A stretch of 64,000 nucleotides of DNA, taken from positions 310,001 through 374,000 of the forward strand of contig JAEWIS010000023.1 of assembly GCA_023386955.1 (NCBI GenBank), given 5' to 3'. Positions 1 to 64,000 of the stretch are shown here, piece after piece (positions within the stretch are counted from its first letter, which is position 1; each line of letters opens with the position of its first letter). This DNA comes from Bacillota bacterium. Lineage in GTDB: Bacteria; Bacillota; Bacilli; Paenibacillales; NBRC-103111. Under the pieces are notes generated by a model that saw only the letters and a program-made list of their open reading frames with translations, did no database searches and was not told where the DNA came from. The position numbers were made by a program, and so were the translations under genes.

Positions 1-603
1 CTTGTTATCTTACGGGCTCCACATGATGTATTTGCGTCAATGAAAAATTTCCGGCGACATGTGAGTGCGAATGTATTTCAAAAAAAGGATACGACATTTT
101 ACAAGGTTAGCAAATGGTACATTGAACAAAACGAAAATGTTTTTGAGCTGGATTCATGGGAACGTCGAGCGAATGAGGCTGTTAAAGCTGGAATTAATCA
201 ACTTGTAGAAAACGATTTTTTAGGTTGGCGCTTTTGGGCCAGCTTCTTGGGGCTCGGGTATTTAAATGGTGAGAATACTCGCCGTACTGTACTGCTACCG
301 AACATGAAGATACGACTACAAGATGTCTTTGCAACTACATTTGCAGATGCATTCGGATTTGGGGAACCGATTCCTGCAAGAGATTTTCTTGAGTGGCTAT
401 TTACGGTTGTTCCCGAAGCTATTGTACCAATTGGGGAGCAATTGCCACTAGCTTTGTCAAATGGTTTAAGAACTCTTCATGACCTTGGCAGTATAAAACT
501 TGAAACAAGAATGGACACATATAAAAATGCCCTTTACCATATTGATGGTGAAGAATATAATGGTTTTTCACATGTGATAGTAAAAGAGGTGATTTTAGAA
601 TGA
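1..603 (+). CDS. C-terminal part of an unrecognised protein, first gene of the ATPase operon
   Basis: The frame is open from base 1, so the gene starts outside the window and only its last 200 residues are seen. The first internal Met is at position 40. The part seen is soluble, with no membrane segment and no motif I recognise. Its stop overlaps the start of the ATPase gene by 4 bases (ATGA), so the two are almost certainly translated together. DpdG, a partner of DpdH in 7-deazaguanine DNA modification islands, sits in a similar place, but I cannot confirm that identity from this fragment. A role as a small partner of the ATPase in a DNA-defence complex is inference from position only. Confidence 0.75.
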   Translation, partial: LVILRAPHDVFASMKNFRRHVSANVFQKKDTTFYKVSKWYIEQNENVFELDSWERRANEAVKAGINQLVENDFLGWRFWASFLGLGYLNGENTRRTVLLPNMKIRLQDVFATTFADAFGFGEPIPARDFLEWLFTVVPEAIVPIGEQLPLALSNGLRTLHDLGSIKLETRMDTYKNALYHIDGEEYNGFSHVIVKEVILE

Positions 604-3600
604 ACTGGGAAAAATACCGTTTTGCTATGGAGCAGTATTCAATAAAAACTGACAATATGGCAAGTGAAGACTCTTATTTTATGGCTACTCACATGCCTTT
701 CTCTAATCTTGAGGTTATTCATGGTGGCCATGTGACAGCCCCTGATACTCTTATGAACGAAGAGGAAGTTTATAAAGAATTGGTATGGAACCCCGATAAT
801 GTACATCGTTTACTAATTGTGCGCGGCGATAATGGAACAGGAAAATCCCATCTAATTCGTTACCTCAAGGCCCGCTTTGAAAACGATGCAGATCGCTATA
901 ATTCTGAAACCGAGCAAATTATTTTCCTTCGTCGCTTAAATAATTCCATACGAGGAGCCTTTTCACAACTACTCGATCAAAAAGTTATTAAAGATCCTGA
1001 TGTTAAAGAAAAGCTTCAGAAATTTGTTGCATCAACAGATTCCAAAGATGAAGAAGCTTTTAAAACTGATATCTACCATGCATATGCTGCACTAGTTATG
1101 AATGACAAAGAGGGAGATATATATAAACCGGTAATTTGTAAAAATATTGCCCAATTTCTATATGACAGCCGCGTGCAAGAGCATTTGTTTCGTGAAGGAG
1201 GTGCAATTAGTCGATGCTATCAGTTCATCACTGGACCAAACGATAAGGTATTGAACGGTAATGTTGTGTTTAAAGAAGCAGATTTTACGTTAGACAGAAA
1301 AGCCTTAAAAGATATAGTGCATATGGGAAGTGCAGAAGCGAGAGACTTTGCGAACTCAATCAAAGTCGATAAAGATGAAGTTGCAAAGTTAGTAAGATAT
1401 CTTAATCGCTTTACACCTTTAGTTATACAGAAGTGTGCAGATATCTCCAGTGAAAGTGCAAAGACAGTATTTGAGCAACTTCGGCGCGAACTAAAAAAAC
1501 AAAGTAAGAATCTGACGTTGTTTATTGAGGATTTTACTGGATTCACAGGCATAGATTCGGAACTCATTACGGTCCTGTCTACGGAGCACGGTGGAATCTA
1601 CGAAGATCTTTGCCGCGTGACTGCAATTATTGGAATTACTGATGGTTATTACAACCAATTTAAGGACAATTTTAAGGATCGTGTAACATATCAAATTAAC
1701 GTAACAGAACGATCTTATGGTAATATAAACTTTCTTTCTGAAATGGCTGCTCGATATTTAAATACTATCTTCTGCGAGACTAATGATATCAGAAAATGGT
1801 TTACAGATGGTGCAAAGCATGCTGATTTGCCAATCAGCCTGTTTACTGCACCTTGCCCATGGGATATGGTGCATATTAACGAAAAGAAAGTAACGCTCTA
1901 TCCATTCAATCGTAAATCATTATCTGGACTCTATGACAAGTTATCAGTAAAGACACCACGAATGTTCCTTTTACAAATTAGGGATCAGCTAAAAGCTTAT
2001 TTTGATGGTAAGGAATACGGAGACAACTGGACATTTCCTTCAAGAACAACTCTTGAAGATAATATTCAAATGAAAAATGCCGCTCACAGTTCAAATATTG
2101 ACAGGCAAGATACACTCTCAACAAATGACAAAGTTCGTCTGAAGTGTGCTCTTGAGATTTGGGGTGATGGGTCAGGCCATCGTGTGCAGAAGCATGATGG
2201 TATCTATATAGGTGACACAAACAAGGAATTTTTTGAAGATATTGGACTTGGAGCTTTTACTGGGATTGGTGAAATTCGTAACGAAGATGAAACCGAATCT
2301 TCTGATGAGTCAGCAAAATCGAATGTTCAACACACAGAAAATCATGTTATTGCTGATCCCGCAGCATCACGCAGGCAACGGGATCTAAAAGCGCGTAGAG
2401 AAGATATTCAGAAGTGGCTTGAGAATGGTTCAGAGCTTCAATTTAGTCCAGACTACCGAAAATGGTTGTTAGGTTTTATTAAAGATGCGATTAATTGGCA
2501 AGCCGAAGGCATATCACCATACATAGCTGCATCAAAACTGCCAGACCAAAGTATAATTTTTATTGAAGGCCAGAGTGGCGGAGCATTGAAAGATAAAGCA
2601 TTACTCATTCTAGATAAATCCATAGAAACTAAGGATGTATTACTGGCTCTTTGTGAATATGAATATGCTGAAGGATGGCTATTTCCAACAGCAGCATATT
2701 TTCAACAGAAAGTACTAAATTGGTTAGAAAAGAATAGAACCAAAATTGTTTCTCGTGTGTTAGGGATTGAGCCTGGTAAAATGCATTTACCCATAATTGA
2801 ATGGTGTTTAGCAGTACAATATCTAAAAGCACAAATCCTTGGGATAAAAATTGATATGAGTTCGCCCTTAACAATAATTAAATCTTTGTTTATGTACCAT
2901 AATGATGCAGGTATACAAACAAGGGAGACGCAGGAATGGAGTGACGTCATTGAGTTTATTCGAAATGAGGAAGGGTATTTATCTAGCTGTTACAATCTTT
3001 TAAAATATTCTTCAAACACGCATATGGGGGCTATAAGTCAGAGACCTAGCTCCACACCTTTCTATAGGACCGAAGAATTGATGTTTGCTTTGCAAAAACT
3101 CACTAAGAGAGGATGGAATATTGAAGATGAGTTGCCGGAGGCATCAATGGGCAATACCCTTCTATCCACACCAGCTAGCATGCTTCGTAAGCTCTATCAA
3201 CGTGTTGGAGTCATTGTCTCATCAGAAGAACAGCATATTGCTATGGTTTGTGAGAAAATTAAAGGATATATAGGTGAATTAACTGTGGATAATTTGGTCA
3301 CTGTTATCAATTCGGTGAAAAATCTGTATATTACGTTTAATGCTAACAGTATTCCATATAGTAATACGTTAAAGAGCCGGTTTGACATCGCTCCTCTTGA
3401 AAAGGCTAAGAATATTATGAATGTTATTGAACAATGCACGTATGCTAAATCATTACCTACTTCCGTTGAGAAATTGGCTTTGTATTCATCAAATATAGGT
3501 AAAGAGCTATCAGATTTCTTGAAGGATTTGACTGATGTTGAACTTCTTGCTCATCAAGAGCAGGAAAAAGCCGAACGCGAGCTTCGTAACCTGAGTGGAG

Positions 3601-3686
3601 ATTTAGATGTTGATTCATTGGTTGCAGCTGGTATTGCCAGGTTGGAAGTCTTATACGATAACTTAGAAGAAATGGAGGTAATTTAA
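600..3686 (+). CDS. Large P-loop ATPase, DpdH-like, probable DNA-defence protein
   Basis: A 1028-residue soluble protein. Walker A is GDNGTGKS at residues 76-83, and a Walker B-like LTLFIEDF lies near residue 305. The start of the protein, with YFMATHMPF followed about 45 residues later by a P-loop and SHLIRYL, resembles DpdH, an ATPase of DNA-modification islands. This is from memory of the family, not from a search. The C-terminal 600 residues are helical with charged stretches. The gene overlaps its upstream neighbour by 4 bases and the next gene by 1 base, forming a three-gene operon just upstream of the dnd genes. It may be the restriction or interference partner of the phosphorothioate system, in place of DndFGH. 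That is inference; another possibility is a PbeABCD-type module. Confidence 0.7.
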   Translation: MNWEKYRFAMEQYSIKTDNMASEDSYFMATHMPFSNLEVIHGGHVTAPDTLMNEEEVYKELVWNPDNVHRLLIVRGDNGTGKSHLIRYLKARFENDADRYNSETEQIIFLRRLNNSIRGAFSQLLDQKVIKDPDVKEKLQKFVASTDSKDEEAFKTDIYHAYAALVMNDKEGDIYKPVICKNIAQFLYDSRVQEHLFREGGAISRCYQFITGPNDKVLNGNVVFKEADFTLDRKALKDIVHMGSAEARDFANSIKVDKDEVAKLVRYLNRFTPLVIQKCADISSESAKTVFEQLRRELKKQSKNLTLFIEDFTGFTGIDSELITVLSTEHGGIYEDLCRVTAIIGITDGYYNQFKDNFKDRVTYQINVTERSYGNINFLSEMAARYLNTIFCETNDIRKWFTDGAKHADLPISLFTAPCPWDMVHINEKKVTLYPFNRKSLSGLYDKLSVKTPRMFLLQIRDQLKAYFDGKEYGDNWTFPSRTTLEDNIQMKNAAHSSNIDRQDTLSTNDKVRLKCALEIWGDGSGHRVQKHDGIYIGDTNKEFFEDIGLGAFTGIGEIRNEDETESSDESAKSNVQHTENHVIADPAASRRQRDLKARREDIQKWLENGSELQFSPDYRKWLLGFIKDAINWQAEGISPYIAASKLPDQSIIFIEGQSGGALKDKALLILDKSIETKDVLLALCEYEYAEGWLFPTAAYFQQKVLNWLEKNRTKIVSRVLGIEPGKMHLPIIEWCLAVQYLKAQILGIKIDMSSPLTIIKSLFMYHNDAGIQTRETQEWSDVIEFIRNEEGYLSSCYNLLKYSSNTHMGAISQRPSSTPFYRTEELMFALQKLTKRGWNIEDELPEASMGNTLLSTPASMLRKLYQRVGVIVSSEEQHIAMVCEKIKGYIGELTVDNLVTVINSVKNLYITFNANSIPYSNTLKSRFDIAPLEKAKNIMNVIEQCTYAKSLPTSVEKLALYSSNIGKELSDFLKDLTDVELLAHQEQEKAERELRNLSGDLDVDSLVAAGIARLEVLYDNLEEMEVI

Positions 3687-4348
3687 TGTTGAAAGATGTT
3701 ATTTCAACGAGCATAACTACTATAGAAAATAAGAAGAACGCTCAAAGTCAACATCTTTCTTTGGAAAACTATTGCAAAGCTTTGAGCTTGCTAAGCCAAG
3801 TAACGGGGCAACTCTCAGTAATTATCGAGTGTATGAATGCTATCAAGCAGATGGGCATAAGCAATGCACCGATACTCTCTAGCGAGATGCGTGATAAACT
3901 ACTTGATTCAATACAAGCTTTGGGAACGGCGACAAAAGAGTATACCCTAACTAAAGAGAGCATTCAGATTTTAGAAGCACAAATAAAAATGACAAAAAAT
4001 GAAATGGAGTCTCAATGGAAGATAGTCGCCAGTAAGTATGCTGCGGGTACATCAGGGTACTTGTACATTCTTGGTGGTTTAACCGCTGAACCCAAAAAAG
4101 CAGAAAAAATAAGTAATGATATTAATGATGCAATAAAAATTTCCCCATCAAAAGCAACTATGACAACATTTATCGATAATGTGGCTACCGCTCGAAAATT
4201 GATTAACAGCTTTGCGCTTGTCCCGGAGATTGAAGAATTTCTCACAAAGATCAAGTTACAACAGGCTACAATTGAAGACTTAACACCCAAAGTCATGCTA
4301 TGGCTCAAGGAAAACAATTTAACTCGAAAATTAAATATTAATTTTTGA
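3686..4348 (+). CDS. Unrecognised helical protein, third gene of the ATPase operon
   Basis: This 220-residue protein is predicted soluble and mostly helical, with a heptad-like stretch around residues 65-115 (KEYTLTKESIQILEAQIKM region) that could be a coiled coil. I recognise no catalytic motif. The start overlaps the stop of the ATPase gene by one base and is preceded by GGAGG (GGAGGTAATTT), so it is translated with the ATPase. A structural or regulatory subunit of the same complex is the most likely role, but this rests only on gene order. It is the last gene of the operon: a hairpin and then a clear terminator follow before the dnd promoter. Confidence 0.7.
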   Translation: MLKDVISTSITTIENKKNAQSQHLSLENYCKALSLLSQVTGQLSVIIECMNAIKQMGISNAPILSSEMRDKLLDSIQALGTATKEYTLTKESIQILEAQIKMTKNEMESQWKIVASKYAAGTSGYLYILGGLTAEPKKAEKISNDINDAIKISPSKATMTTFIDNVATARKLINSFALVPEIEEFLTKIKLQQATIEDLTPKVMLWLKENNLTRKLNINF

Positions 4349-4377
4349 TATTTTAAACAAGAGGTATCCTTAGATGC

Positions 4378-4415
4378 AAAATGGGCTCATCTTTAACCAT
4401 AGATGGGTCCATTTT
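4378..4415 (+). other. Imperfect hairpin after the ATPase operon
   Basis: AAAATGG pairs with CCATTTT, and inside it CATCT pairs with AGATG. No T-run follows, so it is a weak terminator at best. It could be an mRNA 3' end or a protein binding site. Confidence 0.4.
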
Positions 4416-4520
4416 GATTGCAAATGCTTTAATAACCGATATATAGATGTGCGCTCTCTTAAGGTAAAAAGAGATTTGCTTAATTACTTTATTATTTAAA
4501 TTAATGTCTATATTTATCTA

Positions 4521-4547
4521 AAAAGGTCGTTGACGAACGACCTTTTT
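4521..4547 (+). terminator. Rho-independent terminator between the ATPase operon and the dnd operon
   Basis: AAAAGGTCGT pairs with ACGACCTTTT around a short TGACGA loop and runs into a T-tract. It separates the two defence operons transcriptionally. Confidence 0.85.
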
Positions 4548-4548
4548 G

Positions 4549-4577
4549 TTGATCTTCAATGTGATTTGACGTATTAT
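4549..4577 (+). promoter_or_regulatory. SigmaA-type promoter of the dnd operon
   Basis: TTGATC (-35) and TATTAT (-10) are separated by exactly 17 bases. They lie directly downstream of the terminator and about 60 bases upstream of dndB. No operator is obvious next to it. Confidence 0.65.
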
Positions 4578-4636
4578 TAACACAAGAAACAAACTTCCAA
4601 CTTTGAAAATGCACACTTCCATTTGAAGGAGGAGAC

Positions 4637-5710
4637 GTGTTGCAACAATTTTATACCTTTCAAACCATAAGAGGAATACAAGCCGGACGAGAATACTATG
4701 TAACGATGTGCCCTCTTCGACTTGTTCCGCGGCTATTTCAATTTGATGATGAAGATTTGGATCCAAGCTTAAGATCTCAGAGAATTCTTAACAAAGCGAG
4801 AATTCCAATGATTGCTGAGTATCTGGTTAACAATCCGATGAATTATGTTTTCTCGGCAATCACCGCTTCGGTGGACGCCCATGTAGAATACAGACCTATT
4901 GATGAAGATAATTATAATATGGGTTTACTTCAAATCCCCATGTCAGCACGGTTTATTGTGAATGATGGCCAGCATCGTAGGGCTGCGATCGAAGCTGCAT
5001 TAAAACAAAATTCCAATTTAGGCAAAGAGACAATTGGAGTAGTCTTATTTATTGATGAAGGTTTAAAACGTTCGCAACAAATGTTCGCGGATCTAAACCG
5101 TTACTCTGTTCGGTCAACGAATTCTCTTAATATTCTTTACGATAATCGGGACCCCTTAGCGGATGTTGCTAGACAACTGAGCTTCGAGGTACCCGTTTTT
5201 AATGGACTGACTGAATTAGAAAAGACAACTATTTCAAATAGATCGAAAAAGTTGTTTACTCTGAGCAGTATCTATAAAGCTACATTAGAATTGCTGGGAG
5301 AAGATAATAGTGCTTCCTTATCTGATCAAAAGGATATCGCTTATAATTATTGGCTTGAAATAAGCACTTATTTAAAGGAATGGACTGCAGTAAAAGAAGA
5401 GAAAATTACCGCTGCTCAGTTAAGGAAGGATTGTCTAAATGCTCATGCAATTACCTTAATAGCCTTGGGCAAAGTGGGGCACTATTTGCTACATAAATAT
5501 CCACTAGACTGGAAAAGTCATCTGGAGAGAATAAGTTATATTGATTGGAATCGAAAAAATAAGCGATGGGAGGGACGTGTAACCATCGGTGGGAAGATAT
5601 CATTTTCAAGAAATAATTTACTTCTTTTAACCAATGAATTTAAAAACATATTAAACCTTCCTTTGTCTGAGGAGGAAGTAAAGGCAGAGAAAGCTTGGTT
5701 AAATGATTAG
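4637..5710 (+). CDS. dndB: DndB, DGQHR-domain regulator of DNA phosphorothioation
   Basis: This 357-residue protein carries FIVNDGQHRRAAIEA near residue 107, the DGQHR motif that names the DndB family. In known systems DndB is not needed for sulfur insertion; it represses the dnd operon and tunes modification, with ATPase activity that depends on the DGQHR region. Here it is the first gene of the dnd operon, on the same strand as dndC and 12 bases upstream of it. AAGGAGGA at 4627 serves a GTG at 4637 or, with better spacing, a TTG at 4640. Length is close to the family norm. Confidence 0.92.
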   Translation: MLQQFYTFQTIRGIQAGREYYVTMCPLRLVPRLFQFDDEDLDPSLRSQRILNKARIPMIAEYLVNNPMNYVFSAITASVDAHVEYRPIDEDNYNMGLLQIPMSARFIVNDGQHRRAAIEAALKQNSNLGKETIGVVLFIDEGLKRSQQMFADLNRYSVRSTNSLNILYDNRDPLADVARQLSFEVPVFNGLTELEKTTISNRSKKLFTLSSIYKATLELLGEDNSASLSDQKDIAYNYWLEISTYLKEWTAVKEEKITAAQLRKDCLNAHAITLIALGKVGHYLLHKYPLDWKSHLERISYIDWNRKNKRWEGRVTIGGKISFSRNNLLLLTNEFKNILNLPLSEEEVKAEKAWLND

Positions 5711-5722
5711 GAGTGGTGAGAA

Positions 5723-7210
5723 ATGTCCAAGATCAGTAGAGATCAATTACAAGAGCTCGCGGAGAGAATACAACACTTGTATTTATCCGATCATATACCC
5801 TGGGTTTTAGGTTATAGCGGAGGTAAAGATTCAACAGCCACTCTTCAACTTGTTTGGAACGCTATTTCGAATCTCCCAAAGGATAGGCAGCAACACAAGC
5901 AAATTTATGTTATAAGTACAGATACCTTGGTTGAGCAGCCAATAGTAGCAGCTTGGGTTAAACGATCACTTCGCCTGATGAGACAAGCTAGTATAGAACA
6001 GAAACTCCCTTTTCATGTGGAGCCGTTAACACCGACTATAGAAAATTCATTTTGGGTTAATTTGATTGGCCGCGGCTATCCTGCTCCACGTGCTGGCTTT
6101 CGTTGGTGTACGAGTAGATTGAAGATTGACCCATCAAATCGCTTTATCACAAAATTAACAAAGCGGTATGGAGAAACTATTCTCGTATTGGGAACTAGGA
6201 AAGCAGAAAGCGTAAGTAGAGCGGCAACCATGAACTATTATGAAAAAAGTAGAATTAGAGAATGGTTGAGCCCTAACGGAAGCTTAATGAATTCTTGGGT
6301 ATTCTCTCCAATTGAAGACTGGACAAGTAATGATGTATGGATGTATCTAATGCAAGTTAAAAATCCATGGGGCTTGGATAATAAAGAACTAATGACTATG
6401 TATCGTGAAGCTACTAATGATAATGAGTGCCCATTGGTTGTTGATACTACAACACCAAGTTGTGGAAATAGTAGATTTGGATGTTGGGTATGTACATTAG
6501 TATCGGCGGACAAATCCATGGAAGCTATGATTCAAAATGATGAAGAAAACATATGGATGTCTCCTCTGCTAGATTTTAGGAATGAATTAGGTAAGTTGAA
6601 TGAGCGTGGACGCATAGATGATCATGAACATCGTGATTTTAGAAGAATGAACGGATCTATTAAGATGTATCAAAAACTGGATAAGACTATTCCTGGTCCT
6701 TATACTAAATCTTATCGTGAGTACTTACTTAAGCGTTTGTTAGAGGTTCAAGTAAAAGTTAAGGAGCTAATGCCTTCTACAATGGCCGAGTTCGAGCTAA
6801 TTAGCATTGATGAACTGCGCTTAATTCGGAAAATATGGGTTAAGGACAAGCTAGAATTCGACGATGCATTACCTAGAATTTATGAGAAAACTATTTATAA
6901 GCCATGGGTAGATAGCAATAGATTTACTTCTTTTGGCGAAGAAGAATGGAACATATTGAGTGAAATAACTGGGAATAATCCTATCGCTTTAGATTTGCAT
7001 GCCTCACTTTTAATGCTAGAAGAAAATCATAGTATTCTAAATGGCAAGAGAAGCATTATTAGCGAAATGGAAAGTCATATACGAAGATGTTTTTATGAAA
7101 ATGAGTCAGACGCATTCTTATTTAAGAAGAGACAAACTGAATTAAGAGGGCTTAGCTCAGATGATTTAGAAGACCTATTAAGTGATGAGATTGGAATAGA
7201 GGAAATATGA
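5723..7210 (+). CDS. dndC: DndC, PP-loop ATPase / iron-sulfur sulfurtransferase
   Basis: This 495-residue member of the PAPS-reductase-like family has the PP-loop motif SGGKDST at residues 32-38. A cysteine near residue 129 (RWCTS) and a later cluster at about 247, 254 and 257 (SCGNSRFGCWVC) fit the four ligands of the 4Fe-4S cluster. In known Dnd systems DndC activates the DNA backbone with ATP and passes on sulfur supplied by the cysteine desulfurase DndA. The start has a good GGAGTGGTGAG site. The stop overlaps the dndD start by 4 bases. Confidence 0.95.
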   Translation: MSKISRDQLQELAERIQHLYLSDHIPWVLGYSGGKDSTATLQLVWNAISNLPKDRQQHKQIYVISTDTLVEQPIVAAWVKRSLRLMRQASIEQKLPFHVEPLTPTIENSFWVNLIGRGYPAPRAGFRWCTSRLKIDPSNRFITKLTKRYGETILVLGTRKAESVSRAATMNYYEKSRIREWLSPNGSLMNSWVFSPIEDWTSNDVWMYLMQVKNPWGLDNKELMTMYREATNDNECPLVVDTTTPSCGNSRFGCWVCTLVSADKSMEAMIQNDEENIWMSPLLDFRNELGKLNERGRIDDHEHRDFRRMNGSIKMYQKLDKTIPGPYTKSYREYLLKRLLEVQVKVKELMPSTMAEFELISIDELRLIRKIWVKDKLEFDDALPRIYEKTIYKPWVDSNRFTSFGEEEWNILSEITGNNPIALDLHASLLMLEENHSILNGKRSIISEMESHIRRCFYENESDAFLFKKRQTELRGLSSDDLEDLLSDEIGIEEI

Positions 7211-9204
7211 GAATCAATTACCTTAAGTTGAACAATTTTGGTGTTTATTCAGGAGAGCAAACCATCACTTTTTTTTCAGATGGTTCGCATAAATCCCATA
7301 ACAATATTACCCTCATTGGTGGTATGAATGGTCGAGGAAAAACGAGTATCCTAGAAGCGGTTCTGTTAGTGTTATATGGAAGTCGATCTCCTAGAATACA
7401 AATTGGGCAACAAAGCTATTCATCTTATTTAAAAGATGCGATTCATGGGCGGGGCCATTTAGGTAGCGAAAGTTGGATTGAAATGGGGATAGACTTTCCT
7501 TTTGAAGAGAGGGTTATGCCTATAGTCATTAGACGTTCCTGGCGAATAAAAAATGTGAGGGTAACGGATAAGCTAGAAATAAGTCATGATGGTATCATAG
7601 ATTCATATTTTGCAGAAAATTGGGATTCATTTATTGAAGGGATTATTCCGGCTGCTATTTCTGAATTATTTTTCTTTGATGGAGAGAGGATAATCGCACT
7701 AGCAGAATCAGACGAGACGATAGATTCTTTGCAGCGCGCAATGCGTTCATTATTAGGGATTGAAACAGTTGATCTTTTGATAAAAGATTTGAAGCTTGTT
7801 ATTCGAAAAAATCAACAGAAGTCCATAAATTCTATTGAAAACAATCGCCTTGAGAAATTACAAAAACAGGGAGATTTGCTTCAGAAAAAAGAGGCAAGAT
7901 TACTTCAAGAAAAGGCACATTTTCAAAGCCTTATAAATCGATTAGAATCAAAAAACAAACTGTTAGATTCTACTTACCTCCAAATTGGTGGTAGTTTGAT
8001 TGAGGGTCGTAAAAAAAACGAGAGTCGTAGGAATGAGTTAATTAATAGCCTAACTGAGCAGAAGATTGCTTTTAACCTTGTTGCGGCGAGTTCCCTTCCG
8101 TTTGAATTGGTTCGTGAGAAAATTGTTGGAATAAACAAGACTTTGCAAAAAGATCGATCCATTGAAGATGCTAGAGCAGCCTTACCTATTATTAATGATA
8201 TGGTCGAAGACATAAAGATGAAATTAAGGAATAGTGCGGAAAATTTAAGTGTTGTTGATTTGATTGATACAATTCTTTTGAATAAAAAAAGAGAGATTGA
8301 ATATAATGCAAAACAAAAACCGGTATTTCCATTAATTAAGCCAGAATTTATGAGTGAGTTATTAGAGTTACAGTTACCCTCGGATATTATGAATGCAAAG
8401 AATTCAATTGCGAAATATGAAGAACTTGAGTATGAACTTGAGCAACTTGAAAGAACTACGATTCAAGACATCGACAAAGATGAACTTGACAAGATAACAA
8501 AAGAACGCGCTACTAATATTTCAGAATTAAGAATTTTGTATCAGAAATTACATGCGTCCGAACACGAGTTAACATCAATAATCGCAAAACAAAAAAAAAT
8601 CGAGTCTGAAATTCTCAAAATTGGTATTGGAATGGCAGATGAAGAAGAAGCGGGACGAATTATTAAATATGCTTCTCAATTACAAGAAAGTATGAAACTG
8701 TTCAGAGAGCGAATTACGGCTCAAAAAATTTCGAAATTATCTAAGCATATCTTTGAATCCTTTCAATTATTAAGTAATAAAAATGAATTGATTAAAAAGA
8801 TAGTAGTCGATGTTAATACATTGAAGATAAGCTTGTATGGAAATGACGATTTAGAGTTGCCTAAATCAAAGCTTTCAAGTGGAGAGCGGCAAATGTTAGC
8901 CCTAGCTATTCTTTGGGGATTAGGAAAAGCCTCTGGAAAGACCCTACCTATAATCATTGATACACCAATGGGACGGTTAGATTCAGCACATAGGTTGCAT
9001 TTTGTAGAGAAGTACTTGCCAAATGCAAGTCATCAAGTGATCGTACTCTCCACTGACACGGAAATTGAGGGTCAATATTACGAAATATTAAAGGAAAATA
9101 TTGAGGTAGAATATCATTTAATTTATGATGAGGAAAAACAGGCGACAACTATTAATCCGGGATATTTCCCCAATCTAATAACGTTTATGGAGATTAACCC
9201 ATGA
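7207..9204 (+). CDS. dndD: DndD, SMC/Rad50-like ATPase of DNA phosphorothioation
   Basis: A 665-residue ABC-type ATPase. Walker A is GGMNGRGKTS at residues 38-47. A coiled-coil region occupies roughly residues 200-500. The ABC signature LSSGERQM is near residue 556 and Walker B IIIDTPMGRLDS near 581. The FFFDGER stretch near 158 is typical of DndD. The family is thought to use ATP for opening or nicking DNA during sulfur insertion. The gene overlaps dndC by 4 bases at its start and dndE by 4 bases at its end, so stoichiometric co-translation is likely. Confidence 0.95.
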   Translation: MRINYLKLNNFGVYSGEQTITFFSDGSHKSHNNITLIGGMNGRGKTSILEAVLLVLYGSRSPRIQIGQQSYSSYLKDAIHGRGHLGSESWIEMGIDFPFEERVMPIVIRRSWRIKNVRVTDKLEISHDGIIDSYFAENWDSFIEGIIPAAISELFFFDGERIIALAESDETIDSLQRAMRSLLGIETVDLLIKDLKLVIRKNQQKSINSIENNRLEKLQKQGDLLQKKEARLLQEKAHFQSLINRLESKNKLLDSTYLQIGGSLIEGRKKNESRRNELINSLTEQKIAFNLVAASSLPFELVREKIVGINKTLQKDRSIEDARAALPIINDMVEDIKMKLRNSAENLSVVDLIDTILLNKKREIEYNAKQKPVFPLIKPEFMSELLELQLPSDIMNAKNSIAKYEELEYELEQLERTTIQDIDKDELDKITKERATNISELRILYQKLHASEHELTSIIAKQKKIESEILKIGIGMADEEEAGRIIKYASQLQESMKLFRERITAQKISKLSKHIFESFQLLSNKNELIKKIVVDVNTLKISLYGNDDLELPKSKLSSGERQMLALAILWGLGKASGKTLPIIIDTPMGRLDSAHRLHFVEKYLPNASHQVIVLSTDTEIEGQYYEILKENIEVEYHLIYDEEKQATTINPGYFPNLITFMEINP

Positions 9205-9587
9205 TTGTTAAACAAATTAGGCTTTCCAGCAAAGCTAAAGAACAGCTAATCCGATTAAAAGCAAAAACTGGCATCCAACAATGGAATATACTTTGTCGAT
9301 GGGGATTATGTCTTTCACTTAGTGAACCAACACCTCCTACGAACATTGATTATCCAGCAGATAGTAATGTTGAAATGTCTTGGCAGGTTTTTGGTGGAGA
9401 ATTTCAGGATTTAATTGAAGCTTTAGTTATTCAAAGATGCATTGATGATGGTTTGGAATGTAACGAAATGATGTATGCAAAGCAGTTTCGACTTCACTTG
9501 CACCGCGGCATTAGTTACTTATCCGGTACAAACTACATTAAAAGCCCAATTGATTTGTTAAACGTTGCTCTTGAGAAGGTTCATTAA
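9201..9587 (+). CDS. dndE: DndE, small DNA-binding component of DNA phosphorothioation
   Basis: This 128-residue protein opens with a helix-rich segment, KQIRLSSKAKEQLIRLKAKT, and then WNILCRWGLCLSL, the pattern of DndE. In known systems DndE binds nicked double-stranded DNA and works with DndC and DndD. It has basic residues along the first helix suited to DNA contact. The start overlaps the end of dndD by 4 bases, and dndA follows after 15 bases. Length matches the family. Confidence 0.93.
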   Translation: MIVKQIRLSSKAKEQLIRLKAKTGIQQWNILCRWGLCLSLSEPTPPTNIDYPADSNVEMSWQVFGGEFQDLIEALVIQRCIDDGLECNEMMYAKQFRLHLHRGISYLSGTNYIKSPIDLLNVALEKVH

Positions 9588-9602
9588 GAGTGGAGGAACC
9601 GA

Positions 9603-10721
9603 ATGCCATATTATTTGGATTTTAACGCAACGACTCCCGTTCACCCTGAAGTACTGGAATTAATGATAGATACGTATAAAAATCAATACGGAAATGCCTC
9701 TAGTAGAACTCATATTTTTGGCCAACAAGCTAAAAAAATAGTTGATAATTCAAGAAGCACAATCGCAGAAATTCTTAATTTGACTGCTAATGAAATCATT
9801 TTTACCAGTGGTGCAACTGAAAGCAATAATTTATCATTACTTGGGATGTATAATTATGGCCTTGAGCAACAGAAAAAGCATATTATCTCTACTGTTATCG
9901 AGCATGCTTCTATTCTAGAGCCATTACACCAACTGTCAAAAATGGGATTTGAGGTTGAACTCATTCCTGTTGATAAAGGCGGATATGTAAAAGCTGAAGA
10001 CGTAATAGGGCGTGTGCGTAAGGATACTTTATTGGTTTCTGTTATGCATGCCAATAATGAGACAGGAATTATGCAGCCTGTGGCAGATATTGGGGAAGAA
10101 CTAAGTAAACGAGGTGTATTCTTTCATATAGACGCTTCTCAAACATTTGGAAAGCTAATGGAGTTAAAAAATATTAAGTATGACTTGCTCAGTATTACTG
10201 CCCACAAAATCTTTGGGCCTCAAGGTATTGGTGCCCTTATTCTAAAATCAAAGGATTACAAGAGACCGCCTTTAAAGCCACTTATTTTTGGGGGGGGACA
10301 AGAAAAAGGACTTCGCCCAGGAACGTTACCAGTAGCACTAATTGCTGGATTTGGTAAAGCAGCACAACTTGCAGTGGTCAACCATAGATCTTGGATGAAT
10401 GAAATTAATAAAACAAGAACTGATATTTTAAATCAACTATCAGCCACAAATTATCAGTTAAACGGAGATGTAAGCCGCTGTCTTTCTAGTTGTATAAATG
10501 TAAGCTTTCCTGGTATCGATTCTGAAGCATTAATGCTAGCTGTAAAGGAAAGTGTTTCGATTTCTAATGGATCTGCTTGTACCTCATCAGAATATAAGCC
10601 CAGCCATGTGTTAGAAGCAATGGGAATGGACGCGGAATCCTCAGTGCGTATTTCTTGGGGACCTCAGCTCGAAGGAATCGATTTGTCTGAATTAATTAAT
10701 TTTATTAAAGCTGTTCAATAA
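9603..10721 (+). CDS. dndA: DndA, IscS/NifS-type cysteine desulfurase supplying sulfur to DndC
   Basis: A 372-residue PLP enzyme. The PLP lysine lies in TAHKIFGP near residue 202, the catalytic cysteine in GSACTSSEY near residue 326, and the N-terminus YYLDFNATTPVHP is standard for the class. It takes sulfur from L-cysteine and delivers it as a persulfide. It is last in the operon and preceded by GTGGAGGAACC. In several genomes a housekeeping IscS replaces DndA; here a dedicated copy is present. A convergent terminator follows at 10804. Confidence 0.93.
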   Translation: MPYYLDFNATTPVHPEVLELMIDTYKNQYGNASSRTHIFGQQAKKIVDNSRSTIAEILNLTANEIIFTSGATESNNLSLLGMYNYGLEQQKKHIISTVIEHASILEPLHQLSKMGFEVELIPVDKGGYVKAEDVIGRVRKDTLLVSVMHANNETGIMQPVADIGEELSKRGVFFHIDASQTFGKLMELKNIKYDLLSITAHKIFGPQGIGALILKSKDYKRPPLKPLIFGGGQEKGLRPGTLPVALIAGFGKAAQLAVVNHRSWMNEINKTRTDILNQLSATNYQLNGDVSRCLSSCINVSFPGIDSEALMLAVKESVSISNGSACTSSEYKPSHVLEAMGMDAESSVRISWGPQLEGIDLSELINFIKAVQ

Positions 10722-10803
10722 GAAAAGTTATTAAAATAATACCGCGGTAGTTGTTGTGATTTTGGAGTAAGCTATCTAAATTGAAACCACTTTTAAAATG
10801 AGC

Positions 10804-10855
10804 GGAAATCACAGCTCTTCCCGTCATTTGGGAATAGTTGATGATTTCCATTTTT
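10804..10855. terminator. Probable terminator between dndA and the convergent GIY-YIG gene
   Basis: GGAAATCA pairs with TGAT-ATTTCC, enclosing TTCCC/GGGAA, and is followed by ATTTTTGT on the plus strand. It lies between two convergent genes, so it could serve both. Nothing else is seen between 10722 and 10917. Confidence 0.55.
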
Positions 10856-10917
10856 GTATTTATTCAAAATAGATTAAAGAGAACAATTACCTCTTTATAT
10901 GTGTATTATTATAAATT

Positions 10918-11772
10918 TTATTTATCAATCTTGTCATTCACAAGTGTGTAAATTGACGGTTCAAAAACTGGAATACTTTTTTTGTTTTTAAATAGTGCAG
11001 CGAAGTCTCTAATTATCATTCTTTCTAGCAATTCTCTGTGTTTTACAAATTGGAGAGGAAGAATATTATAACGGTAATATGTCCAGTTGGGAATGGTTGG
11101 ATGTAATTGTGAGAGCCTTTTAATCAAATCTTCAGCTTGACCAACATAAATAAGATAATTTATATCATCGATTAGAGTATAAAGGACATTTTTTGCATTT
11201 ATCTCTGTCTTAAGTTGTTCTCTAGGTTTCCAGTCTTGTTTGTATATTTTCAAGCCTTCCTTGTTAGATAGTTCATCATCAATTTGGTGGAGGAGAGGGG
11301 ATCCTACTAATCTTCGAAACAACTCAGGAAAACTTGGTTTTTGGGTATAATAAGCAGTAAAGTAAAAAGTTCGAGTGGTAGAGTCATATTCAATGTCCAA
11401 AAACTCCCAGAAAGGAATATCCTCTTCTATCTCACTTAATTTTGATTTTTGTAAGCGCGATTCTAGATCACGCATAAAACTCATTGAGAAAACTTCTTTT
11501 AGACGCCAAGATAATTGATCGACAAAGCTTAATCTATACAAATCTGGACCTGGTCTTTTGGTGTTGGTAATCCAACCAGTGTACTCTGTTTTTTCGAAAA
11601 TAATTATAACTTTAGATTCCATTTGTTTTTTAGATCTGATATTACAAAAACTATTTTGAATATCCCACATAGAACAAGCCCAGCCGGGAATCGGTGTCAT
11701 GTTACGAAAAAGAGTAGAATCAACCTTTTTGCGCCATAGTGGATATTCAACTTTAGATCTTTCTAATTTCAA
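10918..11772 (-). CDS. GIY-YIG-like nuclease-domain protein next to the dnd operon
   Basis: In this 284-residue protein the last third, LYTLIDDINYLIYVGQAEDL and following LIKRLSQLHP, reads like a GIY-YIG domain: a hydrophobic strand, a Y-V-G turn, an arginine helix (RL) and, further on, HRELLERMIIRDFAALF, where a glutamate could be the metal ligand. The N-terminal 180 residues are not recognised. The gene is convergent with dndA. A TTG start is used, preceded by GGAG on the minus strand. Single-strand or restriction cutting linked to phosphorothioation is a guess from context; the catalytic tyrosine pair is not perfectly canonical. Confidence 0.6.
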   Translation of the reverse strand: MKLERSKVEYPLWRKKVDSTLFRNMTPIPGWACSMWDIQNSFCNIRSKKQMESKVIIIFEKTEYTGWITNTKRPGPDLYRLSFVDQLSWRLKEVFSMSFMRDLESRLQKSKLSEIEEDIPFWEFLDIEYDSTTRTFYFTAYYTQKPSFPELFRRLVGSPLLHQIDDELSNKEGLKIYKQDWKPREQLKTEINAKNVLYTLIDDINYLIYVGQAEDLIKRLSQLHPTIPNWTYYRYNILPLQFVKHRELLERMIIRDFAALFKNKKSIPVFEPSIYTLVNDKIDK

Positions 11773-12185
11773 GCTTCACATCTCCGTTCTTATGTAATCG
11801 TAAGTTTCCATTTATAGATAGCAGAAAGATGGACAATAACAAGTATATCTTTACAAAACATAAAATATCAAGACTCATTAGTAGATCGCCCTTCAACTGG
11901 TCGGTTCCATATCGATAGAAGTGCGTTCCCGTGCCAGCTTGTATTGAAAAGCTTGGAGCAAGTTGAAGAGGTACAGTAGCAGGGAGAATTAGCGGAATAC
12001 CGCTATGGGCTGTGTTTTTCCTCCAAAAGTTGGAGTATGAGGGGGGGTTATGCGCGCGGAAATGGACATTGTTTTCCAAACCTATGGTACAATTATAGTA
12101 CATTTAAATTGGACAAACACTAACGGGTATGGACTAGTTGTTAAATTCGCAGATAAGACTTTATAGGAATTGGAGGAAGCCGTAC
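11773..12185. other. Gene-free stretch, possible remnant
   Basis: No convincing gene. A 116-residue minus-strand frame (11753-12103) overlaps the GIY-YIG gene and has no clear ribosome site. A poly-G run (GGGGGGG at about 12041) and interrupted plus-strand frames suggest leftovers of a decayed gene. I cannot identify the source. Confidence 0.4.
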
Positions 12186-12893
12186 TTGATTATTTTTGAA
12201 CAAGACATTCAAGTAATAACTGAAATACTAAATGATTTAGAGAAGGATTTTCAAGAAGTAAAAGGTCTGATATTAACAGAAGATGATCTGAAGTGTCAAT
12301 TGTATAGTCGCCTGTTGAGAAACCCAAACTTCTCACTTCCAAGGGAAACGAATGAGTGTAATGTATTGGCCAATTCAATTCATACTGAGGTGTCCTGGTT
12401 TGATGATAATGGCAAGCTAAAAATTAAGCCCGACATAACAATATTAGAACCTTCATCACTAAGTATCTTCCGTGCACTTGATGGCTTACCCCTTCCCAGT
12501 AAGCAATTTAATTTTGATGGGAAGGCAATAGTCTTTGAACTGAAATTTGTTAGAGATCCAAATGGAATAACAGATACAATTTTTATCAAAGAAATATTGA
12601 AAGATTATAAAAAGATAAGAAAACTCTATGGAAAGCTAGATAATCAAGGAGCAGGGCACCAAATTTATTGCTTTTTTGTTGTATTTAATAAAACAAATCA
12701 ATATTGCGACAAGTTTAAAGAGTTTTTTCTAATTGATCATAATTCTCCAAGATATAGAATGTTTTATGGAAGTGGGAACGTAGATTTAGAGACTATTTCT
12801 AATAACCAAATTAATCCAAGAAGGAAATTCCTCAAGAAAAATTTTAGATTCCCATATTTGCCCAAAAGACAAAAGAAGAGAATTGAAACTTGA
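12186..12893 (+). CDS. Probable PD-(D/E)XK-type nuclease, unrecognised family
   Basis: A 235-residue protein. Around residues 80-120 it has KIKPDITIL and, about 35 residues later, KAIVFELKFVRD, which together give the D...ExK pattern of PD-(D/E)XK nucleases; E, L and K fall on one predicted strand. I chose the TTG at 12186 because GGAGGAAG stands 7-10 bases upstream; a longer TTG start at 12138 lacks such a site. A basic C-terminus (FLKKNFRFPYLPKRQKKR) may bind nucleic acid. Together with the GIY-YIG and dnd genes it fits a defence island, but its target is unknown. Confidence 0.6.
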   Translation: MIIFEQDIQVITEILNDLEKDFQEVKGLILTEDDLKCQLYSRLLRNPNFSLPRETNECNVLANSIHTEVSWFDDNGKLKIKPDITILEPSSLSIFRALDGLPLPSKQFNFDGKAIVFELKFVRDPNGITDTIFIKEILKDYKKIRKLYGKLDNQGAGHQIYCFFVVFNKTNQYCDKFKEFFLIDHNSPRYRMFYGSGNVDLETISNNQINPRRKFLKKNFRFPYLPKRQKKRIET

Positions 12894-12960
12894 TATAATG
12901 GAATTGTGATATATGAGGGTCAAAATTCGTAAATTTAAGAAATATTGGAGGGACTATGCA

Positions 12961-13119
12961 ATGTTTTTGTGCACATGTGGTGGTGTTTTTATTGTAAAAA
13001 ATATCGAAGAATATTCTCCAGTTCTGTCATCATCCGAAAAGTTGGATTACAAGAGACTCTGCACAGTTGAATGCCCTGAATGCGGAAAAATCGAAAAGAA
13101 TAAAGAGTACGATACATAA
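12961..13119 (+). CDS. Small zinc-ribbon-like protein
   Basis: A 52-residue protein with CTCGG near the start and CPECG near the end, two cysteine pairs as in a zinc ribbon. An upstream ATG (12913) has no ribosome site, while GGAGGG stands 8 bases before the ATG at 12961, so I start it there. It is 67 bases downstream of the PD-(D/E)XK gene on the same strand and may be co-transcribed. Function unknown. Confidence 0.5.
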   Translation: MFLCTCGGVFIVKNIEEYSPVLSSSEKLDYKRLCTVECPECGKIEKNKEYDT

Positions 13120-13181
13120 ACAATATTAAATTATCTTAATGGAAAACAATCAAGGAGTTAAACGGATATAAAACATGAATC

Positions 13182-13211
13182 GAAGCGGAAGCACTCCTTT
13201 GCTTCCGCTTC
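13182..13211. terminator. Strong hairpin between the defence zone and the recombinase genes
   Basis: GAAGCGGAAGCA pairs with TGCTTCCGCTTC, a 12-bp stem around a short CTCCTT loop. It lies just beyond the stop of the minus-strand recombinase gene and after the plus-strand small gene, so it can end both transcripts. The T-tract is weak on either side. Confidence 0.6.
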
Positions 13212-13219
13212 ATATTTAG

Positions 13220-14188
13220 TCAAATGATACGTCTCATATTTTCCACCGGACTATATTTTTTGTGTTGCTGCTTAATATCGCTGCTGAACAACTCTACGTA
13301 ATATTCCACCATATCAAGTGTGGCATGTCCCAAAATTCGCCGCAAGGTAAATGGATCCCCGCCGTTAAGAATATAGAATTTGGCCATCGTATGTCTAAAG
13401 GTATGGGGGGATACTCGTACCCCTTGAATGCTTGCAGCTTTGCCGTAGTCTTGCATCTTATCCTGCAATGCACGAGTACTGATTCCCTCATTATTTATGT
13501 TTACGAATAGCATATCTGTCTCGAGGTCGCCTCGGAGATCCAAGTATTTGCGAACGATTTTTGCACAGGTTTGTTGAAATGGTACGCGACGTGCTCGACC
13601 TCCTTTACCCTTTGTAATTCGGATTTCCTGTTCCTTAAAGAATAAATCCCCCAGTTTCAAGCGACATAACTCACTGATGCGCATGCCGGTCTCAAACAGT
13701 ACAACCATCATTGTATAGTCTCGGATGCCGGTAAATGTTTTACGGTCTGGCTGTTCCAGAAGTGCAGCAACTTGCTCTTTTGTGAAGGTTTGAATCATAA
13801 GCTTTTCTGCTTTAACGACGTGTATTTCGTCTGCAATATTTTTAGTAATCCAACCTTCGGTAAACAAATACCTTAGAAATTGTTTAATCCCCTTGATTCT
13901 GCTGTTGACAGTATTATCCGACCTTCCTTGGTCAATCAGAAATGCAATAAAATAATTTTTGATTTCTCGTAAAGTAAGCTTATAGATGTTCAGTGGAACG
14001 TTTTGTTCTTCAAAGGCTTCCTTCATTTGCTGAATACTATCTTGATAGGCCCTCAAGGTGAGCGGAGAAAGGTTTTTGGCCTTGCAATCGAGAATAAATG
14101 AATGAAGCAATTCATCAAAGCTTAATTGCTGTTTTGCTGAGCTACTATTTTCATTATTAGCCAACACGTTTGGCCTGCGTTTAGTCAT
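13220..14188 (-). CDS. Tyrosine recombinase B of the cassette element
   Basis: A 322-residue tyrosine recombinase with an N-terminal SAM-like domain (residues about 25-110) and a C-terminal catalytic domain. Catalytic residues seen are Arg in GMRISEL, Lys in TKGKGGRARR, His-x-x-Arg in SPHTFRHTMAK, His in LGHATLD and the nucleophile Tyr in EYYVELF. Its start overlaps the end of the upstream recombinase gene by 8 bases, so they are co-translated. Both proteins end with the same ELFSxD...QHxKYSP pattern, so they are paralogues and may act as a heteromer, like XerC/XerD. A role at the cassette repeats is inferred from position. Confidence 0.88.
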   Translation of the reverse strand: MTKRRPNVLANNENSSSAKQQLSFDELLHSFILDCKAKNLSPLTLRAYQDSIQQMKEAFEEQNVPLNIYKLTLREIKNYFIAFLIDQGRSDNTVNSRIKGIKQFLRYLFTEGWITKNIADEIHVVKAEKLMIQTFTKEQVAALLEQPDRKTFTGIRDYTMMVVLFETGMRISELCRLKLGDLFFKEQEIRITKGKGGRARRVPFQQTCAKIVRKYLDLRGDLETDMLFVNINNEGISTRALQDKMQDYGKAASIQGVRVSPHTFRHTMAKFYILNGGDPFTLRRILGHATLDMVEYYVELFSSDIKQQHKKYSPVENMRRII

Positions 14189-15149
14189 GGTCAGTCACCC
14201 TGATTTCAAGGATGATGACATGTTGAAATTCATGCGCCAGGTGTTCGAGTGGACTGTATTTTTCATGTTGGACCTGCAGGTCTTGGGAAAACAATTCAAT
14301 GTACATTTCCGTAGTTTCCATTCGCTCATGCCCCATGATTGCTTTTAACGTAAAGATGTCTCCGCCGCGTAGTAGATATTGCTTGGCGAATGTATGCCTG
14401 AAGGTGTGACAGGAACATTGAATCCCTTTGATTTGAGCTGCTTGGCAATAACGGGTGACCATCGCTCGAATACCTGAAGCTTGATAAGGGCTACCATCTA
14501 GATTTACCCAAACATAGTCGTGCTCCAGTATTCCTCTTTCTTGCACATATTTTCTTAACTGGCTTAGGCAGGTTTGTTGAATAGGGACAATTCGTGGTTT
14601 ACGTCCCTTGCCTTGTTGAATTTTTAGGATCTCTTCATGAAACAGGATGTCTGATACTCTGAGGTTCTCAAGCTCTTTTAGTCGGAGTCCGGTTTCGAGC
14701 AGGACCAGCATCATGACGTAGTTGCGAAAGCCTGTAAACGTAGTTCGGTCAAGTTGAGCAAATAAGCGCTGAAGGTGTCCATCCGTGAAGGTGTGTTTCA
14801 TGGTTGGGGGTAATTTAAAAGCCTTGAGTTCAGCGGCAATATTTGTACTTATCCAGCCTTCACTTTCTAGAAATTTGAACAGTTCTTTCATGATGGCGAT
14901 TTGGCAGTTAATGCTTCTCAAGGACAGCTCCTTATTGAGCATCTCCGGGATCAGTCGATGAGTAAGATCAGAAGGCGTAAGTTCGGAAATATCTTTTTGT
15001 AGAGAATCCAGCTGATGCTGAAGCCTTTGCAAGCCTTTCCGATAGCGAAGAATGGTTTCTTTTGATAAATTTCGAATTTTACAATCCTGTAAATACAATG
15101 GAGTTGCTTCTTGTAAAGTGATGGGAGAGCGTGGAAGTAAGGTAGACAT
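14181..15149 (-). CDS. Tyrosine recombinase A of the cassette element
   Basis: A 322-residue tyrosine recombinase, the same length as its downstream paralogue. Catalytic residues are Arg in GLRLKEL, Lys in QQGKGRKPR, His-x-x-Arg in CHTFRHTFAK, His in MGHERMETT and Tyr in EMYIELF. I start it at 15149 because AAGGAGGAATACGCG precedes that ATG; a longer frame (to 15218) would run into the putative integration region. Its 5' end faces the array, 70-220 bases from the first structured elements, just as intI faces attI. I do not see the extra helix typical of IntI, so it belongs to another branch. Confidence 0.88.
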   Translation of the reverse strand: MSTLLPRSPITLQEATPLYLQDCKIRNLSKETILRYRKGLQRLQHQLDSLQKDISELTPSDLTHRLIPEMLNKELSLRSINCQIAIMKELFKFLESEGWISTNIAAELKAFKLPPTMKHTFTDGHLQRLFAQLDRTTFTGFRNYVMMLVLLETGLRLKELENLRVSDILFHEEILKIQQGKGRKPRIVPIQQTCLSQLRKYVQERGILEHDYVWVNLDGSPYQASGIRAMVTRYCQAAQIKGIQCSCHTFRHTFAKQYLLRGGDIFTLKAIMGHERMETTEMYIELFSQDLQVQHEKYSPLEHLAHEFQHVIILEIRVTDHD

Positions 15150-15216
15150 CGCGTATTCCTCCTTGGGAGTTTTACGCGGCGGCAAAAAGATATACGAAGT
15201 AGGAAGGAGTGGGTGC

Positions 15217-15271
15217 ATATAACTTCCGGATATGTGACTGAATATAACTTTCCAAAAATCGCAGGTTATAT
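15217..15271 (+). other. Candidate attI-like region with two direct repeats
   Basis: ATATAACTTCC at 15217 and ATATAACTTTCC at 15242 are direct repeats 25 bases apart. An inverted GTTATAT follows at 15265. Their TATAAC/GTTATA cores match the ends of the cassette repeats. The region sits between the recombinase promoter side and the first repeat, where an integron has its primary attachment site with integrase binding repeats. Function is inference. Confidence 0.35.
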
Positions 15272-15367
15272 AGCCTCTTCAGTGGGGTTACTCAGTCGGC
15301 TGAAACCCTTGATACATAAGGCTTTTAGGCATTCTGGGGATTTCTTGTTTCCTCCTTTCGGCTCGTA

Positions 15368-15521
15368 TAACACCGTATTCACGCTGCAGGGCTACGCCCC
15401 TTGGTCTGCTCGATGGATTTCGAGGAAGTGGATTCAAGCAGACAACCCTGCGAGGCTAAGTCTTCGACCCAGTCGCTGACGCTCCTTTAAGCCTCTCGGG
15501 TTCGTGAATACAACAACGTTA
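15368..15521 (+). repeat. Cassette recombination site S1
   Basis: First full copy. Ends are TAACACCGTATTCACG and CGTGAATACAACAACGTTA. Inner stem of the CGAGGCT / AGCCTCTCG class, with TTGGTCTGC / GCAGACAA as a second stem. Right arm (start of cassette 1) is GTTATATGTAATTGCCC. Confidence 0.85.
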
Positions 15522-16020
15522 TATGTAATTGCCCCAAACCTAAAGAAGAAAGCCCATCAGGAATCCACGGTCTTGAAAACCAATGGGAGAGGATGATTCG
15601 GAGAAGGAAAAGAATCAAGAACCCGCCTTGAGATAGACAGCGAGCAAGCAGCTTGTTCGGCTGAACCTTGATACGTGGGAGCAGCAAGAATTGGTTTCTA
15701 GATCGAAAGATTCCCGAACGAAATCGTCAACAGTCTTTACCCATTTAGATTTTCACTATTTGTAAAGGGCTTGGAAGGAATTCATCCGATAAAGACATTG
15801 GAAAGGCGAGAAGGACTGGAAAGCCGATTGGTGGAAGAGACCTTCCCTTGATCTCATCGGCTAAACCCCAGCCTTCCCCCTCCCTGGTGAACCCCTTCGA
15901 GGAAATCGGATGAACCCCTATAAGCCCTTTTGAAGAGCGGATTGAAAACCTAAAAGAGATGGGGAAAAGGCATATATGGACGATTTCTTGGGCTACTTCG
16001 AGGAAGAGGGCAACTACATA
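15522..16020 (+). other. Cassette 1: no convincing gene
   Basis: No plus-strand frame of useful length. The 117-residue minus-strand frame begins inside site S2, and its first 27 residues are just the translated repeat, so I reject it. The cassette ends are intact: the start GTTATATGTAATTGCCC matches the reverse complement of the end in 16 of 17 bases, so it is a genuine cassette that may carry RNA, a promoter or decayed coding sequence. Confidence 0.6.
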
Positions 16021-16176
16021 TAACACCGTATTCACGCGACGGGCCTGAAGACCCTTGGTCTGCAAGAGGCTTTTCGGAGAAGCGGAATCAGCAGACAACC
16101 CTGCACTGGCTAAGTCCTTCGGACCCGGGGCTTACGCCCCTTAAGCCAGTGAGGGTTCGTGAATACAACAACGTTA
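16021..16176 (+). repeat. Cassette recombination site S2
   Basis: Full copy, 156 bp. Inner stem of the CACTGGCT / AGCCAGTG class, followed by two small hairpins (TCCTTCGGA and GGGGCTTACGCCCC). Left arm ends CATATAAC, right arm begins GTTATACG; these do not pair with each other. Confidence 0.88.
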
Positions 16177-16226
16177 TACGCAATAGCTGTAAAAAATATA
16201 AGTGCGGGTAGTCCCCAGGTGATCAT

Positions 16227-16694
16227 ATGAGCTTATCACATGAGTTTTTTCTATTATCTAAAGAAATCGACCTAAATAACAGATATGAATGGTATTCTTC
16301 CCACAGATTTACTTGGTCAGCTAAATTAGCCCTATCTGATGACCTTATTTTGTTTCTTACTGATTTTTTGAATTGGATTCCAAGTCATAATCCAGAAACA
16401 AAAACAAATGGGCATGGCTTAAATTATTATGGAACTACAGTTATATACAAAAATGGAGCAGATAAACTAATTAACATTTTGGACAGCTTGGTTTCTTTAT
16501 TTGAAGAAGCACCAGATAAATTAACATTAAGAGGAAGAACAGAATGGTATGAAGAAGATGATGTGGAAGGTTACTGCAGAGAAACGAGAGTTTTATTAAG
16601 CAAAAAGGCTTTTTTAGGGGACTTAATAGAACTAAAGAAATGTTGTATTAAAGTGATAAGGGACGATTTTTATTTATTACATTTTGGAATATGA
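16227..16694 (+). CDS. Cassette 2: unrecognised protein
   Basis: A 155-residue acidic soluble protein, rich in aromatic residues (RYEWYSSHRFTW, RTEWYEEDD). No family recognised. It resembles small immunity or contact-type proteins common in Firmicutes, but there is no toxin partner here. An AGGTGA ribosome site lies 4-5 bases before the ATG, and the gene fills most of the cassette between S2 and S3, like a typical integron cassette gene. AT-rich codon use differs from the core genes at 42-64 kb. Confidence 0.75.
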   Translation: MSLSHEFFLLSKEIDLNNRYEWYSSHRFTWSAKLALSDDLILFLTDFLNWIPSHNPETKTNGHGLNYYGTTVIYKNGADKLINILDSLVSLFEEAPDKLTLRGRTEWYEEDDVEGYCRETRVLLSKKAFLGDLIELKKCCIKVIRDDFYLLHFGI

Positions 16695-16734
16695 TAAAGA
16701 ATTGTGGGAATCTCAGGATGGCAGCTACAGCGTA

Positions 16735-16890
16735 TAACACCGTAATCACGCCGCGGGCCATACGGCCCTTGGTCTGCAAGATGCTTTTCGAAGAGGCGGA
16801 ATCAGCAGACAACCCTGCGAGGCTAAGTGGCGGAGCCACCCGGTCCTAGTGGACCTTAAGCCTCTCGGGTTCGTGAATACAACAACGTTA
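16735..16890 (+). repeat. Cassette recombination site S3
   Basis: Full copy, 156 bp. One base change in the left outer arm (GTAATCACG). Inner stem of the CGAGGCT class. The two small hairpins are GTGGCGGAGCCAC and GGTCCTAGTGGACC, different in sequence from S2 but again perfectly paired. Confidence 0.88.
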
Positions 16891-16930
16891 ACTGAAATAA
16901 CCGAAATACTATATGTAGGGGGTCTTTTCA

Positions 16931-17509
16931 TTGAAGTTGACATATGACCTTGAAGGTATCGGTTGGGCAACCGTATACCTGAAGATAAATGATAAAGAAG
17001 AATATTTTAATCCGAGTTATTTCTCAGAAGCACTTATAGATCTATTAGACTCCGTAATGATTCTAATGCCTGAGTTTACTCCAAATGATGAAATTAAAGA
17101 AACTAGTTCGTTTGAATGGGAGCAGGAACCTGCAATCGCAATATGGACGTTAAAAAAACTAGGAAAAGAACAATTAGAAATTAGTATACGGCTTTATAAA
17201 GATGGTACTAAAAAATTAAATGAAAGAGATTTGGGTGAAACATTAATTGAAGAACAATGTAATCGTAATGACTTAATCAATGAGATTGTAGATAGTTTAG
17301 ATCAGTTGGTAAAAAAATACGGTCTAGTGGGTTATAGAGAAAATTGGTATAGAGGTGATTTTCCTATTGGTAGATATCTTAAATTGAAGAATTATGTACT
17401 TTCCGGACAGACAATTAACTATGAATTGATAAATGAAGGCGAACATAATGAATACAGAAAAACTAGTTTAAGAACTGAAATGAATATACTAACCGAACTA
17501 CTTAAGTAG
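16931..17509 (+). CDS. Cassette 3: unrecognised protein
   Basis: A 192-residue acidic protein. It starts with TTG behind GGGGG, about 8 bases away. Features are mixed alpha/beta with WATVYLKIN near the start, a Trp-rich middle and WYRGDFPIGRYLKLK near residue 142. I do not recognise the family. It shares with the cassette 2 product a similar size, acidity and WY-rich character, so both may belong to the large pool of immunity-like orphan proteins. The gene fills the space between S3 and S4. Confidence 0.72.
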   Translation: MKLTYDLEGIGWATVYLKINDKEEYFNPSYFSEALIDLLDSVMILMPEFTPNDEIKETSSFEWEQEPAIAIWTLKKLGKEQLEISIRLYKDGTKKLNERDLGETLIEEQCNRNDLINEIVDSLDQLVKKYGLVGYRENWYRGDFPIGRYLKLKNYVLSGQTINYELINEGEHNEYRKTSLRTEMNILTELLK

Positions 17510-17533
17510 CTCAGAGAAGTCGGTTACTTCAGC

Positions 17534-17709
17534 TAACACCGTATTCACGTGGCGGGCCTGACGACCCTTGGTCTGCAGAGGCATTTCGAGGAAGCGGAAT
17601 CAGCAGACAACCTCTGCGAACCTAACCGCGTCGCGGCCGGTCGGGATCCAGCTGCGCTGTGGATCTGTGCTTCCTTAAGGTTCTCGGGTTCATGAATACA
17701 ACAACGTTA
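17534..17709 (+). repeat. Cassette recombination site S4 (long variant)
   Basis: At 176 bp this is the longest intact copy, with an enlarged tip arm (GGATCCAGCTGCGC and GTGGATC region). Inner stem is CGAACCT / AGGTTCTCG, a third compensatory class. The right outer arm is CATGAATAC, opposite GTATTCACG. Confidence 0.85.
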
Positions 17710-17745
17710 GGTGAAATTATCGTAAAGCTAATTGTGAGGGATCTC

Positions 17746-18228
17746 ATGGAAGATTTTTATAGAATAATAAATGACCAATCCAAAGACATCTATACCAAGG
17801 TTGATGAACGAGTAGATGATTTTTGGAAGTGGTCAAAAACTGTAAAACAAACTTACGAATGGGAAACAAACTACCCCGACTGGTCATTACTAATTACTTT
17901 GGTTTTTACATTAATAGAAACGACGAACTATACTGAATGGGATCAAAAAACCATAAATAACTTGTTATATATAATTGCAAGAGACAATGAGTGTGAAACA
18001 ATAATTGAAAAGCTGACTGAACGAACAAATAATTATTTGTACTTAGCAGAAGAAGCCCTTAAATATTCTGATAATGATACTAGATGGCAATTTGCTCATT
18101 ATCTTATCAAGATTGAAGATAGAGAAACTGATGTAAGAGAATTATTATATAAATTTGCAAACGATTACGTTGAATATGTAAGAAGTAGGGCAATAGAAGC
18201 AATAAAGCTATTTGAAGGTAACTCATGA
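17746..18228 (+). CDS. Cassette 4: helical protein, possibly HEAT-like
   Basis: A 160-residue helical protein. I start it at 17746 (GTGAGGG upstream) because the longer frame begins inside repeat S4. The C-terminal half has repeated helix pairs (YLYLAEEALKYSDNDTRWQF, then VRELLYKFANDYVEYVRSRA), spaced like HEAT repeats, which usually bind proteins or nucleic acid. No catalytic motif. The gene ends 16 bases before S5. Function unknown. Confidence 0.72.
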   Translation: MEDFYRIINDQSKDIYTKVDERVDDFWKWSKTVKQTYEWETNYPDWSLLITLVFTLIETTNYTEWDQKTINNLLYIIARDNECETIIEKLTERTNNYLYLAEEALKYSDNDTRWQFAHYLIKIEDRETDVRELLYKFANDYVEYVRSRAIEAIKLFEGNS

Positions 18229-18244
18229 AGTCGATAACTTCACC

Positions 18245-18399
18245 TAACACCGTATTCACGCGGCGGGCCTGACGGCCCTTGGTCTGCAGAGGATTTTCGT
18301 GGAAGCAGAATCAGCAGACAACCCTGCACTGGCTAAGTCCGTCGGACCCGGGGCTGGCGCCCCTTAAGCCAGTGAGGGTTCGTGAATACGACAACGTTA
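18245..18399 (+). repeat. Cassette recombination site S5
   Basis: Full copy, 155 bp, close to the consensus. Inner stem of the CACTGGCT class; tip hairpins TCCGTCGGA and GGGGCTGGCGCCCC. Left arm CACCTAAC is the exact complement of the start of cassette 4 (GTTAGGTG); the right arm is GTTATGTG. Confidence 0.9.
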
Positions 18400-18457
18400 T
18401 GTGAAATACCATGAAATTCATTCAAAACCATAAAATCTTAAGAAAGAAGGAATCCTT

Positions 18458-18806
18458 ATGAGCCTAAAATTTCTTCTGAATGAGAAACCAACAAAGCTAT
18501 GGAATGATAGAATTTGGAGATGATCTTTTTACTGAAGAAAGATTGGAGTTATGTGACAAGGCTTTGGATAGTTTTATTAATAGATTAGAAACAATTGACC
18601 CTAATAGTGATGTACGAAATGAAGAAATAATGAATTGTGTAGGAGAGATAGTAATTGCTTTTAATGAGCTTAATGATGAGAATGACTATTTTATAGAAAC
18701 TATGGAAAGAGAAGAACTAGCTGAATTTATAGATAAAGCAGCAAAAACAGCAGGTCTAGAGGTACAAGATGGACTTGATATAACTGAAAAGTGGAGAGAT
18801 TGGTAA
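18458..18806 (+). pseudogene. Cassette 5: small acidic protein, apparently frameshifted
   Basis: AGAAAGAAGGAA precedes the ATG at 18458, which reads MSLKFLLNEKPTKLWNDRIW and then hits a stop at 18521. The downstream frame continues well (FGDDLFTEERLELCDKAL to WRDW) but its own first ATG (18480) has no ribosome site. The two halves join naturally near 18515, so a one-base indel is likely. Together they make an acidic protein of about 115 residues of unknown function. A programmed frameshift is possible but I see no slippery run. Confidence 0.6.
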
Positions 18807-18853
18807 GAGACTAGAACTCTTGAATGTATAACAAGGAGCCATGGTACTTCTCA

Positions 18854-19009
18854 TAACACCGTATTCATGCATCGGACCTGAAGGCCCTTGGTGCTGGTAA
18901 CGGCCCGGCAATTTGCCTGGCCGGCTGCCGCACAACCCTGCGAGGCTAAGTCTTCGACCCGGCGCTAACGCGCCTTAAGCCTCTCGGGTTCATGAATACA
19001 ACAACGTTA
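18854..19009 (+). repeat. Cassette recombination site S6 (second stem variant)
   Basis: Full length, 156 bp. Outer arms GTATTCATG and CATGAATAC: both sides carry the same change relative to S5, so pairing is kept. The left inner arm is a different, GC-rich hairpin type (CCCGGC / GCCTGG region), shared with S8 and S9. Inner stem of the CGAGGCT class. Confidence 0.88.
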
Positions 19010-19051
19010 TATGAAAGAACCCTAAGAATTTTTTATTGAAAGGAATTTTTT

Positions 19052-19486
19052 ATGGATGTTTCCATGATTGAGTTTTTAAGAACCGGAAGACTAGGCAATA
19101 TAGCAATATCTGATACATTGGACAAAGTAATATATGATTTAGGTGAACCAGATGATATAAGTATTTCAAGAAAACCAATAATCTATAAATACGGATCCAT
19201 ACAATTTTCATTCAGTAAGAACACTTTAGGGGATGAATTAAGTACAATACATTTTTATTTTTACAACTATTTTATTTGTCCGAGAAAGTTAGATTTTAAA
19301 GGGTGGATGCCCGATAATCAAACTGATTTAACTGATTTTCTCAATTATCTTAATAAAGAACAGATAGAAATTCAAAAAGATACTGAACATACATTTAAAG
19401 ATATACAAACAGGATATAAGACAGATAAGGGAGTTGTAATAATCTTTAACGAAAATAATCAACTGAATTCAATACATTATAGATAA
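19052..19486 (+). CDS. Cassette 6: unrecognised protein
   Basis: A 144-residue protein with GAAAGGA upstream of its ATG. It begins MIEFLRTGRLGNIAISDT after four residues and has an ILGEPDD-like turn, a pattern seen in widespread small orphan proteins that may be immunity proteins; this is only a resemblance. Strand-rich, soluble, no catalytic motif. The end of the gene is 35 bases before S7. Intact and AT-rich. Confidence 0.72.
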   Translation: MDVSMIEFLRTGRLGNIAISDTLDKVIYDLGEPDDISISRKPIIYKYGSIQFSFSKNTLGDELSTIHFYFYNYFICPRKLDFKGWMPDNQTDLTDFLNYLNKEQIEIQKDTEHTFKDIQTGYKTDKGVVIIFNENNQLNSIHYR

Positions 19487-19521
19487 TTTTTGGGTAATAC
19501 GAAGAAGAGGGTTCCTTCATA

Positions 19522-19677
19522 TAACACCGTATTCACGCGGCGGGCCTGCCAGCCCTTGGTCTGCAAGAGGCATTTCGAAGAAGCAAATTCAGCAGACAAT
19601 CCTACACTGGCTAAGTCCATCGGACCCGGGGCTGGCGCCCCTTAAGCCAGTGAGGGTTCGTGAATACAACAACGTTA
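19522..19677 (+). repeat. Cassette recombination site S7
   Basis: Full copy, 156 bp, CACTGGCT class, very close to S5 and S2. Left arm CATATAAC is the exact complement of the start of cassette 6. Right arm begins GTTAGCTG. Confidence 0.9.
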
Positions 19678-19747
19678 GCTGAAATGCCCTAAACCATAAA
19701 ATACCAATAAGTTGAAAAACAATGAACATCTTTTGTTGGGGGGCAAG

Positions 19748-20143
19748 ATGAACACAAATCTTAATTGTAAATGTTGTAATTACCCTGAGAATTTTAAGTA
19801 TGTTTTATTTGAGAATGAAACAGCTGCCTGCGTAGCTGATGACAATAATCTTTTAATAGGGTCATGTTATATAATACCCAAAGCACATAAAGAAACACCA
19901 TTTGATTTAACTGAAAGAGAATGGATAGACACAAAAAAACTAATTGATAAAATTAAAGATTACCTAGACACAAAATATAAACCGGATGGTTATAATCTTG
20001 GTTGGAATATCGGAGAAGTAGGCGGTCAGTTTGTTTTTCATTCTCATTTACATATTGTACCGAGGTATAAGGATGAACCGTTCGCTGGTAAAGGAATAAG
20101 GCATTGGCTAATGCAAGAAGAAAATAGACGAATAAATGTGTAA
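19748..20143 (+). CDS. Cassette 7: HIT-family hydrolase
   Basis: A 131-residue HIT-domain protein. HSHLHIVPRY near residue 100 is the histidine triad that forms the nucleotide-phosphate active site. The N-terminal CKCCNYPE may bind zinc. HIT proteins hydrolyse or transfer nucleotides from substrates such as Ap4A or aminoacyl-adenylates; the exact substrate cannot be told. I start at 19748 because GGGGGG is just upstream and the longer frame starts close to the repeat. It is a typical metabolic cassette gene. Confidence 0.85.
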   Translation: MNTNLNCKCCNYPENFKYVLFENETAACVADDNNLLIGSCYIIPKAHKETPFDLTEREWIDTKKLIDKIKDYLDTKYKPDGYNLGWNIGEVGGQFVFHSHLHIVPRYKDEPFAGKGIRHWLMQEENRRINV

Positions 20144-20207
20144 TTTAATAAACTAACAAAAAAGTATAAGACCATTGAATGTGGTTCGAAGAAGAGGGCA
20201 CATCAGC

Positions 20208-20367
20208 TAACACCGTATTCATGCGGCGGGCTTGACGGTCCTTGGCGCTGGAAGCGGCTCGGCAGTTTGCCTGACCCGACTGCGCGCCTAACCCAGCGAG
20301 CCTAAGTCTTCGTCCCGGCAGCTTGCGCTGCCTTAAGCCTCTCGGTTTCATGAATACAACGACGTTA
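20208..20367 (+). repeat. Cassette recombination site S8
   Basis: 160 bp. Outer arms GTATTCATG / CATGAATAC. Left inner arm of the GC-rich type (CTCGGCAG region). Inner stem CGAGCCT / AGCCTCTCG has a mismatch. Left arm CAGCTAAC is the exact complement of the start of cassette 7. Confidence 0.85.
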
Positions 20368-20576
20368 TACGCAACCCCTCAATGACAATGGAAAGATAAG
20401 TTAGTCGCGAACTCATTCGAATAATTCTGTAACCCCCTTCGAGCTGCGATATTTGAAGATTGAAGAGACATGAAGACCGAACAGATGTTGAAGGCGAAGA
20501 GCCATAGAAGATCGAAGAGACATGAAGACTGAAGAGACACCAAGACCGAAGAGACACCAAGACCGAAGAGACACTT
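20368..20576 (+). other. Cassette 8: gene-free, with a tandem repeat that has replaced the cassette end
   Basis: No plus-strand gene fits in about 200 bases. From about 20456 to 20575 the sequence is built of GAAGA-rich units such as GACCGAAGAGACACCAA repeated in tandem. The expected TAACACC start of S9 is missing; the tandem repeat runs straight into GTATTCATG. Slippage or deletion seems to have destroyed the left end of S9. Confidence 0.65.
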
Positions 20577-20725
20577 GTATTCATGCTGCAGGCCTGACAG
20601 CCCTTGGTGCCGGATGCGGTTCGGCAAACGGCCTGAACCGGCTGCACACAACCCTGCAAGGCTAAATCTTCGACCCGGCGCTGACGAGCCTTAAGCCTCT
20701 CGGGTTCGTTAATGCAACAACTTTA
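20577..20725 (+). repeat. Cassette recombination site S9 (left end lost)
   Basis: Starts at GTATTCATGC without TAACACC. GC-rich left inner hairpin (GGTTCGGCAAACGGCCTGAACC). Right end is degenerate (GTTAATGCAACAACTTTA), so this site may be inactive. Confidence 0.8.
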
Positions 20726-20765
20726 TACGCAACCCCCGAAACCATATTTTATAGGAGGTAATTCT

Positions 20766-21347
20766 ATGAAGCCAACTCTACTTGTTATTGATATCCAACA
20801 CTGGTTTTTTCAAATTCCAAGATTTCAAAGCCCTGAAGGGCAAGAGAAAGTGCAAATTCTTGTAGAAAAAACAAATCAGTTAATTCAATTTTTTAAGGAT
20901 AGTAACTTACCGATTATTCATATTATAACCGTACACAGTGCAGATGGAAGTACGAGAGGTCTCTGGGGGAAACAGAATGACAGTAAGGTCTTAACAGAAG
21001 GTACGATTGATGTAGAAGAATTACCTAATTTACTGAAATATGATACTGATAAGATCGTTATAAAGACTCGAACAAATTCATTTTTACGAACTAAATTAAA
21101 TGATGTGCTTCATGAATTAGAAGCCGACACATTAATCATAACAGGATATTCAACAAATAAATGTGTAGGAATAACCTCAATTGAGGCATGTGAACGGGAC
21201 TTTCAAGTGCTTTTATCTAGCGATGCAATATTAGGACCACAAGAAGATCGTATTAAGGCTATGGAAATAATATTAAGCACATATGGAATAGAACCAAAAA
21301 CGAATGAAGAAATAATTGAAATGATCAATAACAAATTGAAAGTTTAA
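20766..21347 (+). CDS. Cassette 9: isochorismatase-family cysteine hydrolase
   Basis: A 193-residue member of the isochorismatase-like superfamily. The expected triad is present: Asp in LVIDIQ near residue 8, Lys in KIVIKTRTNSF near residue 99, and Cys in STNKCVGIT near residue 132. Members hydrolyse amides or vinyl ethers such as nicotinamide, ureidoacrylate or isochorismate; the substrate is not evident. AGGAGG stands 7 bases before the ATG at 20766; longer frames begin in S9. The gene ends 31 bases before S10. Confidence 0.88.
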   Translation: MKPTLLVIDIQHWFFQIPRFQSPEGQEKVQILVEKTNQLIQFFKDSNLPIIHIITVHSADGSTRGLWGKQNDSKVLTEGTIDVEELPNLLKYDTDKIVIKTRTNSFLRTKLNDVLHELEADTLIITGYSTNKCVGITSIEACERDFQVLLSSDAILGPQEDRIKAMEIILSTYGIEPKTNEEIIEMINNKLKV

Positions 21348-21378
21348 TCATAGAAGCAGTTGAAGCGGGGGCAGCGTA

Positions 21379-21533
21379 TAACACCATATTCACGCGGCGG
21401 GCCTGAAGGCCCCTGGACTGCAGGAGATATTTCGGGGATGCGGATTCAGGCAGATAGCCCTGCACTGGCTAAGTCCGTCGGACACGAACTGGAGCCCCAT
21501 AAGCCAGGAGGGTGCGTGAATATAGCAAGGTTA
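21379..21533 (+). repeat. Cassette recombination site S10
   Basis: 155 bp with several base changes (ACACCATATTCACG; CGTGAATATAGCAAGGTTA). Inner stem CACTGGCT / AGCCAGG is partly broken. Left arm CGTATAAC still matches the GTTATACG-type start of cassette 9 apart from its one changed base. Confidence 0.82.
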
Positions 21534-21588
21534 TCAGAAAGATACGCAAATAATTAAAACAATATAAAGTAGAAGGAGAAGATTGTAC

Positions 21589-21765
21589 ATGGATGCAGAA
21601 TCTGCAGGAGCTTATTTTACATTTTTTCCAATCTTAATTATGCTTTTTAATCTTGCATTAGCTGGAACAGGGATATATTGTTTAATTCTATTTATTAGGT
21701 TAGCACACAGAGGGATCAAGGCACTCGACATATATATTGAAGATAAGACAAATGTAAATAAATAA
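21589..21765 (+). CDS. Cassette 10: small membrane protein
   Basis: A 58-residue protein with one long hydrophobic segment (residues about 10-38, FFPILIMLFNLALAGTGIY and on) followed by LAHRGIKALDIYIE, which would sit on the cytoplasmic face. Similar small membrane proteins are common in Bacillales. AGAAGGAG is 10 bases before the ATG at 21589, which I prefer to a TTG 6 bases earlier. Function unknown. Confidence 0.68.
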   Translation: MDAESAGAYFTFFPILIMLFNLALAGTGIYCLILFIRLAHRGIKALDIYIEDKTNVNK

Positions 21766-21884
21766 TGGGAAAAGACATATATGAAAAATTAATTATACAT
21801 AAATTTGAATGACGCAGTTAGAGAATTAATTAAACACGTTTAGATAGATTTAATCAACATTTTGATGAATGCGTATCCATCCGA

Positions 21885-22020
21885 TAACACCGTAATCACG
21901 CGATTGGCCTTATAGCCCTAGATTTGCAGAAGTTTTAGGAAGCTGAATTACCAGGCAACCCTGCACTGGCTAAGTCCGTCGGTCATAAGCCAGTGAGGCT
22001 TCGTGAATACAACAATGCTA
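21885..22020 (+). repeat. Cassette recombination site S11 (short internal deletion)
   Basis: 136 bp. The outer arms GTAATCACG and CGTGAATAC remain, as does CACTGGCT / AGCCAGTG, but the tip hairpins are deleted (GTCCGTCGGTCATAAG) and the core is GCTA instead of GTTA. Confidence 0.8.
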
Positions 22021-22100
22021 TAAGAATTCCGCCTAGAACCGGAAAAGCCGAGAGCAAATTCTAGGTGCTGTATTCATTCACGGCAAAGAAGGGGAATGGT

Positions 22101-22717
22101 ATGGAGAAATATTGGAATCACAATACTGCTTTCACGATGAATTAGTTGCTGATGTAAAGATACGCGGTGGACGAGTGTTCGACATAGGTTGCGGTGACGG
22201 GTTATTACTCCATCGACTTGCCCCGTTTGCTGAGCAAGTTGTAGGAATTGACCCTCATAAAGAAATCATTTCACGCGCACAAGAGAGACTTGCATCGGTA
22301 TCAAATGTATCTTTAATATACGATGACTTTCTTACAATGCCAATCGGGGAACGCTATGATACTATCACCTGTGTTGCGACTTTGCACCATATGGATGTAA
22401 GAGCTGCGCTGTCAAAAATGCACCAAATACTCGCACCGGGCGGGCGAATTTTGATAATTGGGTTAGCAACGAATAAATCTATTATGGATTATATAATATC
22501 GGGACTTTTATTACTTCCAATCCGTCTTATGGATAGACTTCATGGAGGGATGAAAGGTATAGGTGTGCGAACTGCAGAACCAAAAGATTTTTTAGGTGAG
22601 ATCCGCCAAGTAGCTCACGGAATCCTTCCAGGGGCAATAATCAGACGTCGTTTTTATTACCGGTATTCTTTAGTCTGGAATAAACCAAAGGATGCAAATG
22701 AGAACGGTATAAAATAG
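22101..22717 (+). pseudogene. Cassette 11: SAM-dependent methyltransferase, one-base frameshift near the start
   Basis: Class I methyltransferase. The ATG at 22101 follows AAGGGGAATGG and reads MEKYWNHNTAF, a standard N-terminus for the family, but then hits TAG at 22143. The next frame continues with HDELVADVKI, then FDIGCGDGLLLHRL (SAM-binding motif I) and VATLHHMD. Adding one T in the GCTTTC run would restore a protein of about 205 residues. Translation from the TTG at 22112 is possible but without a ribosome site. So it is either a recent pseudogene or a sequencing slip. Confidence 0.72.
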
Positions 22718-22788
22718 TAGATTTAATTATTAAAGTAAGGGGAATGTTAAAAAAAGGAAGTAATTTCAAAGAAGGCGCTGACTTCTTA

Positions 22789-22848
22789 TAACACCGCATG
22801 GAGCCGCGGGCGACTCCATATGGGAATTCGCGAATGCGAGGAACATTA
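22789..22848 (+). repeat. Cassette recombination site S12, miniature 60-bp form
   Basis: Begins TAACACCGCAT and ends ATGCGAGGAACATTA. The outer stem CGCAT / ATGCG replaces GTATTCACG / CGTGAATAC on both sides, so pairing is conserved. Inside are ATGGAG / CTCCAT and the palindrome ATTCGCGAAT. Its size is that of a short classical attC. Confidence 0.7.
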
Positions 22849-22876
22849 TATGAAAGACTCTTGAAGGGGAATACAT

Positions 22877-23446
22877 ATGATAATCAAAAAGGATCAAATT
22901 ATTTTAAGAGACCTTCAAATCGAGGATATTGATGATTATGAGCGATGGTATAGAACGGATACGGAATGGATGAACTGGGATGCTCCGTGGGAATGTAAAG
23001 ATGGAATAAAGATTGATGAGATGATGACGAATATCAAAAGACGAATTAATCAAGGGATCAATAAATCTCGAAGCAGATTAGAGGTATGCTTGGAATCAGG
23101 AAAACATATCGGATGGGTAACATCATACTTCATCAATGGGGACCCCAAGAAAGTAGCAGTCGGAATAGATATTCCTGAGGTATGTTATAGAAGTCAGGGG
23201 AATGGAAGAATAGCATTAGAATGTTGGATTGACTATTTATTTGCAGAACGCGGCTTATTAAGGCAATATACACAAACATGGTCAGGAAATTTACAAATGA
23301 TGAATTTAGCAAAGAATCTAGGATTTCAGGAAATTGAAAGAAGAATCGACATACGGGAAGTAAGAGGAGACAAATATGATGCAATAACATATGAAATAAC
23401 GAAAGAGAGATTTTTGAATTTCGATAAAGTTAAGTTCTTCATATAG
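22877..23446 (+). CDS. Cassette 12: GNAT-family acetyltransferase
   Basis: A 189-residue GNAT protein. The stretch VGIDIPEVCYRSQGNGRIAL near residue 96 contains the Q/R-x-x-G-x-G/A acetyl-CoA loop (RSQGNG). C-terminal LGFQEIERR is the usual closing strand. The substrate cannot be told; the closest flavour is RimJ/RimL-like. GAAGGGG stands 9-10 bases before the ATG. The gene lies between S12 and S13. Confidence 0.85.
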   Translation: MIIKKDQIILRDLQIEDIDDYERWYRTDTEWMNWDAPWECKDGIKIDEMMTNIKRRINQGINKSRSRLEVCLESGKHIGWVTSYFINGDPKKVAVGIDIPEVCYRSQGNGRIALECWIDYLFAERGLLRQYTQTWSGNLQMMNLAKNLGFQEIERRIDIREVRGDKYDAITYEITKERFLNFDKVKFFI

Positions 23447-23646
23447 TTACCGTATTCACTCGGCGGGCCCCGATGGCACTGAGTATTTGGAATGGCTCGG
23501 AAATTTACCTGGACGAACTGCGAGCACAACCCTGCGAGCATAAGTAGAGGGAGTCAATCATTAGTCACCAGCCTACCAGGCATAGTGACGAAGCCCACCG
23601 ATCTTATCGGATCTTAAGCTACTCATGCTCGCAGAAGTACACGTTG
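23444..23646 (+). repeat. Cassette recombination site S13 (degenerate, long)
   Basis: CCGTATTCACTCGGCGGG marks the left end. A fully different but perfect inner stem, TGCGAGCAT / ATGCTCGCA, and a final ACGTTG mark the right. It is over 200 bp with an enlarged tip. The start of cassette 12 still matches the sequence before it in about 10 of 12 bases. Confidence 0.7.
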
Positions 23647-23736
23647 TTCTCTTGAAAGCACCGTATTTATTTTTCAATATCTTCTTGGATAAATGTTTAA
23701 GGAGTAGGACTACAACTTCAAATGGGGTTCAGGAAT

Positions 23737-23931
23737 ATGAAAATTTATAAACATAAAGTAATTCAAATTATTGGGAGTCTCATCACAGCACTATATGTAC
23801 TGGTGCCGATGGGAATAGTGACATCAAAGAAAATTTATTTTTTTACTACTTTGCCTGGAAGCCTTTTATTATGGTATGGAACTTGGATGGAATATAAAAT
23901 GGAAAAGCATAAAAAAAAGGATAAAAACTAA
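23737..23931 (+). CDS. Small membrane protein
   Basis: A 64-residue protein with two hydrophobic segments (about residues 10-28 and 34-52) and a lysine-rich tail (KMEKHKKKDKN). The frame extends 15 bases further up to an ATG at 23722, so the start is uncertain; I chose MKIYKHKV. No family recognised. It lies downstream of S13, and a faint repeat trace with CCCTTAAGC follows at 23935-24000. Confidence 0.55.
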   Translation: MKIYKHKVIQIIGSLITALYVLVPMGIVTSKKIYFFTTLPGSLLLWYGTWMEYKMEKHKKKDKN

Positions 23932-24028
23932 ATGCAAGGTCCCGAAGACCCCATGAGAAACCAACGCCGTAGGCCCTTAAGCAGAAAACCCCTAAAGATC
24001 ATTGTAAAATAAAAAGGAGAATCACAAT

Positions 24029-24299
24029 ATGAATTATGTACATGATAACGAGATAATATCCTACCAAGTTGAATTAGCAAACCATTGTTGAGTATCCCAC
24101 ATCCTTATTTTTTGAACAAAACGCCAGAATACTTGACGAACGAAAGAGTCATTGTTGGCCTATATATTACAAAACCATAGAAGAATTGGATGCCATATTA
24201 ATAAATGATAAATATACGTACTACATTATATATTCAGCCTATGGACTAAACGGGTGGATTTTAGCAAAAGAAATTGAGATAAAGAAAGGTAAGGAATGA
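24029..24299 (+). pseudogene. Frameshifted small soluble protein
   Basis: AAGGAG precedes the ATG at 24029, which reads MNYVHDNEIISYQVELANH and stops at TGA 24088. Another frame then reads on without a break, EYPTSLFFEQNARILDER to KEIEIKKGKE, to a stop at 24299 that overlaps the start of the next gene by 4 bases. So this was a protein of about 90 residues, broken by a small indel near 24090. Function unknown. It once formed a two-gene cassette with the following membrane protein. Confidence 0.65.
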
Positions 24300-24676
24300 C
24301 ATTGAAAAATTATTATAAACCAACATTAAGCTATGTAGGATTATGTTTGGTCACTATAACAGCTGTAGCGCATCTATGCTTTAAGTTAGCTAGGACTTCA
24401 GATGTTGGATTAAGTATTCTATTATCACTTGTTAATGCACTTTGTTTAGTTTTTACCTTGTTATGGGGCATTATGGGAATATTTGAGCTGGTTAAATTAC
24501 TAAAATTACAAATGAATAATAAAAGGCAATTCAAAAATGGAAGCATGCATAAAGATGATTATATGAATAAATCAAAAAGACTTTATTATTGTTTGTTTAT
24601 AAACGTTAGCTATTTAGTCTTTTTCTTGTGTCAACTAGTATATGTTATTTATAACTTTGATGAAGTAAATGTTTGA
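24296..24676 (+). CDS. Small membrane protein with about three membrane segments
   Basis: A 126-residue protein with hydrophobic segments at about residues 11-29, 38-62 and 95-118, separated by a basic cytoplasmic stretch (KLQMNNKRQFKNG). Its ATG overlaps the stop of the frameshifted gene before it (ATGA), which suggests it depended on translational coupling. No family recognised. Confidence 0.62.
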   Translation: MTLKNYYKPTLSYVGLCLVTITAVAHLCFKLARTSDVGLSILLSLVNALCLVFTLLWGIMGIFELVKLLKLQMNNKRQFKNGSMHKDDYMNKSKRLYYCLFINVSYLVFFLCQLVYVIYNFDEVNV

Positions 24677-24724
24677 TATTTGAAGTTTGATGTCAGGTAT
24701 TAAAAGTGGTCATATTCAGTTTGC

Positions 24725-24767
24725 GCTACATTCACGCGACGGACCTAACGGCTAGTGAATTAACAAC
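24725..24767 (+). repeat. Remnant of a cassette site
   Basis: GCTACATTCACGCGACGGACC and, 10 bases on, TAGTGAATTAACAAC keep both outer arms with the whole middle deleted. Confidence 0.6.
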
Positions 24768-24885
24768 AAAACCGATCTACCTATTCTTGAACAATAATAC
24801 ATAATCCGTAATACTCTAAAAATAGAAACGGTTAAAAAAGATGATAGACCCTAAGGAATATGTAATTTATAACAGGGAGGTAAAA

Positions 24886-25320
24886 ATGTACGAACCTAAT
24901 GATGATGACATTAAGATACAAAGATCAATTCTTGATGAAGAGAGAGAACCGTTTGTAATCAGGTTCTTTTTTAATAATAAAAATACCATATATGGATTCG
25001 TTGCCTTGGGTGAAACAGGTTTCACTCAATATGGTCTTGATATAATTGCTGCAGGGGTCTCGGCACTAATCATTAATACAATACACAGCCTAAAACATTT
25101 AACAAAAGATCATGTAGAAGCTGAGATGCAGAAAAATTACTCAACATGTATATTACCAGAGCTACAAACGAAAAATCGGGGGAGTAAAGAGGCAATAACA
25201 TTGTTAAAGTCGCTAGAAATTGGAATACATAGCATACAAAATACGTATGGGGAGAAATATATAACATTAGAAAAGTTATATGAAAAACAAAAAACAGGAT
25301 TATTTAAAATATTTAAGTGA
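24886..25320 (+). CDS. Prp-like protein lacking the catalytic residues
   Basis: A 144-residue protein. Residues about 41-75 (FVALGETGFTQYGLDIIAAG then VSALIINTIHSL) match Prp, the cysteine protease that trims ribosomal protein L27 in Firmicutes, whose hallmark is GHA...G-x-DIVCAAVSAL. Here the His position is Glu (GET) and the Cys position is Ala (DIIAAG), so it should be inactive as a protease. GGGAGG stands 5-6 bases before the ATG at 24886, which I chose over a longer start. It could be a decoy, a binding protein, or simply a drifting paralogue. Confidence 0.6.
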   Translation: MYEPNDDDIKIQRSILDEEREPFVIRFFFNNKNTIYGFVALGETGFTQYGLDIIAAGVSALIINTIHSLKHLTKDHVEAEMQKNYSTCILPELQTKNRGSKEAITLLKSLEIGIHSIQNTYGEKYITLEKLYEKQKTGLFKIFK

Positions 25321-25443
25321 GTTGCATGCTCTTCGATGATGATTTTTTCGAGGTGCGGAATAGTAAGAATCTTGTGCCGACTAAGTTCGTTGGACCTGAC
25401 AAATACCCCTTAAGCCTTTGAGGGGGGGAATACAAGACCGTTA
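25321..25443 (+). repeat. Degenerate cassette site
   Basis: Recognisable pieces in order: TTTTTTCGAGGTGCGGAATAG, CTAAGTTCGTTGGACC, CCCCTTAAGCC and GAATACAAGACCGTTA. The left outer arm is lost. Confidence 0.65.
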
Positions 25444-25471
25444 GTCGGAACAACATTAAGGAAGGTGAAGA

Positions 25472-26101
25472 ATGAAAAAATTTCAAGTATCAAGTATGAT
25501 AGCAATCCTAATTCTATGGCTAATAGCTAGGGTGTTTCTTGAATTACAATTCGTTGGATTTTTTTCTGATGCATCAGCTCCCATTTCAGCGGTTGTGGTT
25601 CTTTATGTTGCTGCAGTCATCCTCTTATTTTTTATTTTTCTCCTTCCTGGAGTGCATTCTGATCAATTGTCAAATCTAGGAATATTGATAGTACTCCCGC
25701 TTTTCTTGCTATCTATTCCTGCCTACTTCGATTTTGCAAATAAACATGTTGTTCAATGGAACGAATCAAGGAGGTTACAAGAATACTATAAAAATGTTGA
25801 GAAAACAAAAACGTACTATAAGGGAGTCTTAAAGCAAGAATTTACATATGATGAAATCATATATTACTCCGATAAGTCAACCATCTATTCTTTTAGTACT
25901 ACAGAAACTCCTTCTCTAGAACAAGTCAAGTATTTGTTAAATGCAATAAAGCCTGTGGATCATCTAAATATTATTGTGCGTTTGTTCAATGAAAGTGAAA
26001 AGAGTCATTGGACTATGCGATTTGATAAGAATAAACAAATAGTCAGATGCGAGGAATCATTATCTCCAGAAGGAAATATATACGTCAATCTCTGTAAGTA
26101 G
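25472..26101 (+). CDS. Membrane-anchored protein of unknown function
   Basis: A 209-residue protein. Three hydrophobic segments lie at about residues 8-30, 38-60 and 68-88, followed by a soluble domain of about 115 residues with mixed strands and helices. AAGGTGAAG precedes the ATG. No family recognised. It follows a degenerate site and precedes another, so it is a cassette gene by position. Confidence 0.65.
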   Translation: MKKFQVSSMIAILILWLIARVFLELQFVGFFSDASAPISAVVVLYVAAVILLFFIFLLPGVHSDQLSNLGILIVLPLFLLSIPAYFDFANKHVVQWNESRRLQEYYKNVEKTKTYYKGVLKQEFTYDEIIYYSDKSTIYSFSTTETPSLEQVKYLLNAIKPVDHLNIIVRLFNESEKSHWTMRFDKNKQIVRCEESLSPEGNIYVNLCK

Positions 26102-26121
26102 AGTCTGCGGTATCGAATTAC

Positions 26122-26260
26122 TGATTTACGCCGCGGCGGCCTGACGGTATTGGTTCTATAGAGTGTAATTTTCCTACGTGCAAAATTTACTTTATCTGCA
26201 GAAGCTTTTCGAAGAAGTGGATTCAGCCGATAAACCTGCACCGGTTAAATCCAATGGACG
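26122..26260 (+). repeat. Degenerate cassette site
   Basis: GCCGCGGCGGCCTGACGG and TTGGT on the left, CTGCAGAAGCTTTTCGAAG then TGGATTCAGC in the middle, CCTGCACCGGTTAAATCC on the right. The right outer arm is gone. Confidence 0.65.
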
Positions 26261-26295
26261 GGGTTAATAACAATAAAACCAAAGGATTGATAACA

Positions 26296-26652
26296 ATGAT
26301 ATTAGAAGTAGCCATATTGCAAGTGAAAACTGGGTTAACAGAAGAGTTCGAGCAGAATTTTAAGATAGCTTCGGGAATCATCTCAAAGATGAAGGGCTAC
26401 GTTAATCATGAAATACAAAAATGCATGGAAGACACCAATAAATATATATTATTAGTACACTGGAATACTCTTGAGGATCATACCATTGGATTTCGAAAAT
26501 CAGAGGAATACCAGGAATGGAAGAAATTATTACATCCCTTTTATGATCCATTTCCGACAGTTGAACATTATAAAATGATCGATCTTAATGAAGCAGCGGA
26601 GCCACCTGTATCTATAAGACGAGGAAAACCCAAAATAAATAACACAAAGTGA
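26296..26652 (+). CDS. Antibiotic biosynthesis monooxygenase (ABM) family protein
   Basis: A 118-residue single-domain protein with the ABM ferredoxin-like fold pattern: ILEVAILQVKTGLTEEFEQ at the start, MKGYVNHEIQ in the middle, KYILLVHWNTLEDH and FRKSEEYQEWKKLL after it. Members are small dimeric monooxygenases or quinone-type enzymes without cofactor. I start at 26296, about 10 bases behind AAAGGA, because the longer frame begins inside a repeat remnant. Intact. Confidence 0.75.
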   Translation: MILEVAILQVKTGLTEEFEQNFKIASGIISKMKGYVNHEIQKCMEDTNKYILLVHWNTLEDHTIGFRKSEEYQEWKKLLHPFYDPFPTVEHYKMIDLNEAAEPPVSIRRGKPKINNTK

Positions 26653-27205
26653 AAATAATAGGTAATACCTTATTCCATTTTCATAATGGTGATTCAGATG
26701 AGGTTAAAGATCATTTTGGATTATTGTTGCTTACAGATTACCTAAGGCAATTTTGCTCAACGATTTCAATAGATGAAGTGAAAACTGGATTTTATGATAT
26801 ATGGATGAGAAAGATTGAATCAAGAAAGGTTACTTTAACTGAGAAATATTGATAGAACTTCGTAATAGAGGGTATCGGCTAGGCGTTATTTCAAATACTT
26901 GTTACTTTGATGACGTTATGAAGCATTGCTTTGAACGAGCTAATGTATTTGACTTATTTGAGACTTACACCTTTAGTTATGGAATAGGAATTTGTAAACC
27001 GAGATTAGAGATTTTCCAAACAGCTCTTTCCAAGATGTGTGTGGATTCAAGTGATTGCTTAATGATCGGGGATAACTATAAAGTGGACCTGGAACCAGCA
27101 CTCGAACTTGGAATGAAGGCGATTTTATACGAACGTATGAGGTCTCAGAATGATAAAGAAGTAATGAAAGTAACATCAATTAGAGAATTGCTTGCATATT
27201 TGTAA
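26649..27205 (+). pseudogene. HAD-superfamily hydrolase, broken
   Basis: The second half (26849-27205) has VISNTCYF, the KP lysine in GICKPRLEIF, and CLMIGDNYKVD, which are HAD motifs II, III and IV. The first half (26649-26852) reads KIIGNTLFHF where D-x-G-N-T with the nucleophile Asp is expected, so the Asp appears deleted. A stop (TGA 26850) divides the two halves, with a frame change. It overlaps the ABM gene by 4 bases. A working phosphatase is unlikely. Confidence 0.7.
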
Positions 27206-27253
27206 TGGATTATCCGAGTAATTGTGCACATTTTGAGCCAAAGGGAGAGCTAT

Positions 27254-27820
27254 ATGGAGACCATTATTTATATGGTTAGGCATGCAGAGTCACCATATAC
27301 GGAAGGAAACGAAAGAACCAGGGGCCTTACCCTAGAGGGAAAGAAGAATGCAGGGAAAATCACTGAACTATTAAAAGATGAAGGAATTAATATAATTATA
27401 TCCAGTCCCTATGCTCGAGCCATTCTAACCGTAGAAGGGCTAGCGGAGGCATTAGAATTAGATATTCAGATTTTTGAGGATCTTCGAGAAAGGCACTTTT
27501 CAGACTGCATAATTACGGATGAAGAGTTTATGCCGGCTATGAAGAGGATGTTTGATGATCCCACTTATGCATTGCCAGGTGGAGAGTCTAACACTGTTTG
27601 CCAGAATAGATCAGTTGGAGTGATTACATATATCTTAGAAGAATATAAGGGGAAGAAGATTGTTATTGGAACACATGGGAATGTAATGACATTGATGATG
27701 AATTATTTCGATTCGACTTACGGATGGGATTTCCTGAATCAAACAAAGAAACCAGATATCTATAAATTATTTTTTAAAGATTTAGAATTAAAAGAAGTAA
27801 AAAGATTGTGGTATGAGTGA
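27254..27820 (+). CDS. Histidine phosphatase family protein (first copy)
   Basis: A 188-residue protein with the RHG-type motif MVRHAESPY near residue 8, IIISSPYARAILT near 50 with the second arginine, and IGTHGNVMTL near 139 with the second catalytic His. It is a phosphoglycerate-mutase-like phosphatase of unknown substrate. GGGAGAG precedes the ATG at 27254. A clear relative lies at 28475, separated by one GNAT gene. Confidence 0.85.
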   Translation: METIIYMVRHAESPYTEGNERTRGLTLEGKKNAGKITELLKDEGINIIISSPYARAILTVEGLAEALELDIQIFEDLRERHFSDCIITDEEFMPAMKRMFDDPTYALPGGESNTVCQNRSVGVITYILEEYKGKKIVIGTHGNVMTLMMNYFDSTYGWDFLNQTKKPDIYKLFFKDLELKEVKRLWYE

Positions 27821-27838
27821 ATTCCGCGGGGTGAGATA

Positions 27839-28381
27839 ATGAATCAAACAATTAGAAGAGCCAATATAGACGATCTTGACTTCATTGTGAGAACTGATTT
27901 ATTAAATGAAGGTTACACTTCAAATAGTGATGTTATGACTATTGAAGAAGTTGATAGACACACACAAAAACTAAAGCAATTTATAGTTGATGAAGAAAAG
28001 GGAATATTAGTTTTAGAGGATGCAGAACAAAACGGATGTATAGGGTATATTATGTATCGCATAAGTAATAGGGACAATCCGTATCCTTGGAAAACTGCGT
28101 TTAGTGAATTGGATCGCAACCTTTTTCAAGAAGACGGACGTTTTTTAGAAATATACAATCTATGGGTGAATTCAGAATATCGTAGACAAGGGTTGGCAAC
28201 ATTCCTTAAGAAAGTAATCGAGATAGAGGCTAAAAGGCATAGTGTAAGCCTAATCTATACTCATACAGAAGCAGAAAATGAACATGTTATAGAATTAAAT
28301 AGAAAGCTCGGATATGTAGAAGTGCGTCGTGGAAGAATTTGGGATCAAGTAATTCGAGTAAGTTTAATAAAAAACATTTAA
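27839..28381 (+). CDS. GNAT-family acetyltransferase
   Basis: A 180-residue GNAT protein. LWVNSEYRRQGLATFLKK near residue 104 holds the R-R-Q-G-L-A acetyl-CoA loop, and ENEHVIELNRKLGYVEVRRG is the C-terminal part. GGGGTGAG stands 6 bases before the ATG, and the gene is 18 bases after the phosphatase, so the two may be co-transcribed. Substrate unknown. Confidence 0.85.
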   Translation: MNQTIRRANIDDLDFIVRTDLLNEGYTSNSDVMTIEEVDRHTQKLKQFIVDEEKGILVLEDAEQNGCIGYIMYRISNRDNPYPWKTAFSELDRNLFQEDGRFLEIYNLWVNSEYRRQGLATFLKKVIEIEAKRHSVSLIYTHTEAENEHVIELNRKLGYVEVRRGRIWDQVIRVSLIKNI

Positions 28382-28420
28382 GAGCTAGATATCAGTTAGG
28401 AAGATGGGGATTTCATTGTA

Positions 28421-28452
28421 GAGCCTTGGTTTTGGAGAGGCATTGAGGGGAT
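28421..28452 (+). repeat. Fragment of a cassette site
   Basis: GAGCCTTGGTTTTGGAGAGG followed by CATTGAGGGGA matches the CCCTTGGTCTGC...GAGGCATTTCGAGGA middle of the repeat. No arms remain. Confidence 0.5.
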
Positions 28453-28474
28453 ATGACTAATAGGATGTGATTTA

Positions 28475-29014
28475 TTGAAAGTAATTTATCTTGTGCGCCA
28501 TTGCGAAGCGGTTGGCCAAGCACCTGAAGATTCTTTGACAGTGCAGGGTCAGGAAGATACCGTCCGATTAATTGATTTTTTTAGGGATAAGGATATTGAA
28601 ATGATAATATCAAGTCCATTTGTAAGGACCATAGAGACTATAACCCCATTTGCTAACACTATTGAAAAGGAGATATTAATTGATGAGCGATTGAAGGAAC
28701 GGGTATTAAGTACAACTGACTTGGAGAATTGGATGGGTAAACTGGAAGCAACTTATCGAGATATGGATTTGAAGTTTGAAGGTGGAGAATCCTCAAACGA
28801 AGCAATGAGGAGAGGGATTGAAGTTATAGAGGAACAACTGGAAAGGCCGGAATCGAATATTATTGTAGTTACGCATGGAGCATTATTATCTTTGATTATA
28901 AGTCATTATTCAAAGGAGTTTGGTTTTGAGGAATGGAAAAATCTGAAGAATCCAGACATTTATAAGCTAGAAATAGATACTCAAGGGGTGAGGGTAGAGC
29001 ATTTGTGGAGGTAG
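28475..29014 (+). CDS. Histidine phosphatase family protein (second copy)
   Basis: A 179-residue relative of the gene at 27254. YLVRHCEAVG near residue 5, MIISSPFVRTIETI near 47, and VVTHGALLSL near 131 keep the catalytic residues. Both proteins end with NPDIYKL-like or PDIYKLFF stretches followed by a K/R-LW motif, so they are paralogues. A TTG start is used behind AGGATGTG. The substrate is unknown. Confidence 0.82.
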   Translation: MKVIYLVRHCEAVGQAPEDSLTVQGQEDTVRLIDFFRDKDIEMIISSPFVRTIETITPFANTIEKEILIDERLKERVLSTTDLENWMGKLEATYRDMDLKFEGGESSNEAMRRGIEVIEEQLERPESNIIVVTHGALLSLIISHYSKEFGFEEWKNLKNPDIYKLEIDTQGVRVEHLWR

Positions 29015-29067
29015 TACGTAAAAGTGGGCAACGTACATAAGATCGTCATATTTAAGGGGGAAAGTCA

Positions 29068-29460
29068 TTGACAAGAAATGAAATCGTTATCAAACACTTG
29101 CGTTTTGTCTCATTCATTAAATTTAATGCAGCCATTTCAACATCATTCGGTACCATCTTAGGTGTTATATTTGCAATAGCTACTATGTTTGGCGGTAATG
29201 TTAAGACAACATGGAATGGAAGGGGAATTACAGGAATAGAGGAAACCATCTTTAATTTACTCGGGCCCCCTTTGTTTATGTTAATATTTGGCGTTATCTT
29301 CTCAGTACTTTTATTTCTTCCTATGTGGCTGGCTTTGAAGGTTACGAAAGGAATCCATATTCAAGGAAACTTTATCGTGAGAAAAATTGAGGAAGAGTCT
29401 GCAAAGTTAACTGAAAGTGCAGAAACCAATCAATTGAATAGAGTCAACGATAACGAGTGA
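29068..29460 (+). CDS. Small membrane protein
   Basis: A 130-residue protein with two long hydrophobic segments (about residues 22-44 and 66-90, LLGPPLFMLIFGVIFSVLLF) and an acidic, Glu-rich cytoplasmic tail. It resembles DUF-type small membrane proteins of Bacillales, but I do not recognise a named family. TTG start, AAGGGGG about 8 bases upstream. Confidence 0.65.
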   Translation: MTRNEIVIKHLRFVSFIKFNAAISTSFGTILGVIFAIATMFGGNVKTTWNGRGITGIEETIFNLLGPPLFMLIFGVIFSVLLFLPMWLALKVTKGIHIQGNFIVRKIEEESAKLTESAETNQLNRVNDNE

Positions 29461-29530
29461 AAATGAAAATATATTTGATTGTTTGAGAAGAGAAATTAAA
29501 GAATCAGATGTATCCATGAATATAAGATGG

Positions 29531-29569
29531 ATTTCAGTAGGTCAGAAATTAGCAGATAACCCGACACAA
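29531..29569 (+). repeat. Fragment of a cassette site
   Basis: ATTTCAGTAGGTCAGAAATT followed by AGCAGATAACCCGACACA matches the ATTTCGAGGAAGCGGAATCAGCAGACAACCCTGCAC part of the repeat. Confidence 0.5.
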
Positions 29570-29625
29570 GCTTGTTGCAAACCCATGTGACGATAATGTA
29601 AACCGATATTGGGATGGTGATTGTG

Positions 29626-30162
29626 ATGAAAAGCATCTGTTATGTTGTTTTGCCCGATGATTTATTAACGAATGATAAAACGGCTTATGACTTTCTGAAA
29701 AACCACATCGCTATTTATAATTCCGAGCTGGAGGTTGAACCTTATAAACAATTCTTTTCAAAAGAAGAAACATTAGAAATTGCAAAACGAAACGGATTTC
29801 ATCATCTGGACGAATTTGAGGAACACCTGAAGGTTCATGGAAAGGATGAAGGTATAGAGAATGGATTATATTTCTGGATTACCACGTTTAATCTACAAGG
29901 GCGTTGGGACAGCTACCGGTTGGATGGTATAGAAAAAGGATCTGATTTGATGAAGGAAGTATTGCCGTATTCTGTGGTCACTCCGGATGGGATTTGGCAC
30001 TCTGAGGAGGATTGTGGATATAAGCCGGTTTTAGATTTTGAGAACCAATTTAACCAGCATCCCAATAATATCGAACCCGAAAAAAAGTGGATGGAGTTTT
30101 TGGAAGGTTTTTTTCAAGAGTATCGCAGTAAAAATATGGCTGTGTTGCAGGTGCATTCATAG
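29626..30162 (+). CDS. Unrecognised soluble protein
   Basis: A 178-residue protein, helical and aromatic, with no catalytic motif I recognise. The ATG at 29626 has GATGGTGA upstream; an alternative ATG at 29614 would add four residues. The middle ENGLYFWITTFNLQGRWDSY suggests a beta-rich core. It lies within the decayed part of the array. Confidence 0.65.
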   Translation: MKSICYVVLPDDLLTNDKTAYDFLKNHIAIYNSELEVEPYKQFFSKEETLEIAKRNGFHHLDEFEEHLKVHGKDEGIENGLYFWITTFNLQGRWDSYRLDGIEKGSDLMKEVLPYSVVTPDGIWHSEEDCGYKPVLDFENQFNQHPNNIEPEKKWMEFLEGFFQEYRSKNMAVLQVHS

Positions 30163-30181
30163 GGATTCGGGTGAACAATAA

Positions 30182-30361
30182 ATAGGGATAGCAGGTGAAT
30201 CCTATGGCGGGTCTTTAGTCCGGGGAATTATTCATAAACGCGTTTCCCAGGTTGACGGTCTTCTCTTAATCTGCCCAGCAGCAGGAGGAGGAGCGGAGTA
30301 TGAAGTATTGGAAAAAGATGAAGGGCTGTTAAATACGATCCAAACTAAACGGGTATGGTGA
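30182..30361 (+). pseudogene. Fragment of an alpha/beta hydrolase
   Basis: An open stretch without a start codon reads IAGESYGGSLVRGIIHKRV, which contains the nucleophile elbow G-E-S-Y-G-G, then VDGLLLICPAAGGGAEYEV and a stop. It keeps only the middle of a serine hydrolase. Confidence 0.65.
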
Positions 30362-30367
30362 GAGAGG

Positions 30368-30988
30368 ATGATTGAGTTGCACACGGAGATCAATCCCTTT
30401 TGTAAACAGATATGCAAGGATGTGAACATGGAAGCTTTATACCCGGTGGTCAACTGTAAGGCGGAGAAAATAAAAATGATCATGATTTCAGAAGCCATCC
30501 CTCAGAAAATGCAGGATTATTTTTATAGCGGAGTTCATGCTACGTTTTTCCAAACAACGCAAACGGCTTTTGCGGATGCTGGATTGAAGATAGAGCATCC
30601 CGATGAATTACTTGATAAAGGGATTTATTTGACAACTGCTATAAAATGCACAAAAAAAGACTATTTGGTCTCCGCGGAGACCATTAAGAGCTGCAGTTTT
30701 CCCCTTGAGCAAGAGATAGACTTGTTCCCCAATGTCCGTGTGATCATGTGTATGGGGGATTTCGCCATTAAGGCGGTTAATTACATATTCAAGCGGAAAG
30801 ATGGTGTGCGGGTCATTCCTGCCGGTTCAACTTATAAGATCCGCAACCAAGAATACATCCATAAAGGAATAAGGTTTTATCCTTCCTACACGCAGACGGG
30901 AGATAGCTTTAATATTGAAAAAAGCAAACGAACCATGATCGCTCAGGATATTCGAAGTGCTCTCGATCATGTAAATCAATTTTCTTGA
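30368..30988 (+). CDS. Uracil-DNA glycosylase-like protein
   Basis: A 206-residue protein with MISEAIPQKMQDYFYSG near residue 38 and ELLDKGIYLTTAIKCTKKDY near 80, followed by a strand VRVIMCMGDFAIKAV and a C-terminal RFYPSYTQTGDSFNI. This order resembles the uracil-DNA glycosylase fold of the family 4/5 kind. CKQICKD near the N-terminus could contribute cluster ligands. The exact activity is uncertain. GAGAGAGG precedes the ATG. Confidence 0.65.
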   Translation: MIELHTEINPFCKQICKDVNMEALYPVVNCKAEKIKMIMISEAIPQKMQDYFYSGVHATFFQTTQTAFADAGLKIEHPDELLDKGIYLTTAIKCTKKDYLVSAETIKSCSFPLEQEIDLFPNVRVIMCMGDFAIKAVNYIFKRKDGVRVIPAGSTYKIRNQEYIHKGIRFYPSYTQTGDSFNIEKSKRTMIAQDIRSALDHVNQFS

Positions 30989-31025
30989 CGAAAATGCAGA
31001 AATCCTAAGGAGAATGATACATCGC

Positions 31026-31510
31026 ATGAAAAAGCTCATTTTCATTTGCGGAGCTAATGGTATAGGCAAATCGACTGTCAGTAAAGCACTTCATAATCAC
31101 CTGCCAAATTCGGCCTGTATCGATAGTGAGCATAAACCCATTTGAGTTAACCACGACACCATCGAACTTTTCAAAGCAAATATTGGCGCGTTGATGATAA
31201 ACAGTTTTACATGTGATTTTATCGAAACGGTCATATTCCCGTACGGATTTCATGGACCGCGAAAGGAAATCTTCGATTCGGTTATTCAGCTTTTGAGGAA
31301 TAGTAAAATTGAATTTGAACTTCCCCCCGCCATTCTGGAGTGTGAGGAAACGGAAAATATCAGAAGAATGTGAAACGATAACAGAGGCGAGAAACGGATT
31401 GAAAAAGCCCTCAAACATACCAGGCAAATATATGATGAATGTACCCCAGGATTAATACAACGGAATTAACCGTTTCTGAGACCGTGGAACGGATTTTGAA
31501 ACTCATATGA
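31026..31510 (+). pseudogene. Decayed P-loop nucleoside kinase-like gene
   Basis: It begins MKKLIFICGANGIGKSTVSK with an intact Walker A, then a stop at 31143 and several frame changes. Later pieces include FIETVIFPYGFHGPRKEIF and a final ERILKLI. An intact relative sits at 33476. No function is left. Confidence 0.78.
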
Positions 31511-31542
31511 AATCTTGAAACTGATCCAGAGGTGAAGCATTT

Positions 31543-31965
31543 ATGCAAATTAAAGGGCTAAACCATCTGTGCTTTTCTGTATCCAACTTAGAACAATCAA
31601 TTGTGTTTTATGAGCAGGTTTTTGGAGCCAAGATCTTGGTCAAGGGCAGAAAACTTGCTTATTTTGATTTGAGCGGCATATGGGTAGCATTAAATAAGGA
31701 AGCAACTATTGACAGAAGCGAGTTGAATAAGTCGTACACGCATATTGCATTCTCCATCTTGGATGAAGAATACGAAGCTTACACTAATAAATTGAGTGAG
31801 TTAGGTGTAAATATATTACCTGGAAGAGAGCGAGATGAAAGGGACAGAAAATCCATTTATTTTACAGACCCCGATGGACATAAATTTGAGCTTCATACAG
31901 GTCAATTGATTGACAGAATGGAATATTATAGGAAGAACAAAACGCATATGCAATTTTTTGAATAA
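31543..31965 (+). CDS. fosB: FosB-like bacillithiol transferase, fosfomycin resistance
   Basis: A 140-residue VOC-fold metalloenzyme that reads like FosB over its whole length: IKGLNHLCFSVSNLEQSI at the start, GRKLAYFDLSGIWVALN, SYTHIAFS, RDRKSIYFTDPDGHKFELH and RMEYYRKNKTHMQFF at the end. Metal ligands are His7 (NHLC), His66 (THIA) and Glu115 (FELH). It adds bacillithiol to fosfomycin and opens its epoxide. AGAGGTGAAG precedes the ATG. It stands in the array just before a repeat fragment, so it was probably brought in as a cassette. Intact. Confidence 0.9.
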   Translation: MQIKGLNHLCFSVSNLEQSIVFYEQVFGAKILVKGRKLAYFDLSGIWVALNKEATIDRSELNKSYTHIAFSILDEEYEAYTNKLSELGVNILPGRERDERDRKSIYFTDPDGHKFELHTGQLIDRMEYYRKNKTHMQFFE

Positions 31966-31990
31966 GAGTAGAGTAGAAGTTCGAACAACC

Positions 31991-32044
31991 TGTTTTCACG
32001 CGGCGGGTTTTAAGGTTCGGGAAAATCCTACGAAGCTAAGCGGA
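31991..32044 (+). repeat. Fragment of a cassette site after fosB
   Basis: TTTTCACGCGGCGGGTTTTAAGG, GGAAAATCC and CTACGAAGCTAAGCGG match the left arm and the GCGAGGCTAAG part of the repeat. It is the last fragment I can identify with confidence. Confidence 0.6.
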
Positions 32045-32054
32045 GGTATGAGAA

Positions 32055-32594
32055 GTGGAAATAATGGATTTAAACCCTTACGACAATGATAAAATGCGTC
32101 AAACTGCGCAATTGCTATTTGAAAGCTTTTCTTCATGGGTTACTTTTCATGATGCAATGGAAGAGGTTATCGAATCGTTAAAGGAAGGGAAAGTAAGTAG
32201 AGTAGCAATAGACTCCACAGACCAAGTTGTTGGCTGGATTGCCGGCTATAGTCAGTACCATGGAAACGTCTGGGAGATTCATCCTTTGGTTGTAGGGGCA
32301 CAAGATAGGAAGAGAGGTATTGGCCGAGCCTTGGTTAGTGATTTTGAGGAGTGTGTTAAACAAAAGGGAGCTATAACAATCATTTTAGGCGCTGATGACG
32401 AGGATGGAAGGACTACACTTGCAGATATAAATCTGTATCCGGATATACATGAACATATTTCTAAATTCAACGGACACGATCATCCAACGGGATTTTATCA
32501 GAAGTTAGGGTTTACGATAACAGGAGTCATACCAGATGCAAATGGAATTGGTAAACCAGATATACTTATGGCTAAACGAGTAGGCAATATATAG
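32055..32594 (+). CDS. AAC(6')-Ii-like GNAT acetyltransferase
   Basis: A 179-residue GNAT protein. WEIHPLVVGAQDRKRGIGRA (acetyl-CoA loop RKRGIG), GAITIILGADDEDGRTTLAD, HPTGFYQKLGFTITGVIPDA and GKPDILMAKR follow the order and wording of AAC(6')-Ii-type aminoglycoside 6'-acetyltransferases. Aminoglycoside resistance is plausible, but the true substrate needs testing. A GTG start sits 9 bases behind CGGAGG. It is next to fosB, separated by a repeat fragment. Confidence 0.78.
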   Translation: MEIMDLNPYDNDKMRQTAQLLFESFSSWVTFHDAMEEVIESLKEGKVSRVAIDSTDQVVGWIAGYSQYHGNVWEIHPLVVGAQDRKRGIGRALVSDFEECVKQKGAITIILGADDEDGRTTLADINLYPDIHEHISKFNGHDHPTGFYQKLGFTITGVIPDANGIGKPDILMAKRVGNI

Positions 32595-32644
32595 ACCCTA
32601 GCAAGGTCTTTTGAAAGCGGATTCAAGGTTCTTTTACAATAATA

Positions 32645-32915
32645 GTTAATAGCAGCCAAGATAAATTGTTGTTGGTAAAAAGGCGGGATGTCCGGTTTGG
32701 GATTTACCTGGAGGCACGCTAAAAAATGGTGAATCGGATTTTGAGTGTGCAATTAGAGAGGCAAAGGAAGAAACCGGGCTGGAAATCGAGATCATTCGAA
32801 AGATGGATGTTACTATAGGCCTTTGTATCAGGATATTCAGCATATCTTTGTTGGAAGGGTTGATTCTAAAATTATTTATTTTTTCAAACGTCAATTAAAA
32901 AATATAAGAAGATAG
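32645..32915 (+). pseudogene. Decayed NUDIX hydrolase
   Basis: VNSSQDKLLLVKRRD is followed, after a frame change, by VWDLPGGTLKNGE and AIREAKEETGLEI, an intact NUDIX box, and after a second change by PLYQDIQHIFVGRVDSK. No usable start. An intact NUDIX gene follows at 34090. Confidence 0.75.
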
Positions 32916-32933
32916 AGATTAGAAGGTGATTCA

Positions 32934-33383
32934 ATGGCTCAAAGGAAGCTGTTATTTATAATATTAGTGATATTGATATTTTCGAGTTGTGCAGTCAATA
33001 AAGTAATAGATGAACACCCAGATCAAATACTCAAACAATATGCTAAAGCTATATCTGAAAGTGATTGCAAAACTTTGGTCCGACTCTATGGTGGTGAATA
33101 TGAATTTATGGCAGGATTTTCACCCAAGGAAGATAGAAGTAATCATGAAAAAGTGTTCAAGAATTATTTGAAAGTCCTGCCGGATAAAATTTTCTTGGAT
33201 GAAATCATTGAAAAGACTGCTCAAAACGAAAACGAAATAATGTATGTTGTTACCTTCAAGAAAAGGGATGGCTCACTATTTGATGTTGGTGACACACAGA
33301 ATAGAAGTAGTCAATTCAGATTTGCATTAAAGAAAATTAATGGACGATTTATGGTGATGGACCCTCCGCCATACCAAGCATGA
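32934..33383 (+). CDS. Lipoprotein of unknown function
   Basis: A 149-residue protein with a lipoprotein signal: basic MAQRKL, a hydrophobic stretch, and lipobox FSSC with Cys19 as the acylation site. The mature part, KQYAKAISESDCKTLVRLYG and on, resembles NTF2/SnoaL-like or DUF4878-type small domains of lipoproteins. GAAGGTGAT precedes the ATG. It would sit on the outer face of the membrane. Confidence 0.72.
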   Translation: MAQRKLLFIILVILIFSSCAVNKVIDEHPDQILKQYAKAISESDCKTLVRLYGGEYEFMAGFSPKEDRSNHEKVFKNYLKVLPDKIFLDEIIEKTAQNENEIMYVVTFKKRDGSLFDVGDTQNRSSQFRFALKKINGRFMVMDPPPYQA

Positions 33384-33475
33384 GACTGCCGCAAGACCTT
33401 GGGTTATGTGGTCGACGATTGGAAACTTTTTAACAAACGGTTGAATGGTCAAATTTCATTTTGTAGGTGAATCCA

Positions 33476-33964
33476 ATGAAGAAAAAATTGATAATTATTA
33501 ATGGCGTACCAGGAGTTGGAAAAAGCACAGTTAGTAAAGAGCTGCATAAATCTCTTCCAAAGTCAGTTTGGCTTGATGGTGATTGGTGCTGGATGATGAA
33601 TCCTTGGATGATTACAGAAGAGAATATAAGGATGGTGGAGCGTAATATCATTTATTTACTGCGTAGTTATTTCAGTAATTCGAATTTTGATTATATTGTA
33701 TTGAGTTGGGTCCTGCATCGAGAAGAAATCACAAAAAGGATTCTTGAGGGCATTCAAGATTTTGAATATGAGCTTACAAGAATAACATTAACTTGCACCC
33801 ATGAATCCTTAAGAGAACGGATGTTACTGGATAACCGAACGCAGGAACAATTCGAAGCAAGCAGCCGTAGGCAAAGACTATATGAGGACATGGAGACATT
33901 CAAAATAGATACGTCTAACATTAGTCTCGAGGAGACTATAAAAAGAATTATACAAGAATTATAG
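33476..33964 (+). CDS. P-loop nucleoside kinase-like protein
   Basis: A 162-residue protein with Walker A GVPGVGKST at residues 9-17 and LDGDWCWMMNP after it, a layout like small-molecule kinases and chloramphenicol-phosphotransferase-like AAA_18 proteins. The Arg-rich DNRTQEQFEASSRRQRLYED near residue 120 is the likely lid. I start at 33476 behind TAGGTGA. It is an intact relative of the pseudogene at 31026. Substrate unknown. Confidence 0.78.
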   Translation: MKKKLIIINGVPGVGKSTVSKELHKSLPKSVWLDGDWCWMMNPWMITEENIRMVERNIIYLLRSYFSNSNFDYIVLSWVLHREEITKRILEGIQDFEYELTRITLTCTHESLRERMLLDNRTQEQFEASSRRQRLYEDMETFKIDTSNISLEETIKRIIQEL

Positions 33965-34089
33965 TGTAAAAAACCGAACAAACATTCTATTAATTTATGG
34001 ATGGATATGGTAGACTAGGATTAATGTAGTGAGGTAGTTGATGGTAACTTTGTATAAATATTCGAAGGTGTAAGGTAGGTGATTCGGAG

Positions 34090-34515
34090 ATGCATGTTCA
34101 TTTTTATGAATTAAATAGTATTGATGATAGCAAGTTGAAATATGCAGTTATCCTAACCAGATATAATAATGAGTGGATTTATGTGAGGCATAAGGACAGA
34201 CAAACCTGGGAGATTCCTGGAGGAAGAAGAGAACAAAACGAATCAATTGAAGAAACTGCAAGGCGTGAGCTCTATGAAGAAACAGGTGCGAAGACTTTTG
34301 AGTTAAATCCCTTGTTAATATATTCTGTTACACACGATAGTGGTGAAGAATCCTATGGAGGTTTATTTTACTCGGAAGTAACGGAGCTTGGTTCTTTGCC
34401 TCTTGAAAGTGAGATTGGACAAGTTAGCTGTATGAAGGAGTTACCGAGTAACTTGACCTATCCCTCCATACAACCACAATTATTGGATAAAGGTTTAAAA
34501 AAGCTCTGTTTATGA
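34090..34515 (+). CDS. NUDIX hydrolase
   Basis: A 141-residue protein. The NUDIX box, GGRREQNESIEETARRELYE then ETG, spans residues about 45-67 with all catalytic glutamates. WEIPGG just before it is typical of MutT-like enzymes. The substrate could be an oxidised nucleotide, but this is not decided by sequence. The ATG follows GTGATTCGGAG. Confidence 0.88.
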   Translation: MHVHFYELNSIDDSKLKYAVILTRYNNEWIYVRHKDRQTWEIPGGRREQNESIEETARRELYEETGAKTFELNPLLIYSVTHDSGEESYGGLFYSEVTELGSLPLESEIGQVSCMKELPSNLTYPSIQPQLLDKGLKKLCL

Positions 34516-34563
34516 GAAGATCGAGATACTCAATCTAACATGAACTACAAGAAATGAGGATGA

Positions 34564-35043
34564 ATGGTGAGCTATAAATCTATTTTGATAGACCAAATCA
34601 CTGCATGTTACAACGATAAGAGCTGGTTTTTACCTCTCAAAGAAATACTAGCGGAATTAACGGCGGAGCAAGCTGCAGCAGAAAATGAATGCAAACAATC
34701 GATTTGGAAAATCGTGAATCATCTTCATTTTTGGAATGAGAAATGGCTGAAGAGATTTAAACTTGAACGTATCGAGATTGTTAATTTAGATAACGAAGAA
34801 ACTTTTTACTTGAATCCTCATGGCATTAATGAATATGAGTGGGGAGAAACTTTAATCAAGCTTGAGGCGGTATATGAAAGCTGGATAAAGGTACTCCAGG
34901 ATTGTGAAGATTCTAAACTTATTACAACTATACCTACATATTTCAATGCTCCATGGTGGGGAGTGGTATCCAATTTATGCACCCATAATGCCTATCACAT
35001 TGGTCAAATCATGTTACTCAAGAAGCAAATGTTAGATAAATAA
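34564..35043 (+). CDS. DinB/YfiT-family metal-binding protein
   Basis: A 159-residue four-helix-bundle protein. The three metal-binding histidines are in IVNHLHFWNEKW (about residue 53) and in THNAYHIGQIMLL (about residues 140 and 144). Some members are bacillithiol-dependent transferases; many have unknown substrates. It is the second possible thiol-transferase-type enzyme in the array, after FosB. The ATG follows AAATGAGGATGA. Confidence 0.85.
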   Translation: MVSYKSILIDQITACYNDKSWFLPLKEILAELTAEQAAAENECKQSIWKIVNHLHFWNEKWLKRFKLERIEIVNLDNEETFYLNPHGINEYEWGETLIKLEAVYESWIKVLQDCEDSKLITTIPTYFNAPWWGVVSNLCTHNAYHIGQIMLLKKQMLDK

Positions 35044-35082
35044 CAATGATCTTAAAGGTTTATTCCGAAAGGATGTGATTGA

Positions 35083-35589
35083 TTGGAAACAAGATTACGG
35101 GAGGATCAATATGATCTAACCCCCTTGGGTAAATCCGGATTGGGTGGATGGCTTATTTTCATTCAGCTTGGTCTTATACTTACATTATTATTAGCATTAG
35201 TGAATTTGTTCAGCTATTCTATCCCATCTTTTTATTCGGAGACTTGGACCGCGTTAACCTCGAAAGATTCATTACAATATCATCACTTATGGGCACCTAC
35301 GATCCTATTCGAATTTCTTATGAACATCGGTATCATTCTATTTTCTGCTTACATTATAGTCCGTTTCTATCAGCGGAAAATGATCGTGCCCCAATTAATA
35401 ATAGTCTTTTATAGCGCAAGTTTATTGATTTCTGTGTTCGAATATATATTGATGCTCCAAATTCCCGATTGGAGGGAAATAGATGACGGAAGCTTGGCTA
35501 AGGATATTGCTAAAGGAACTTTCACATGTTTGATATGGATACCCTATTTCTTAAGATCCGTGAGGGTTAAGAATACGTTTGTTAAGTAG
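35083..35589 (+). CDS. DUF2569-like membrane protein
   Basis: A 168-residue protein. It has GLGGWLIFIQLGLILTLLLA near residue 20, the start typical of DUF2569, and four hydrophobic segments (about residues 22-44, 66-92, 100-124 and 146-160). TTG start behind AAAGGATG. Function unknown in the family. Another frame (35148-35414) is a shadow. Confidence 0.68.
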   Translation: METRLREDQYDLTPLGKSGLGGWLIFIQLGLILTLLLALVNLFSYSIPSFYSETWTALTSKDSLQYHHLWAPTILFEFLMNIGIILFSAYIIVRFYQRKMIVPQLIIVFYSASLLISVFEYILMLQIPDWREIDDGSLAKDIAKGTFTCLIWIPYFLRSVRVKNTFVK

Positions 35590-35673
35590 AGAAGGCTATC
35601 CAGAATCTTTTCAATTGCTTTTTGTACCAATGGAAGTAATTACGTTTAAGTGATGCGGGCAAAAGGAGACTCA

Positions 35674-36144
35674 ATGGAGATTAGTGTGGATTATATTCTC
35701 GTTAGCAGGCAGAATTCTAATCATTGCGAAGAGTTTTTGAATTTAGGTTATGCATATATGAAAGAAGCAGCACCCGATAAGTCCTTGGAGATACATAACA
35801 AGTTCCTTAACAGTATCCTGAATCGGCAAAATGAAACGGAACGATGGTTAGTTGGGATAAAGGTCAATGCCCATATGATTGGGTTTGCTCATTTTAAAGT
35901 GGATCGTAGTGAGCGTGTGGGATGGGGATATATAATGGAATTTTATATTATCCCAGACTTTAGAAAAAAGGGTCTCGGCAGAATGCTGTACGGATTTATA
36001 AATGAAGAGTTTACAAGGTGCGGTATTGATAAGTTGTGGTTAACTGCCAATCAGGAAAATGGTGAGCCCTTTTGGTTTTCATTAGGGTTCGTGGATACGG
36101 GAGAAACCGAAAATGGAATGAAGATATTACACATTCTGATCTAA
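35674..36144 (+). CDS. GNAT-family acetyltransferase
   Basis: A 156-residue GNAT protein. IMEFYIIPDFRKKGLGRMLY near residue 87 has the R-K-K-G-L-G acetyl-CoA loop, and LTANQENGEPFWFSLGFVDT closes the fold. I start at 35674 because AAAAGGAG precedes it; the longer frame has no ribosome site. Substrate unknown. Confidence 0.85.
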   Translation: MEISVDYILVSRQNSNHCEEFLNLGYAYMKEAAPDKSLEIHNKFLNSILNRQNETERWLVGIKVNAHMIGFAHFKVDRSERVGWGYIMEFYIIPDFRKKGLGRMLYGFINEEFTRCGIDKLWLTANQENGEPFWFSLGFVDTGETENGMKILHILI

Positions 36145-36159
36145 ATGGAGCGGATGTAA

Positions 36160-36654
36160 GTGGGATTCAAAGCGGTTATTTTGGTGGTGGAGGATGTTAG
36201 GAGATCCAGAATGCTGTATGAAGGTTTGTTGGGATGCAGGGTAGAGGCAGACTTTGGCATTTATAATGTTGGCTTTGAAGACGGTTTTGCACTTTATAAA
36301 AAATCGTTTTTTGCTGAACTCATCGATCATGATGAAATTGTATCCAAAGCACACAATTTGGCTGTATATTTTGAATTTGATGATATCCATACGCTGCGGG
36401 ATACGATTATCGCCAATGGTTTTGAGCTTGTGCATGATATCAAGGAACAGCCTTGGGGACAAAAGGTTTTGCGGTTCTACGACTATGATCATCATATCGT
36501 GGAGATTGCAGAAAATATGAATCAGGCACTGGTTAACATGTATCAATCCGGCATGACCGAATCCATTATTGCACACAAGACAGGCTATACAGAGGATGAG
36601 GTCAGAAGAATTTTGAACAGTCAGATGGAAACGGAAAAGCAGGAATTGACTTGA
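36160..36654 (+). CDS. VOC-family protein with a C-terminal extension
   Basis: A 164-residue protein. FKAVILVVEDVRRSRMLYEG and LGCRVEADFG begin a vicinal-oxygen-chelate fold, and RFYDYDHHIVEIAE ends it near residue 118 with the expected metal Glu. The last 45 residues (MYQSGMTESIIAHKTGYTED) look like a small helix-turn-helix or ribosome-like module. GTG start, 16 bases after the GNAT gene. Enzyme activity unknown. Confidence 0.78.
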   Translation: MGFKAVILVVEDVRRSRMLYEGLLGCRVEADFGIYNVGFEDGFALYKKSFFAELIDHDEIVSKAHNLAVYFEFDDIHTLRDTIIANGFELVHDIKEQPWGQKVLRFYDYDHHIVEIAENMNQALVNMYQSGMTESIIAHKTGYTEDEVRRILNSQMETEKQELT

Positions 36655-36781
36655 TTGATCACGGAAATCCGGGATAACAGAAGTGGTACCTGCATACAAA
36701 AAAACCATCGATCATCATATGACCCATGGATGCGTATGCCTATTTTTTTCAAGACCTTATTCAACATCATAACAAATCGCT

Positions 36782-36805
36782 AAGTATAAGTCTATACTTT
36801 TTTTG
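36782..36805 (+). terminator. Small hairpin with T-run
   Basis: AAGTATA pairs with TATACTT and is followed by a run of Ts. It would end transcription from the array side before the radical SAM gene. Confidence 0.5.
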
Positions 36806-36813
36806 GGAATTCA

Positions 36814-36853
36814 TTTACCATCTTGGTATTAACCCAAACAGGGAGATGGTAAA
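36814..36853 (+). promoter_or_regulatory. Leader hairpin touching the start codon of the radical SAM gene
   Basis: TTTACCATCT pairs perfectly (10 bp) with AGATGGTAAA, whose last base is next to the ATG at 36854. Inside it TTGG can pair with CCAA. Part of the GGGAG ribosome site is in the stem, so folding should lower translation. It could equally be an operator. Confidence 0.5.
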
Positions 36854-37627
36854 ATGATTAAAGAAATCTGTGTCAACCATGCAGTTACTTACGAGTATCC
36901 CCCGGACGGAGGAACCATCCCGATTATTGACCCATATGATGGATGTTCGGTAGGCTGTCCATATTGCTTCCAGCTGGAGGATGAAAATTGGAATCTCGAC
37001 TTGAAGGTGAAGCTTAATATTGCAGAAGTCCTGCAGCAAGAGCTAAGCTCCTGGAATAAAACGGAGCCGGTGTATATCGGCAGTAAATGTGATCCATACA
37101 TGGGGATAGAACGGAAATATGAGTTGACGAGAAAATGCTTAATGGAAATCCATAAGCTCAAGCTGAAATGTATGATGACTACAAAATCAAGTTCAAGGCT
37201 TATAATTAGGGATCTTGATATCATCCAGGCAATGGGAGATCAATTTACTTTGCTGTTGGGGCTGTCTAATCTCAATCAGCTAACTGATGTTGATGATTTT
37301 GCACTCCTAGGCAATATACAAACTGCCAACGAATTGCATCGAATGGGGATTCAAGTATGGGTGTTTATCACCCCGGTCCTGCCTGGAATAACAGATGTAG
37401 ATGCAATGATTCACGCGTTGGATGATGATATTCCGGTGTTTTTAGATAAGGTTAGAATCAAACCCGGCACGAGGCCTGCCCTGGCATTAGAATCGTATAT
37501 CGGACGTCGTTACCCTCATTTGGTAACCACATACCATGATATTATTTATAACGGTAGAGATATTTATTATGAGAGCATGAAAGAAAAGTGGAGTAAACAT
37601 AAGAGAATCCGCTTTGTTTTTGAATAA
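36854..37627 (+). CDS. SPL-like radical SAM protein
   Basis: A 257-residue radical SAM protein. The cluster motif is YDGCSVGCPYCF (C-x3-C-x2-C) at about residues 29-40. IGSKCDPYMGIERKYELTRK follows, as in spore-photoproduct-lyase-like and SPL-family radical SAM proteins that often have unknown substrates. Shorter than true SplB (about 340 residues), so not that enzyme. It is preceded by a hairpin that may control its translation. Confidence 0.82.
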   Translation: MIKEICVNHAVTYEYPPDGGTIPIIDPYDGCSVGCPYCFQLEDENWNLDLKVKLNIAEVLQQELSSWNKTEPVYIGSKCDPYMGIERKYELTRKCLMEIHKLKLKCMMTTKSSSRLIIRDLDIIQAMGDQFTLLLGLSNLNQLTDVDDFALLGNIQTANELHRMGIQVWVFITPVLPGITDVDAMIHALDDDIPVFLDKVRIKPGTRPALALESYIGRRYPHLVTTYHDIIYNGRDIYYESMKEKWSKHKRIRFVFE

Positions 37628-37647
37628 CGAAATAATGGGAGTGATGA

Positions 37648-37869
37648 ATGGTGAATGAATCCCCAAAACCTCAAGCGGCCATAACGGATCTACCAGGAAA
37701 TATTGGCAAACCGGCTATGCGTGCACTCACCAATGCCGGTTACCATCATCTCGAACAATTTACAAAGATTAGAGAAGCCGAAATTCTCAAATTACATGGG
37801 ATGGGACCAAAAGCCCTCGAAAGAATTCGACAAGCCCTCGAAGAGAAAGGCCTGTCATTTGGGGACTAA
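37648..37869 (+). CDS. Small helix-hairpin-helix DNA-binding-like protein
   Basis: A 73-residue protein with LPGNIGKPAMRALTNAGYHH and LKLHGMGPKALERIRQALEE, two G-x-G hairpins of the HhH type. It resembles the RNA polymerase alpha C-terminal domain fold. Preceded by GGGAGTGATGA and 20 bases after the radical SAM gene, so probably co-transcribed. May bind DNA; the target is unknown. Confidence 0.78.
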   Translation: MVNESPKPQAAITDLPGNIGKPAMRALTNAGYHHLEQFTKIREAEILKLHGMGPKALERIRQALEEKGLSFGD

Positions 37870-37901
37870 ATACTATGATGCGAGCAGAGGAGGACTTTAA
37901 A

Positions 37902-38306
37902 ATGGATAAAATGATTGAATATGGTTTTGTGTGTGAAAGTAAGGATGAAAAGGCACTCATGAGTGCGTTGCAAAGCTTTATGGAACCTTTAAATAGAACT
38001 TTCTCAAAAAATAAGAACAAAAGCATGTTGGAATCAAGACTTCCCTATGTGTATAAGCATTTTTACGGGAACTTAAACAAAGAAAAACAAGTTTATTTAG
38101 AGGTGTATCCCAACAAAGATTTAGAAGGGAAATATAAGTTTTCGAATGAGGATGTTGGTTGGATTCTTTTTGCTAGTCTCAACGATGAAAAACCACCTTA
38201 TCATGTAGCAATCGAAGAGCAAGAGAAGTATCTCCATGATATTCTAGCTTCATCAGGCTTTGAGTATGTAAAATTATATGAGTACAAAGATGGTGAGGAG
38301 AGATGA
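37902..38306 (+). CDS. Unrecognised soluble protein
   Basis: A 134-residue acidic protein with no motif I recognise. GAGGAGG is 8-10 bases before the ATG at 37902, better than the ATG at 37875. The YVYKHFYGNLNKEKQVYLEV stretch is strand-rich. It follows the HhH gene by 32 bases. Confidence 0.65.
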   Translation: MDKMIEYGFVCESKDEKALMSALQSFMEPLNRTFSKNKNKSMLESRLPYVYKHFYGNLNKEKQVYLEVYPNKDLEGKYKFSNEDVGWILFASLNDEKPPYHVAIEEQEKYLHDILASSGFEYVKLYEYKDGEER

Positions 38307-38342
38307 AGCTTTACATGGACATGCAAGATTGGGGTAATATAG

Positions 38343-38717
38343 ATGGTTAATAAAGTAATGAAAGTCCTGGTATCTACAATTCTAATTGTAATTGTTGTAG
38401 GATGTGCTAAAGACAATGAAGAGGGCCCTATTGAAACCGCTATTAAATTGAAGCAATCCATTTCTTTAAATAGTTATGAAAAATTCCAATCTTTATTTTT
38501 TGAACAGCGAAAGTCAAAAGCCACAAAAGAATTATTTAATCAACTTAGGGAACTTGATGATTCTAAGGCAGACTATAAATCATATTCGCTTGTTACGTTA
38601 GGAAACGGACAAATGATATTGGTCAACCACGCACCTGGTGGGGATTACCAAATCCAGGATGTGATTATTGTTTCTGATGAAATGAAACCATTACTAGAAA
38701 AAATGATAAATCCTTAA
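38343..38717 (+). CDS. Small lipoprotein
   Basis: A 124-residue protein. Signal peptide with hydrophobic VLVSTILIVIVVGC and lipobox VVGC at about residues 18-21, followed by a charged region, KDNEEG. The mature part is similar in size and style to the lipoprotein at 32934. A terminator follows at 38755. Function unknown. Confidence 0.68.
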   Translation: MVNKVMKVLVSTILIVIVVGCAKDNEEGPIETAIKLKQSISLNSYEKFQSLFFEQRKSKATKELFNQLRELDDSKADYKSYSLVTLGNGQMILVNHAPGGDYQIQDVIIVSDEMKPLLEKMINP

Positions 38718-38754
38718 ACCATGTGGCTGGAGTTTAAAATTTCGAAAAGATATT

Positions 38755-38794
38755 GCCCTTCCATAAAACCCATTGGGAAACGAAAGGGCTTTTT
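38755..38794 (+). terminator. Rho-independent terminator
   Basis: GCCCTT pairs with AAGGGC around a 23-base loop that contains a second small CCCATTGGG hairpin; TTTTTG follows. Confidence 0.65.
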
Positions 38795-38921
38795 GTCATG
38801 AGTTGGATTATCAGGTTGCAGCGTTTTTTATATGCAGAAATTGGATTCTCTTGTATACTTGAGGGAAAGATTGTTAAGTTAAGTTGCAGGTATTTTGATT
38901 GTGGATAAAGGAGGGCTGCTC

Positions 38922-39317
38922 TTGTTTCAGTATGAAGCGATAGACGAGGAATGGTTGGAAAAGCTGCGGACTTTCCAGTTCCGTAAACCGTTGGAGGACG
39001 GATTGCCTCCCATGCAGCATTGGCATGTGAATCATAACAAGCAGCAAGCTTTATATTATATTGGTTGGGTTTCCAACTCCATATTGAGAAGAAACGGCGA
39101 GGCCATGTATGAATTTGCCTTCTTTGTAAAGGACCAATGTGTACGTGTCACTGCCTACATATTTCCGGACACTTCCGAGAACAGATGGAACCCGGCCAAT
39201 AAACTGAGCTTTGATGATGTTTCCTATATCGGACTAACCCGCGAAGAGGCGGAAACGGATATACAGGAAGCCATAACAGCCTATCTGACAAATCCATGGG
39301 GAAAAAGGCAATCCTAA
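38922..39317 (+). CDS. Unrecognised soluble protein
   Basis: A 131-residue protein. I start it at the TTG at 38922 because AAAGGAGGG stands 7 bases upstream; the frame is open for 27 bases more. Aromatic-rich (QHWHVNHNKQQALYYIGW). No recognised family. It follows a terminator, so it likely has its own promoter. Confidence 0.65.
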   Translation: MFQYEAIDEEWLEKLRTFQFRKPLEDGLPPMQHWHVNHNKQQALYYIGWVSNSILRRNGEAMYEFAFFVKDQCVRVTAYIFPDTSENRWNPANKLSFDDVSYIGLTREEAETDIQEAITAYLTNPWGKRQS

Positions 39318-39357
39318 TGTGAAGTCGAACGTATTACATGAACAGAAGGAGCCTTGT

Positions 39358-39602
39358 ATGGGTAAAATTCTTAATGAAATATTTGTTAAAACTAATTCGT
39401 ATGATTTATGGTGGGGGATTTATGGGCTTGCTCTCATTATGGCTTTGATAATCCGTCGAGTGATGAATTTTTTGAGCTTCCATATTTCAATGGGCCTATT
39501 GAAGTGGAATTCACTGATGACTTAATTCATAACATGATGACAAAGCTATCAAAAACCAAAGAAGAAGTTATAAAAATACTAAATATGTCAACTAGTAAAT
39601 GA
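39358..39602 (+). pseudogene. Frameshifted small protein
   Basis: AAGGAGCC precedes the ATG at 39358. The first frame reads MGKILNEIFVKTNSYDLWWG and the second continues from near 39435 with CSHYGFDNPSSDEFFELPYF to LNMSTSK. Joined, they give one acidic protein of about 80 residues; a single-base change in GCTTGCTCTC separates them. It looks like a CdiI-type immunity protein, a weak impression. Confidence 0.6.
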
Positions 39603-39739
39603 AGGTACTAATAGTATATTTCCATAGGGTGAATACATGGATGGCTACCTTATTTTGCCGCGGGGTTTTTGTTTTTAAAAAAGCTTTTGCGCTGATAAGT
39701 CGCGCCATTCATTTCAAAATTTTTTTGGAATTAGGTGGC

Positions 39740-40087
39740 ATGATGAAGTTTATACATGACAATTTTTCATGTGATGTAGATGTTTTTTGCAAAGAGCAAG
39801 AATATATGTTTCGATTTTATGATGGTTTCAAGGAACAGACAGAAAAGGAGATTATAAACTTAGTAATTGTGGATCCTGGATATGGATATCTTTTTCTTAA
39901 GATAAAAGGCGATTCGGCTTTATTAGGTGGATACTTGGATGAAACTGTTTTTCATTCGGATGAAATGATTGAAGCTGCAATTCATTTTTTGGAAACTTAC
40001 ATCAAAGAAGCGAAAAACTTATATATCCCTTATCATGTAGCGCGAGTTAGGCGAACTAGTTTTTTGGAGTACAACGGTGAGTACTAA
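39740..40087 (+). CDS. Unrecognised soluble protein
   Basis: A 115-residue acidic protein. I start at 39740, just after TTAGGTGG; the frame extends up to 39599 but the added part has no ribosome site and overlaps the previous stop. Alternating strands (MFRFYDGF, YGYLFLKI). No recognised family. Its stop lies 10 bases before the start of the next gene. Confidence 0.55.
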   Translation: MMKFIHDNFSCDVDVFCKEQEYMFRFYDGFKEQTEKEIINLVIVDPGYGYLFLKIKGDSALLGGYLDETVFHSDEMIEAAIHFLETYIKEAKNLYIPYHVARVRRTSFLEYNGEY

Positions 40088-40097
40088 GGAGGTAACC

Positions 40098-40715
40098 ATG
40101 AAGCTGATTGACCTGACTCATATGCTTCAGGATCGGATTCCGGTTTATCCTGGAGATTCGGAGATGAATTTAAGGCAAACGAAACATCTGGAAGCCGACG
40201 GATTTGTCAATCATGAGTTAACGATCAATATGCATACCGGTACGCATATTGATGGGCCGATGCACCTGACAAGTTCTAATTTATACTTAAGTGATTTTCC
40301 GTTAGATTCGTTTATGGGTAAAGGGATTGTGTTGGATGTATCGGGAATGCAAACCATTCAGTACCTTGAAGCCTACGAAGAATTGATAAGCGAAGGCACA
40401 ATCGTAATCCTGTATACAGGGCATAGTCAATACTTTGGACAAGAACTGTATTTTGAACAACATCCTGTTCTCTCTAGAGAGTTTGCGGAGCTGCTCGTAC
40501 GAAAGAAGATAAAAATGATCGGATTAGACACACCTTCCCCGGATGAATATCCCTTCGAAGTCCATAAGCTTCTATTTGAGAATGGCATCTTCATTGCGGA
40601 AAACCTTACTAATCTTGAACAGCTATTGGACTTGGCCGCCTTCGAGATCATAGCCTTGCCGCTGTTCATTAAAGCGGATTCCGCTGTTGCACGCATTGTT
40701 GCGCGAGCAGAATAG
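40098..40715 (+). CDS. Cyclase / kynurenine formamidase-like metal hydrolase
   Basis: A 205-residue protein of the putative cyclase family. The metal motif is NMHTGTHIDGPMH (H-x-G-T-H-x-D-x-P-x-H), at about residues 43-55, and a downstream GLDTPSPDEYP is also typical. Members hydrolyse amides such as N-formylkynurenine; the substrate here is not decided. AAGGAGG stands 8 bases before the ATG at 40098; the longer frame overlaps the previous gene. Confidence 0.83.
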   Translation: MKLIDLTHMLQDRIPVYPGDSEMNLRQTKHLEADGFVNHELTINMHTGTHIDGPMHLTSSNLYLSDFPLDSFMGKGIVLDVSGMQTIQYLEAYEELISEGTIVILYTGHSQYFGQELYFEQHPVLSREFAELLVRKKIKMIGLDTPSPDEYPFEVHKLLFENGIFIAENLTNLEQLLDLAAFEIIALPLFIKADSAVARIVARAE

Positions 40716-40738
40716 CAAATACTTATTAGGAGGTTCCG

Positions 40739-40927
40739 ATGACCTTGAGCGGATTTGGTTCGATGGGTTTATTCATTTCCTTACTGTTTATTATTGTTGT
40801 GTTTGCCGTCATTTCATTTGTCATCCGGTACTCCATCGATAATTCAAGACTCACCAAAGAAATCATATTCATGAGGAAAGAGCTGGAGGAGCTCAGGAAT
40901 GAGTTGAAGGGAAACAAGGAGATTTAA
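40739..40927 (+). CDS. Small membrane protein with a coiled-coil tail
   Basis: A 62-residue protein with one hydrophobic segment (about residues 8-30, LFISLLFIIVVFAVISFVI) and a charged heptad tail (MRKELEELRNELKG). AGGAGG is 7 bases before the ATG, and it is 23 bases after the cyclase gene, so co-transcribed. Function unknown. Confidence 0.68.
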   Translation: MTLSGFGSMGLFISLLFIIVVFAVISFVIRYSIDNSRLTKEIIFMRKELEELRNELKGNKEI

Positions 40928-41267
40928 CTAAGTAAGGTTGTTGAAGAACGACCAGGCAATGCCGGCCCTGTGAATTGTAACGGCGGTGGGAGCCCTTATT
41001 TCGGCCAAAATACCCCTTCAAAATATCTAACGGCGGCCACAGCCGTTATTTGCATCATTTTGCCCGTTGGAAGCTCTCATTTAACCTAATAACGTCTCCT
41101 GCTTCCGTTAGATTTTGAAAACACCTGTTTTGAGGCAAATAGCGTTTCTCACCGCCGTTAGGCACCCAGCTACCCGCTCGCCTGCGGATTAAAGCGTATG
41201 AAGGTTGAGGAATGAGGAAATACAACTCTGCGAATGCTGTTATTTTGTGAAAAGGGAGGTTTACCGT
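40928..41267. repeat. Intergenic Paenibacillus-type repeats, gene-free
   Basis: Several copies of a short module with TAACGGCGG on one side and CCGTTA on the other (near 40979, 41029, 41047, 41106, 41153), separated by stretches such as GCCAAAATACCCC. No gene fits. Such TAACGGCGG/CCGTTA arrays look like the dispersed non-coding repeats of Paenibacillus genomes. They mark the edge between the cassette zone and the core zone. Confidence 0.55.
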
Positions 41268-41681
41268 ATGAAAAGCATAAAGCCAGGCCGTGGACCATCT
41301 GCGATGGGGGCTGTTGGAAGTGTTGCTGTTGGGTTGTTTGGTGTCTTCTGGACCATCAGTGCGGCTAGTATGGGGGCCCCTATCTTTTTTGTGTTTTTTG
41401 GGATTGTTTTTATTGGTTTGGCCATTATGCAGGGGATTTATCACTTCAAGAATGCTACGGGCCAAAACCGGATGTCGGTCTTTGATATCACGGACCATCG
41501 GGAGGAACCTGATCCGCTAAATCAGTTTGTGAATCAACGCAATAGAAACAATCCTGCTATTTCTGAAACCGATCCTGCAAGGAAAGAAGGCCAGTTTGAA
41601 TATTGTCCGTATTGCGGGAACAAGGTGATGGAAGAAACCTACCGGTTCTGCCCAAAGTGTGGTAAAGAAATTCGAAGTTAA
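41268..41681 (+). CDS. Membrane protein with a zinc-ribbon tail
   Basis: A 137-residue protein with two hydrophobic segments (about residues 12-34 and 38-58) and a C-terminal zinc ribbon YCPYCGNKV...FCPKCGKE. AAAGGGAGG precedes the ATG at 41268; a longer frame has no such site. The ribbon is probably cytoplasmic. Function unknown. It is the first gene with clearly GC-richer codon use. Confidence 0.75.
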   Translation: MKSIKPGRGPSAMGAVGSVAVGLFGVFWTISAASMGAPIFFVFFGIVFIGLAIMQGIYHFKNATGQNRMSVFDITDHREEPDPLNQFVNQRNRNNPAISETDPARKEGQFEYCPYCGNKVMEETYRFCPKCGKEIRS

Positions 41682-41732
41682 TGTGGTATAATGGGGTACT
41701 TGAACGTAACAACCGCAAACCGGAGGCGCGAT

Positions 41733-42218
41733 ATGCTGACTTTTGAACAGAAACTGGCTGTATTGGATTCCTACCCCGAGCTTGAGCGTAAGGATGTATC
41801 GCTGGGCCGGGTTAATTACCACTTTGAGGAGAGCCGCCACGAGAAAAAAACGATTGCCTACCATCTGCACCCCAATGGCAACGGTTTTGTATACGCAGGA
41901 CTGCTGAACGGGTATCCCGTTGACAGCAAGGGGCTTGTAAATATCCGCGAGTATTCCGAGGCCGAGCTCCGTTCCTTGCTTGATGCCACGATGGCTGCAA
42001 TGGCAGCCTATGAATCCTCTACTCCTGCTCCCACCCCTAAGAAGGGGAAGACGCAGAATAGCCATTGGACCGATGCGGACGGGAACAAGCTTGAACTGAA
42101 GCATGAGGAAGATATGTGGTACCTGTATGCTGGAGCAAACCTGGATATGGCCTTCGAGACGGTGCAGGAAGCAGAGGAGTACCTGGCAGAGGAAGGTTTT
42201 GTTCGCGCCGGCGAGTGA
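41733..42218 (+). CDS. Unrecognised soluble protein
   Basis: A 161-residue protein. GGAGGCGCG precedes the ATG at 41733. Two similar-looking parts are joined by a Pro-rich linker (STPAPTPKKG), and the second starts HWTDADGNKLELKHEEDMWY. No recognised family. It ends 43 bases before a strong terminator. Confidence 0.7.
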   Translation: MLTFEQKLAVLDSYPELERKDVSLGRVNYHFEESRHEKKTIAYHLHPNGNGFVYAGLLNGYPVDSKGLVNIREYSEAELRSLLDATMAAMAAYESSTPAPTPKKGKTQNSHWTDADGNKLELKHEEDMWYLYAGANLDMAFETVQEAEEYLAEEGFVRAGE

Positions 42219-42261
42219 TCTGTCATAAACCTCCTGCAACTGAATCGCAACATTAAAGATA

Positions 42262-42307
42262 GCCTGCACGAACCGTTAGCTGTTGTACGGATCGGGCGGG
42301 CTTTTTT
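42262..42307 (+). terminator. Rho-independent terminator
   Basis: GCCTGC-CGA-CCGT pairs with ACGG-TCG-GCGGGC around TAGCTGTTGT and runs into TTTTTT. Confidence 0.82.
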
Positions 42308-42369
42308 ATATAATGCTAATGTAAGCGTTTGTATGATATTATATCGATCAGAAAAGAGGAATGATTCCC

Positions 42370-43827
42370 ATGGGTTTTGAGCTTGTGGAAGCCACCATAC
42401 CGCAAATCCAGGCGGCTATGGAATCCGGCGAGTTGACTGCAAAACAACTGGTTCTTATGTATTACCAACGGATAGCGGAGCATGACAAGAACGGGCTCAC
42501 TGTCAACTCGGTGCTGGAGCTCAATCCCGACGCACTGTTCATCGCGGAAGCACTGGATGTAGAGCGTGCTGCGTGGGGGCCGCGCAGTCCCCTGCATGGC
42601 ATTCCCGTGCTGCTTAAGGACAATATCAATACCGGAGACAAGATGCATACCAGCGCAGGTTCGTTGGCTTTGGCCGATTCGTATGCAGGTGAGGATGCTT
42701 TTCTGGCAGCCAAATTGAGCAAAGCCGGGGCAGTCATCATGGGCAAAGCGAACATGACGGAATTCGCCAACTTCATGACCAACGGTATGCCTTCAGGTTA
42801 CAGCTCGCGCGGCGGCCAGGTGCTGAATCCCTACAATATATCCACACCGACGGGCGGCTCCAGTGCCGGCTCGGCTGTGGCTGTGGCCTGTAATTTCTGT
42901 ACCGTGTCCGTGGGCACGGAAACCTCCGGCTCCATCTTAAACCCCAGCAATCTCGGCGGCATTGTTGGCCTCAAACCTACGGTGGGGCTGATCAGCCGAT
43001 CCGGCATTCTGCCTTTGTCCAACTCCCAGGATACTGCCGGTCCCATGGCCCGCACGGTGCGGGATGCGGTGCTGCTCCTGAATGCTTTGGCAGGTGAAGA
43101 TAAGGAGGATGCCGCCACCTGGACAGGCGCGGGAAAGCGGCATAAGGATTACACGGCCTTCCTTAATGCAGAGGGGCTGCGAGGAGCACGTATTGGCATC
43201 CCCCGAGACTATTATTTTGAGGAGCTTACTGATGAGCAGCTTGCCATCTTCAACAGTGCTTTGGACGTCATGCGTGAGTTGGGTGCAATCATTGTTGATC
43301 CGGCGGATATTAAAACAGCGCGGGAGATCAAATATTCGTCTGTGGTTTTGAACGAGTTCAAGTCCTCTCTTGGTGCTTATCTGGCCAAACTCGGTCCCGC
43401 TGACAAAATGCGCTCGCTCAAGGATATTATTGACTTCAACCACGCCCATCCGGTGCAGACGCTTCGTTATGGACAATCCACGTTGATTGATGCCGAATAC
43501 ACCACCACCGGAACACTAACAGAGCCCCAATATCTACAAGACCGGCTCACCGACTTGCGGCTTTGCAAGGAGGAGGGAATTGATGCCACCATGCGCGAGC
43601 ATGAGCTTGATGTGCTGCTGTTCCCCGCAGATTTCGGCGCACGGATTACTTCACGGGCAGGTTACCCCTCTATTGTGGTTCCCGCCGGGTATACCTCGGC
43701 CGGTGTACCCTTCGGCATAACCTTTGCCGCCCGGGCGTATGAAGAGCCTGTGCTGATCACCCTGGCTTATGCCTTTGAACAGCATCATAATATCCGCCGC
43801 CCGCCATCGCTTCGCAGCTTTATATGA
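42370..43827 (+). CDS. Amidase-signature family hydrolase
   Basis: A 485-residue protein. The Ser-cisSer-Lys triad is visible: Lys in VLLKDN, the cis-Ser in TGGSSAGSA and the nucleophile Ser in GTETSGSI. These hydrolyse amide bonds in diverse small molecules; a GatA-type tRNA amidotransferase is less likely because no GatB/GatC genes are present. I start at 42370 because AAGAGGA lies the right distance before it, while the ATG at 42361 touches the ribosome site. Confidence 0.88.
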   Translation: MGFELVEATIPQIQAAMESGELTAKQLVLMYYQRIAEHDKNGLTVNSVLELNPDALFIAEALDVERAAWGPRSPLHGIPVLLKDNINTGDKMHTSAGSLALADSYAGEDAFLAAKLSKAGAVIMGKANMTEFANFMTNGMPSGYSSRGGQVLNPYNISTPTGGSSAGSAVAVACNFCTVSVGTETSGSILNPSNLGGIVGLKPTVGLISRSGILPLSNSQDTAGPMARTVRDAVLLLNALAGEDKEDAATWTGAGKRHKDYTAFLNAEGLRGARIGIPRDYYFEELTDEQLAIFNSALDVMRELGAIIVDPADIKTAREIKYSSVVLNEFKSSLGAYLAKLGPADKMRSLKDIIDFNHAHPVQTLRYGQSTLIDAEYTTTGTLTEPQYLQDRLTDLRLCKEEGIDATMREHELDVLLFPADFGARITSRAGYPSIVVPAGYTSAGVPFGITFAARAYEEPVLITLAYAFEQHHNIRRPPSLRSFI

Positions 43828-43851
43828 TCCTCTCTTACCCGCTGCTCTTGG

Positions 43852-43870
43852 ATTTGTTATGCTAACAAAT
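43852..43870. promoter_or_regulatory. Perfect palindrome upstream of the mannosidase gene
   Basis: ATTTGTTA-TGC-TAACAAAT, an 8-bp perfect inverted repeat in the amidase to mannosidase gap. Could be an operator for the mannosidase gene or part of the amidase 3' end. Confidence 0.4.
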
Positions 43871-43928
43871 CTGTGATAATAAATAACATTTTAATAACAA
43901 AACTAACAATACGAATGGGGCAACCTTA

Positions 43929-46478
43929 ATGGCGAACACCACCTTAACTTTGTCGGAATGGCAATTTCGTGGCTTGGAAGAGGAGAGCTGGTATCCTGCA
44001 GTAGTGCCGGGCTGTGTGCATACGGATTTGCTGCGGAACCAGCGAATTCCTGATCCATTCTACAGAACCAATGAGCGGGAGCTGCAGTGGATCGATAAAC
44101 AGAGTTGGGAATACCAAGCGATCTTCGATGTTCCGGCGGAGTGGATTGAAGAAAGTGGATTGGAGCTGGTTTTTGACGGGCTGGATACATATGCAGACGT
44201 ATATCTGAATGAACACCGGATCCTGTCTGCAGATAATATGTTCCGCGGCTGGAGGGTAGATGTTCGGGGGTTGGCCCAACCCACCGGCAATGTGCTGCGG
44301 ATACAGTTTCGCTCTCCTGTGCTGGAGGATCTGCCCAAGCTGGAGAAGTTGGGTTATGCCTTGCCGGCTTCCAATGACCAATCCGAAATAGGCGGTATGG
44401 GGGATAAGAAGGTCAGCGTATTCGCCCGTAAAGCCCCGTATCATTATGGTTGGGACTGGGGCCCTCGTTTTGTAACCAGCGGAATCTGGAGAGAGGTCAG
44501 GCTGGAGAGCTGGTCCGGATGCCGGATTACTGATTTGTATATCCGGCAACGGGAGATAACGGCAGAAGCGGCTCAACTGACTGCCATAGCAGACATTCAA
44601 TCGGATGGTCCAAAGGATGTTTTGCTGCGCCTTTTGGCTGGAGCACAGGTTTGGAGCCTGCCTTTGCATCTGGAGGAGGGGGTTCAGACAGTCCGGTTGG
44701 AGGTGAGCTTAGACCATCCTGAGCTGTGGTGGTGCAACGGGCTAGGTGAGCCCAGCATGTACACCTTTACAGCTGAAATCTGCGATGTGGCAGACGGGAG
44801 GGATGTTCTTGCGGAGCGGCAAGTCCGCACTGGCTTACGCAGAGTTAGGCTCGTGCAAGAGCCTGACTCCTTTGGGGCATCCTTTTATATCGAGCTGAAC
44901 GGGGTACCGGTATTCGCCAAAGGCGCCAATCATATTCCCAATGACAGCTTCCTGACGGAGGTAACCAGTGAACGGTACCGGCATGAGATTATGTCGGCGG
45001 TGGAGTCCAATATGAATATGCTGCGGGTGTGGGGCGGCGGCATTTATGAAAACGATATCTTTTATGAGCTCTGTGATGAGAACGGGCTATTGGTTTGGCA
45101 GGATTTTATGTTTGCGTGCAGCATGTATCCGGGTGATAAGGCCTTCCTTACCAGCGTCCGTGAGGAGGCAGCGTATAATCTGCGCAGACTGCGCAATCAT
45201 CCCTGTATTGCTTTATGGTGCGGCAATAATGAGATAGATACGGCTTGGTCCCAGTACAATGAAAATGGGGGCTGGGGATGGAAAAAGCAGTATATCTCCG
45301 CGCAGCGGGAGCAAATGTGGAGCGATTATGAGGCGGTTTTTCACCGGCTGCTTCCTGAAGTGGTAACTGAACATGCTCCGGACGCAGCGTATTGGCCGTC
45401 ATCCCCGATGGTTTCTTTAAGCGGAGATGAAAAACAGCATGCCACCTCCAATTCAGCACAGGGCGATATCCACTATTGGGGAGTCTGGCATAGCGGAGAT
45501 TCCTTCGAATCCTACAATGTAAATCTGGGGCGTTTTATGAGTGAATACGGCTTCCAGTCCTTCCCGGAGCTGGATTCTGTCCTGCGTTATGCCGTTCAGG
45601 AGGATCTGGAGCTGGAATCCGAGGTGATGAGAGCGCACCAGAAAAACGGTGCAGGCAACCGGATCATCAAGGGCTACATGGACCGGTATCTGAAGGACCC
45701 CAAGGACTTTCCAAGCTTCCTCTATATGAGCCAGGTGCAGCAGGCGCTGGCGATGAAAGCGGCGATCCACGCCCACCGACGGAAGAAGTCGTATTGTATG
45801 GGCAGCCTTTATTGGCAAATGAATGATTGCTGGCCTGTGGCCTCCTGGGCCGGTTTGGACTATTATGGCCGATGGAAGGCGCTGCAATATGAGGTGAAAC
45901 GCAGCTTTCAGGACGTGATGTTGTCTGTGGACGGTTCGATTGGCGGATATCTGGATATTTATTTGATATCGGATAGCCCAAAGCCCGTTAGCGGGCAATT
46001 GACGGTGGAGCTGCTGGAGTTGGATGGAGGCTGTTTGCGTTCCTGGTCCGCTCCTGTTGGAGTGGGAAGCCATACGTCTGGCCGTGTATTCACTCTGCCT
46101 GCAAATCAAGTACTGGAAGCAGCTGATCCACGGAAAGCTGTAGTGGCCGTCAAGCTGGAGGAGCAGGGGAAGGTGCTTTGCAGTGCGGAGCATTATTTGG
46201 TTCGAGACAGGGAGTTGGAATTAGCAGCGCCGCACATTACGATAACGGAAGAGTCAGGCCCAGACGGCACCTGCTTCACCTTGCAGACCGACGTGTTGGC
46301 CAGGCAGGTGTGGCTTAAGACTGGGGAAGAGGGAATCTTCTCTGACAACTTCTTCGACTTGATACCGGGCCGGCCCAAAACAGTTCAATTTCTTGAGCGA
46401 CCACCAACAGGCAAACGATTTGTTCCCGGCCACCCCCCTGGGCGTGTAAGGATCCAATCTATGACGGATATGATCTGA
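43929..46478 (+). CDS. GH2-family beta-mannosidase
   Basis: An 849-residue glycosidase. N-terminal sugar-binding and Ig-like domains precede a TIM barrel. WCGNNEIDTAW holds the acid/base Glu near residue 436 and FMSEYGFQSFP the nucleophile Glu near residue 539, the GH2 pair; WGGGIYENDIFYELCDE is also typical of beta-mannosidases. It would release mannose from mannan-derived oligosaccharides. No signal peptide, so it is cytoplasmic, acting on imported oligosaccharides. A strong terminator follows. Confidence 0.9.
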   Translation: MANTTLTLSEWQFRGLEEESWYPAVVPGCVHTDLLRNQRIPDPFYRTNERELQWIDKQSWEYQAIFDVPAEWIEESGLELVFDGLDTYADVYLNEHRILSADNMFRGWRVDVRGLAQPTGNVLRIQFRSPVLEDLPKLEKLGYALPASNDQSEIGGMGDKKVSVFARKAPYHYGWDWGPRFVTSGIWREVRLESWSGCRITDLYIRQREITAEAAQLTAIADIQSDGPKDVLLRLLAGAQVWSLPLHLEEGVQTVRLEVSLDHPELWWCNGLGEPSMYTFTAEICDVADGRDVLAERQVRTGLRRVRLVQEPDSFGASFYIELNGVPVFAKGANHIPNDSFLTEVTSERYRHEIMSAVESNMNMLRVWGGGIYENDIFYELCDENGLLVWQDFMFACSMYPGDKAFLTSVREEAAYNLRRLRNHPCIALWCGNNEIDTAWSQYNENGGWGWKKQYISAQREQMWSDYEAVFHRLLPEVVTEHAPDAAYWPSSPMVSLSGDEKQHATSNSAQGDIHYWGVWHSGDSFESYNVNLGRFMSEYGFQSFPELDSVLRYAVQEDLELESEVMRAHQKNGAGNRIIKGYMDRYLKDPKDFPSFLYMSQVQQALAMKAAIHAHRRKKSYCMGSLYWQMNDCWPVASWAGLDYYGRWKALQYEVKRSFQDVMLSVDGSIGGYLDIYLISDSPKPVSGQLTVELLELDGGCLRSWSAPVGVGSHTSGRVFTLPANQVLEAADPRKAVVAVKLEEQGKVLCSAEHYLVRDRELELAAPHITITEESGPDGTCFTLQTDVLARQVWLKTGEEGIFSDNFFDLIPGRPKTVQFLERPPTGKRFVPGHPPGRVRIQSMTDMI

Positions 46479-46490
46479 GACGAATTATCT

Positions 46491-46523
46491 AAAACCGGAC
46501 CGTGCTTCACGGTCTGGTTTTTT
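46491..46523 (+). terminator. Rho-independent terminator
   Basis: AAAACCGGACCGTG pairs with CACGGTCTGGTTTT, a long near-perfect stem, followed by T-run. Confidence 0.88.
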
Positions 46524-46584
46524 GCTACAAGATATATGCAATATATGGGTGAAATCGTATAATGGAAGGGGAAGGAGGAAGCAC

Positions 46585-47286
46585 ATGGTAACTGTCTCAA
46601 TGGCCAAGCTGATTCAATTATTACCCGCATCCTGGAGCAATTCAATTTCCAAGGTGATTATCCAGAAATGCCTGCAACAATATGCCCGTATTCATGTACA
46701 GGGCGGGGAGCATTTACAGGGCCTCCAAACCCCGGTTATCTTCATCTGCAATCACTTAAGTAACTCAGATGCATTGGTACTGGACAAGGTATTAAAACAG
46801 ATCGACCCTACCTTTGTGGCCGGGGAGAAGCTGTCCAATAACGCTGTAACCGGCTTGGGCTTGAATGTAATCAAAACGACGACGATAAAGCCGAACACCG
46901 CTGATAAAGAAGGCTTGACCAACATGATCAGGCTCATTAAACAAGGCGAAAGCCTGCTGATCTTCCCGGAAGGAACCCGGAGCAGAACCGGAAGCCTGAT
47001 TGAAGCGAAGAAGGGTGTTCTTCTTGTTGCCAGAATGACAGGGGCACCAATCGTTCCGATCGGGCTGTGCGGGACAGAAAAACTGCTGCCGATTAACCTG
47101 AACGGGGATATGAGGACAGAGCGTTTTTATCCCGCAGAGGTGTTCATCAGCATCGGCCAACCATTCGAGTTGCCCAGAAGAGCCCCGGAACAGGATAAAA
47201 AAGAGTATGACGATTCCACCATCCATATGATGATGAGAAAAATCGCTGCAATATTGCCGGAGGAATACCGGGGTGTATATAAATGA
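46585..47286 (+). CDS. PlsC-like 1-acylglycerol-3-phosphate acyltransferase
   Basis: A 233-residue protein. NHLSNSD near residue 58 is the HX4D acyltransferase motif and LIFPEGTRSRTGSL near residue 127 the glycerophosphate-binding motif; PIVPIGLCG completes the pattern. It acylates lysophosphatidic acid in phospholipid synthesis at the membrane face. GGAAGGAGGAAGC precedes the ATG at 46585. The next gene follows after 16 bases. Confidence 0.88.
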   Translation: MVTVSMAKLIQLLPASWSNSISKVIIQKCLQQYARIHVQGGEHLQGLQTPVIFICNHLSNSDALVLDKVLKQIDPTFVAGEKLSNNAVTGLGLNVIKTTTIKPNTADKEGLTNMIRLIKQGESLLIFPEGTRSRTGSLIEAKKGVLLVARMTGAPIVPIGLCGTEKLLPINLNGDMRTERFYPAEVFISIGQPFELPRRAPEQDKKEYDDSTIHMMMRKIAAILPEEYRGVYK

Positions 47287-47302
47287 TATGGAGGTTCAAT
47301 AG

Positions 47303-47812
47303 ATGGACTGGCTCAAAGACCTCAGTGTCCACATACTGGGCATCATTGTTGGCGGTTTAATTGCGTACCGGATTGTTAGATGGCAATTTGAGGACGATGA
47401 AATCAGGGTTAGCCGCAAAAATCGCTTGCTTCTGAAAGAAAATATCCGCCGGATTCATGCTGAATTGAAGAGCAATCTGGATAGGATGATCGAACTGAAA
47501 GGGATTTTCCATCATCATAACCCGCTAACCGTTGAAGCTTTGGAAGGGGGGACTGCTTATGTGGAGGCAAACTCCTTTTTCGCCTTTCACCATCTGCGCA
47601 GTTCTTCACTCTACATGCTTCTGCCTGCCCCATTGGAAATCTACGTATATGACTCCTATTCTCGGTTGGAGCGGTTCCAGAACAGCTACAAACAAACGGT
47701 ACGGGTACATCCTAATATGCAAGAATCTAGCATTCCCAGGGTGGAAGCGGATCTAAATGAGCTTATTCATACACTGGAGACTAATCTAAAGCAGATGAGT
47801 GATTTTCTGTAG
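47303..47812 (+). CDS. Membrane-anchored helical protein
   Basis: A 169-residue protein with one N-terminal membrane segment (about residues 8-25, VHILGIIVGGLIAYRIV) and a cytoplasmic helical part, including a His-rich IFHHHNPLTV. GGAGGTTCAATAG precedes the ATG. No recognised family. It probably shares the operon of the acyltransferase and is closed by a strong terminator. Confidence 0.68.
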   Translation: MDWLKDLSVHILGIIVGGLIAYRIVRWQFEDDEIRVSRKNRLLLKENIRRIHAELKSNLDRMIELKGIFHHHNPLTVEALEGGTAYVEANSFFAFHHLRSSSLYMLLPAPLEIYVYDSYSRLERFQNSYKQTVRVHPNMQESSIPRVEADLNELIHTLETNLKQMSDFL

Positions 47813-47834
47813 TGAAAAAACGAAATTCCAAACC

Positions 47835-47877
47835 AGGACCAGATTACGCCGCCATGCTGCGTAACCTGGTCCTTTTA
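47835..47877 (+). terminator. Rho-independent terminator
   Basis: AGGACCAG-TTACGC pairs with GCGTAA-CTGGTCCT, then TTTT. The 257 bases after it, up to 48134, hold no gene. Confidence 0.88.
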
Positions 47878-48134
47878 AATTCGGCATATTAAACACACAT
47901 GATCACGGATTGGGAGAGGTATCGAAGTTCCAATTGGTCTTCCCATTTTTATTTCTCTGTATAATGGCGTTTCTTACGCCTGCTCCCAATTCTTGCTGAA
48001 AAAGGCTGCCTTCTTCTTAAAAATGGGGAAAATGAGAGAGAAGGTCCGCCGGAGAAACTTCATAATTTTTTAATCTCTTTGCAGCCGCTTCTTTAAAAAG
48101 TAGGCCTTATTCTATAGAGAAAGGGGGGACCGGA

Positions 48135-49004
48135 ATGAAGCGGATAATGATGTTGCTGGTCGTTTTAATAGTAGTGGGTTGGGGAATTTGGCGCGTTGAT
48201 TGGCGGACGGACTCCGTTAGCGTGATGGAGGTGGAGACCCGGCAGACGCCAACCGCCGGAGCCGGGGCTTCGGACAAAATGTCCATCCATATAACAAAGG
48301 ATCAGGTGTATAAAGGAAACTTGCTTTTGGTAAACAAGGAATATGCTGTGCCTAAACAGGGAGCTGACCTGAAGAACATCCGGTTAAGCGGGACGAAGGA
48401 GCTCTCCAGCCGCTTCAACCTGGCAGACAGCTCCGTTCAGCTGACGGAAATGATGGCAGAGCGGCTTGCGGTTATGTTTGAAGCCGCCGAAGAGGATGGC
48501 GTGAACCACTTCCGCATCAACAGCGGGTACCGCAGCGAAAAGGAGCAAAAGCAGCTTTTTAAGCAGATGGGGGATCAATACGCCATGCCGGCAGGCTTCA
48601 GCGAACATAATACGGGGCTTTCGGTGGATATCGGATCAACGCTGATGGAGATGAGCAAGGCTCCTGAGGGGGAGTGGCTGCAGAAGAACTCCTGGCAATA
48701 CGGATTTATTCTGCGTTATCCCAAGAGCAAGACGGAGATTACGGGCATCCGGTACGAGCCTTGGCATTTCCGCTATGTAGGTCTGCCGCACAGCGCCATT
48801 ATGCAGCAAAAAAATCTGGTGCTGGAGGAATATCTGGACGAGCTGAAGGAAAAACGATCTATGACCGTAAAGGTCGGCAAGGATAAATATGGACTGTTTT
48901 ATTACCCGGTATCGGGGGATACAACCGTACAGGTGCCGGCCCAAGGCCAGTATAAGGTGTCAGGGGATAACCGCGAGGGGGTTATTATAACGGTGGTTCT
49001 GTGA
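48135..49004 (+). CDS. vanY: VanY-family D-alanyl-D-alanine carboxypeptidase
   Basis: A 289-residue protein with an N-terminal membrane anchor (about residues 3-18). The zinc-peptidase motifs are present: SGYRSEKEQ near residue 135, SEHNTGLSVDIG near 156 with the first His and Asp, and EPWHFRYVG near 205 with the catalytic Glu and second His. It trims the last D-Ala from peptidoglycan stems on the outside. It is followed by a VanR/VanS-like pair, as in van-type clusters, but no vanH-A-X genes are present, so it is not a complete resistance operon. GAAAGGGGGG precedes the start. Confidence 0.87.
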   Translation: MKRIMMLLVVLIVVGWGIWRVDWRTDSVSVMEVETRQTPTAGAGASDKMSIHITKDQVYKGNLLLVNKEYAVPKQGADLKNIRLSGTKELSSRFNLADSSVQLTEMMAERLAVMFEAAEEDGVNHFRINSGYRSEKEQKQLFKQMGDQYAMPAGFSEHNTGLSVDIGSTLMEMSKAPEGEWLQKNSWQYGFILRYPKSKTEITGIRYEPWHFRYVGLPHSAIMQQKNLVLEEYLDELKEKRSMTVKVGKDKYGLFYYPVSGDTTVQVPAQGQYKVSGDNREGVIITVVL

Positions 49005-49093
49005 TGCCGCGGGTGCAAACATGCTGCAGAAATCCCAATCCTCCCTAAATCTGTTACAATGCTAGTATGACTTTCACTAGTATGGAGGAACAC

Positions 49094-49786
49094 ATGAAGC
49101 CCGTTACCATTCTGATTGCTGAGGATGAACCGGAAATTGCCGATTTGATCGAATTGCACCTGGCCAAGGAGGGCTACCGCTGTATAAAAGCGGCCAACGG
49201 ACTGGAGGCGGTGCATGCGGTGCAGACAAACCCGGTGAATCTGGCCATTCTGGATATCATGATGCCCGTGATGGACGGGTACGAAGCAACCCGGCGGATC
49301 CGGGAGCAGCATCATCTGCCGATAATCTTTTTAAGCGCCAAAACCTCGGATTTGGATAAGATTACAGGTTTGGTGCAGGGGGCGGATGATTATGTGACCA
49401 AGCCGTTTAACCCGATGGAGCTGGTTGCCCGGGTGAACGCGCAGTTAAGGCGCATCATGCAGTTTGCCTCGCCTGCCCCCTCCAAGTCCGTGCTGGAAGC
49501 TGGCGGATTGGTTATTTACCCTGAGGAACGGACGGTCTACCTGTACGGCAAGCTTATTGAGCTGACGCCCAAGGAGTTTGACATCCTGCTCATGCTGGCT
49601 TCCCACCCAAAGAAGGTTTTCAGCTCGGAGCATATTTTCCGGCAGGTGTGGGGAGAGGCTTATTTTGAAGGAAGCAACACGGTAAGTGTGCATATCCGCA
49701 CGCTGCGCAAGAAGCTCGGGGAGGATTTGCATAAAAATAAGCTGATTAAAACAGTCTGGGGTGTAGGCTATGCATTTCAAGAGTAG
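49094..49786 (+). CDS. VanR-like response regulator
   Basis: A 230-residue OmpR-type regulator. The receiver domain has the acidic pair DE near residue 11, the phosphorylated Asp in LAILDIMMP near residue 54 and the conserved Lys in DDYVTKPFNPME near 105. The winged-helix DNA-binding domain ends HIRTLRKKLGEDLHKNKLIK and GVGYAFQE. TATGGAGGAACAC precedes the ATG at 49094. It overlaps the kinase gene by 17 bases. Confidence 0.86.
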   Translation: MKPVTILIAEDEPEIADLIELHLAKEGYRCIKAANGLEAVHAVQTNPVNLAILDIMMPVMDGYEATRRIREQHHLPIIFLSAKTSDLDKITGLVQGADDYVTKPFNPMELVARVNAQLRRIMQFASPAPSKSVLEAGGLVIYPEERTVYLYGKLIELTPKEFDILLMLASHPKKVFSSEHIFRQVWGEAYFEGSNTVSVHIRTLRKKLGEDLHKNKLIKTVWGVGYAFQE

Positions 49787-50891
49787 ATTCATCCGCAGCT
49801 TCCGCTACAGAATGATTTGGCTGTTCGGGCTGAGCATGCTGTATTCCGGCGGATGCACCTTCTTGCTGTACAAGGTCCTCCAATTCTATTACCATACGGT
49901 CCGCCGCGAAAGCCCGCTGTATCAGCTTCGGACCTTCATCCGGGACATTGGGGACATTAATTTTTTTCTGATTGTGTTTATCCCCTTGGCGGTGATCTTC
50001 TTCCTGATTTTGACCAAGCCGTATCCCGTCTATTTCCGCGAGATTTCCCAAGGCATCCGCCAACTGGCCGAGGGCAGGTTTTATAACCGGGTGGAGATTC
50101 CGGACGGAGATGAGTTTGGCGATATCGCCCGAGATATCAATCAAGCGGGAGCCAATTTGCAGGATGCTCTTGACCGCGGAGATTTCGCCGAGAACAGCAA
50201 GGAACAGCTGGTGCTGAATTTGGCCCATGATTTGCGGACGCCGCTGACCTCGGTGATTGGTTATCTGGATATTCTTCTGAAGGATGAAGAGCTCAGTGCC
50301 GAACAGGTGAAGCACTTCACGGGGATTGCCCATACGAAATCGTTGAAGCTGGAGAAGCTGATCGACCAATTGTTCGAGATCACCCGGCTGAATTACGGGA
50401 AGCTGCCGATCCAGCAGCAGGCTGTTGATTTGGGCGAGCTGCTGGTTCAATTAAGCGAGGAGCTGTATCCTGTTTTGGAAAAGCATAATCTGGTATCCCG
50501 CCTTCATATTTCGGAGCGGTTGACGGTGCAGGGAGACGGAGACCTGCTGGCCCGGGTATTCGAAAATCTGCTGAACAATGCGGTACGGCATGGGATGGAT
50601 GGTCAATATGTGGATGTGTACGGCAAGCTTGTGGAGCAGGAGGCAGTAGTGCAGGTTGTTAATTACGGGGACAGCATTCCGGCAGAGGAGCTGCCCTATC
50701 TTTTTGATATGTTCTTCACTGGAGACCGGGCGAGAACTAACCAGGACGGAGGCACGGGATTGGGGCTGTTCATTGCCAAGAACATTGTGGAACGGCATCA
50801 TGGTGTGATTTCCGCACAAAGCGACGCCGCCCGCACGGTGTTTGAGGTACGTTTGCCAGTAAGTGGTATTATAAATAAAACGTCAAGATAA
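49770..50891 (+). CDS. VanS-like sensor histidine kinase
   Basis: A 373-residue kinase with two N-terminal membrane segments (about residues 15-37 and 62-82), a HAMP-like region, H-box LNLAHDLRTPLTSVI with the phosphorylated His near residue 153, N-box ENLLNNAVRHGM, and G-box GGTGLGLFIAKN. It has a short extracellular loop, as VanS proteins do. It overlaps the regulator gene by 17 bases, so the pair is co-translated. Likely controls vanY. Confidence 0.86.
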   Translation: MHFKSRFIRSFRYRMIWLFGLSMLYSGGCTFLLYKVLQFYYHTVRRESPLYQLRTFIRDIGDINFFLIVFIPLAVIFFLILTKPYPVYFREISQGIRQLAEGRFYNRVEIPDGDEFGDIARDINQAGANLQDALDRGDFAENSKEQLVLNLAHDLRTPLTSVIGYLDILLKDEELSAEQVKHFTGIAHTKSLKLEKLIDQLFEITRLNYGKLPIQQQAVDLGELLVQLSEELYPVLEKHNLVSRLHISERLTVQGDGDLLARVFENLLNNAVRHGMDGQYVDVYGKLVEQEAVVQVVNYGDSIPAEELPYLFDMFFTGDRARTNQDGGTGLGLFIAKNIVERHHGVISAQSDAARTVFEVRLPVSGIINKTSR

Positions 50892-50904
50892 AAGAAAAAG
50901 AAGA

Positions 50905-50930
50905 AACCTTGTAGCCTCTGCAAGGTTTTT
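50905..50930 (+). terminator. Rho-independent terminator after the vanYRS cluster
   Basis: AACCTTG pairs with CAAGGTT around TAGCCTCTG, followed by TTTTT. Confidence 0.82.
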
Positions 50931-50978
50931 TATCATCCTCTTCTCTTCGATTAGCCAAGCAATTGGTTAGAAAAAATT

Positions 50979-51007
50979 TTGCAAATAAAATGATGGAAAT
51001 GTATAAT
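50979..51007 (+). promoter_or_regulatory. SigmaA-type promoter of the PqqD/radical SAM pair
   Basis: TTGCAA and TATAAT are separated by exactly 17 bases, about 49 bases before the start codon at 51056. Confidence 0.72.
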
Positions 51008-51055
51008 ATGAAAATAAATGGAAATAATTTTAAAAAAATAAGGAGGCAAATGAAA

Positions 51056-51529
51056 ATGGCTAATCAAATTCAGTCTACAGAAAGTGTTAAATCTTATGAG
51101 ATTGGTGATTTAATTTTGATGCCCAATGATGAAATTAAAGAAAATCATAATTTGAAGGAGAAAGCAATTGTCTTGAATAATGTTGCGGCTGCTATATGGA
51201 AGTGTATTGAAAAGGGAGATGACCTAGATCAAATTCAAAATTATTTGCTTAATACTTTTGAAGTTGATTATGAGAGTGTAAAAAAAGATCTGAGATTTTT
51301 TCTGGAATCCTTAATGTACCTCGGTTTAATATCCGAGACCACTCTTAATTTTGAAGATTCTCCTGTGGTAACATTACGAATAGATAAGGATCGACAGACG
51401 TACAGACATCCCAAGATGTATGTGTATTTACTCGACAAAGACCAAGAAATTGCTTTCGGACCACATATAAGAGGACAGTCACATCCCGTTAGAGCGGTTT
51501 CAATGGTACATCATGGAGGCTGCTGTTGA
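51056..51529 (+). CDS. PqqD-like peptide-recognition protein with a Cys-tipped tail
   Basis: A 157-residue protein. Residues about 15-95 (SYEIGDLILM, AIVLNNVAAAIWKCIEKGDD, LRFFLESLMYLGLI) form the winged-helix pattern of PqqD/RRE domains that bind RiPP precursor leaders. About 60 residues follow, ending MVHHGGCC. AAGGAGG stands 9 bases before the ATG at 51056. Its stop overlaps the radical SAM gene start by 4 bases. The tail could be a built-in substrate core, or simply an interaction tail; no separate long precursor gene is seen. Confidence 0.75.
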   Translation: MANQIQSTESVKSYEIGDLILMPNDEIKENHNLKEKAIVLNNVAAAIWKCIEKGDDLDQIQNYLLNTFEVDYESVKKDLRFFLESLMYLGLISETTLNFEDSPVVTLRIDKDRQTYRHPKMYVYLLDKDQEIAFGPHIRGQSHPVRAVSMVHHGGCC

Positions 51530-52605
51530 TGAATAAGTATATCGAATATCGGTCCGAAAATTTGGAGGATCTAATAACAAAGACTGCCACTGACCTGAAA
51601 ATCCCGGTCCAAGGCGAAATAGAAATTACTAATAGATGTAATTGTAACTGTATACATTGTTTCATCGACAGACAAAATCCAAGTAAAATTGATTTGAGTT
51701 TGTTTAAATCTATATGCGACCAACTTAGAAATTCAGGGTGCATTAGGCTTTTGATTACAGGTGGAGAACCTCTTATGCACCCTGATTTTTTTGAGATATG
51801 GACATATGCTCATAGAAAGGGTATAAATTTAACATTATTCACAAATGGAACATTATTAAGCGACGACCACCTAAATTTATTTTCTAAATATCAGCCCGAA
51901 AAGGTGGAAATATCCATATATTCGCTTAAAAAAAGTGCATATCAAAAGATAACAAAATCGAAAGTAGATGTTAATGAATTATTGAAGTGGGTTATTAAAT
52001 TGTCCCAATTAACAAAGAATGTTACTATTAAAACTCCACTACTAACAGTAAACCATAAGGAAATAAATGAAATTCAGGAATTTGCAAAAAATAACGGATT
52101 GGGATTCCGTATGGATGCAATGATATTACCAACCTTAAGGAATAGTTTGGAACCAACAAAATACAGACTGCCAGTCAATAAAGCTGCTAATATAATAATG
52201 AATGATTCAGAATTTCGATTTCAATACAAGACCAGTTTTAAAAATAGTATTACACCTTTTAAGGATGAAAATCGATTGTTTTCGTGCAGCGCGGGAGTTT
52301 ACAGTTTTCATATTGACCACAGTGCAAAACTAAATATGTGTTCCTTATATAGGAACGCTGTTGCTGATATTAGCAGGGTTTCTTTTTTTGAGGGATGGGA
52401 ACGTCTAAAAGAAGTTAGAAAAATGACTACTGGTGAAAAAAGGAAATGTGATAACTGTCAGTTAAAATCAATTTGCACGCATTGTCCAGCCATCCCATTA
52501 CTTTATGGGGCTGATGTTAATTACATAGATAGGTTCATGTGTGATTATACATACAAAATCGCTGCTTTAACCGGAATCGCAGAGATTACTGAAAATTCTG
52601 TATGA
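51526..52605 (+). CDS. Radical SAM/SPASM peptide maturase
   Basis: A 359-residue enzyme. The radical SAM cluster motif is RCNCNCIHCF (C-x3-C-x2-C), near residues 37-46, followed by RLLITGGEPLMHPDF, the GGE SAM-binding motif. The C-terminal SPASM part has CDNCQLKSICTHCPAIP and FMCDYTYK, for extra Fe-S clusters. Such enzymes form thioether or C-C crosslinks in peptides. Translationally coupled to the PqqD-like gene before it and a 29-codon frame after it, it is the modifying enzyme of a likely RiPP locus. Confidence 0.88.
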   Translation: MMNKYIEYRSENLEDLITKTATDLKIPVQGEIEITNRCNCNCIHCFIDRQNPSKIDLSLFKSICDQLRNSGCIRLLITGGEPLMHPDFFEIWTYAHRKGINLTLFTNGTLLSDDHLNLFSKYQPEKVEISIYSLKKSAYQKITKSKVDVNELLKWVIKLSQLTKNVTIKTPLLTVNHKEINEIQEFAKNNGLGFRMDAMILPTLRNSLEPTKYRLPVNKAANIIMNDSEFRFQYKTSFKNSITPFKDENRLFSCSAGVYSFHIDHSAKLNMCSLYRNAVADISRVSFFEGWERLKEVRKMTTGEKRKCDNCQLKSICTHCPAIPLLYGADVNYIDRFMCDYTYKIAALTGIAEITENSV

Positions 52606-52691
52606 ACTATAATCTTCTTGCATATGAACTGAATATGGAAATGTCAAATAATCTGGAATCGACTTATGAAAAAGAATTCTGGAAAGTGTAA
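52602..52691 (+). CDS. Possible 29-residue peptide coupled to the radical SAM gene
   Basis: The frame starts at an ATG that overlaps the stop of the radical SAM gene (ATGA) and reads MNYNLLAYELNMEMSNNLES and then TYEKEFWKV before TAA. It could be a short precursor peptide or the start of a truncated third gene. It has no Cys, which makes a thioether substrate unlikely. Confidence 0.35.
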   Translation: MNYNLLAYELNMEMSNNLESTYEKEFWKV

Positions 52692-52773
52692 ATACCATTT
52701 TCTAGGATTTCGATATTTGCTTTTCTCCTCCATCTACATGTAATTTTGGATTGGAAGATAATTCTACCAAAAT

Positions 52774-52818
52774 AAAGCAGGTTCTTTTCAAATAGAAAAG
52801 AATATCTGCTTTTTTATG
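52774..52818 (+). terminator. Rho-independent terminator after the radical SAM gene
   Basis: AAGCAG-TTCTTTTC pairs with GAAAAGAA-CTGCTT and runs into TTTTT. The region 52819-53082 holds no gene that I can see. Confidence 0.8.
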
Positions 52819-53082
52819 TTTGACATGTCTTGAGAAACATATCCTCTATCTTTTGAAAGACCAGTCGCATGAGAGACTATGTAATCAGGATACTAGTGTA
52901 TGGGAGAACTTGCAGGATGAGGGGGAGGGGAGCAGAAATTAATCCTTTATTACATCTATAATTGTGGAATATAGAAATAGGGGTTGTCGTTATTATTAAC
53001 ATTTACTGGATTGCACATATGTTAGAATGGGAAGAAAGAGAGGGGATAAGAATCTTTATTCAAGGAGGGGTATGACTTTTAA

Positions 53083-53259
53083 AGGGTTTTCAGTGGAGGT
53101 AGCGGTACGGAGGAATCCACTGACCCCCCAAAAAGTAAAGAGGTCATAAGCCGGTCTTCCGGGGGTGGCAACGGCGCTTTTGAAAGAAAAGACTCCAAAA
53201 TCGAGGTTACTGTGGAATGGCAGGGTAAAGCAGAAACGTTTTATTTGCTGAATAAGTAA
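53083..53259 (+). pseudogene. C-terminal remnant of a secreted or Gly-rich protein
   Basis: An open stretch without a start reads GGSGTEESTDPPKSKEV, SSGGGNGAFERKDSKIEV and TVEWQGKAETFYLLNK, then a stop. It is preceded by TAA in frame. It looks like the end of a protein with a Gly/Ser linker. Not functional by itself. Confidence 0.5.
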
Positions 53260-53278
53260 TGGATCGGGGTGTTATGGA

Positions 53279-53579
53279 ATGAAGAAAATAATGATCGGCG
53301 GTTTTTTATTTGTTTCAGGCATCTTATTATATACCGGAATCCGCATTGCAGTTGTCCTTCACATGAAAGAGGTGACCGGATGGTCCATACCTCCGGGAAG
53401 ATACGGAACGGCATTGGGAACAGATCGGTGCGAAGAAGGATATTGTGGTTTCGCTGGGATTATGCACGTTGGGGATTGTGTTGATGTTATGGGACGGGGG
53501 CAAAAAGTGGATTGAAACTATCACGGCAAAGCAAATGAACAACCCCCGGAAGCCGGAGGATGAAAAAATAATAGTCTAA
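53279..53579 (+). pseudogene. Small membrane protein with a one-base frameshift
   Basis: The first frame reads MKKIMIGGFLFVSGILLYTG (signal or membrane segment) to GRYGTALG. After about 53415 a different frame continues cleanly, EQIGAKKDIVVSLGLCTLG then IVLMLWDGGKKWIETITAKQ to KPEDEKIIV and TAA at 53579. Adding one base near 53416 makes a two-helix membrane protein of about 100 residues. Translation in the first frame alone would give a shorter, odd tail. Confidence 0.7.
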
Positions 53580-53654
53580 TTTGGTTTTGCTTACCCGCGG
53601 CAAAGGTGAAAATATAAAAATCGATATAATTCGACATAATGTGACAAATTTCTA

Positions 53655-53682
53655 TTGAACATTTTCTTCGTATATGTACAAT
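53655..53682 (+). promoter_or_regulatory. Promoter of the chemotaxis receptor gene
   Basis: TTGAAC and TACAAT are 16 bases apart, 78 bases before the start codon of the receptor gene. Confidence 0.55.
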
Positions 53683-53759
53683 GAAGACTGAGGGACAAGT
53701 GACAGCTTCTTATACATAACGTTCCAGAAAACTTAACAGAGACGGGAGCGATACGAGTC

Positions 53760-55811
53760 ATGAAAATGTTCCAATGGATTTTTGCAAAGCGCGATATGTC
53801 GATGAGGGTGAAATTACCTCTTTACATATCGTTGTTAGTCGCCGCGGTGTTTGCAGGAAGCGGTATCATCTTGTACCAAAGCAACTCCGAGCTGCTGCTG
53901 GAGCAAAGCAAAAGCAGGTTAAGCACGAATGGCAGTTTGATAGGCGAAAGCTTGTTTACCTCCATCCTGATTGAAGAACAGGCGGTTCAGGTTGCTTCGA
54001 ATCATGATACGTTCATGGATTTGCTTGTCCAGCGGACATCAGGAAAATTATCCGACGATGTGTATTTTTCCCCAGAGAAGAATGCTTTGCTGGAGAAGGC
54101 AAACCGGATTCTCAAAACGACGGTTAATAAAATGAATGGCGTAGAAGCACTTCACATTATCGATTCGAATGGTACAGTAATTGCCGCCTCCAATGAGGAA
54201 GTGCTTAAGGCAACCCGAACCGACCGGGAGTATTTTCAGGAAGCTATTAAGGGACGGCCCCATATTAGTGATGCCATCATTTCCAAAAGCACAGGCAGTC
54301 TGATCATTGCCATTGCGGAACCCATGACAGATGAAAACGGCCGTAACCTTGGTGTTTTTGTTGCCACTATGGACGCTTCCTTTTTCGTTCATCAGTTGGA
54401 AAGTGTCAAAGTGGATGCTACCATCTCCGTACTAAGCCGGTCCGGCATTGTGCTCTACGATTCCGCAAATCCTGAAAGTGTGGGGCAAACGTTAACCGAT
54501 GAGGCGGTGCAAGCCTTTATTAAGGAAAGAGCCGTAGGCAAGCTGGTTCAAGGGGATATTGATCTCGAAGACAGCTTCCTCAGCTTCACGAAGATTCCGG
54601 ATGCGGACTTTACGGTTAGCGTGGTCGAGTCCTATGACCTCATCTACAAGCCTGTTCAGGATATGTTGGTAAAGCTGATTCTGATCACCTTGACTGCGAT
54701 AGCTGTTTCTATTGCAGTGGGCATTGTCATCTCCCGTACGATTACTGCTCCGCTGAACAAGCTGAATCTGTTGTTTAATGAGATGGCCAAGGGTGACCTG
54801 ACCGTTAAGGCTGCCGGGAAGTTTAAAGGCGAATTTAAACAGCTGACAGACAGCTTCAACTTAATGGCCGAAAACAATAAAGCACTCATTACGAGCATGA
54901 ACCAGTCCATTCATGTGTTGAATACCAGCACCAATGAGCTGGATGCTTCCGCGAAGCAAACCGCTGTTTCCGTTGCGGAAACCACAACCACCAGTACGGA
55001 AATTGCCAGGGCTATGGAGACCCAATCCAAGGATACCGAGCAAATTGTCGACAAGTTCCAGGGCTTCGGAGAAAGCTTCGTTTCCTTGGGGGATAAAACG
55101 AACCTGATTAAAGAAGAGGCGGAGAAGATTATTGGTGTGTTCCATACCAGCCGTGCTGTCATCGATAATCTGGTCCGTGTGAAAGAGCAAAATGAGCTTG
55201 AGGTTCAGAAAATAGCTGAAATCACTGGAAAGCTGCAGGAAAGCTCCAATAGTATCGGGCATATAACCGGTACAATTGCAGATATCGCCAACCAGACGAA
55301 TTTGCTTGCTCTCAATGCGTCCATCGAGGCGGCTAGAGCAGGAGAGCACGGCCGGGGATTTACTGTGGTCGCCTCCGAAATCCGCAAGCTTGCCGAGCAG
55401 AGCACGAAGCAGTCCCAGGAGATTAACCAAATTATCGGGCAAAACCTAGCTTATGTAGAGGAAAACAATCACAGTGTGACAGCGATCCTGCAGGTGTCCC
55501 TTGACCAGGATCAATATGTGCAGGCCACGCAGGAAGCCTTTGTTGCGATCTTTAATAATGTGTCCCAGATTACCAATGAGATTCAAGATATGGCAAACCG
55601 GGTGCTGGCTATGGAGAAGGACAAGGATGACGTTATGGAGTCGGCACAAAGCTTATCGGCAACAGGCGAGGAGGTTTCGGCTTCGATTGAAGAGGTTACG
55701 GCAACTATGCAGGAGCAGTCAGCGATGACGCAGCAGCTTGCCGGGCTTGTGGAAACCATAGATGCTTTGACGAAAGAATTGGCTCAAGCCGCAGCTAAGT
55801 TTAAGGTCTAA
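53760..55811 (+). CDS. Methyl-accepting chemotaxis protein
   Basis: A 683-residue receptor with one N-terminal membrane segment (about residues 20-40), an extracellular Cache-type sensor (about 45-295), a second membrane segment (about 300-325), HAMP (about 326-380) and a long signalling coiled coil. The hairpin tip is [20 protein letters not shown] near residue 505, with [20 protein letters not shown] after it. It senses an unknown small molecule and signals through CheA. It is a stand-alone gene with its own promoter and terminator. Confidence 0.93.
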
Positions 55812-55824
55812 CGCAGTGTATAAT

Positions 55825-55853
55825 AGACATGGGGTTGCTCCCATGTCTTTTTT
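55825..55853 (+). terminator. Rho-independent terminator after the chemotaxis gene
   Basis: AGACATGGG pairs with CCCATGTCT around GTTGCT and runs into TTTTTT. Confidence 0.87.
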
Positions 55854-56001
55854 CTTGCTTCGCGGAGATATCCTCAACTGTAGACACCCAAGAATTAATA
55901 CTTTGTTAATACTTCATTTAGAAGGAGGCAATACCTCTCCGATACAATAAATCGTAAGGAAACGTTTCCCCACTATTTACCTAAAGCAAAGGAGACTCAC
56001 T

Positions 56002-57255
56002 ATGAAGCTTAACAAAAAGACGGTAACGGCTCTGTCCTTTACCCTGGGCGCCACTCTGTTCATCTCCACGGCCTTCGCCGACGCCCTGATCGGGTCCGGC
56101 TACGACCAGTTGAAGAGCTCCATCAAAACCACCGCTTCCCAGATGGAAACGGGGCTTGGCAATTACACCATGGAAGCGATGTACACCATGAAGAATAACG
56201 GAGAGACCTTTATGGAGGTTTCCCAGCGGACCAAGTACGACAGCGCGACGAAAGCCACAGAGAATACCTCGGTTACTCAATACGGCAAGGCAGAGCCCAC
56301 CCAGAATTATTCCTATCAGGATCCGAACCGCTCGATATGGAAAGGAAGCTTCGACGATACTTACAATGTTACCGAATATTCACAGCCTCTTCCCAGCAGG
56401 GACCGGGCGTTCCGGGACCCCTTCAAGGAGCAGGGAGCAGCCGAGCTGGAGAAGGTATTCGATGCCATCGTGGGCAATCTGAAGGATTATGTCCAAGCGG
56501 AAAACGGGACGGACGGCGGCAAAACCTACTCGGCCAGCTTGTCGGAGGCTCAAGTGCCCGCCTTGGTGAACGCGATTGCTTCCTTCGGCTTCAAAAAGAT
56601 TCTGGTGGATGAAAGCCGCTCCAACCGGGAGATGAATATACCGCAGATTGAAAGCGACATTTATGTAAAGAAGGTTACCGGATTGGCTTCGCAGCAGAAG
56701 GACGGGATGCTTGAGAACATAACCGGGGAAATCGTGCTTTCGGGCAAGGATAAAGACGGCAATGTTCATGATCTGTCCGTTGGGGTAACGGCGAGAATGA
56801 CAGCTGTGGGCGATACCAAAATTGTGATGCCCGATCTGACGAACGCCAATGTAACCAAGGCCGAACAAGGGGACAATGGCTTGAGCAGCAAATATGTGGG
56901 CAAATATAAGAATGATATTGTTATTGAGAAGAACGGTCAGTTCGTGAAAGCAGGAGAGCGTGTGCTGGAGATTACCAGTGTGGGACAAGGACGCGTTACC
57001 GGCACATATACCGAAACGGTGAAACCGGAATTTGAAAAAGAAATTGGCGAACCGCTGGTATTTACGTTTAATGATAAATCGGAGTCGGATAGAGGTCCTG
57101 CCTACATCTTTACCACATCAGCCGGGGAAAAAGGCTCCTTCCAGCTGTTCCCGAACGGCATGGGCAATGTATTTATGCATACCCAAGAGCTGCCGGTTTC
57201 CGTGGCCAAGCGTATGGACAACTTCGGTGCAGAGTTTAACCGCGTATTCGAATAA
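56002..57255 (+). CDS. Secreted protein of unknown function
   Basis: A 417-residue protein with a clear signal peptide (KLNKKTVTALSFTLGATLF, cleavage likely after STAFA, residue 26). The mature part has two halves; the first, LKSSIKTTASQMETG to LVNAIASFGFKK, is reminiscent of LolA/outer-membrane-carrier-like lipoprotein folds, and the second is strand-rich. GCAAAGGAGAC precedes the ATG. It directly precedes an ABC transporter gene and may be part of the same function, separated only by a palindrome. Confidence 0.78.
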   Translation: MKLNKKTVTALSFTLGATLFISTAFADALIGSGYDQLKSSIKTTASQMETGLGNYTMEAMYTMKNNGETFMEVSQRTKYDSATKATENTSVTQYGKAEPTQNYSYQDPNRSIWKGSFDDTYNVTEYSQPLPSRDRAFRDPFKEQGAAELEKVFDAIVGNLKDYVQAENGTDGGKTYSASLSEAQVPALVNAIASFGFKKILVDESRSNREMNIPQIESDIYVKKVTGLASQQKDGMLENITGEIVLSGKDKDGNVHDLSVGVTARMTAVGDTKIVMPDLTNANVTKAEQGDNGLSSKYVGKYKNDIVIEKNGQFVKAGERVLEITSVGQGRVTGTYTETVKPEFEKEIGEPLVFTFNDKSESDRGPAYIFTTSAGEKGSFQLFPNGMGNVFMHTQELPVSVAKRMDNFGAEFNRVFE

Positions 57256-57282
57256 GGGGTTCCTGCGGGAAGCCGAAAAAAA

Positions 57283-57304
57283 GGAAGCTGCTGCGGCAGC
57301 TTCC
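57283..57304. terminator. Palindrome between the secreted-protein gene and the ABC gene
   Basis: GGAAGCTGC pairs with GCAGCTTCC around TGCG. The T-run is on the minus-strand side (AAAAAAA upstream on plus), so it may only partly stop plus-strand transcription and let some through to the ABC genes. Confidence 0.55.
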
Positions 57305-57336
57305 TGATTATGCTTATGGAGGAGAGAGTGCCGCAT

Positions 57337-58059
57337 ATGCAAGCTGTTATGGAAATCACCGGATTAACAAAAATGTACAAGAATGGCCGGGGGATCCGGG
57401 ATATGGACCTGACCGTGCATCAAGGGGATATCTTCGGATTGCTCGGGCCCAATGGGGCAGGTAAAACCACAGCCATGAAGCTCATCACAGGTCTGATCAA
57501 ACCGGACCGGGGAGGAGTAAGACTTTTTGGAGCGGATGTGCAGGAGAATATGGTGCAGGCCATGAAGCATGTGGGCTGTATTATCGAAACAGCGGAGTCG
57601 TTCCCTTACCTCACGGCCAACGATAACTTGAAGCAATTTGCCCGGTATTATCCGGAGGTGGACCAAGCCAGAATTGATGAATGTCTGGAATGGACGGGAC
57701 TCATCAAGTACAAGCATGAGAAGGCGGGGAAATTCTCCCTTGGCATGAAGCAGCGTCTGGGAGTGGCAGCAGCGATTTTGTCCCGGCCGAAGCTTCTGAT
57801 TATGGATGAACCTCTGAACGGCCTGGATGTGGAAGGCATGCTGGCTATGCGGAAGCTGATCAAGCATCTGGCTGAGGAGGGAACCACGTTCCTGATCTCC
57901 AGCCATTTGATCCATGATGTGGAGCTGACCTGCAACCGGATCGGCGTGGTGTACAACGGGAAGCTGGTTCATGTGGAGTACACTGATAAGATATTGTCCG
58001 ATTATTCATCCTTGGAGAATTACTTCGTCAGTGAGGTGGAACGCAATGGACGGGTTTAA
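57337..58059 (+). CDS. ABC transporter ATPase, BcrA-like
   Basis: A 240-residue ATPase. Walker A GPNGAGKTT near residue 38, signature FSLGMKQRLG near 134, Walker B LLIMDEPLNGLD near 152 and the H-loop SSHLI near 188. The sequence is of the BcrA/bacitracin or lantibiotic-immunity type. GGAGGAGAG stands upstream of the ATG at 57337. It overlaps the permease gene by 14 bases and is followed by a sensor kinase and response regulator. Confidence 0.9.
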   Translation: MQAVMEITGLTKMYKNGRGIRDMDLTVHQGDIFGLLGPNGAGKTTAMKLITGLIKPDRGGVRLFGADVQENMVQAMKHVGCIIETAESFPYLTANDNLKQFARYYPEVDQARIDECLEWTGLIKYKHEKAGKFSLGMKQRLGVAAAILSRPKLLIMDEPLNGLDVEGMLAMRKLIKHLAEEGTTFLISSHLIHDVELTCNRIGVVYNGKLVHVEYTDKILSDYSSLENYFVSEVERNGRV

Positions 58060-58798
58060 GGCAACCCTACAGAACGAACTGGTTAAGCTGGTCAAAAAGA
58101 AAAAAATCCTGGCTGCCGTTATCTTTTCCGTAATCGCCGTATTAACGGGCCAATTGGCCGTCACTACCATCAAACACGGATTAGGCCTCCGGGTGGTAGG
58201 CAGCACTGAATTTCCGCTGGTGGTCCTGTCCCTCATTACCTACACCATCCTGCCGCTGTTTGCTACCTTCGTGGCAATTGACATGTTTAACGGTGAATTT
58301 TCCGCCAATACCATGAAGCTGACACTGCTGCGCCCGGTCTCCCGGTTCAGTGTATTCAGCGCAAAGGTTGCCAACTTGGCCTTATTCATCGCCGCCAATC
58401 TGGCGCTGGTGATGATTCTCTCCCTTTTGACCGGGATCATGTTCAATATGACCTCCATCAGCATTATAGGCATCTGGAGAGTGTTTTTGTCCTACGGGGC
58501 AACATTTTTGCCGATCTTTGTTTTCGCTCTTCTTGTCGTTTGTCTGGGCAATGTGCTCCGCGGCGGACTGGCGGTGTTCTTCCTGTCGGTTTTGGCCTTC
58601 GTCGTGCTGTGGGTGTTGGGCGCATTCTTTTCGGTTTATTCCAGCTTCTTTATCACCTCTATGTTCGATTGGTATACCCTGTGGATTTCAGATACCCTGA
58701 ATTGGGCCAAAATCCTGCGTCAGACTCTCATTCTGTCAGGATGTGGTATAATGCTGTTTACCGCAGGCTTTTATCTGTTCGACAGGAAGGAGATTTAG
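58046..58798 (+). CDS. ABC transporter permease
   Basis: A 250-residue membrane protein with about six hydrophobic segments and a basic N-terminus (LVKLVKKKKI). This layout, with STEFPLVVLSLITYTILP in the second segment, fits ABC-2-type permeases that partner BcrA-like ATPases. The start at 58046 follows GTGAGGTGG inside the ATPase gene. Together they probably export an antimicrobial peptide or defend against it. Confidence 0.87.
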   Translation: MDGFKATLQNELVKLVKKKKILAAVIFSVIAVLTGQLAVTTIKHGLGLRVVGSTEFPLVVLSLITYTILPLFATFVAIDMFNGEFSANTMKLTLLRPVSRFSVFSAKVANLALFIAANLALVMILSLLTGIMFNMTSISIIGIWRVFLSYGATFLPIFVFALLVVCLGNVLRGGLAVFFLSVLAFVVLWVLGAFFSVYSSFFITSMFDWYTLWISDTLNWAKILRQTLILSGCGIMLFTAGFYLFDRKEI

Positions 58799-58828
58799 GG
58801 CTTATATGCACACCCTAATGGATTCGCC

Positions 58829-60277
58829 ATGAATTTGACCAGACGTTTCTATGTGCTGAATCTGTTGACGGTCCTGGGCGCAGTAGGAATGACGCTTCTG
58901 GCGGCTATCGTGTTTATTGCCTTCTACACCAAGGTTCTTGGCCAGGAAACGTACCTGGATGGTGTATATAAGGCCTATGAGGTAAAGTATGCTCTGAACG
59001 AGATCAAAAGTGAAATGCAGACGTATACCTTCGAGCAGCTGTCCAATCCTGCCTTCAAGCAGCAGCTGACCCTCCGGGTGCGGGCCGCCGGCAGCGAAGC
59101 CGTGCTCCTCCGCAACGGGGAGACGGTTTTTGCCACCATGACCCTGAATTCCATGGATGTGGCCAAGCTGCAGCATCTGGTGGAAAACACCATGGATCAG
59201 GAGACCTTCCAGTTGGAGCGGAAGACCTATTTTTATGAGCGGCTCCCCTATTCCCTGCCATCCGGGGCGAAGGGGGCTCTGGTGCTGCTGTCTCCGGTAC
59301 AACTGAACACCGGCTTCTACAAAACGCTGGGGCTGTTGGCGGCTGCTGTATTTATCCTGAGTCTGCTGCTTCTGAACGCTTGGGTTTCCCACCGCTTCTC
59401 CAAGGCAATTATCCGCCCGGTTTCCCGGTTGAAGGACGCCGCGGCGAAGATCAGTGAGGGTGACCTGGATGGCGGCATAGCCGAGGAGGGAGAGGATGAG
59501 GTCCGGGAATTGGGGAGAACCCTGGAGATTATGCGGATCCGGCTGAAGGAATCCGTTTATATGCAGCAGAAATATGACGAGAACCGCAAATTTCTGGTTT
59601 CAAGCATCTCCCATGATCTCAAGACGCCGGTAACCTCCATTAAGGGTTATATTGAAGGTATTATGGACGGAGTGGCCCGGACGCCGGAGAAAATGCAGGA
59701 GTATCTGGAAACCGCCCGCTCCAAGGCAGAGCTGGTCAATACGCTGATGGATGATCTGCTTTTGTACTCGTCGCTGGATCTGAACCAGCTGCCTTATCAT
59801 TTTGAAGAGACGGATCTCTTCCGCTACTTCGAGGATTGCATTACTGACAACCAGTATGAGTTCCAGCAGGCCGGAGTGAGCCTGGAGCTGTCGATGGAGC
59901 TGGAGAAGCCGGTGACGGTCCGCATAGACAGAGAGAGATTCAAAAGAGTGGTCCAGAATATTCTAGACAACGCGTTAAAATATATGGATAAGCCGCAGGG
60001 ACAGGTGGCGGTGATTCTTAGAGAAACCCGGGGCTCGGCCCTGATCGAGATACAGGATAACGGCAGGGGAATACCGGAAACAGATTTGCCTTATGTGTTC
60101 GACCGGTTCTACAGGGTTGATGCGGCGCGCAAGAACGCCAGCGGCAGTGGCCTCGGCTTGGCCATTGCCAAACAAATCGTAGAGGGACATGAAGGAAGCC
60201 TGTGGGCCCGGAGCGAGCCGGGGCAAGGCACCAGGATGATCATCTCCCTCAAGAAAAGCTTATCCCATGGAGGCTAA
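58829..60277 (+). CDS. Sensor histidine kinase of the ABC transporter module
   Basis: A 482-residue kinase with two membrane segments (about residues 12-35 and 168-188) enclosing an extracellular domain of about 130 residues, HAMP, H-box SSISHDLKTPVTSIKG near residue 264, N-box NILDNALKYMD, and G-boxes DNGRGIPETD and GSGLGLAIAKQIV. It should sense the stress or peptide handled by the ABC transporter. It begins 30 bases after the permease gene and overlaps the regulator start region. Confidence 0.92.
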   Translation: MNLTRRFYVLNLLTVLGAVGMTLLAAIVFIAFYTKVLGQETYLDGVYKAYEVKYALNEIKSEMQTYTFEQLSNPAFKQQLTLRVRAAGSEAVLLRNGETVFATMTLNSMDVAKLQHLVENTMDQETFQLERKTYFYERLPYSLPSGAKGALVLLSPVQLNTGFYKTLGLLAAAVFILSLLLLNAWVSHRFSKAIIRPVSRLKDAAAKISEGDLDGGIAEEGEDEVRELGRTLEIMRIRLKESVYMQQKYDENRKFLVSSISHDLKTPVTSIKGYIEGIMDGVARTPEKMQEYLETARSKAELVNTLMDDLLLYSSLDLNQLPYHFEETDLFRYFEDCITDNQYEFQQAGVSLELSMELEKPVTVRIDRERFKRVVQNILDNALKYMDKPQGQVAVILRETRGSALIEIQDNGRGIPETDLPYVFDRFYRVDAARKNASGSGLGLAIAKQIVEGHEGSLWARSEPGQGTRMIISLKKSLSHGG

Positions 60278-60278
60278 C

Positions 60279-60986
60279 ATGGATACTGTAACGAAGAACA
60301 TCCTGATCATTGAAGACGACCAAAGCATTGCCCTTCTGCAGAAAGATTATCTGGAGATTTCCGGATATGCGGTAACCGTTGCCGCCAGTGGTCCCGAGGG
60401 GCTTAAGGCTATGGAGAAGACGGATTATGATCTGGTAATTCTGGATATTATGCTGCCGGGAATGGATGGCTTTGAGGTGCTCAAAACCATCCGCGGGCAG
60501 GAGCTGCTTCCTGTCCTTCTGGTATCTGCCAGGGGAGAGGAGCTGTACAAGATCAAAGGTTTGGGCCTTGGCGCGGACGACTATATCACCAAACCCTTCA
60601 GCTCCGGCGAGCTGGTCGCCCGGGTGAAGGCCCATATCCAGAAATTCGAACGGATGAAGGAAAGGTTCGGCAACGGTCCCAAGAAACGGAGTCTGCAGGT
60701 CCGGGGGCTGGAGATTGAGAAGGAGGCCCGACAGGTGCTGTTAAACGGACAGGAGGTGCTTCTCCCCCAAAAGGAGTTCGACCTGCTCCTGTTTTTGTTC
60801 CAGCATCCGGGACGGGTATTCAGCAAGGAGGAATTGTTTGAACGGATATGGGGCTTTGATGCCACGGGAGATATCTCTACTGTAACGGTCCATATCGCCC
60901 GGATCCGGGAGAAGATAGAGGAGAATCCGTCGAAGCCCCAATACATCGGAACCGTATGGGGCTCCGGCTACAAGTTCCTGGCCTAA
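60279..60986 (+). CDS. OmpR-type response regulator of the ABC transporter module
   Basis: A 235-residue regulator. Acidic pair near residue 13 (IIEDDQ), phosphorylated Asp in LVILDIMLPG near residue 53, Lys in DDYITKPFSSGE near 102. The winged-helix domain has DLLLFLFQHPGRVFSKEELF and ends GTVWGSGYKFLA. GGAGG stands 5 bases before the ATG at 60279. It partners the kinase before it. Likely activates the ABC genes. Confidence 0.92.
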   Translation: MDTVTKNILIIEDDQSIALLQKDYLEISGYAVTVAASGPEGLKAMEKTDYDLVILDIMLPGMDGFEVLKTIRGQELLPVLLVSARGEELYKIKGLGLGADDYITKPFSSGELVARVKAHIQKFERMKERFGNGPKKRSLQVRGLEIEKEARQVLLNGQEVLLPQKEFDLLLFLFQHPGRVFSKEELFERIWGFDATGDISTVTVHIARIREKIEENPSKPQYIGTVWGSGYKFLA

Positions 60987-61110
60987 AAACACCAAAAAGT
61001 GTATTAACCAGACCAAAAGCTTGATTTCATTCCATAGGCCGCCAGCGGTATGATCGATACAGGTCCCGTAGGGGAGAACAAAATCGGTGATACAGCTGGA
61101 GGTATGGAAT

Positions 61111-62820
61111 ATGTCCAATCAAACATATGAGAAATTTGAACCGCTGCACAACGCCCGGCTGGTGCTGGGTTATTTGACGTCCATGGTAGACGAAAAAATC
61201 GACAACCTGCCGTATTGGCTGATCCTGCCTCATAAAAAACCAGCCGAGGCGGCTCACTGCCGGGTGGATGATGCGGAGCTGGTGGGCTCCTGGTATGAAG
61301 CCATTGACGCTGTCCGCAGCATGCTGGGTACGGAGGAAGGCGCCGCCGTTCAAGAGTCCTTCCGCAGACATGTGATGAAGTCCTGGGGGGAACACGGGCT
61401 GCGTTTCCATGAGCCGTATCCATGGACCCATACCAATCACAGCTCCTTCCATGAGATGGGCTATATCCTGCCCGCGCTGAACCGGATGGTGGAGAAAAAT
61501 CCCGGAGATGCGGAGGCGGAAACAAGAGCCTCGGAGCTGGTCCGGGGAATGCGCTCCTTGGTTATCGAACGGAAGGTCAGAACCTTCTGGTCAGGCGACT
61601 TCGCGGAGAAGGAGCCCATCTATGAATTTCCCAACGACGTGTATCTCAAGGACGGCGGCTTCGATCTGACCCGGCATACCGGCCGGGGTGAGCATGCGAT
61701 CCGCAATGCCATCATGCTCCATTCCCTGGTGCGGAGGTATGAGATTGCCCAGGATGAGGTTGCCCTTGATTTGGCTACCGGCTTGGCTAATCACCTCTTA
61801 GGGCCGTCCCGTTATTTTAATTACAAAATGGAGTTTTTCGGCCATGTCCATTCGGCAGGCTGGGTAGCATCCGGGCTGGTCCGGCTTGGCCGGGTAACGG
61901 GCAACCTCCGTTATATCAAGGCAGGCAAAGGCATTTACGATTACATCCGGTCCTTGTCCTCCTCCTTCGGCTGGGTGCCCGAATATGCCCAATGGCATCC
62001 CCACCATGAGGAGCACTGTGAAACCTGCTGCATCAAGGATATGATCGAATGCGCCAATGAGCTGATTCTCGCGGGTTACGAGGAATATTGGACGGATATG
62101 GCCCTGTTCGCCCGCAACCAGCTGGTGGAAAACCAGGTGAAGGTATCCTCCTATGTAGTGACGGACAACACCCTCCCGGACAGCGACGGTTTGACCTACA
62201 GAGATATTGACAAAAGAATGATCGGCGGCTTCACAGGCGGTTCCCTGGTCAATTCCATCTCCTTATCCAAATTCCGTTCCATTGCAGGCTGCTGCGTCGG
62301 CATGGCTCCGGTTGCTCTGGAAATTGTCTGGACCCGTGCAGTAGAATTCCAGGAGGGAACCGTTGTTGTGCAGATCCCGGTGGACAAGGACACGGAGGAA
62401 GCCACAGTACGGATGGATTACCCCAATACAGGCCGCATCACCGTAACGCCTAAACGGCATTGCCACGTTGCCATTCGTCTTTACGGCTGGATGGGCGGGG
62501 AACTGCACGGTAGAATGAATGGGAGGGGCTGTACACCTGACAGGGAAGGCAATCTGGTGGTATTCCGCCATGTAGCGGCAGGGGATGTGGTGGAGCTGGA
62601 GCATCCCTTGGAGACGGCGGTAGTGAAGGAAACGGTTCGGGGGGAGGAGTATTCGGTATCCTGGAGAGGCTGCGATGTCATCGATATTCTCCCGCGCGGA
62701 GAGCATCTGCGGCTGTACCAACGGGATCTGCGTATTCCGAAGTATGTTCCGTCCGCGGAGAATGTCCAATTCAGCGGAGCAGCCAATTATGGTCCTACCC
62801 AGCAGGCACAGAAAAAATAA
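61111..62820 (+). CDS. GH127-like glycoside hydrolase
   Basis: A 569-residue, mostly helical protein that fits an (alpha/alpha)6 barrel in its first 380 residues, followed by a strand-rich domain. HCETCCIKDMIECAN near residue 302 gives the E-x-C pair and IAGCCVGMAP near 393 the C-C pair, the arrangement of the zinc/cysteine active site of GH127-type beta-L-arabinofuranosidases. Substrate is uncertain. GGAGG stands 8 bases before the ATG at 61111. No signal peptide, so it is intracellular. Upstream bases 60987-61110 hold no gene. Confidence 0.7.
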   Translation: MSNQTYEKFEPLHNARLVLGYLTSMVDEKIDNLPYWLILPHKKPAEAAHCRVDDAELVGSWYEAIDAVRSMLGTEEGAAVQESFRRHVMKSWGEHGLRFHEPYPWTHTNHSSFHEMGYILPALNRMVEKNPGDAEAETRASELVRGMRSLVIERKVRTFWSGDFAEKEPIYEFPNDVYLKDGGFDLTRHTGRGEHAIRNAIMLHSLVRRYEIAQDEVALDLATGLANHLLGPSRYFNYKMEFFGHVHSAGWVASGLVRLGRVTGNLRYIKAGKGIYDYIRSLSSSFGWVPEYAQWHPHHEEHCETCCIKDMIECANELILAGYEEYWTDMALFARNQLVENQVKVSSYVVTDNTLPDSDGLTYRDIDKRMIGGFTGGSLVNSISLSKFRSIAGCCVGMAPVALEIVWTRAVEFQEGTVVVQIPVDKDTEEATVRMDYPNTGRITVTPKRHCHVAIRLYGWMGGELHGRMNGRGCTPDREGNLVVFRHVAAGDVVELEHPLETAVVKETVRGEEYSVSWRGCDVIDILPRGEHLRLYQRDLRIPKYVPSAENVQFSGAANYGPTQQAQKK

Positions 62821-62839
62821 TGGCTTAGCCCAACGGAGG

Positions 62840-62877
62840 CCGCAGTCTTGCAAATGCATTTTGCAGGCTGCGGTTTT
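62840..62877 (+). terminator. Rho-independent terminator
   Basis: CCGCAG-CTTGCAAA pairs with TTTTGCAGG-CTGCGG around TGCA and runs into TTTT. Confidence 0.82.
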
Positions 62878-62892
62878 ATTGTGCCGGTTCAT

Positions 62893-62901
62893 TGTTATAA
62901 T
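62893..62901 (+). promoter_or_regulatory. Extended -10 element upstream of the AraC-type gene
   Basis: TG-T-TATAAT is an extended -10, 46 bases before the ATG. No good -35 is visible. Confidence 0.5.
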
Positions 62902-62946
62902 AGAGGCGAAGTGTAATCCAACCGAGGGAAATGACGGGAGAATATA

Positions 62947-63804
62947 ATGGCCAATCACATGAGCGAACGGATTGTATATGAGAATCCCCTACAGCCTGTC
63001 CGGGTTCTGCATCAATTCCGGAATGAGCGGGTAGTGGGCAAGTGGCATTACCATAACGAGCTTGAGCTGATCGCTGTTGTCCAAGGGGAGTTCAGCATGT
63101 ACACCAAGGACAAGGTGCTCCGGCTGTCCGGCGGGGATGTGGCGATTATCGGCTCCTTCGAGCCTCATCATTCTTTTAAGGAGGCGGGTGTGATGGAGTA
63201 TATTGTGCTGCAGTTCGATATATTCAAGTTTCTCGGCCAGGATATGATTCCGTACATGAAGCATTTTACGGAGGCGGGGCGGTTGTACAGCAAGCTCAAC
63301 TCCATTTTTGACAAGCATCCCGATGTTAAAGCGCAGGTGTTCGCTTCTATTCGTGAAATTGCCACAGAGTATACCAACAGGCAAAAAGGACATGAAATCG
63401 CCATTCACAGCCTGATCTACCGGATTATCCTGGCTCTTCTGCGCAATGACGACAGCTCTCTCTTAGACGTCAATCCGGACAGGGAGCTGGCCAAGCTTGT
63501 GCCTGTATTGGACTATATCGACAAACACCTGCTTGATCGGGTAGACATGAAGGAAGCGGCCAAAATCATGAATCTGGACTACTTTTATTTTGGCAAATAC
63601 TTCAAGAAGGTCATGGGCAAAACGTTTATCGAATACGTCAATTCCAAAAAAATTGCCCATGCGGAGCTGCTTTTATTGACCCGGGATATCTCCGTTTTGG
63701 AAACGGCCTCCTTGGTAGGGATACCGAATATGACGAACTTTTACAAGTTGTTTCATAAATACAATCAATGCTCCCCCAAGGAATTCAGGAAACGATTTAT
63801 GTAG
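62947..63804 (+). CDS. AraC-family transcription regulator
   Basis: A 285-residue regulator. An N-terminal cupin-like sensing domain (WHYHNELELIAVVQGEFSMY near residue 33) is followed by a two-helix-turn-helix DNA-binding domain (about 190-285) with MNLDYFYFGKYFKKVMGKTF and FYKLFHKYNQCSPKEFRKRF. Such regulators usually control sugar genes and bind mono- or oligosaccharides; the GH127-like gene just upstream is a likely target. The remaining 63805-64000 hold no gene that I can see. Confidence 0.9.
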   Translation: MANHMSERIVYENPLQPVRVLHQFRNERVVGKWHYHNELELIAVVQGEFSMYTKDKVLRLSGGDVAIIGSFEPHHSFKEAGVMEYIVLQFDIFKFLGQDMIPYMKHFTEAGRLYSKLNSIFDKHPDVKAQVFASIREIATEYTNRQKGHEIAIHSLIYRIILALLRNDDSSLLDVNPDRELAKLVPVLDYIDKHLLDRVDMKEAAKIMNLDYFYFGKYFKKVMGKTFIEYVNSKKIAHAELLLLTRDISVLETASLVGIPNMTNFYKLFHKYNQCSPKEFRKRFM

Positions 63805-64000
63805 AATGACCTTTTTAAGTTAGTACAAAATTGATTTAAGGGAGTACATTTTTCTTGTTTCCTCCGGCGGCTATAATAAAACACATGAGAGAGCTCCTTG
63901 GAGACTGCGACGAAATAAAGTACCGCTAATTTGTTGACAAAACTCCCAAAACCATGGAGATTTTATCAACAAAAGCGGATGCTAATTTCCTCACAGCTCC

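Follow-up and report, generated by a model that had tools for sequence, protein, structure and literature searches.

The window, which is the whole stretch of 64,000 nucleotides analysed here, carries an array of mostly one-gene cassettes that are likely mobile and integron-like, and the pair of tyrosine recombinase genes adjoining this array is likely part of a distinct integrative element for which a cassette site served as the point of insertion. We assign this reading, drawn from sequence comparison, a probability of roughly three in four. An integron-like cassette array in a Firmicute had been proposed in a first-pass annotation and is now well supported, in a genome of Paenibacillaceae type as judged by the relatives of its proteins, by the pairing of cassette ends, the downstream-site rule, and the distribution of the sites. 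A search of the literature found no description of such a cassette system.

Branched repeats of the window

Eleven repeats on the plus strand, between positions 15368 and 22020 and 136–176 nt long, were identified with a covariance model: S1 (15368–15521; 141.9 bits), S2 (16021–16176; 166.7 bits), S3 (16735–16890), S4 (17534–17709), S5 (18245–18399; with additional folding evidence), S6 (18854–19009), S7 (19522–19677), S8 (20208–20367), S9 (20569–20725; 58.6 bits and decayed at its 5′ end), S10 (21379–21533), and the shortened S11 (21885–22020). A weak twelfth match occupies 26166–26304 on the same strand. The figure of about 155 bp given at first understates the spread of repeat lengths, and the TAAC start is intact in 10 of the 11, S9 having lost it. 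The site architecture features a TAAC/GTTA core, an asymmetric spacer of 3 nt versus 6 nt, a GTATTCACG/CGTGAATAC box, and three branches. One repeat folded as single-stranded DNA yields z-scores of −5.5 for the top and −6.7 for the bottom strand, and in an alignment of 35 sites both sides changed with the pair kept, in at least one sequence, in 20 of the 23 predicted pairs. The secondary structure of the sites is conserved, as it is in integrons. The core departs from GTTRRRY: GTTA is kept, but 74 of 120 have T at the fifth position.

Cassette bodies and array tail

The bodies between the sites are read on the plus strand. The first (15522–16020) carries no same-strand ORF of 60 aa, and its own ends pair at 11 of 12 positions. 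Listed ORFs without a Pfam match are found in 16177–16734 (ORF 16227–16694), 16891–17533 (ORF 16931–17509), and 19010–19521 (ORF 19052–19486). The Pfam search assigned a weak HEAT-like match to the likely ORF from 17746 in 17710–18244—a cassette with related cassettes in G001 and G002—a weak DUF5713 match to ORF 18480–18806 in 18400–18853, a HIT-domain protein (19712–20143) to 19678–20207, and an isochorismatase-like protein to 20726–21378. The interval from S8 to the decayed S9 (20368–20568) has no same-strand ORF of 60 aa and was left out of the end-pairing count because the start of S9 is lost. The cassette at 21534–21884 contains a short ORF, and its own ends pair at 9 of 12 positions. Downstream, a methyltransferase gene (22112–22717, identified by Pfam) lies in a likely former cassette (22021–22787), the next repeat being decayed as judged by eye, and a decayed array tail (22788–26304) holds GNAT and Prp-like genes among others, together with the weak site.

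The two minus-strand recombinase genes, the eleven structured repeats, and the same-strand, mostly one-gene units of the first-pass annotation are all confirmed, the exceptions to one gene per unit being 15522–16020 and 20368–20568. Of the 304 intervals in the full set of arrays examined, 234 have their longest ORF on the same strand as the sites, 32 have it on the opposite strand, and 38 have no ORF of 60 aa.

A cassette comprises a gene and its downstream site

The start and the end of the same cassette pair with each other at 9.3 of 12 positions (266 distinct cassettes from 20 genome groups, with 46 intervals dropped), compared with 5.1 of 12 when the flanks on either side of one site are matched, and likewise 5.1 for other ends within the same array; the maximum in 2000 within-array shuffles was 6.06. 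Of these 266 cassettes, 242 retain an A–C mismatch at +11. In 57 pairs of cassettes with bodies at least 92% alike—50 of them from one genome, G093—the downstream site matches better in 40, the upstream site in 3, and 14 are ties, a better match being defined by a margin of 8 points or more. At 80% body identity the picture is less clean (downstream 37, upstream 11, both 17, neither 38). A cassette is, as in integrons, a gene plus its downstream site. A crossover at the left edge for all recombination is rejected, as look-alike cassettes mostly keep their downstream site; the junctions in the left half of a site belong to the element of the recombinase pair.

These properties also bear on a reading in which ordinary genes are interspersed with static structured elements, of RNA or DNA and of a regulatory or REP-like kind. 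Folding and covariation are shared with RNA elements, but no match was obtained in Rfam up to an E-value of 1, which removes known RNA families as their identity, the pairing joins two cassette ends rather than the flanks of one repeat, and gene-plus-repeat units recur at other positions; we regard static elements as highly improbable.

The recombinase pair and its probable element

The pair beside the array is encoded on the minus strand by a first gene (14181–15218; P0001 family), whose true start is likely codon 24 at position 15149, and a second gene (13220–14188; P0002 family; Phage_integrase match at 2e-36), their ORFs sharing an overlap of 8 nt. The two tyrosine recombinases are divergent, and the R...HxxRH...H...Y pattern is intact in both as read from alignments. 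A recombinase-in-trio element came into consideration in view of a third recombinase in some relatives; the window has two. In a profile search the second protein stays below the XerC, XerD, and IntI cut-offs, both proteins stay below those for XerC and XerD, and their TIGR02249 scores are 69.2 and 81.1 bits against a cut-off of 265 bits. The spacing from Arg to HxxRH is 92 in all 41 pair proteins, and a tree with long-branch warnings places the pair outside the IntI clade. Phage records gave 42 matches, every one below 60% identity, and two more distant pairs (L016 and L019) have no adjoining repeats of at least 40 nt within the 6 kb searched.

The leader (15150–15370) would be the end of the pair's element, with the arm GGCTCGTATAA at 15360–15370; its subterminal arm motifs are more degenerate than those of relatives. 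A putative attR (15360–15383, plus strand), composed of the arm GGCTCGTATAA, the overlap CACCGTA, and the cassette-site box TTCACG, matches the junctions beside bracketed elements in relatives. This junction at S1 is the only one in the window, where the far junction of the element was not found. Genes for DndD, DndE, and a desulfurase-like class-V aminotransferase (7207–10721, plus strand) may be cargo of the element.

Four relatives (G003, G006, G007, and G009) have the pair at one terminus of a 38–135-kb element, and the far end of that element joins a cassette end. Repeats flank the element on both sides in three of these four bracketed cases; the G006 contig ends 0.6 kb past the far end. 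The element ends are conserved. A search with the junction pattern yielded 19 hits versus 11 for a reversed control, hits at three mismatches meaning little alone, and eight hits have at most two mismatches. The far junction of G003 has three, all outside the arm; what supports it is that it follows a cassette end on the contig that carries the pair. Of these nine junctions, that of L183 falls outside an array and that of L190 is ambiguous. Two end junctions and a joined form, as expected of an integrative element, are found in relatives—the joined form of the two arms once, with no array between and with a partly degenerate right flank. In 11 of 11 cases, subject to caveats, S1 resembles an inner site more closely than it does any other S1.

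A stretch of 133.8 kb is shared at 99.96–99.996% between a contig of P. mellifer and a plasmid of C. herbarum, with element junctions at cassette ends in both, and these near-identical replicons carry different arrays at the junction point. Cassette turnover alone is ruled out as the source of this difference by chromosomal-looking genes beyond the P. mellifer array, and the element therefore looks integrated there. The genes beyond that array include, by eye, kdp-like and selD-like ones.

A rival view takes the pair as the integrase that moves the cassettes in a parallel system of capture, with the leader and S1 as its attachment site. It draws support from the conserved leader, which in most of the twelve closest loci continues into a complete site, from the joined arms, and from the differing arrays of the two replicons; the 10 genomes retrieved for their close relative of the pair include 7 with at least 12 sites, which fits either view. 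It is not the preferred reading because the element of the pair has repeats to either side in three of the four bracketed cases and a matching junction at its far end. Against it also stand the right site edge, which look-alike cassettes mostly follow whereas the pair's junctions lie in the left half, and the site counts of 104 genomes: at least five sites occur in 2 of 11 genomes with the pair, a count that includes distant relatives of it, versus 25 of 93 without, and most site-rich genomes of the family have no pair. With repeats beyond the far element end, another recombinase heading the G007 array, and no association with site number, the paired recombinases as capture machinery—a claim of the first-pass annotation—are not sustained, and we consider this role unlikely. 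Of the proposed arrangement of recombinases facing the array, the adjacency of the pair to S1 stands, yet relatives indicate that the first repeat is joined to the recombinase side via the end of another element.

A single recombinase at array starts

Several arrays of relatives feature a single recombinase 5′ of the first site and on the same strand as the cassettes; in G007, one such recombinase, different from the pair, heads the array bordering the pair's element. The window has none, and 4 of the 10 close-pair genomes (G001, G004, G005, and G008) gave no match. At least five sites are present in 11 of 13 genomes with the single recombinase versus 16 of 91 without (104 genomes). The protein forms one clade with IntI1 and two IS91-neighbouring integrases at a support of 100/98, in a tree with one IntI only and long-branch warnings. 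It lacks the I2 domain: the spacing from Arg to HxxRH is 90–92, as obtained from four of five proteins, versus 131 in IntI1, and the L109 protein aligns to IntI4 in two pieces, with residues 174–236 of IntI4 unmatched. TIGR02249 scores are 508.6 bits for IntI1, 188.8–217.1 for five single recombinases, and 89.5 for a fragment; no match exceeded the cut-off of 265 in the 12 genomes searched. At several of these loci the leader, a possible counterpart of attI, ends, by eye, in GTTA just 5′ of gene 1, a feature absent from the window.

Movement of the cassettes by host XerC/XerD, akin to the dif modules of Acinetobacter plasmids, has a precedent, as excerpts of the literature describe pdif modules as an XerCD cassette system. 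The right arm of the sites, which we take to resemble the XerD arm of dif, would count for it as well. Several arrays, however, have their own 5′ recombinase, whose presence tracks site number, and the sites are long, branched, and uniformly oriented within an array; host XerC/XerD is accordingly a quite improbable driver.

Distribution across genomes

Of 104 genomes of one family, 62 contain repeats and 27 have at least five, and the system is widespread among Paenibacillus and related bacteria; one near-complete chromosome holds at least 69 sites within 75 kb. Clustering next to the pair had been expected of covariance-model hits, and genome-wide scattering without these recombinases had been named as evidence against the system: the hits of many genomes are clustered in arrays and not scattered, and many of these genomes have no pair. 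Of the 27 genomes, 13 match none of the three query recombinases; two of these (G020 and G047) have broken recombinases beside their arrays.

Proposed mechanism

A single IntI-clade tyrosine recombinase without the extra domain would be encoded at the 5′ end of the array in cassette direction, as relatives suggest. A mobile cassette would consist of a gene and its downstream site; in the circular form its two ends would base-pair with each other and so extend the site's stem, and cassettes would recombine with each other at the right edge of the site, at GTTA. The pair's element ends in the arms GGYTCGTATAA and TTATRCGARCC and has more copies of the arm motif inside it, and its likely attP would comprise both arms around a CWCCGTA overlap. 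Its target would be the left half of a cassette site, TAA-CACCGTA-TTCACG, as the observed junctions suggest.

Comparison with known systems

The system shares with integrons same-strand cassettes, a unit of a gene and a folded 3′ site, a core beginning with GTT, a recombinase of the IntI clade that heads several arrays, and large chromosomal arrays. It differs in the lack of the IntI extra domain from the recombinase (catalytic-box spacing of 90–92 versus 131), in sites that are mostly 130–190 nt and three-branched, in a cassette-specific pairing of ends over at least 12 nt, in a recombinase encoded in cassette direction, and in its occurrence in Bacilli. Integrons are described in parts of the IntegronFinder 2.0 paper as extremely rare in Firmicutes, with one complete integron in Limnochorda pilosa plus a few CALIN (PMC9024848). 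Like CALIN, which are attC clusters without integrase, many of the site-rich genomes in this analysis yield no recombinase match at the thresholds used; the site type is another. Passages of two papers define the integron integrase by the IntI-specific additional (I2) domain (PMC9668308, PMC7790495), and one of these holds that the extra helix turned the enzyme to folded single strands (PMC7790495).

Dif modules likewise have genes between tyrosine-recombinase sites and two recombinases; as far as excerpts on them go, they use Xer sites and host recombinases, in contrast to the long branched sites here. The window does not show short dif-like sites: its sites are 136–176 nt, and the pair falls below the XerC/XerD cut-offs. 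The IS1111-attC group comprises attC-targeting elements. Such elements and the one described here are both mobile DNA linked with cassette sites, but the present case is an element tens of kb long that carries a pair of tyrosine recombinases and is joined at a half-site. Group IIC introns are a further case of mobile DNA tied to cassette sites in the relevant part of PMC7923331.

Implications

We lean towards a second integron lineage across Paenibacillaceae, with giant branched sites and an integrase in which the helix thought to allow single-strand recombination was either never gained or lost again, and with large paired-recombinase elements that evolved to land in half-sites. The near-identical 134 kb element copies are found in two genera (P. 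mellifer and C. herbarum), and the invading element suggests that large elements, too, use cassette arrays as sites of insertion. With a widespread cassette system whose IntI-like recombinase is without the helix, the idea that this helix drove the use of single strands becomes directly testable, and such arrays open a pool of unexamined cassette genes.

Array layout and structure of the sites

The window features two overlapping minus-strand tyrosine recombinase genes (the pair; first protein at 14181–15218, second at 13220–14188), which are separated by a leader of ~150–220 bp from a plus-strand series of eleven branched repeats, located between 15368 and 22020 and mostly with one gene per interval; past 22020, the repeats are decayed. 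This agrees with the layout reported in the first-pass annotation, namely two minus-strand recombinases beside plus-strand, mostly one-gene units between structured repeats, eleven repeats being followed by decayed ones. Folded as DNA, the two strands of one window repeat have z-scores of −5.5 and −6.7. The closing stem of the repeat, hereafter the site, consists of TAAC/GTTA, an asymmetric spacer of 3 nt versus 6 nt, and GTATTCACG/CGTGAATAC, and leads into three branches. In an alignment of 35 sites from eight sources (2 of 37 collected sites were omitted), 20 of 23 predicted pairs have at least one instance in which both sides are changed and the pair is retained. No Rfam family matched the site up to an E value of 1.

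Two cassette-like intervals of the window (15522–16020 and 20368–20568) are devoid of a same-strand ORF of 60 aa. A motif similar to TTCGAAGAAG (up to 2 mismatches) occurs at 148 of 304 cassette ends (last 45 nt) compared with 18 of 300 mid-cassette controls, and the second branch of the site contains a similar stretch. The array L106 of Paenibacillus wulumuqiensis (G017) carries sites of mostly ~90 nt; hence, the long branches may be dispensable.

Pairing of cassette ends

If a unit was once circular, its two ends were adjacent and could have been shaped as one stem. In nine of ten window intervals, start and end of the same unit are complementary at 9–11 of 12 positions, compared with 1–8 of 12 for the two flanks of one site; the tenth interval was dropped because S9 (20569–20725) has lost its start. 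Across 266 distinct cassettes (gene plus downstream site) from 20 genome groups, with 46 intervals removed by filters, this pairing averages 9.3 versus 5.1 for flanks of one site and 5.1 for other ends in the same array, and 2000 within-array shuffles gave at most 6.06. An A–C mismatch at +11 is retained in 242 of the 266—possibly a strand mark.

Bodies agree to at least 92% in 57 pairs of cassettes, 50 of them from the single genome G093. In these 57, the better-matching site (advantage of at least 8 points) lies downstream in 40 and upstream in 3, with 14 ties; at 80% body identity, the matching site is the downstream one in 37, the upstream one in 11, both in 17, and neither in 38. Genome G002 has two look-alike cassettes next to each other in one array and, in a second array, with two others in between; in both, each has its own downstream site. 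Of 304 intervals, 234 have their longest ORF on the site strand and 32 on the opposite strand, whereas 38 have no ORF of 60 aa. We infer that the cassettes, with their structured repeats, paired ends, and downstream sites shared between look-alikes, move as circles or folded strands. No paper describing such a system was found by title or start of abstract, which is weak evidence, as the library searched excludes most subscription papers and preprints.

Distribution of the sites

With a covariance model of the 35 aligned sites, 16 of the 17 genomes retrieved because they carry a relative of the pair gave matches at E 0.01. When 104 genomes from one family were scored at E 0.001 (at most 28 candidates per genome), 62 had matches, 27 of these with at least five sites. 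At the same threshold, 34 of 299 genomes had matches in a sample of the class, partly comprising the same genomes. The sites cluster in arrays: all 29 matches of G058 lie inside 22 kb, and at least 69 of 78 in G093 inside 75 kb, with four elsewhere among the matches listed. The contrary picture considered in the first-pass annotation, repeats scattered without recombinases, holds in one part: scatter is not seen in these two genomes, but of the 27 family genomes rich in sites, 13 lack a match to any of three query recombinases—two of the 13 with broken single recombinases (see below) adjoining arrays. The G093 array (G093:C1, 2187646–2262838; parts in L109–L112) has one recombinase ahead of these 69 or more sites, with numerous near-identical cassettes in several places.

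The single recombinase heading arrays

Another tyrosine recombinase, intact or broken, lies on the same strand 5′ of the first site in ten fetched arrays (L094, L103, L106, L109, L114, L116, L119, L120, L125, and L126), at a distance of 0.4–1.5 kb except in L125, where a fragment overlaps the site. Other fetched arrays, L122, L124, and L127 among them, have no such recombinase in the stretch examined. At several loci read by eye, GTTA closes the leader, and gene 1 comes directly after it, with its own start–end pairing. Against the integron-integrase model, the single recombinases score 188.8–217.1 bits in five cases (89.5 for a fragment) and the pair less, 69.2 and 81.1; the cut-off of 265 bits is reached by neither, the reference integrase IntI1 scoring 508.6. 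A 62-row tree joins the single recombinase with IntI1 and two IS91-neighbouring integrases (100/98) and places the pair apart, with long-branch warnings. The Arg-to-HxxRH spacing is 90–92 in the single recombinase (value obtained in four of five) versus 131 in IntI1, so that, judged by sequence, the extra domain of IntI is absent; it is 92 in the pair and 95–96 in host XerD. On plasmids of Chryseobacterium and Roseobacter (L174 and L175), integrases that share 38% identity with the single recombinase lie beside or near transposases of the IS91 family.

Thirteen of the 104 family genomes carry the single recombinase, and 11 of these have at least five sites, compared with 16 of the remaining 91. 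Probably, it is this enzyme that moves the cassettes.

The probable element of the pair

The Paenibacillus mellifer contig G009:C63 (201,556 bp) and the Cohnella herbarum plasmid NZ_CP051681.1 (174,538 bp) have 133.8 kb in common at 99.96–99.996% across the two genera, in blocks of 110,162 bp (99.964%) and 23,684 bp (99.996%) that are separated by a 1.6-kb insertion in P. mellifer. Past these blocks, the sequences diverge at the arrays. The junction on the side of the pair (near junction) reads GGTTCGTATAA-CACC[AG]TA-TTCACG and the opposite one (far junction) TAAC......TTATACGAACC. The common element features annotated VirB4-, VirD4-, relaxase-, and ParB-type genes; annotated arsenic, Wadjet-type, and spore germination genes are also found in the common DNA.

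Among relatives, the leader is kept, and in the comparisons read, similarity stops 14–50 nt into the first site; only between L006 and L108 does it continue through this site. Copies of the arm motif occur at both element ends at similar distances in relatives, and the window leader retains one copy within one mismatch. In a contig of Paenibacillus sp. 32O-W, both arms are joined as GGCTCGTATAACTCCGTATTATGCGAACC; this could represent a circular form or else a relic, given that what follows the right arm differs in part from the other right ends. First sites adjoining the pair are nearer to some inner site than to other first sites in 11 of 11 cases, an uneven comparison of 326 inner with 10 first sites in which the L007 sequence is partial. 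In three genomes, a third tyrosine recombinase adjoins the pair in opposite direction (L092:384–1442, L088:496–1602, and L102:2210–3307) and forms a separate branch in the tree.

A far-junction search of eleven genomes at up to 3 mismatches gave 19 matches versus 11 with a reversed control, so weak matches mean little. Nine were used: the eight with at most 2 mismatches and that of G003:C65, whose three mismatches lie outside the arm and which comes after a cassette end on the same contig as the pair. Elements are thereby bracketed in G003 (about 81 kb), G007 (76 kb), and G009 (135 kb), each with sites beyond the far junction, and in G006 (38 kb), where the contig ends 0.6 kb past it. The far junctions of G004:C107 and G005:C2 follow cassette-like ends; the remaining ones are L183, L190 (setting ambiguous), and one joined form. 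L183 (G003:C72, near 106494) lies behind a terminator-like hairpin, away from any array and without a cassette site, which suggests a second target type for this kind of element. The G007 contig runs from a single recombinase (312-aa open frame, matching query residues 137–365) through ten sites and the far junction into the 76-kb element with the pair, then through the near junction with its site into more sites, some weak.

Role of the pair in the window

Because relatives show element junctions with sites on both sides, the pair is interpreted as the integrase belonging to an integrative element that targets cassette sites in their left half; it would insert its element into a cassette site. 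The first-pass annotation had taken the pair for the cassette-capture machinery. Against this speak the sites found past the far junction in three relatives (G003, G007, and G009), the different recombinase heading the G007 array, and the family counts: with distant relatives of its first protein included, at least five sites occur in 2 of 11 genomes with the pair versus 25 of 93 without. Site numbers are higher in the ten genomes retrieved because they carry a close relative of the pair: at least 12 in seven and 2–4 in three. In the window, the near junction at 15360–15383 is the only one visible, and the genes of DndD, DndE, and a neighbour (7207–10721) may be cargo of the element. The single recombinase would then be carried by this host outside the window.
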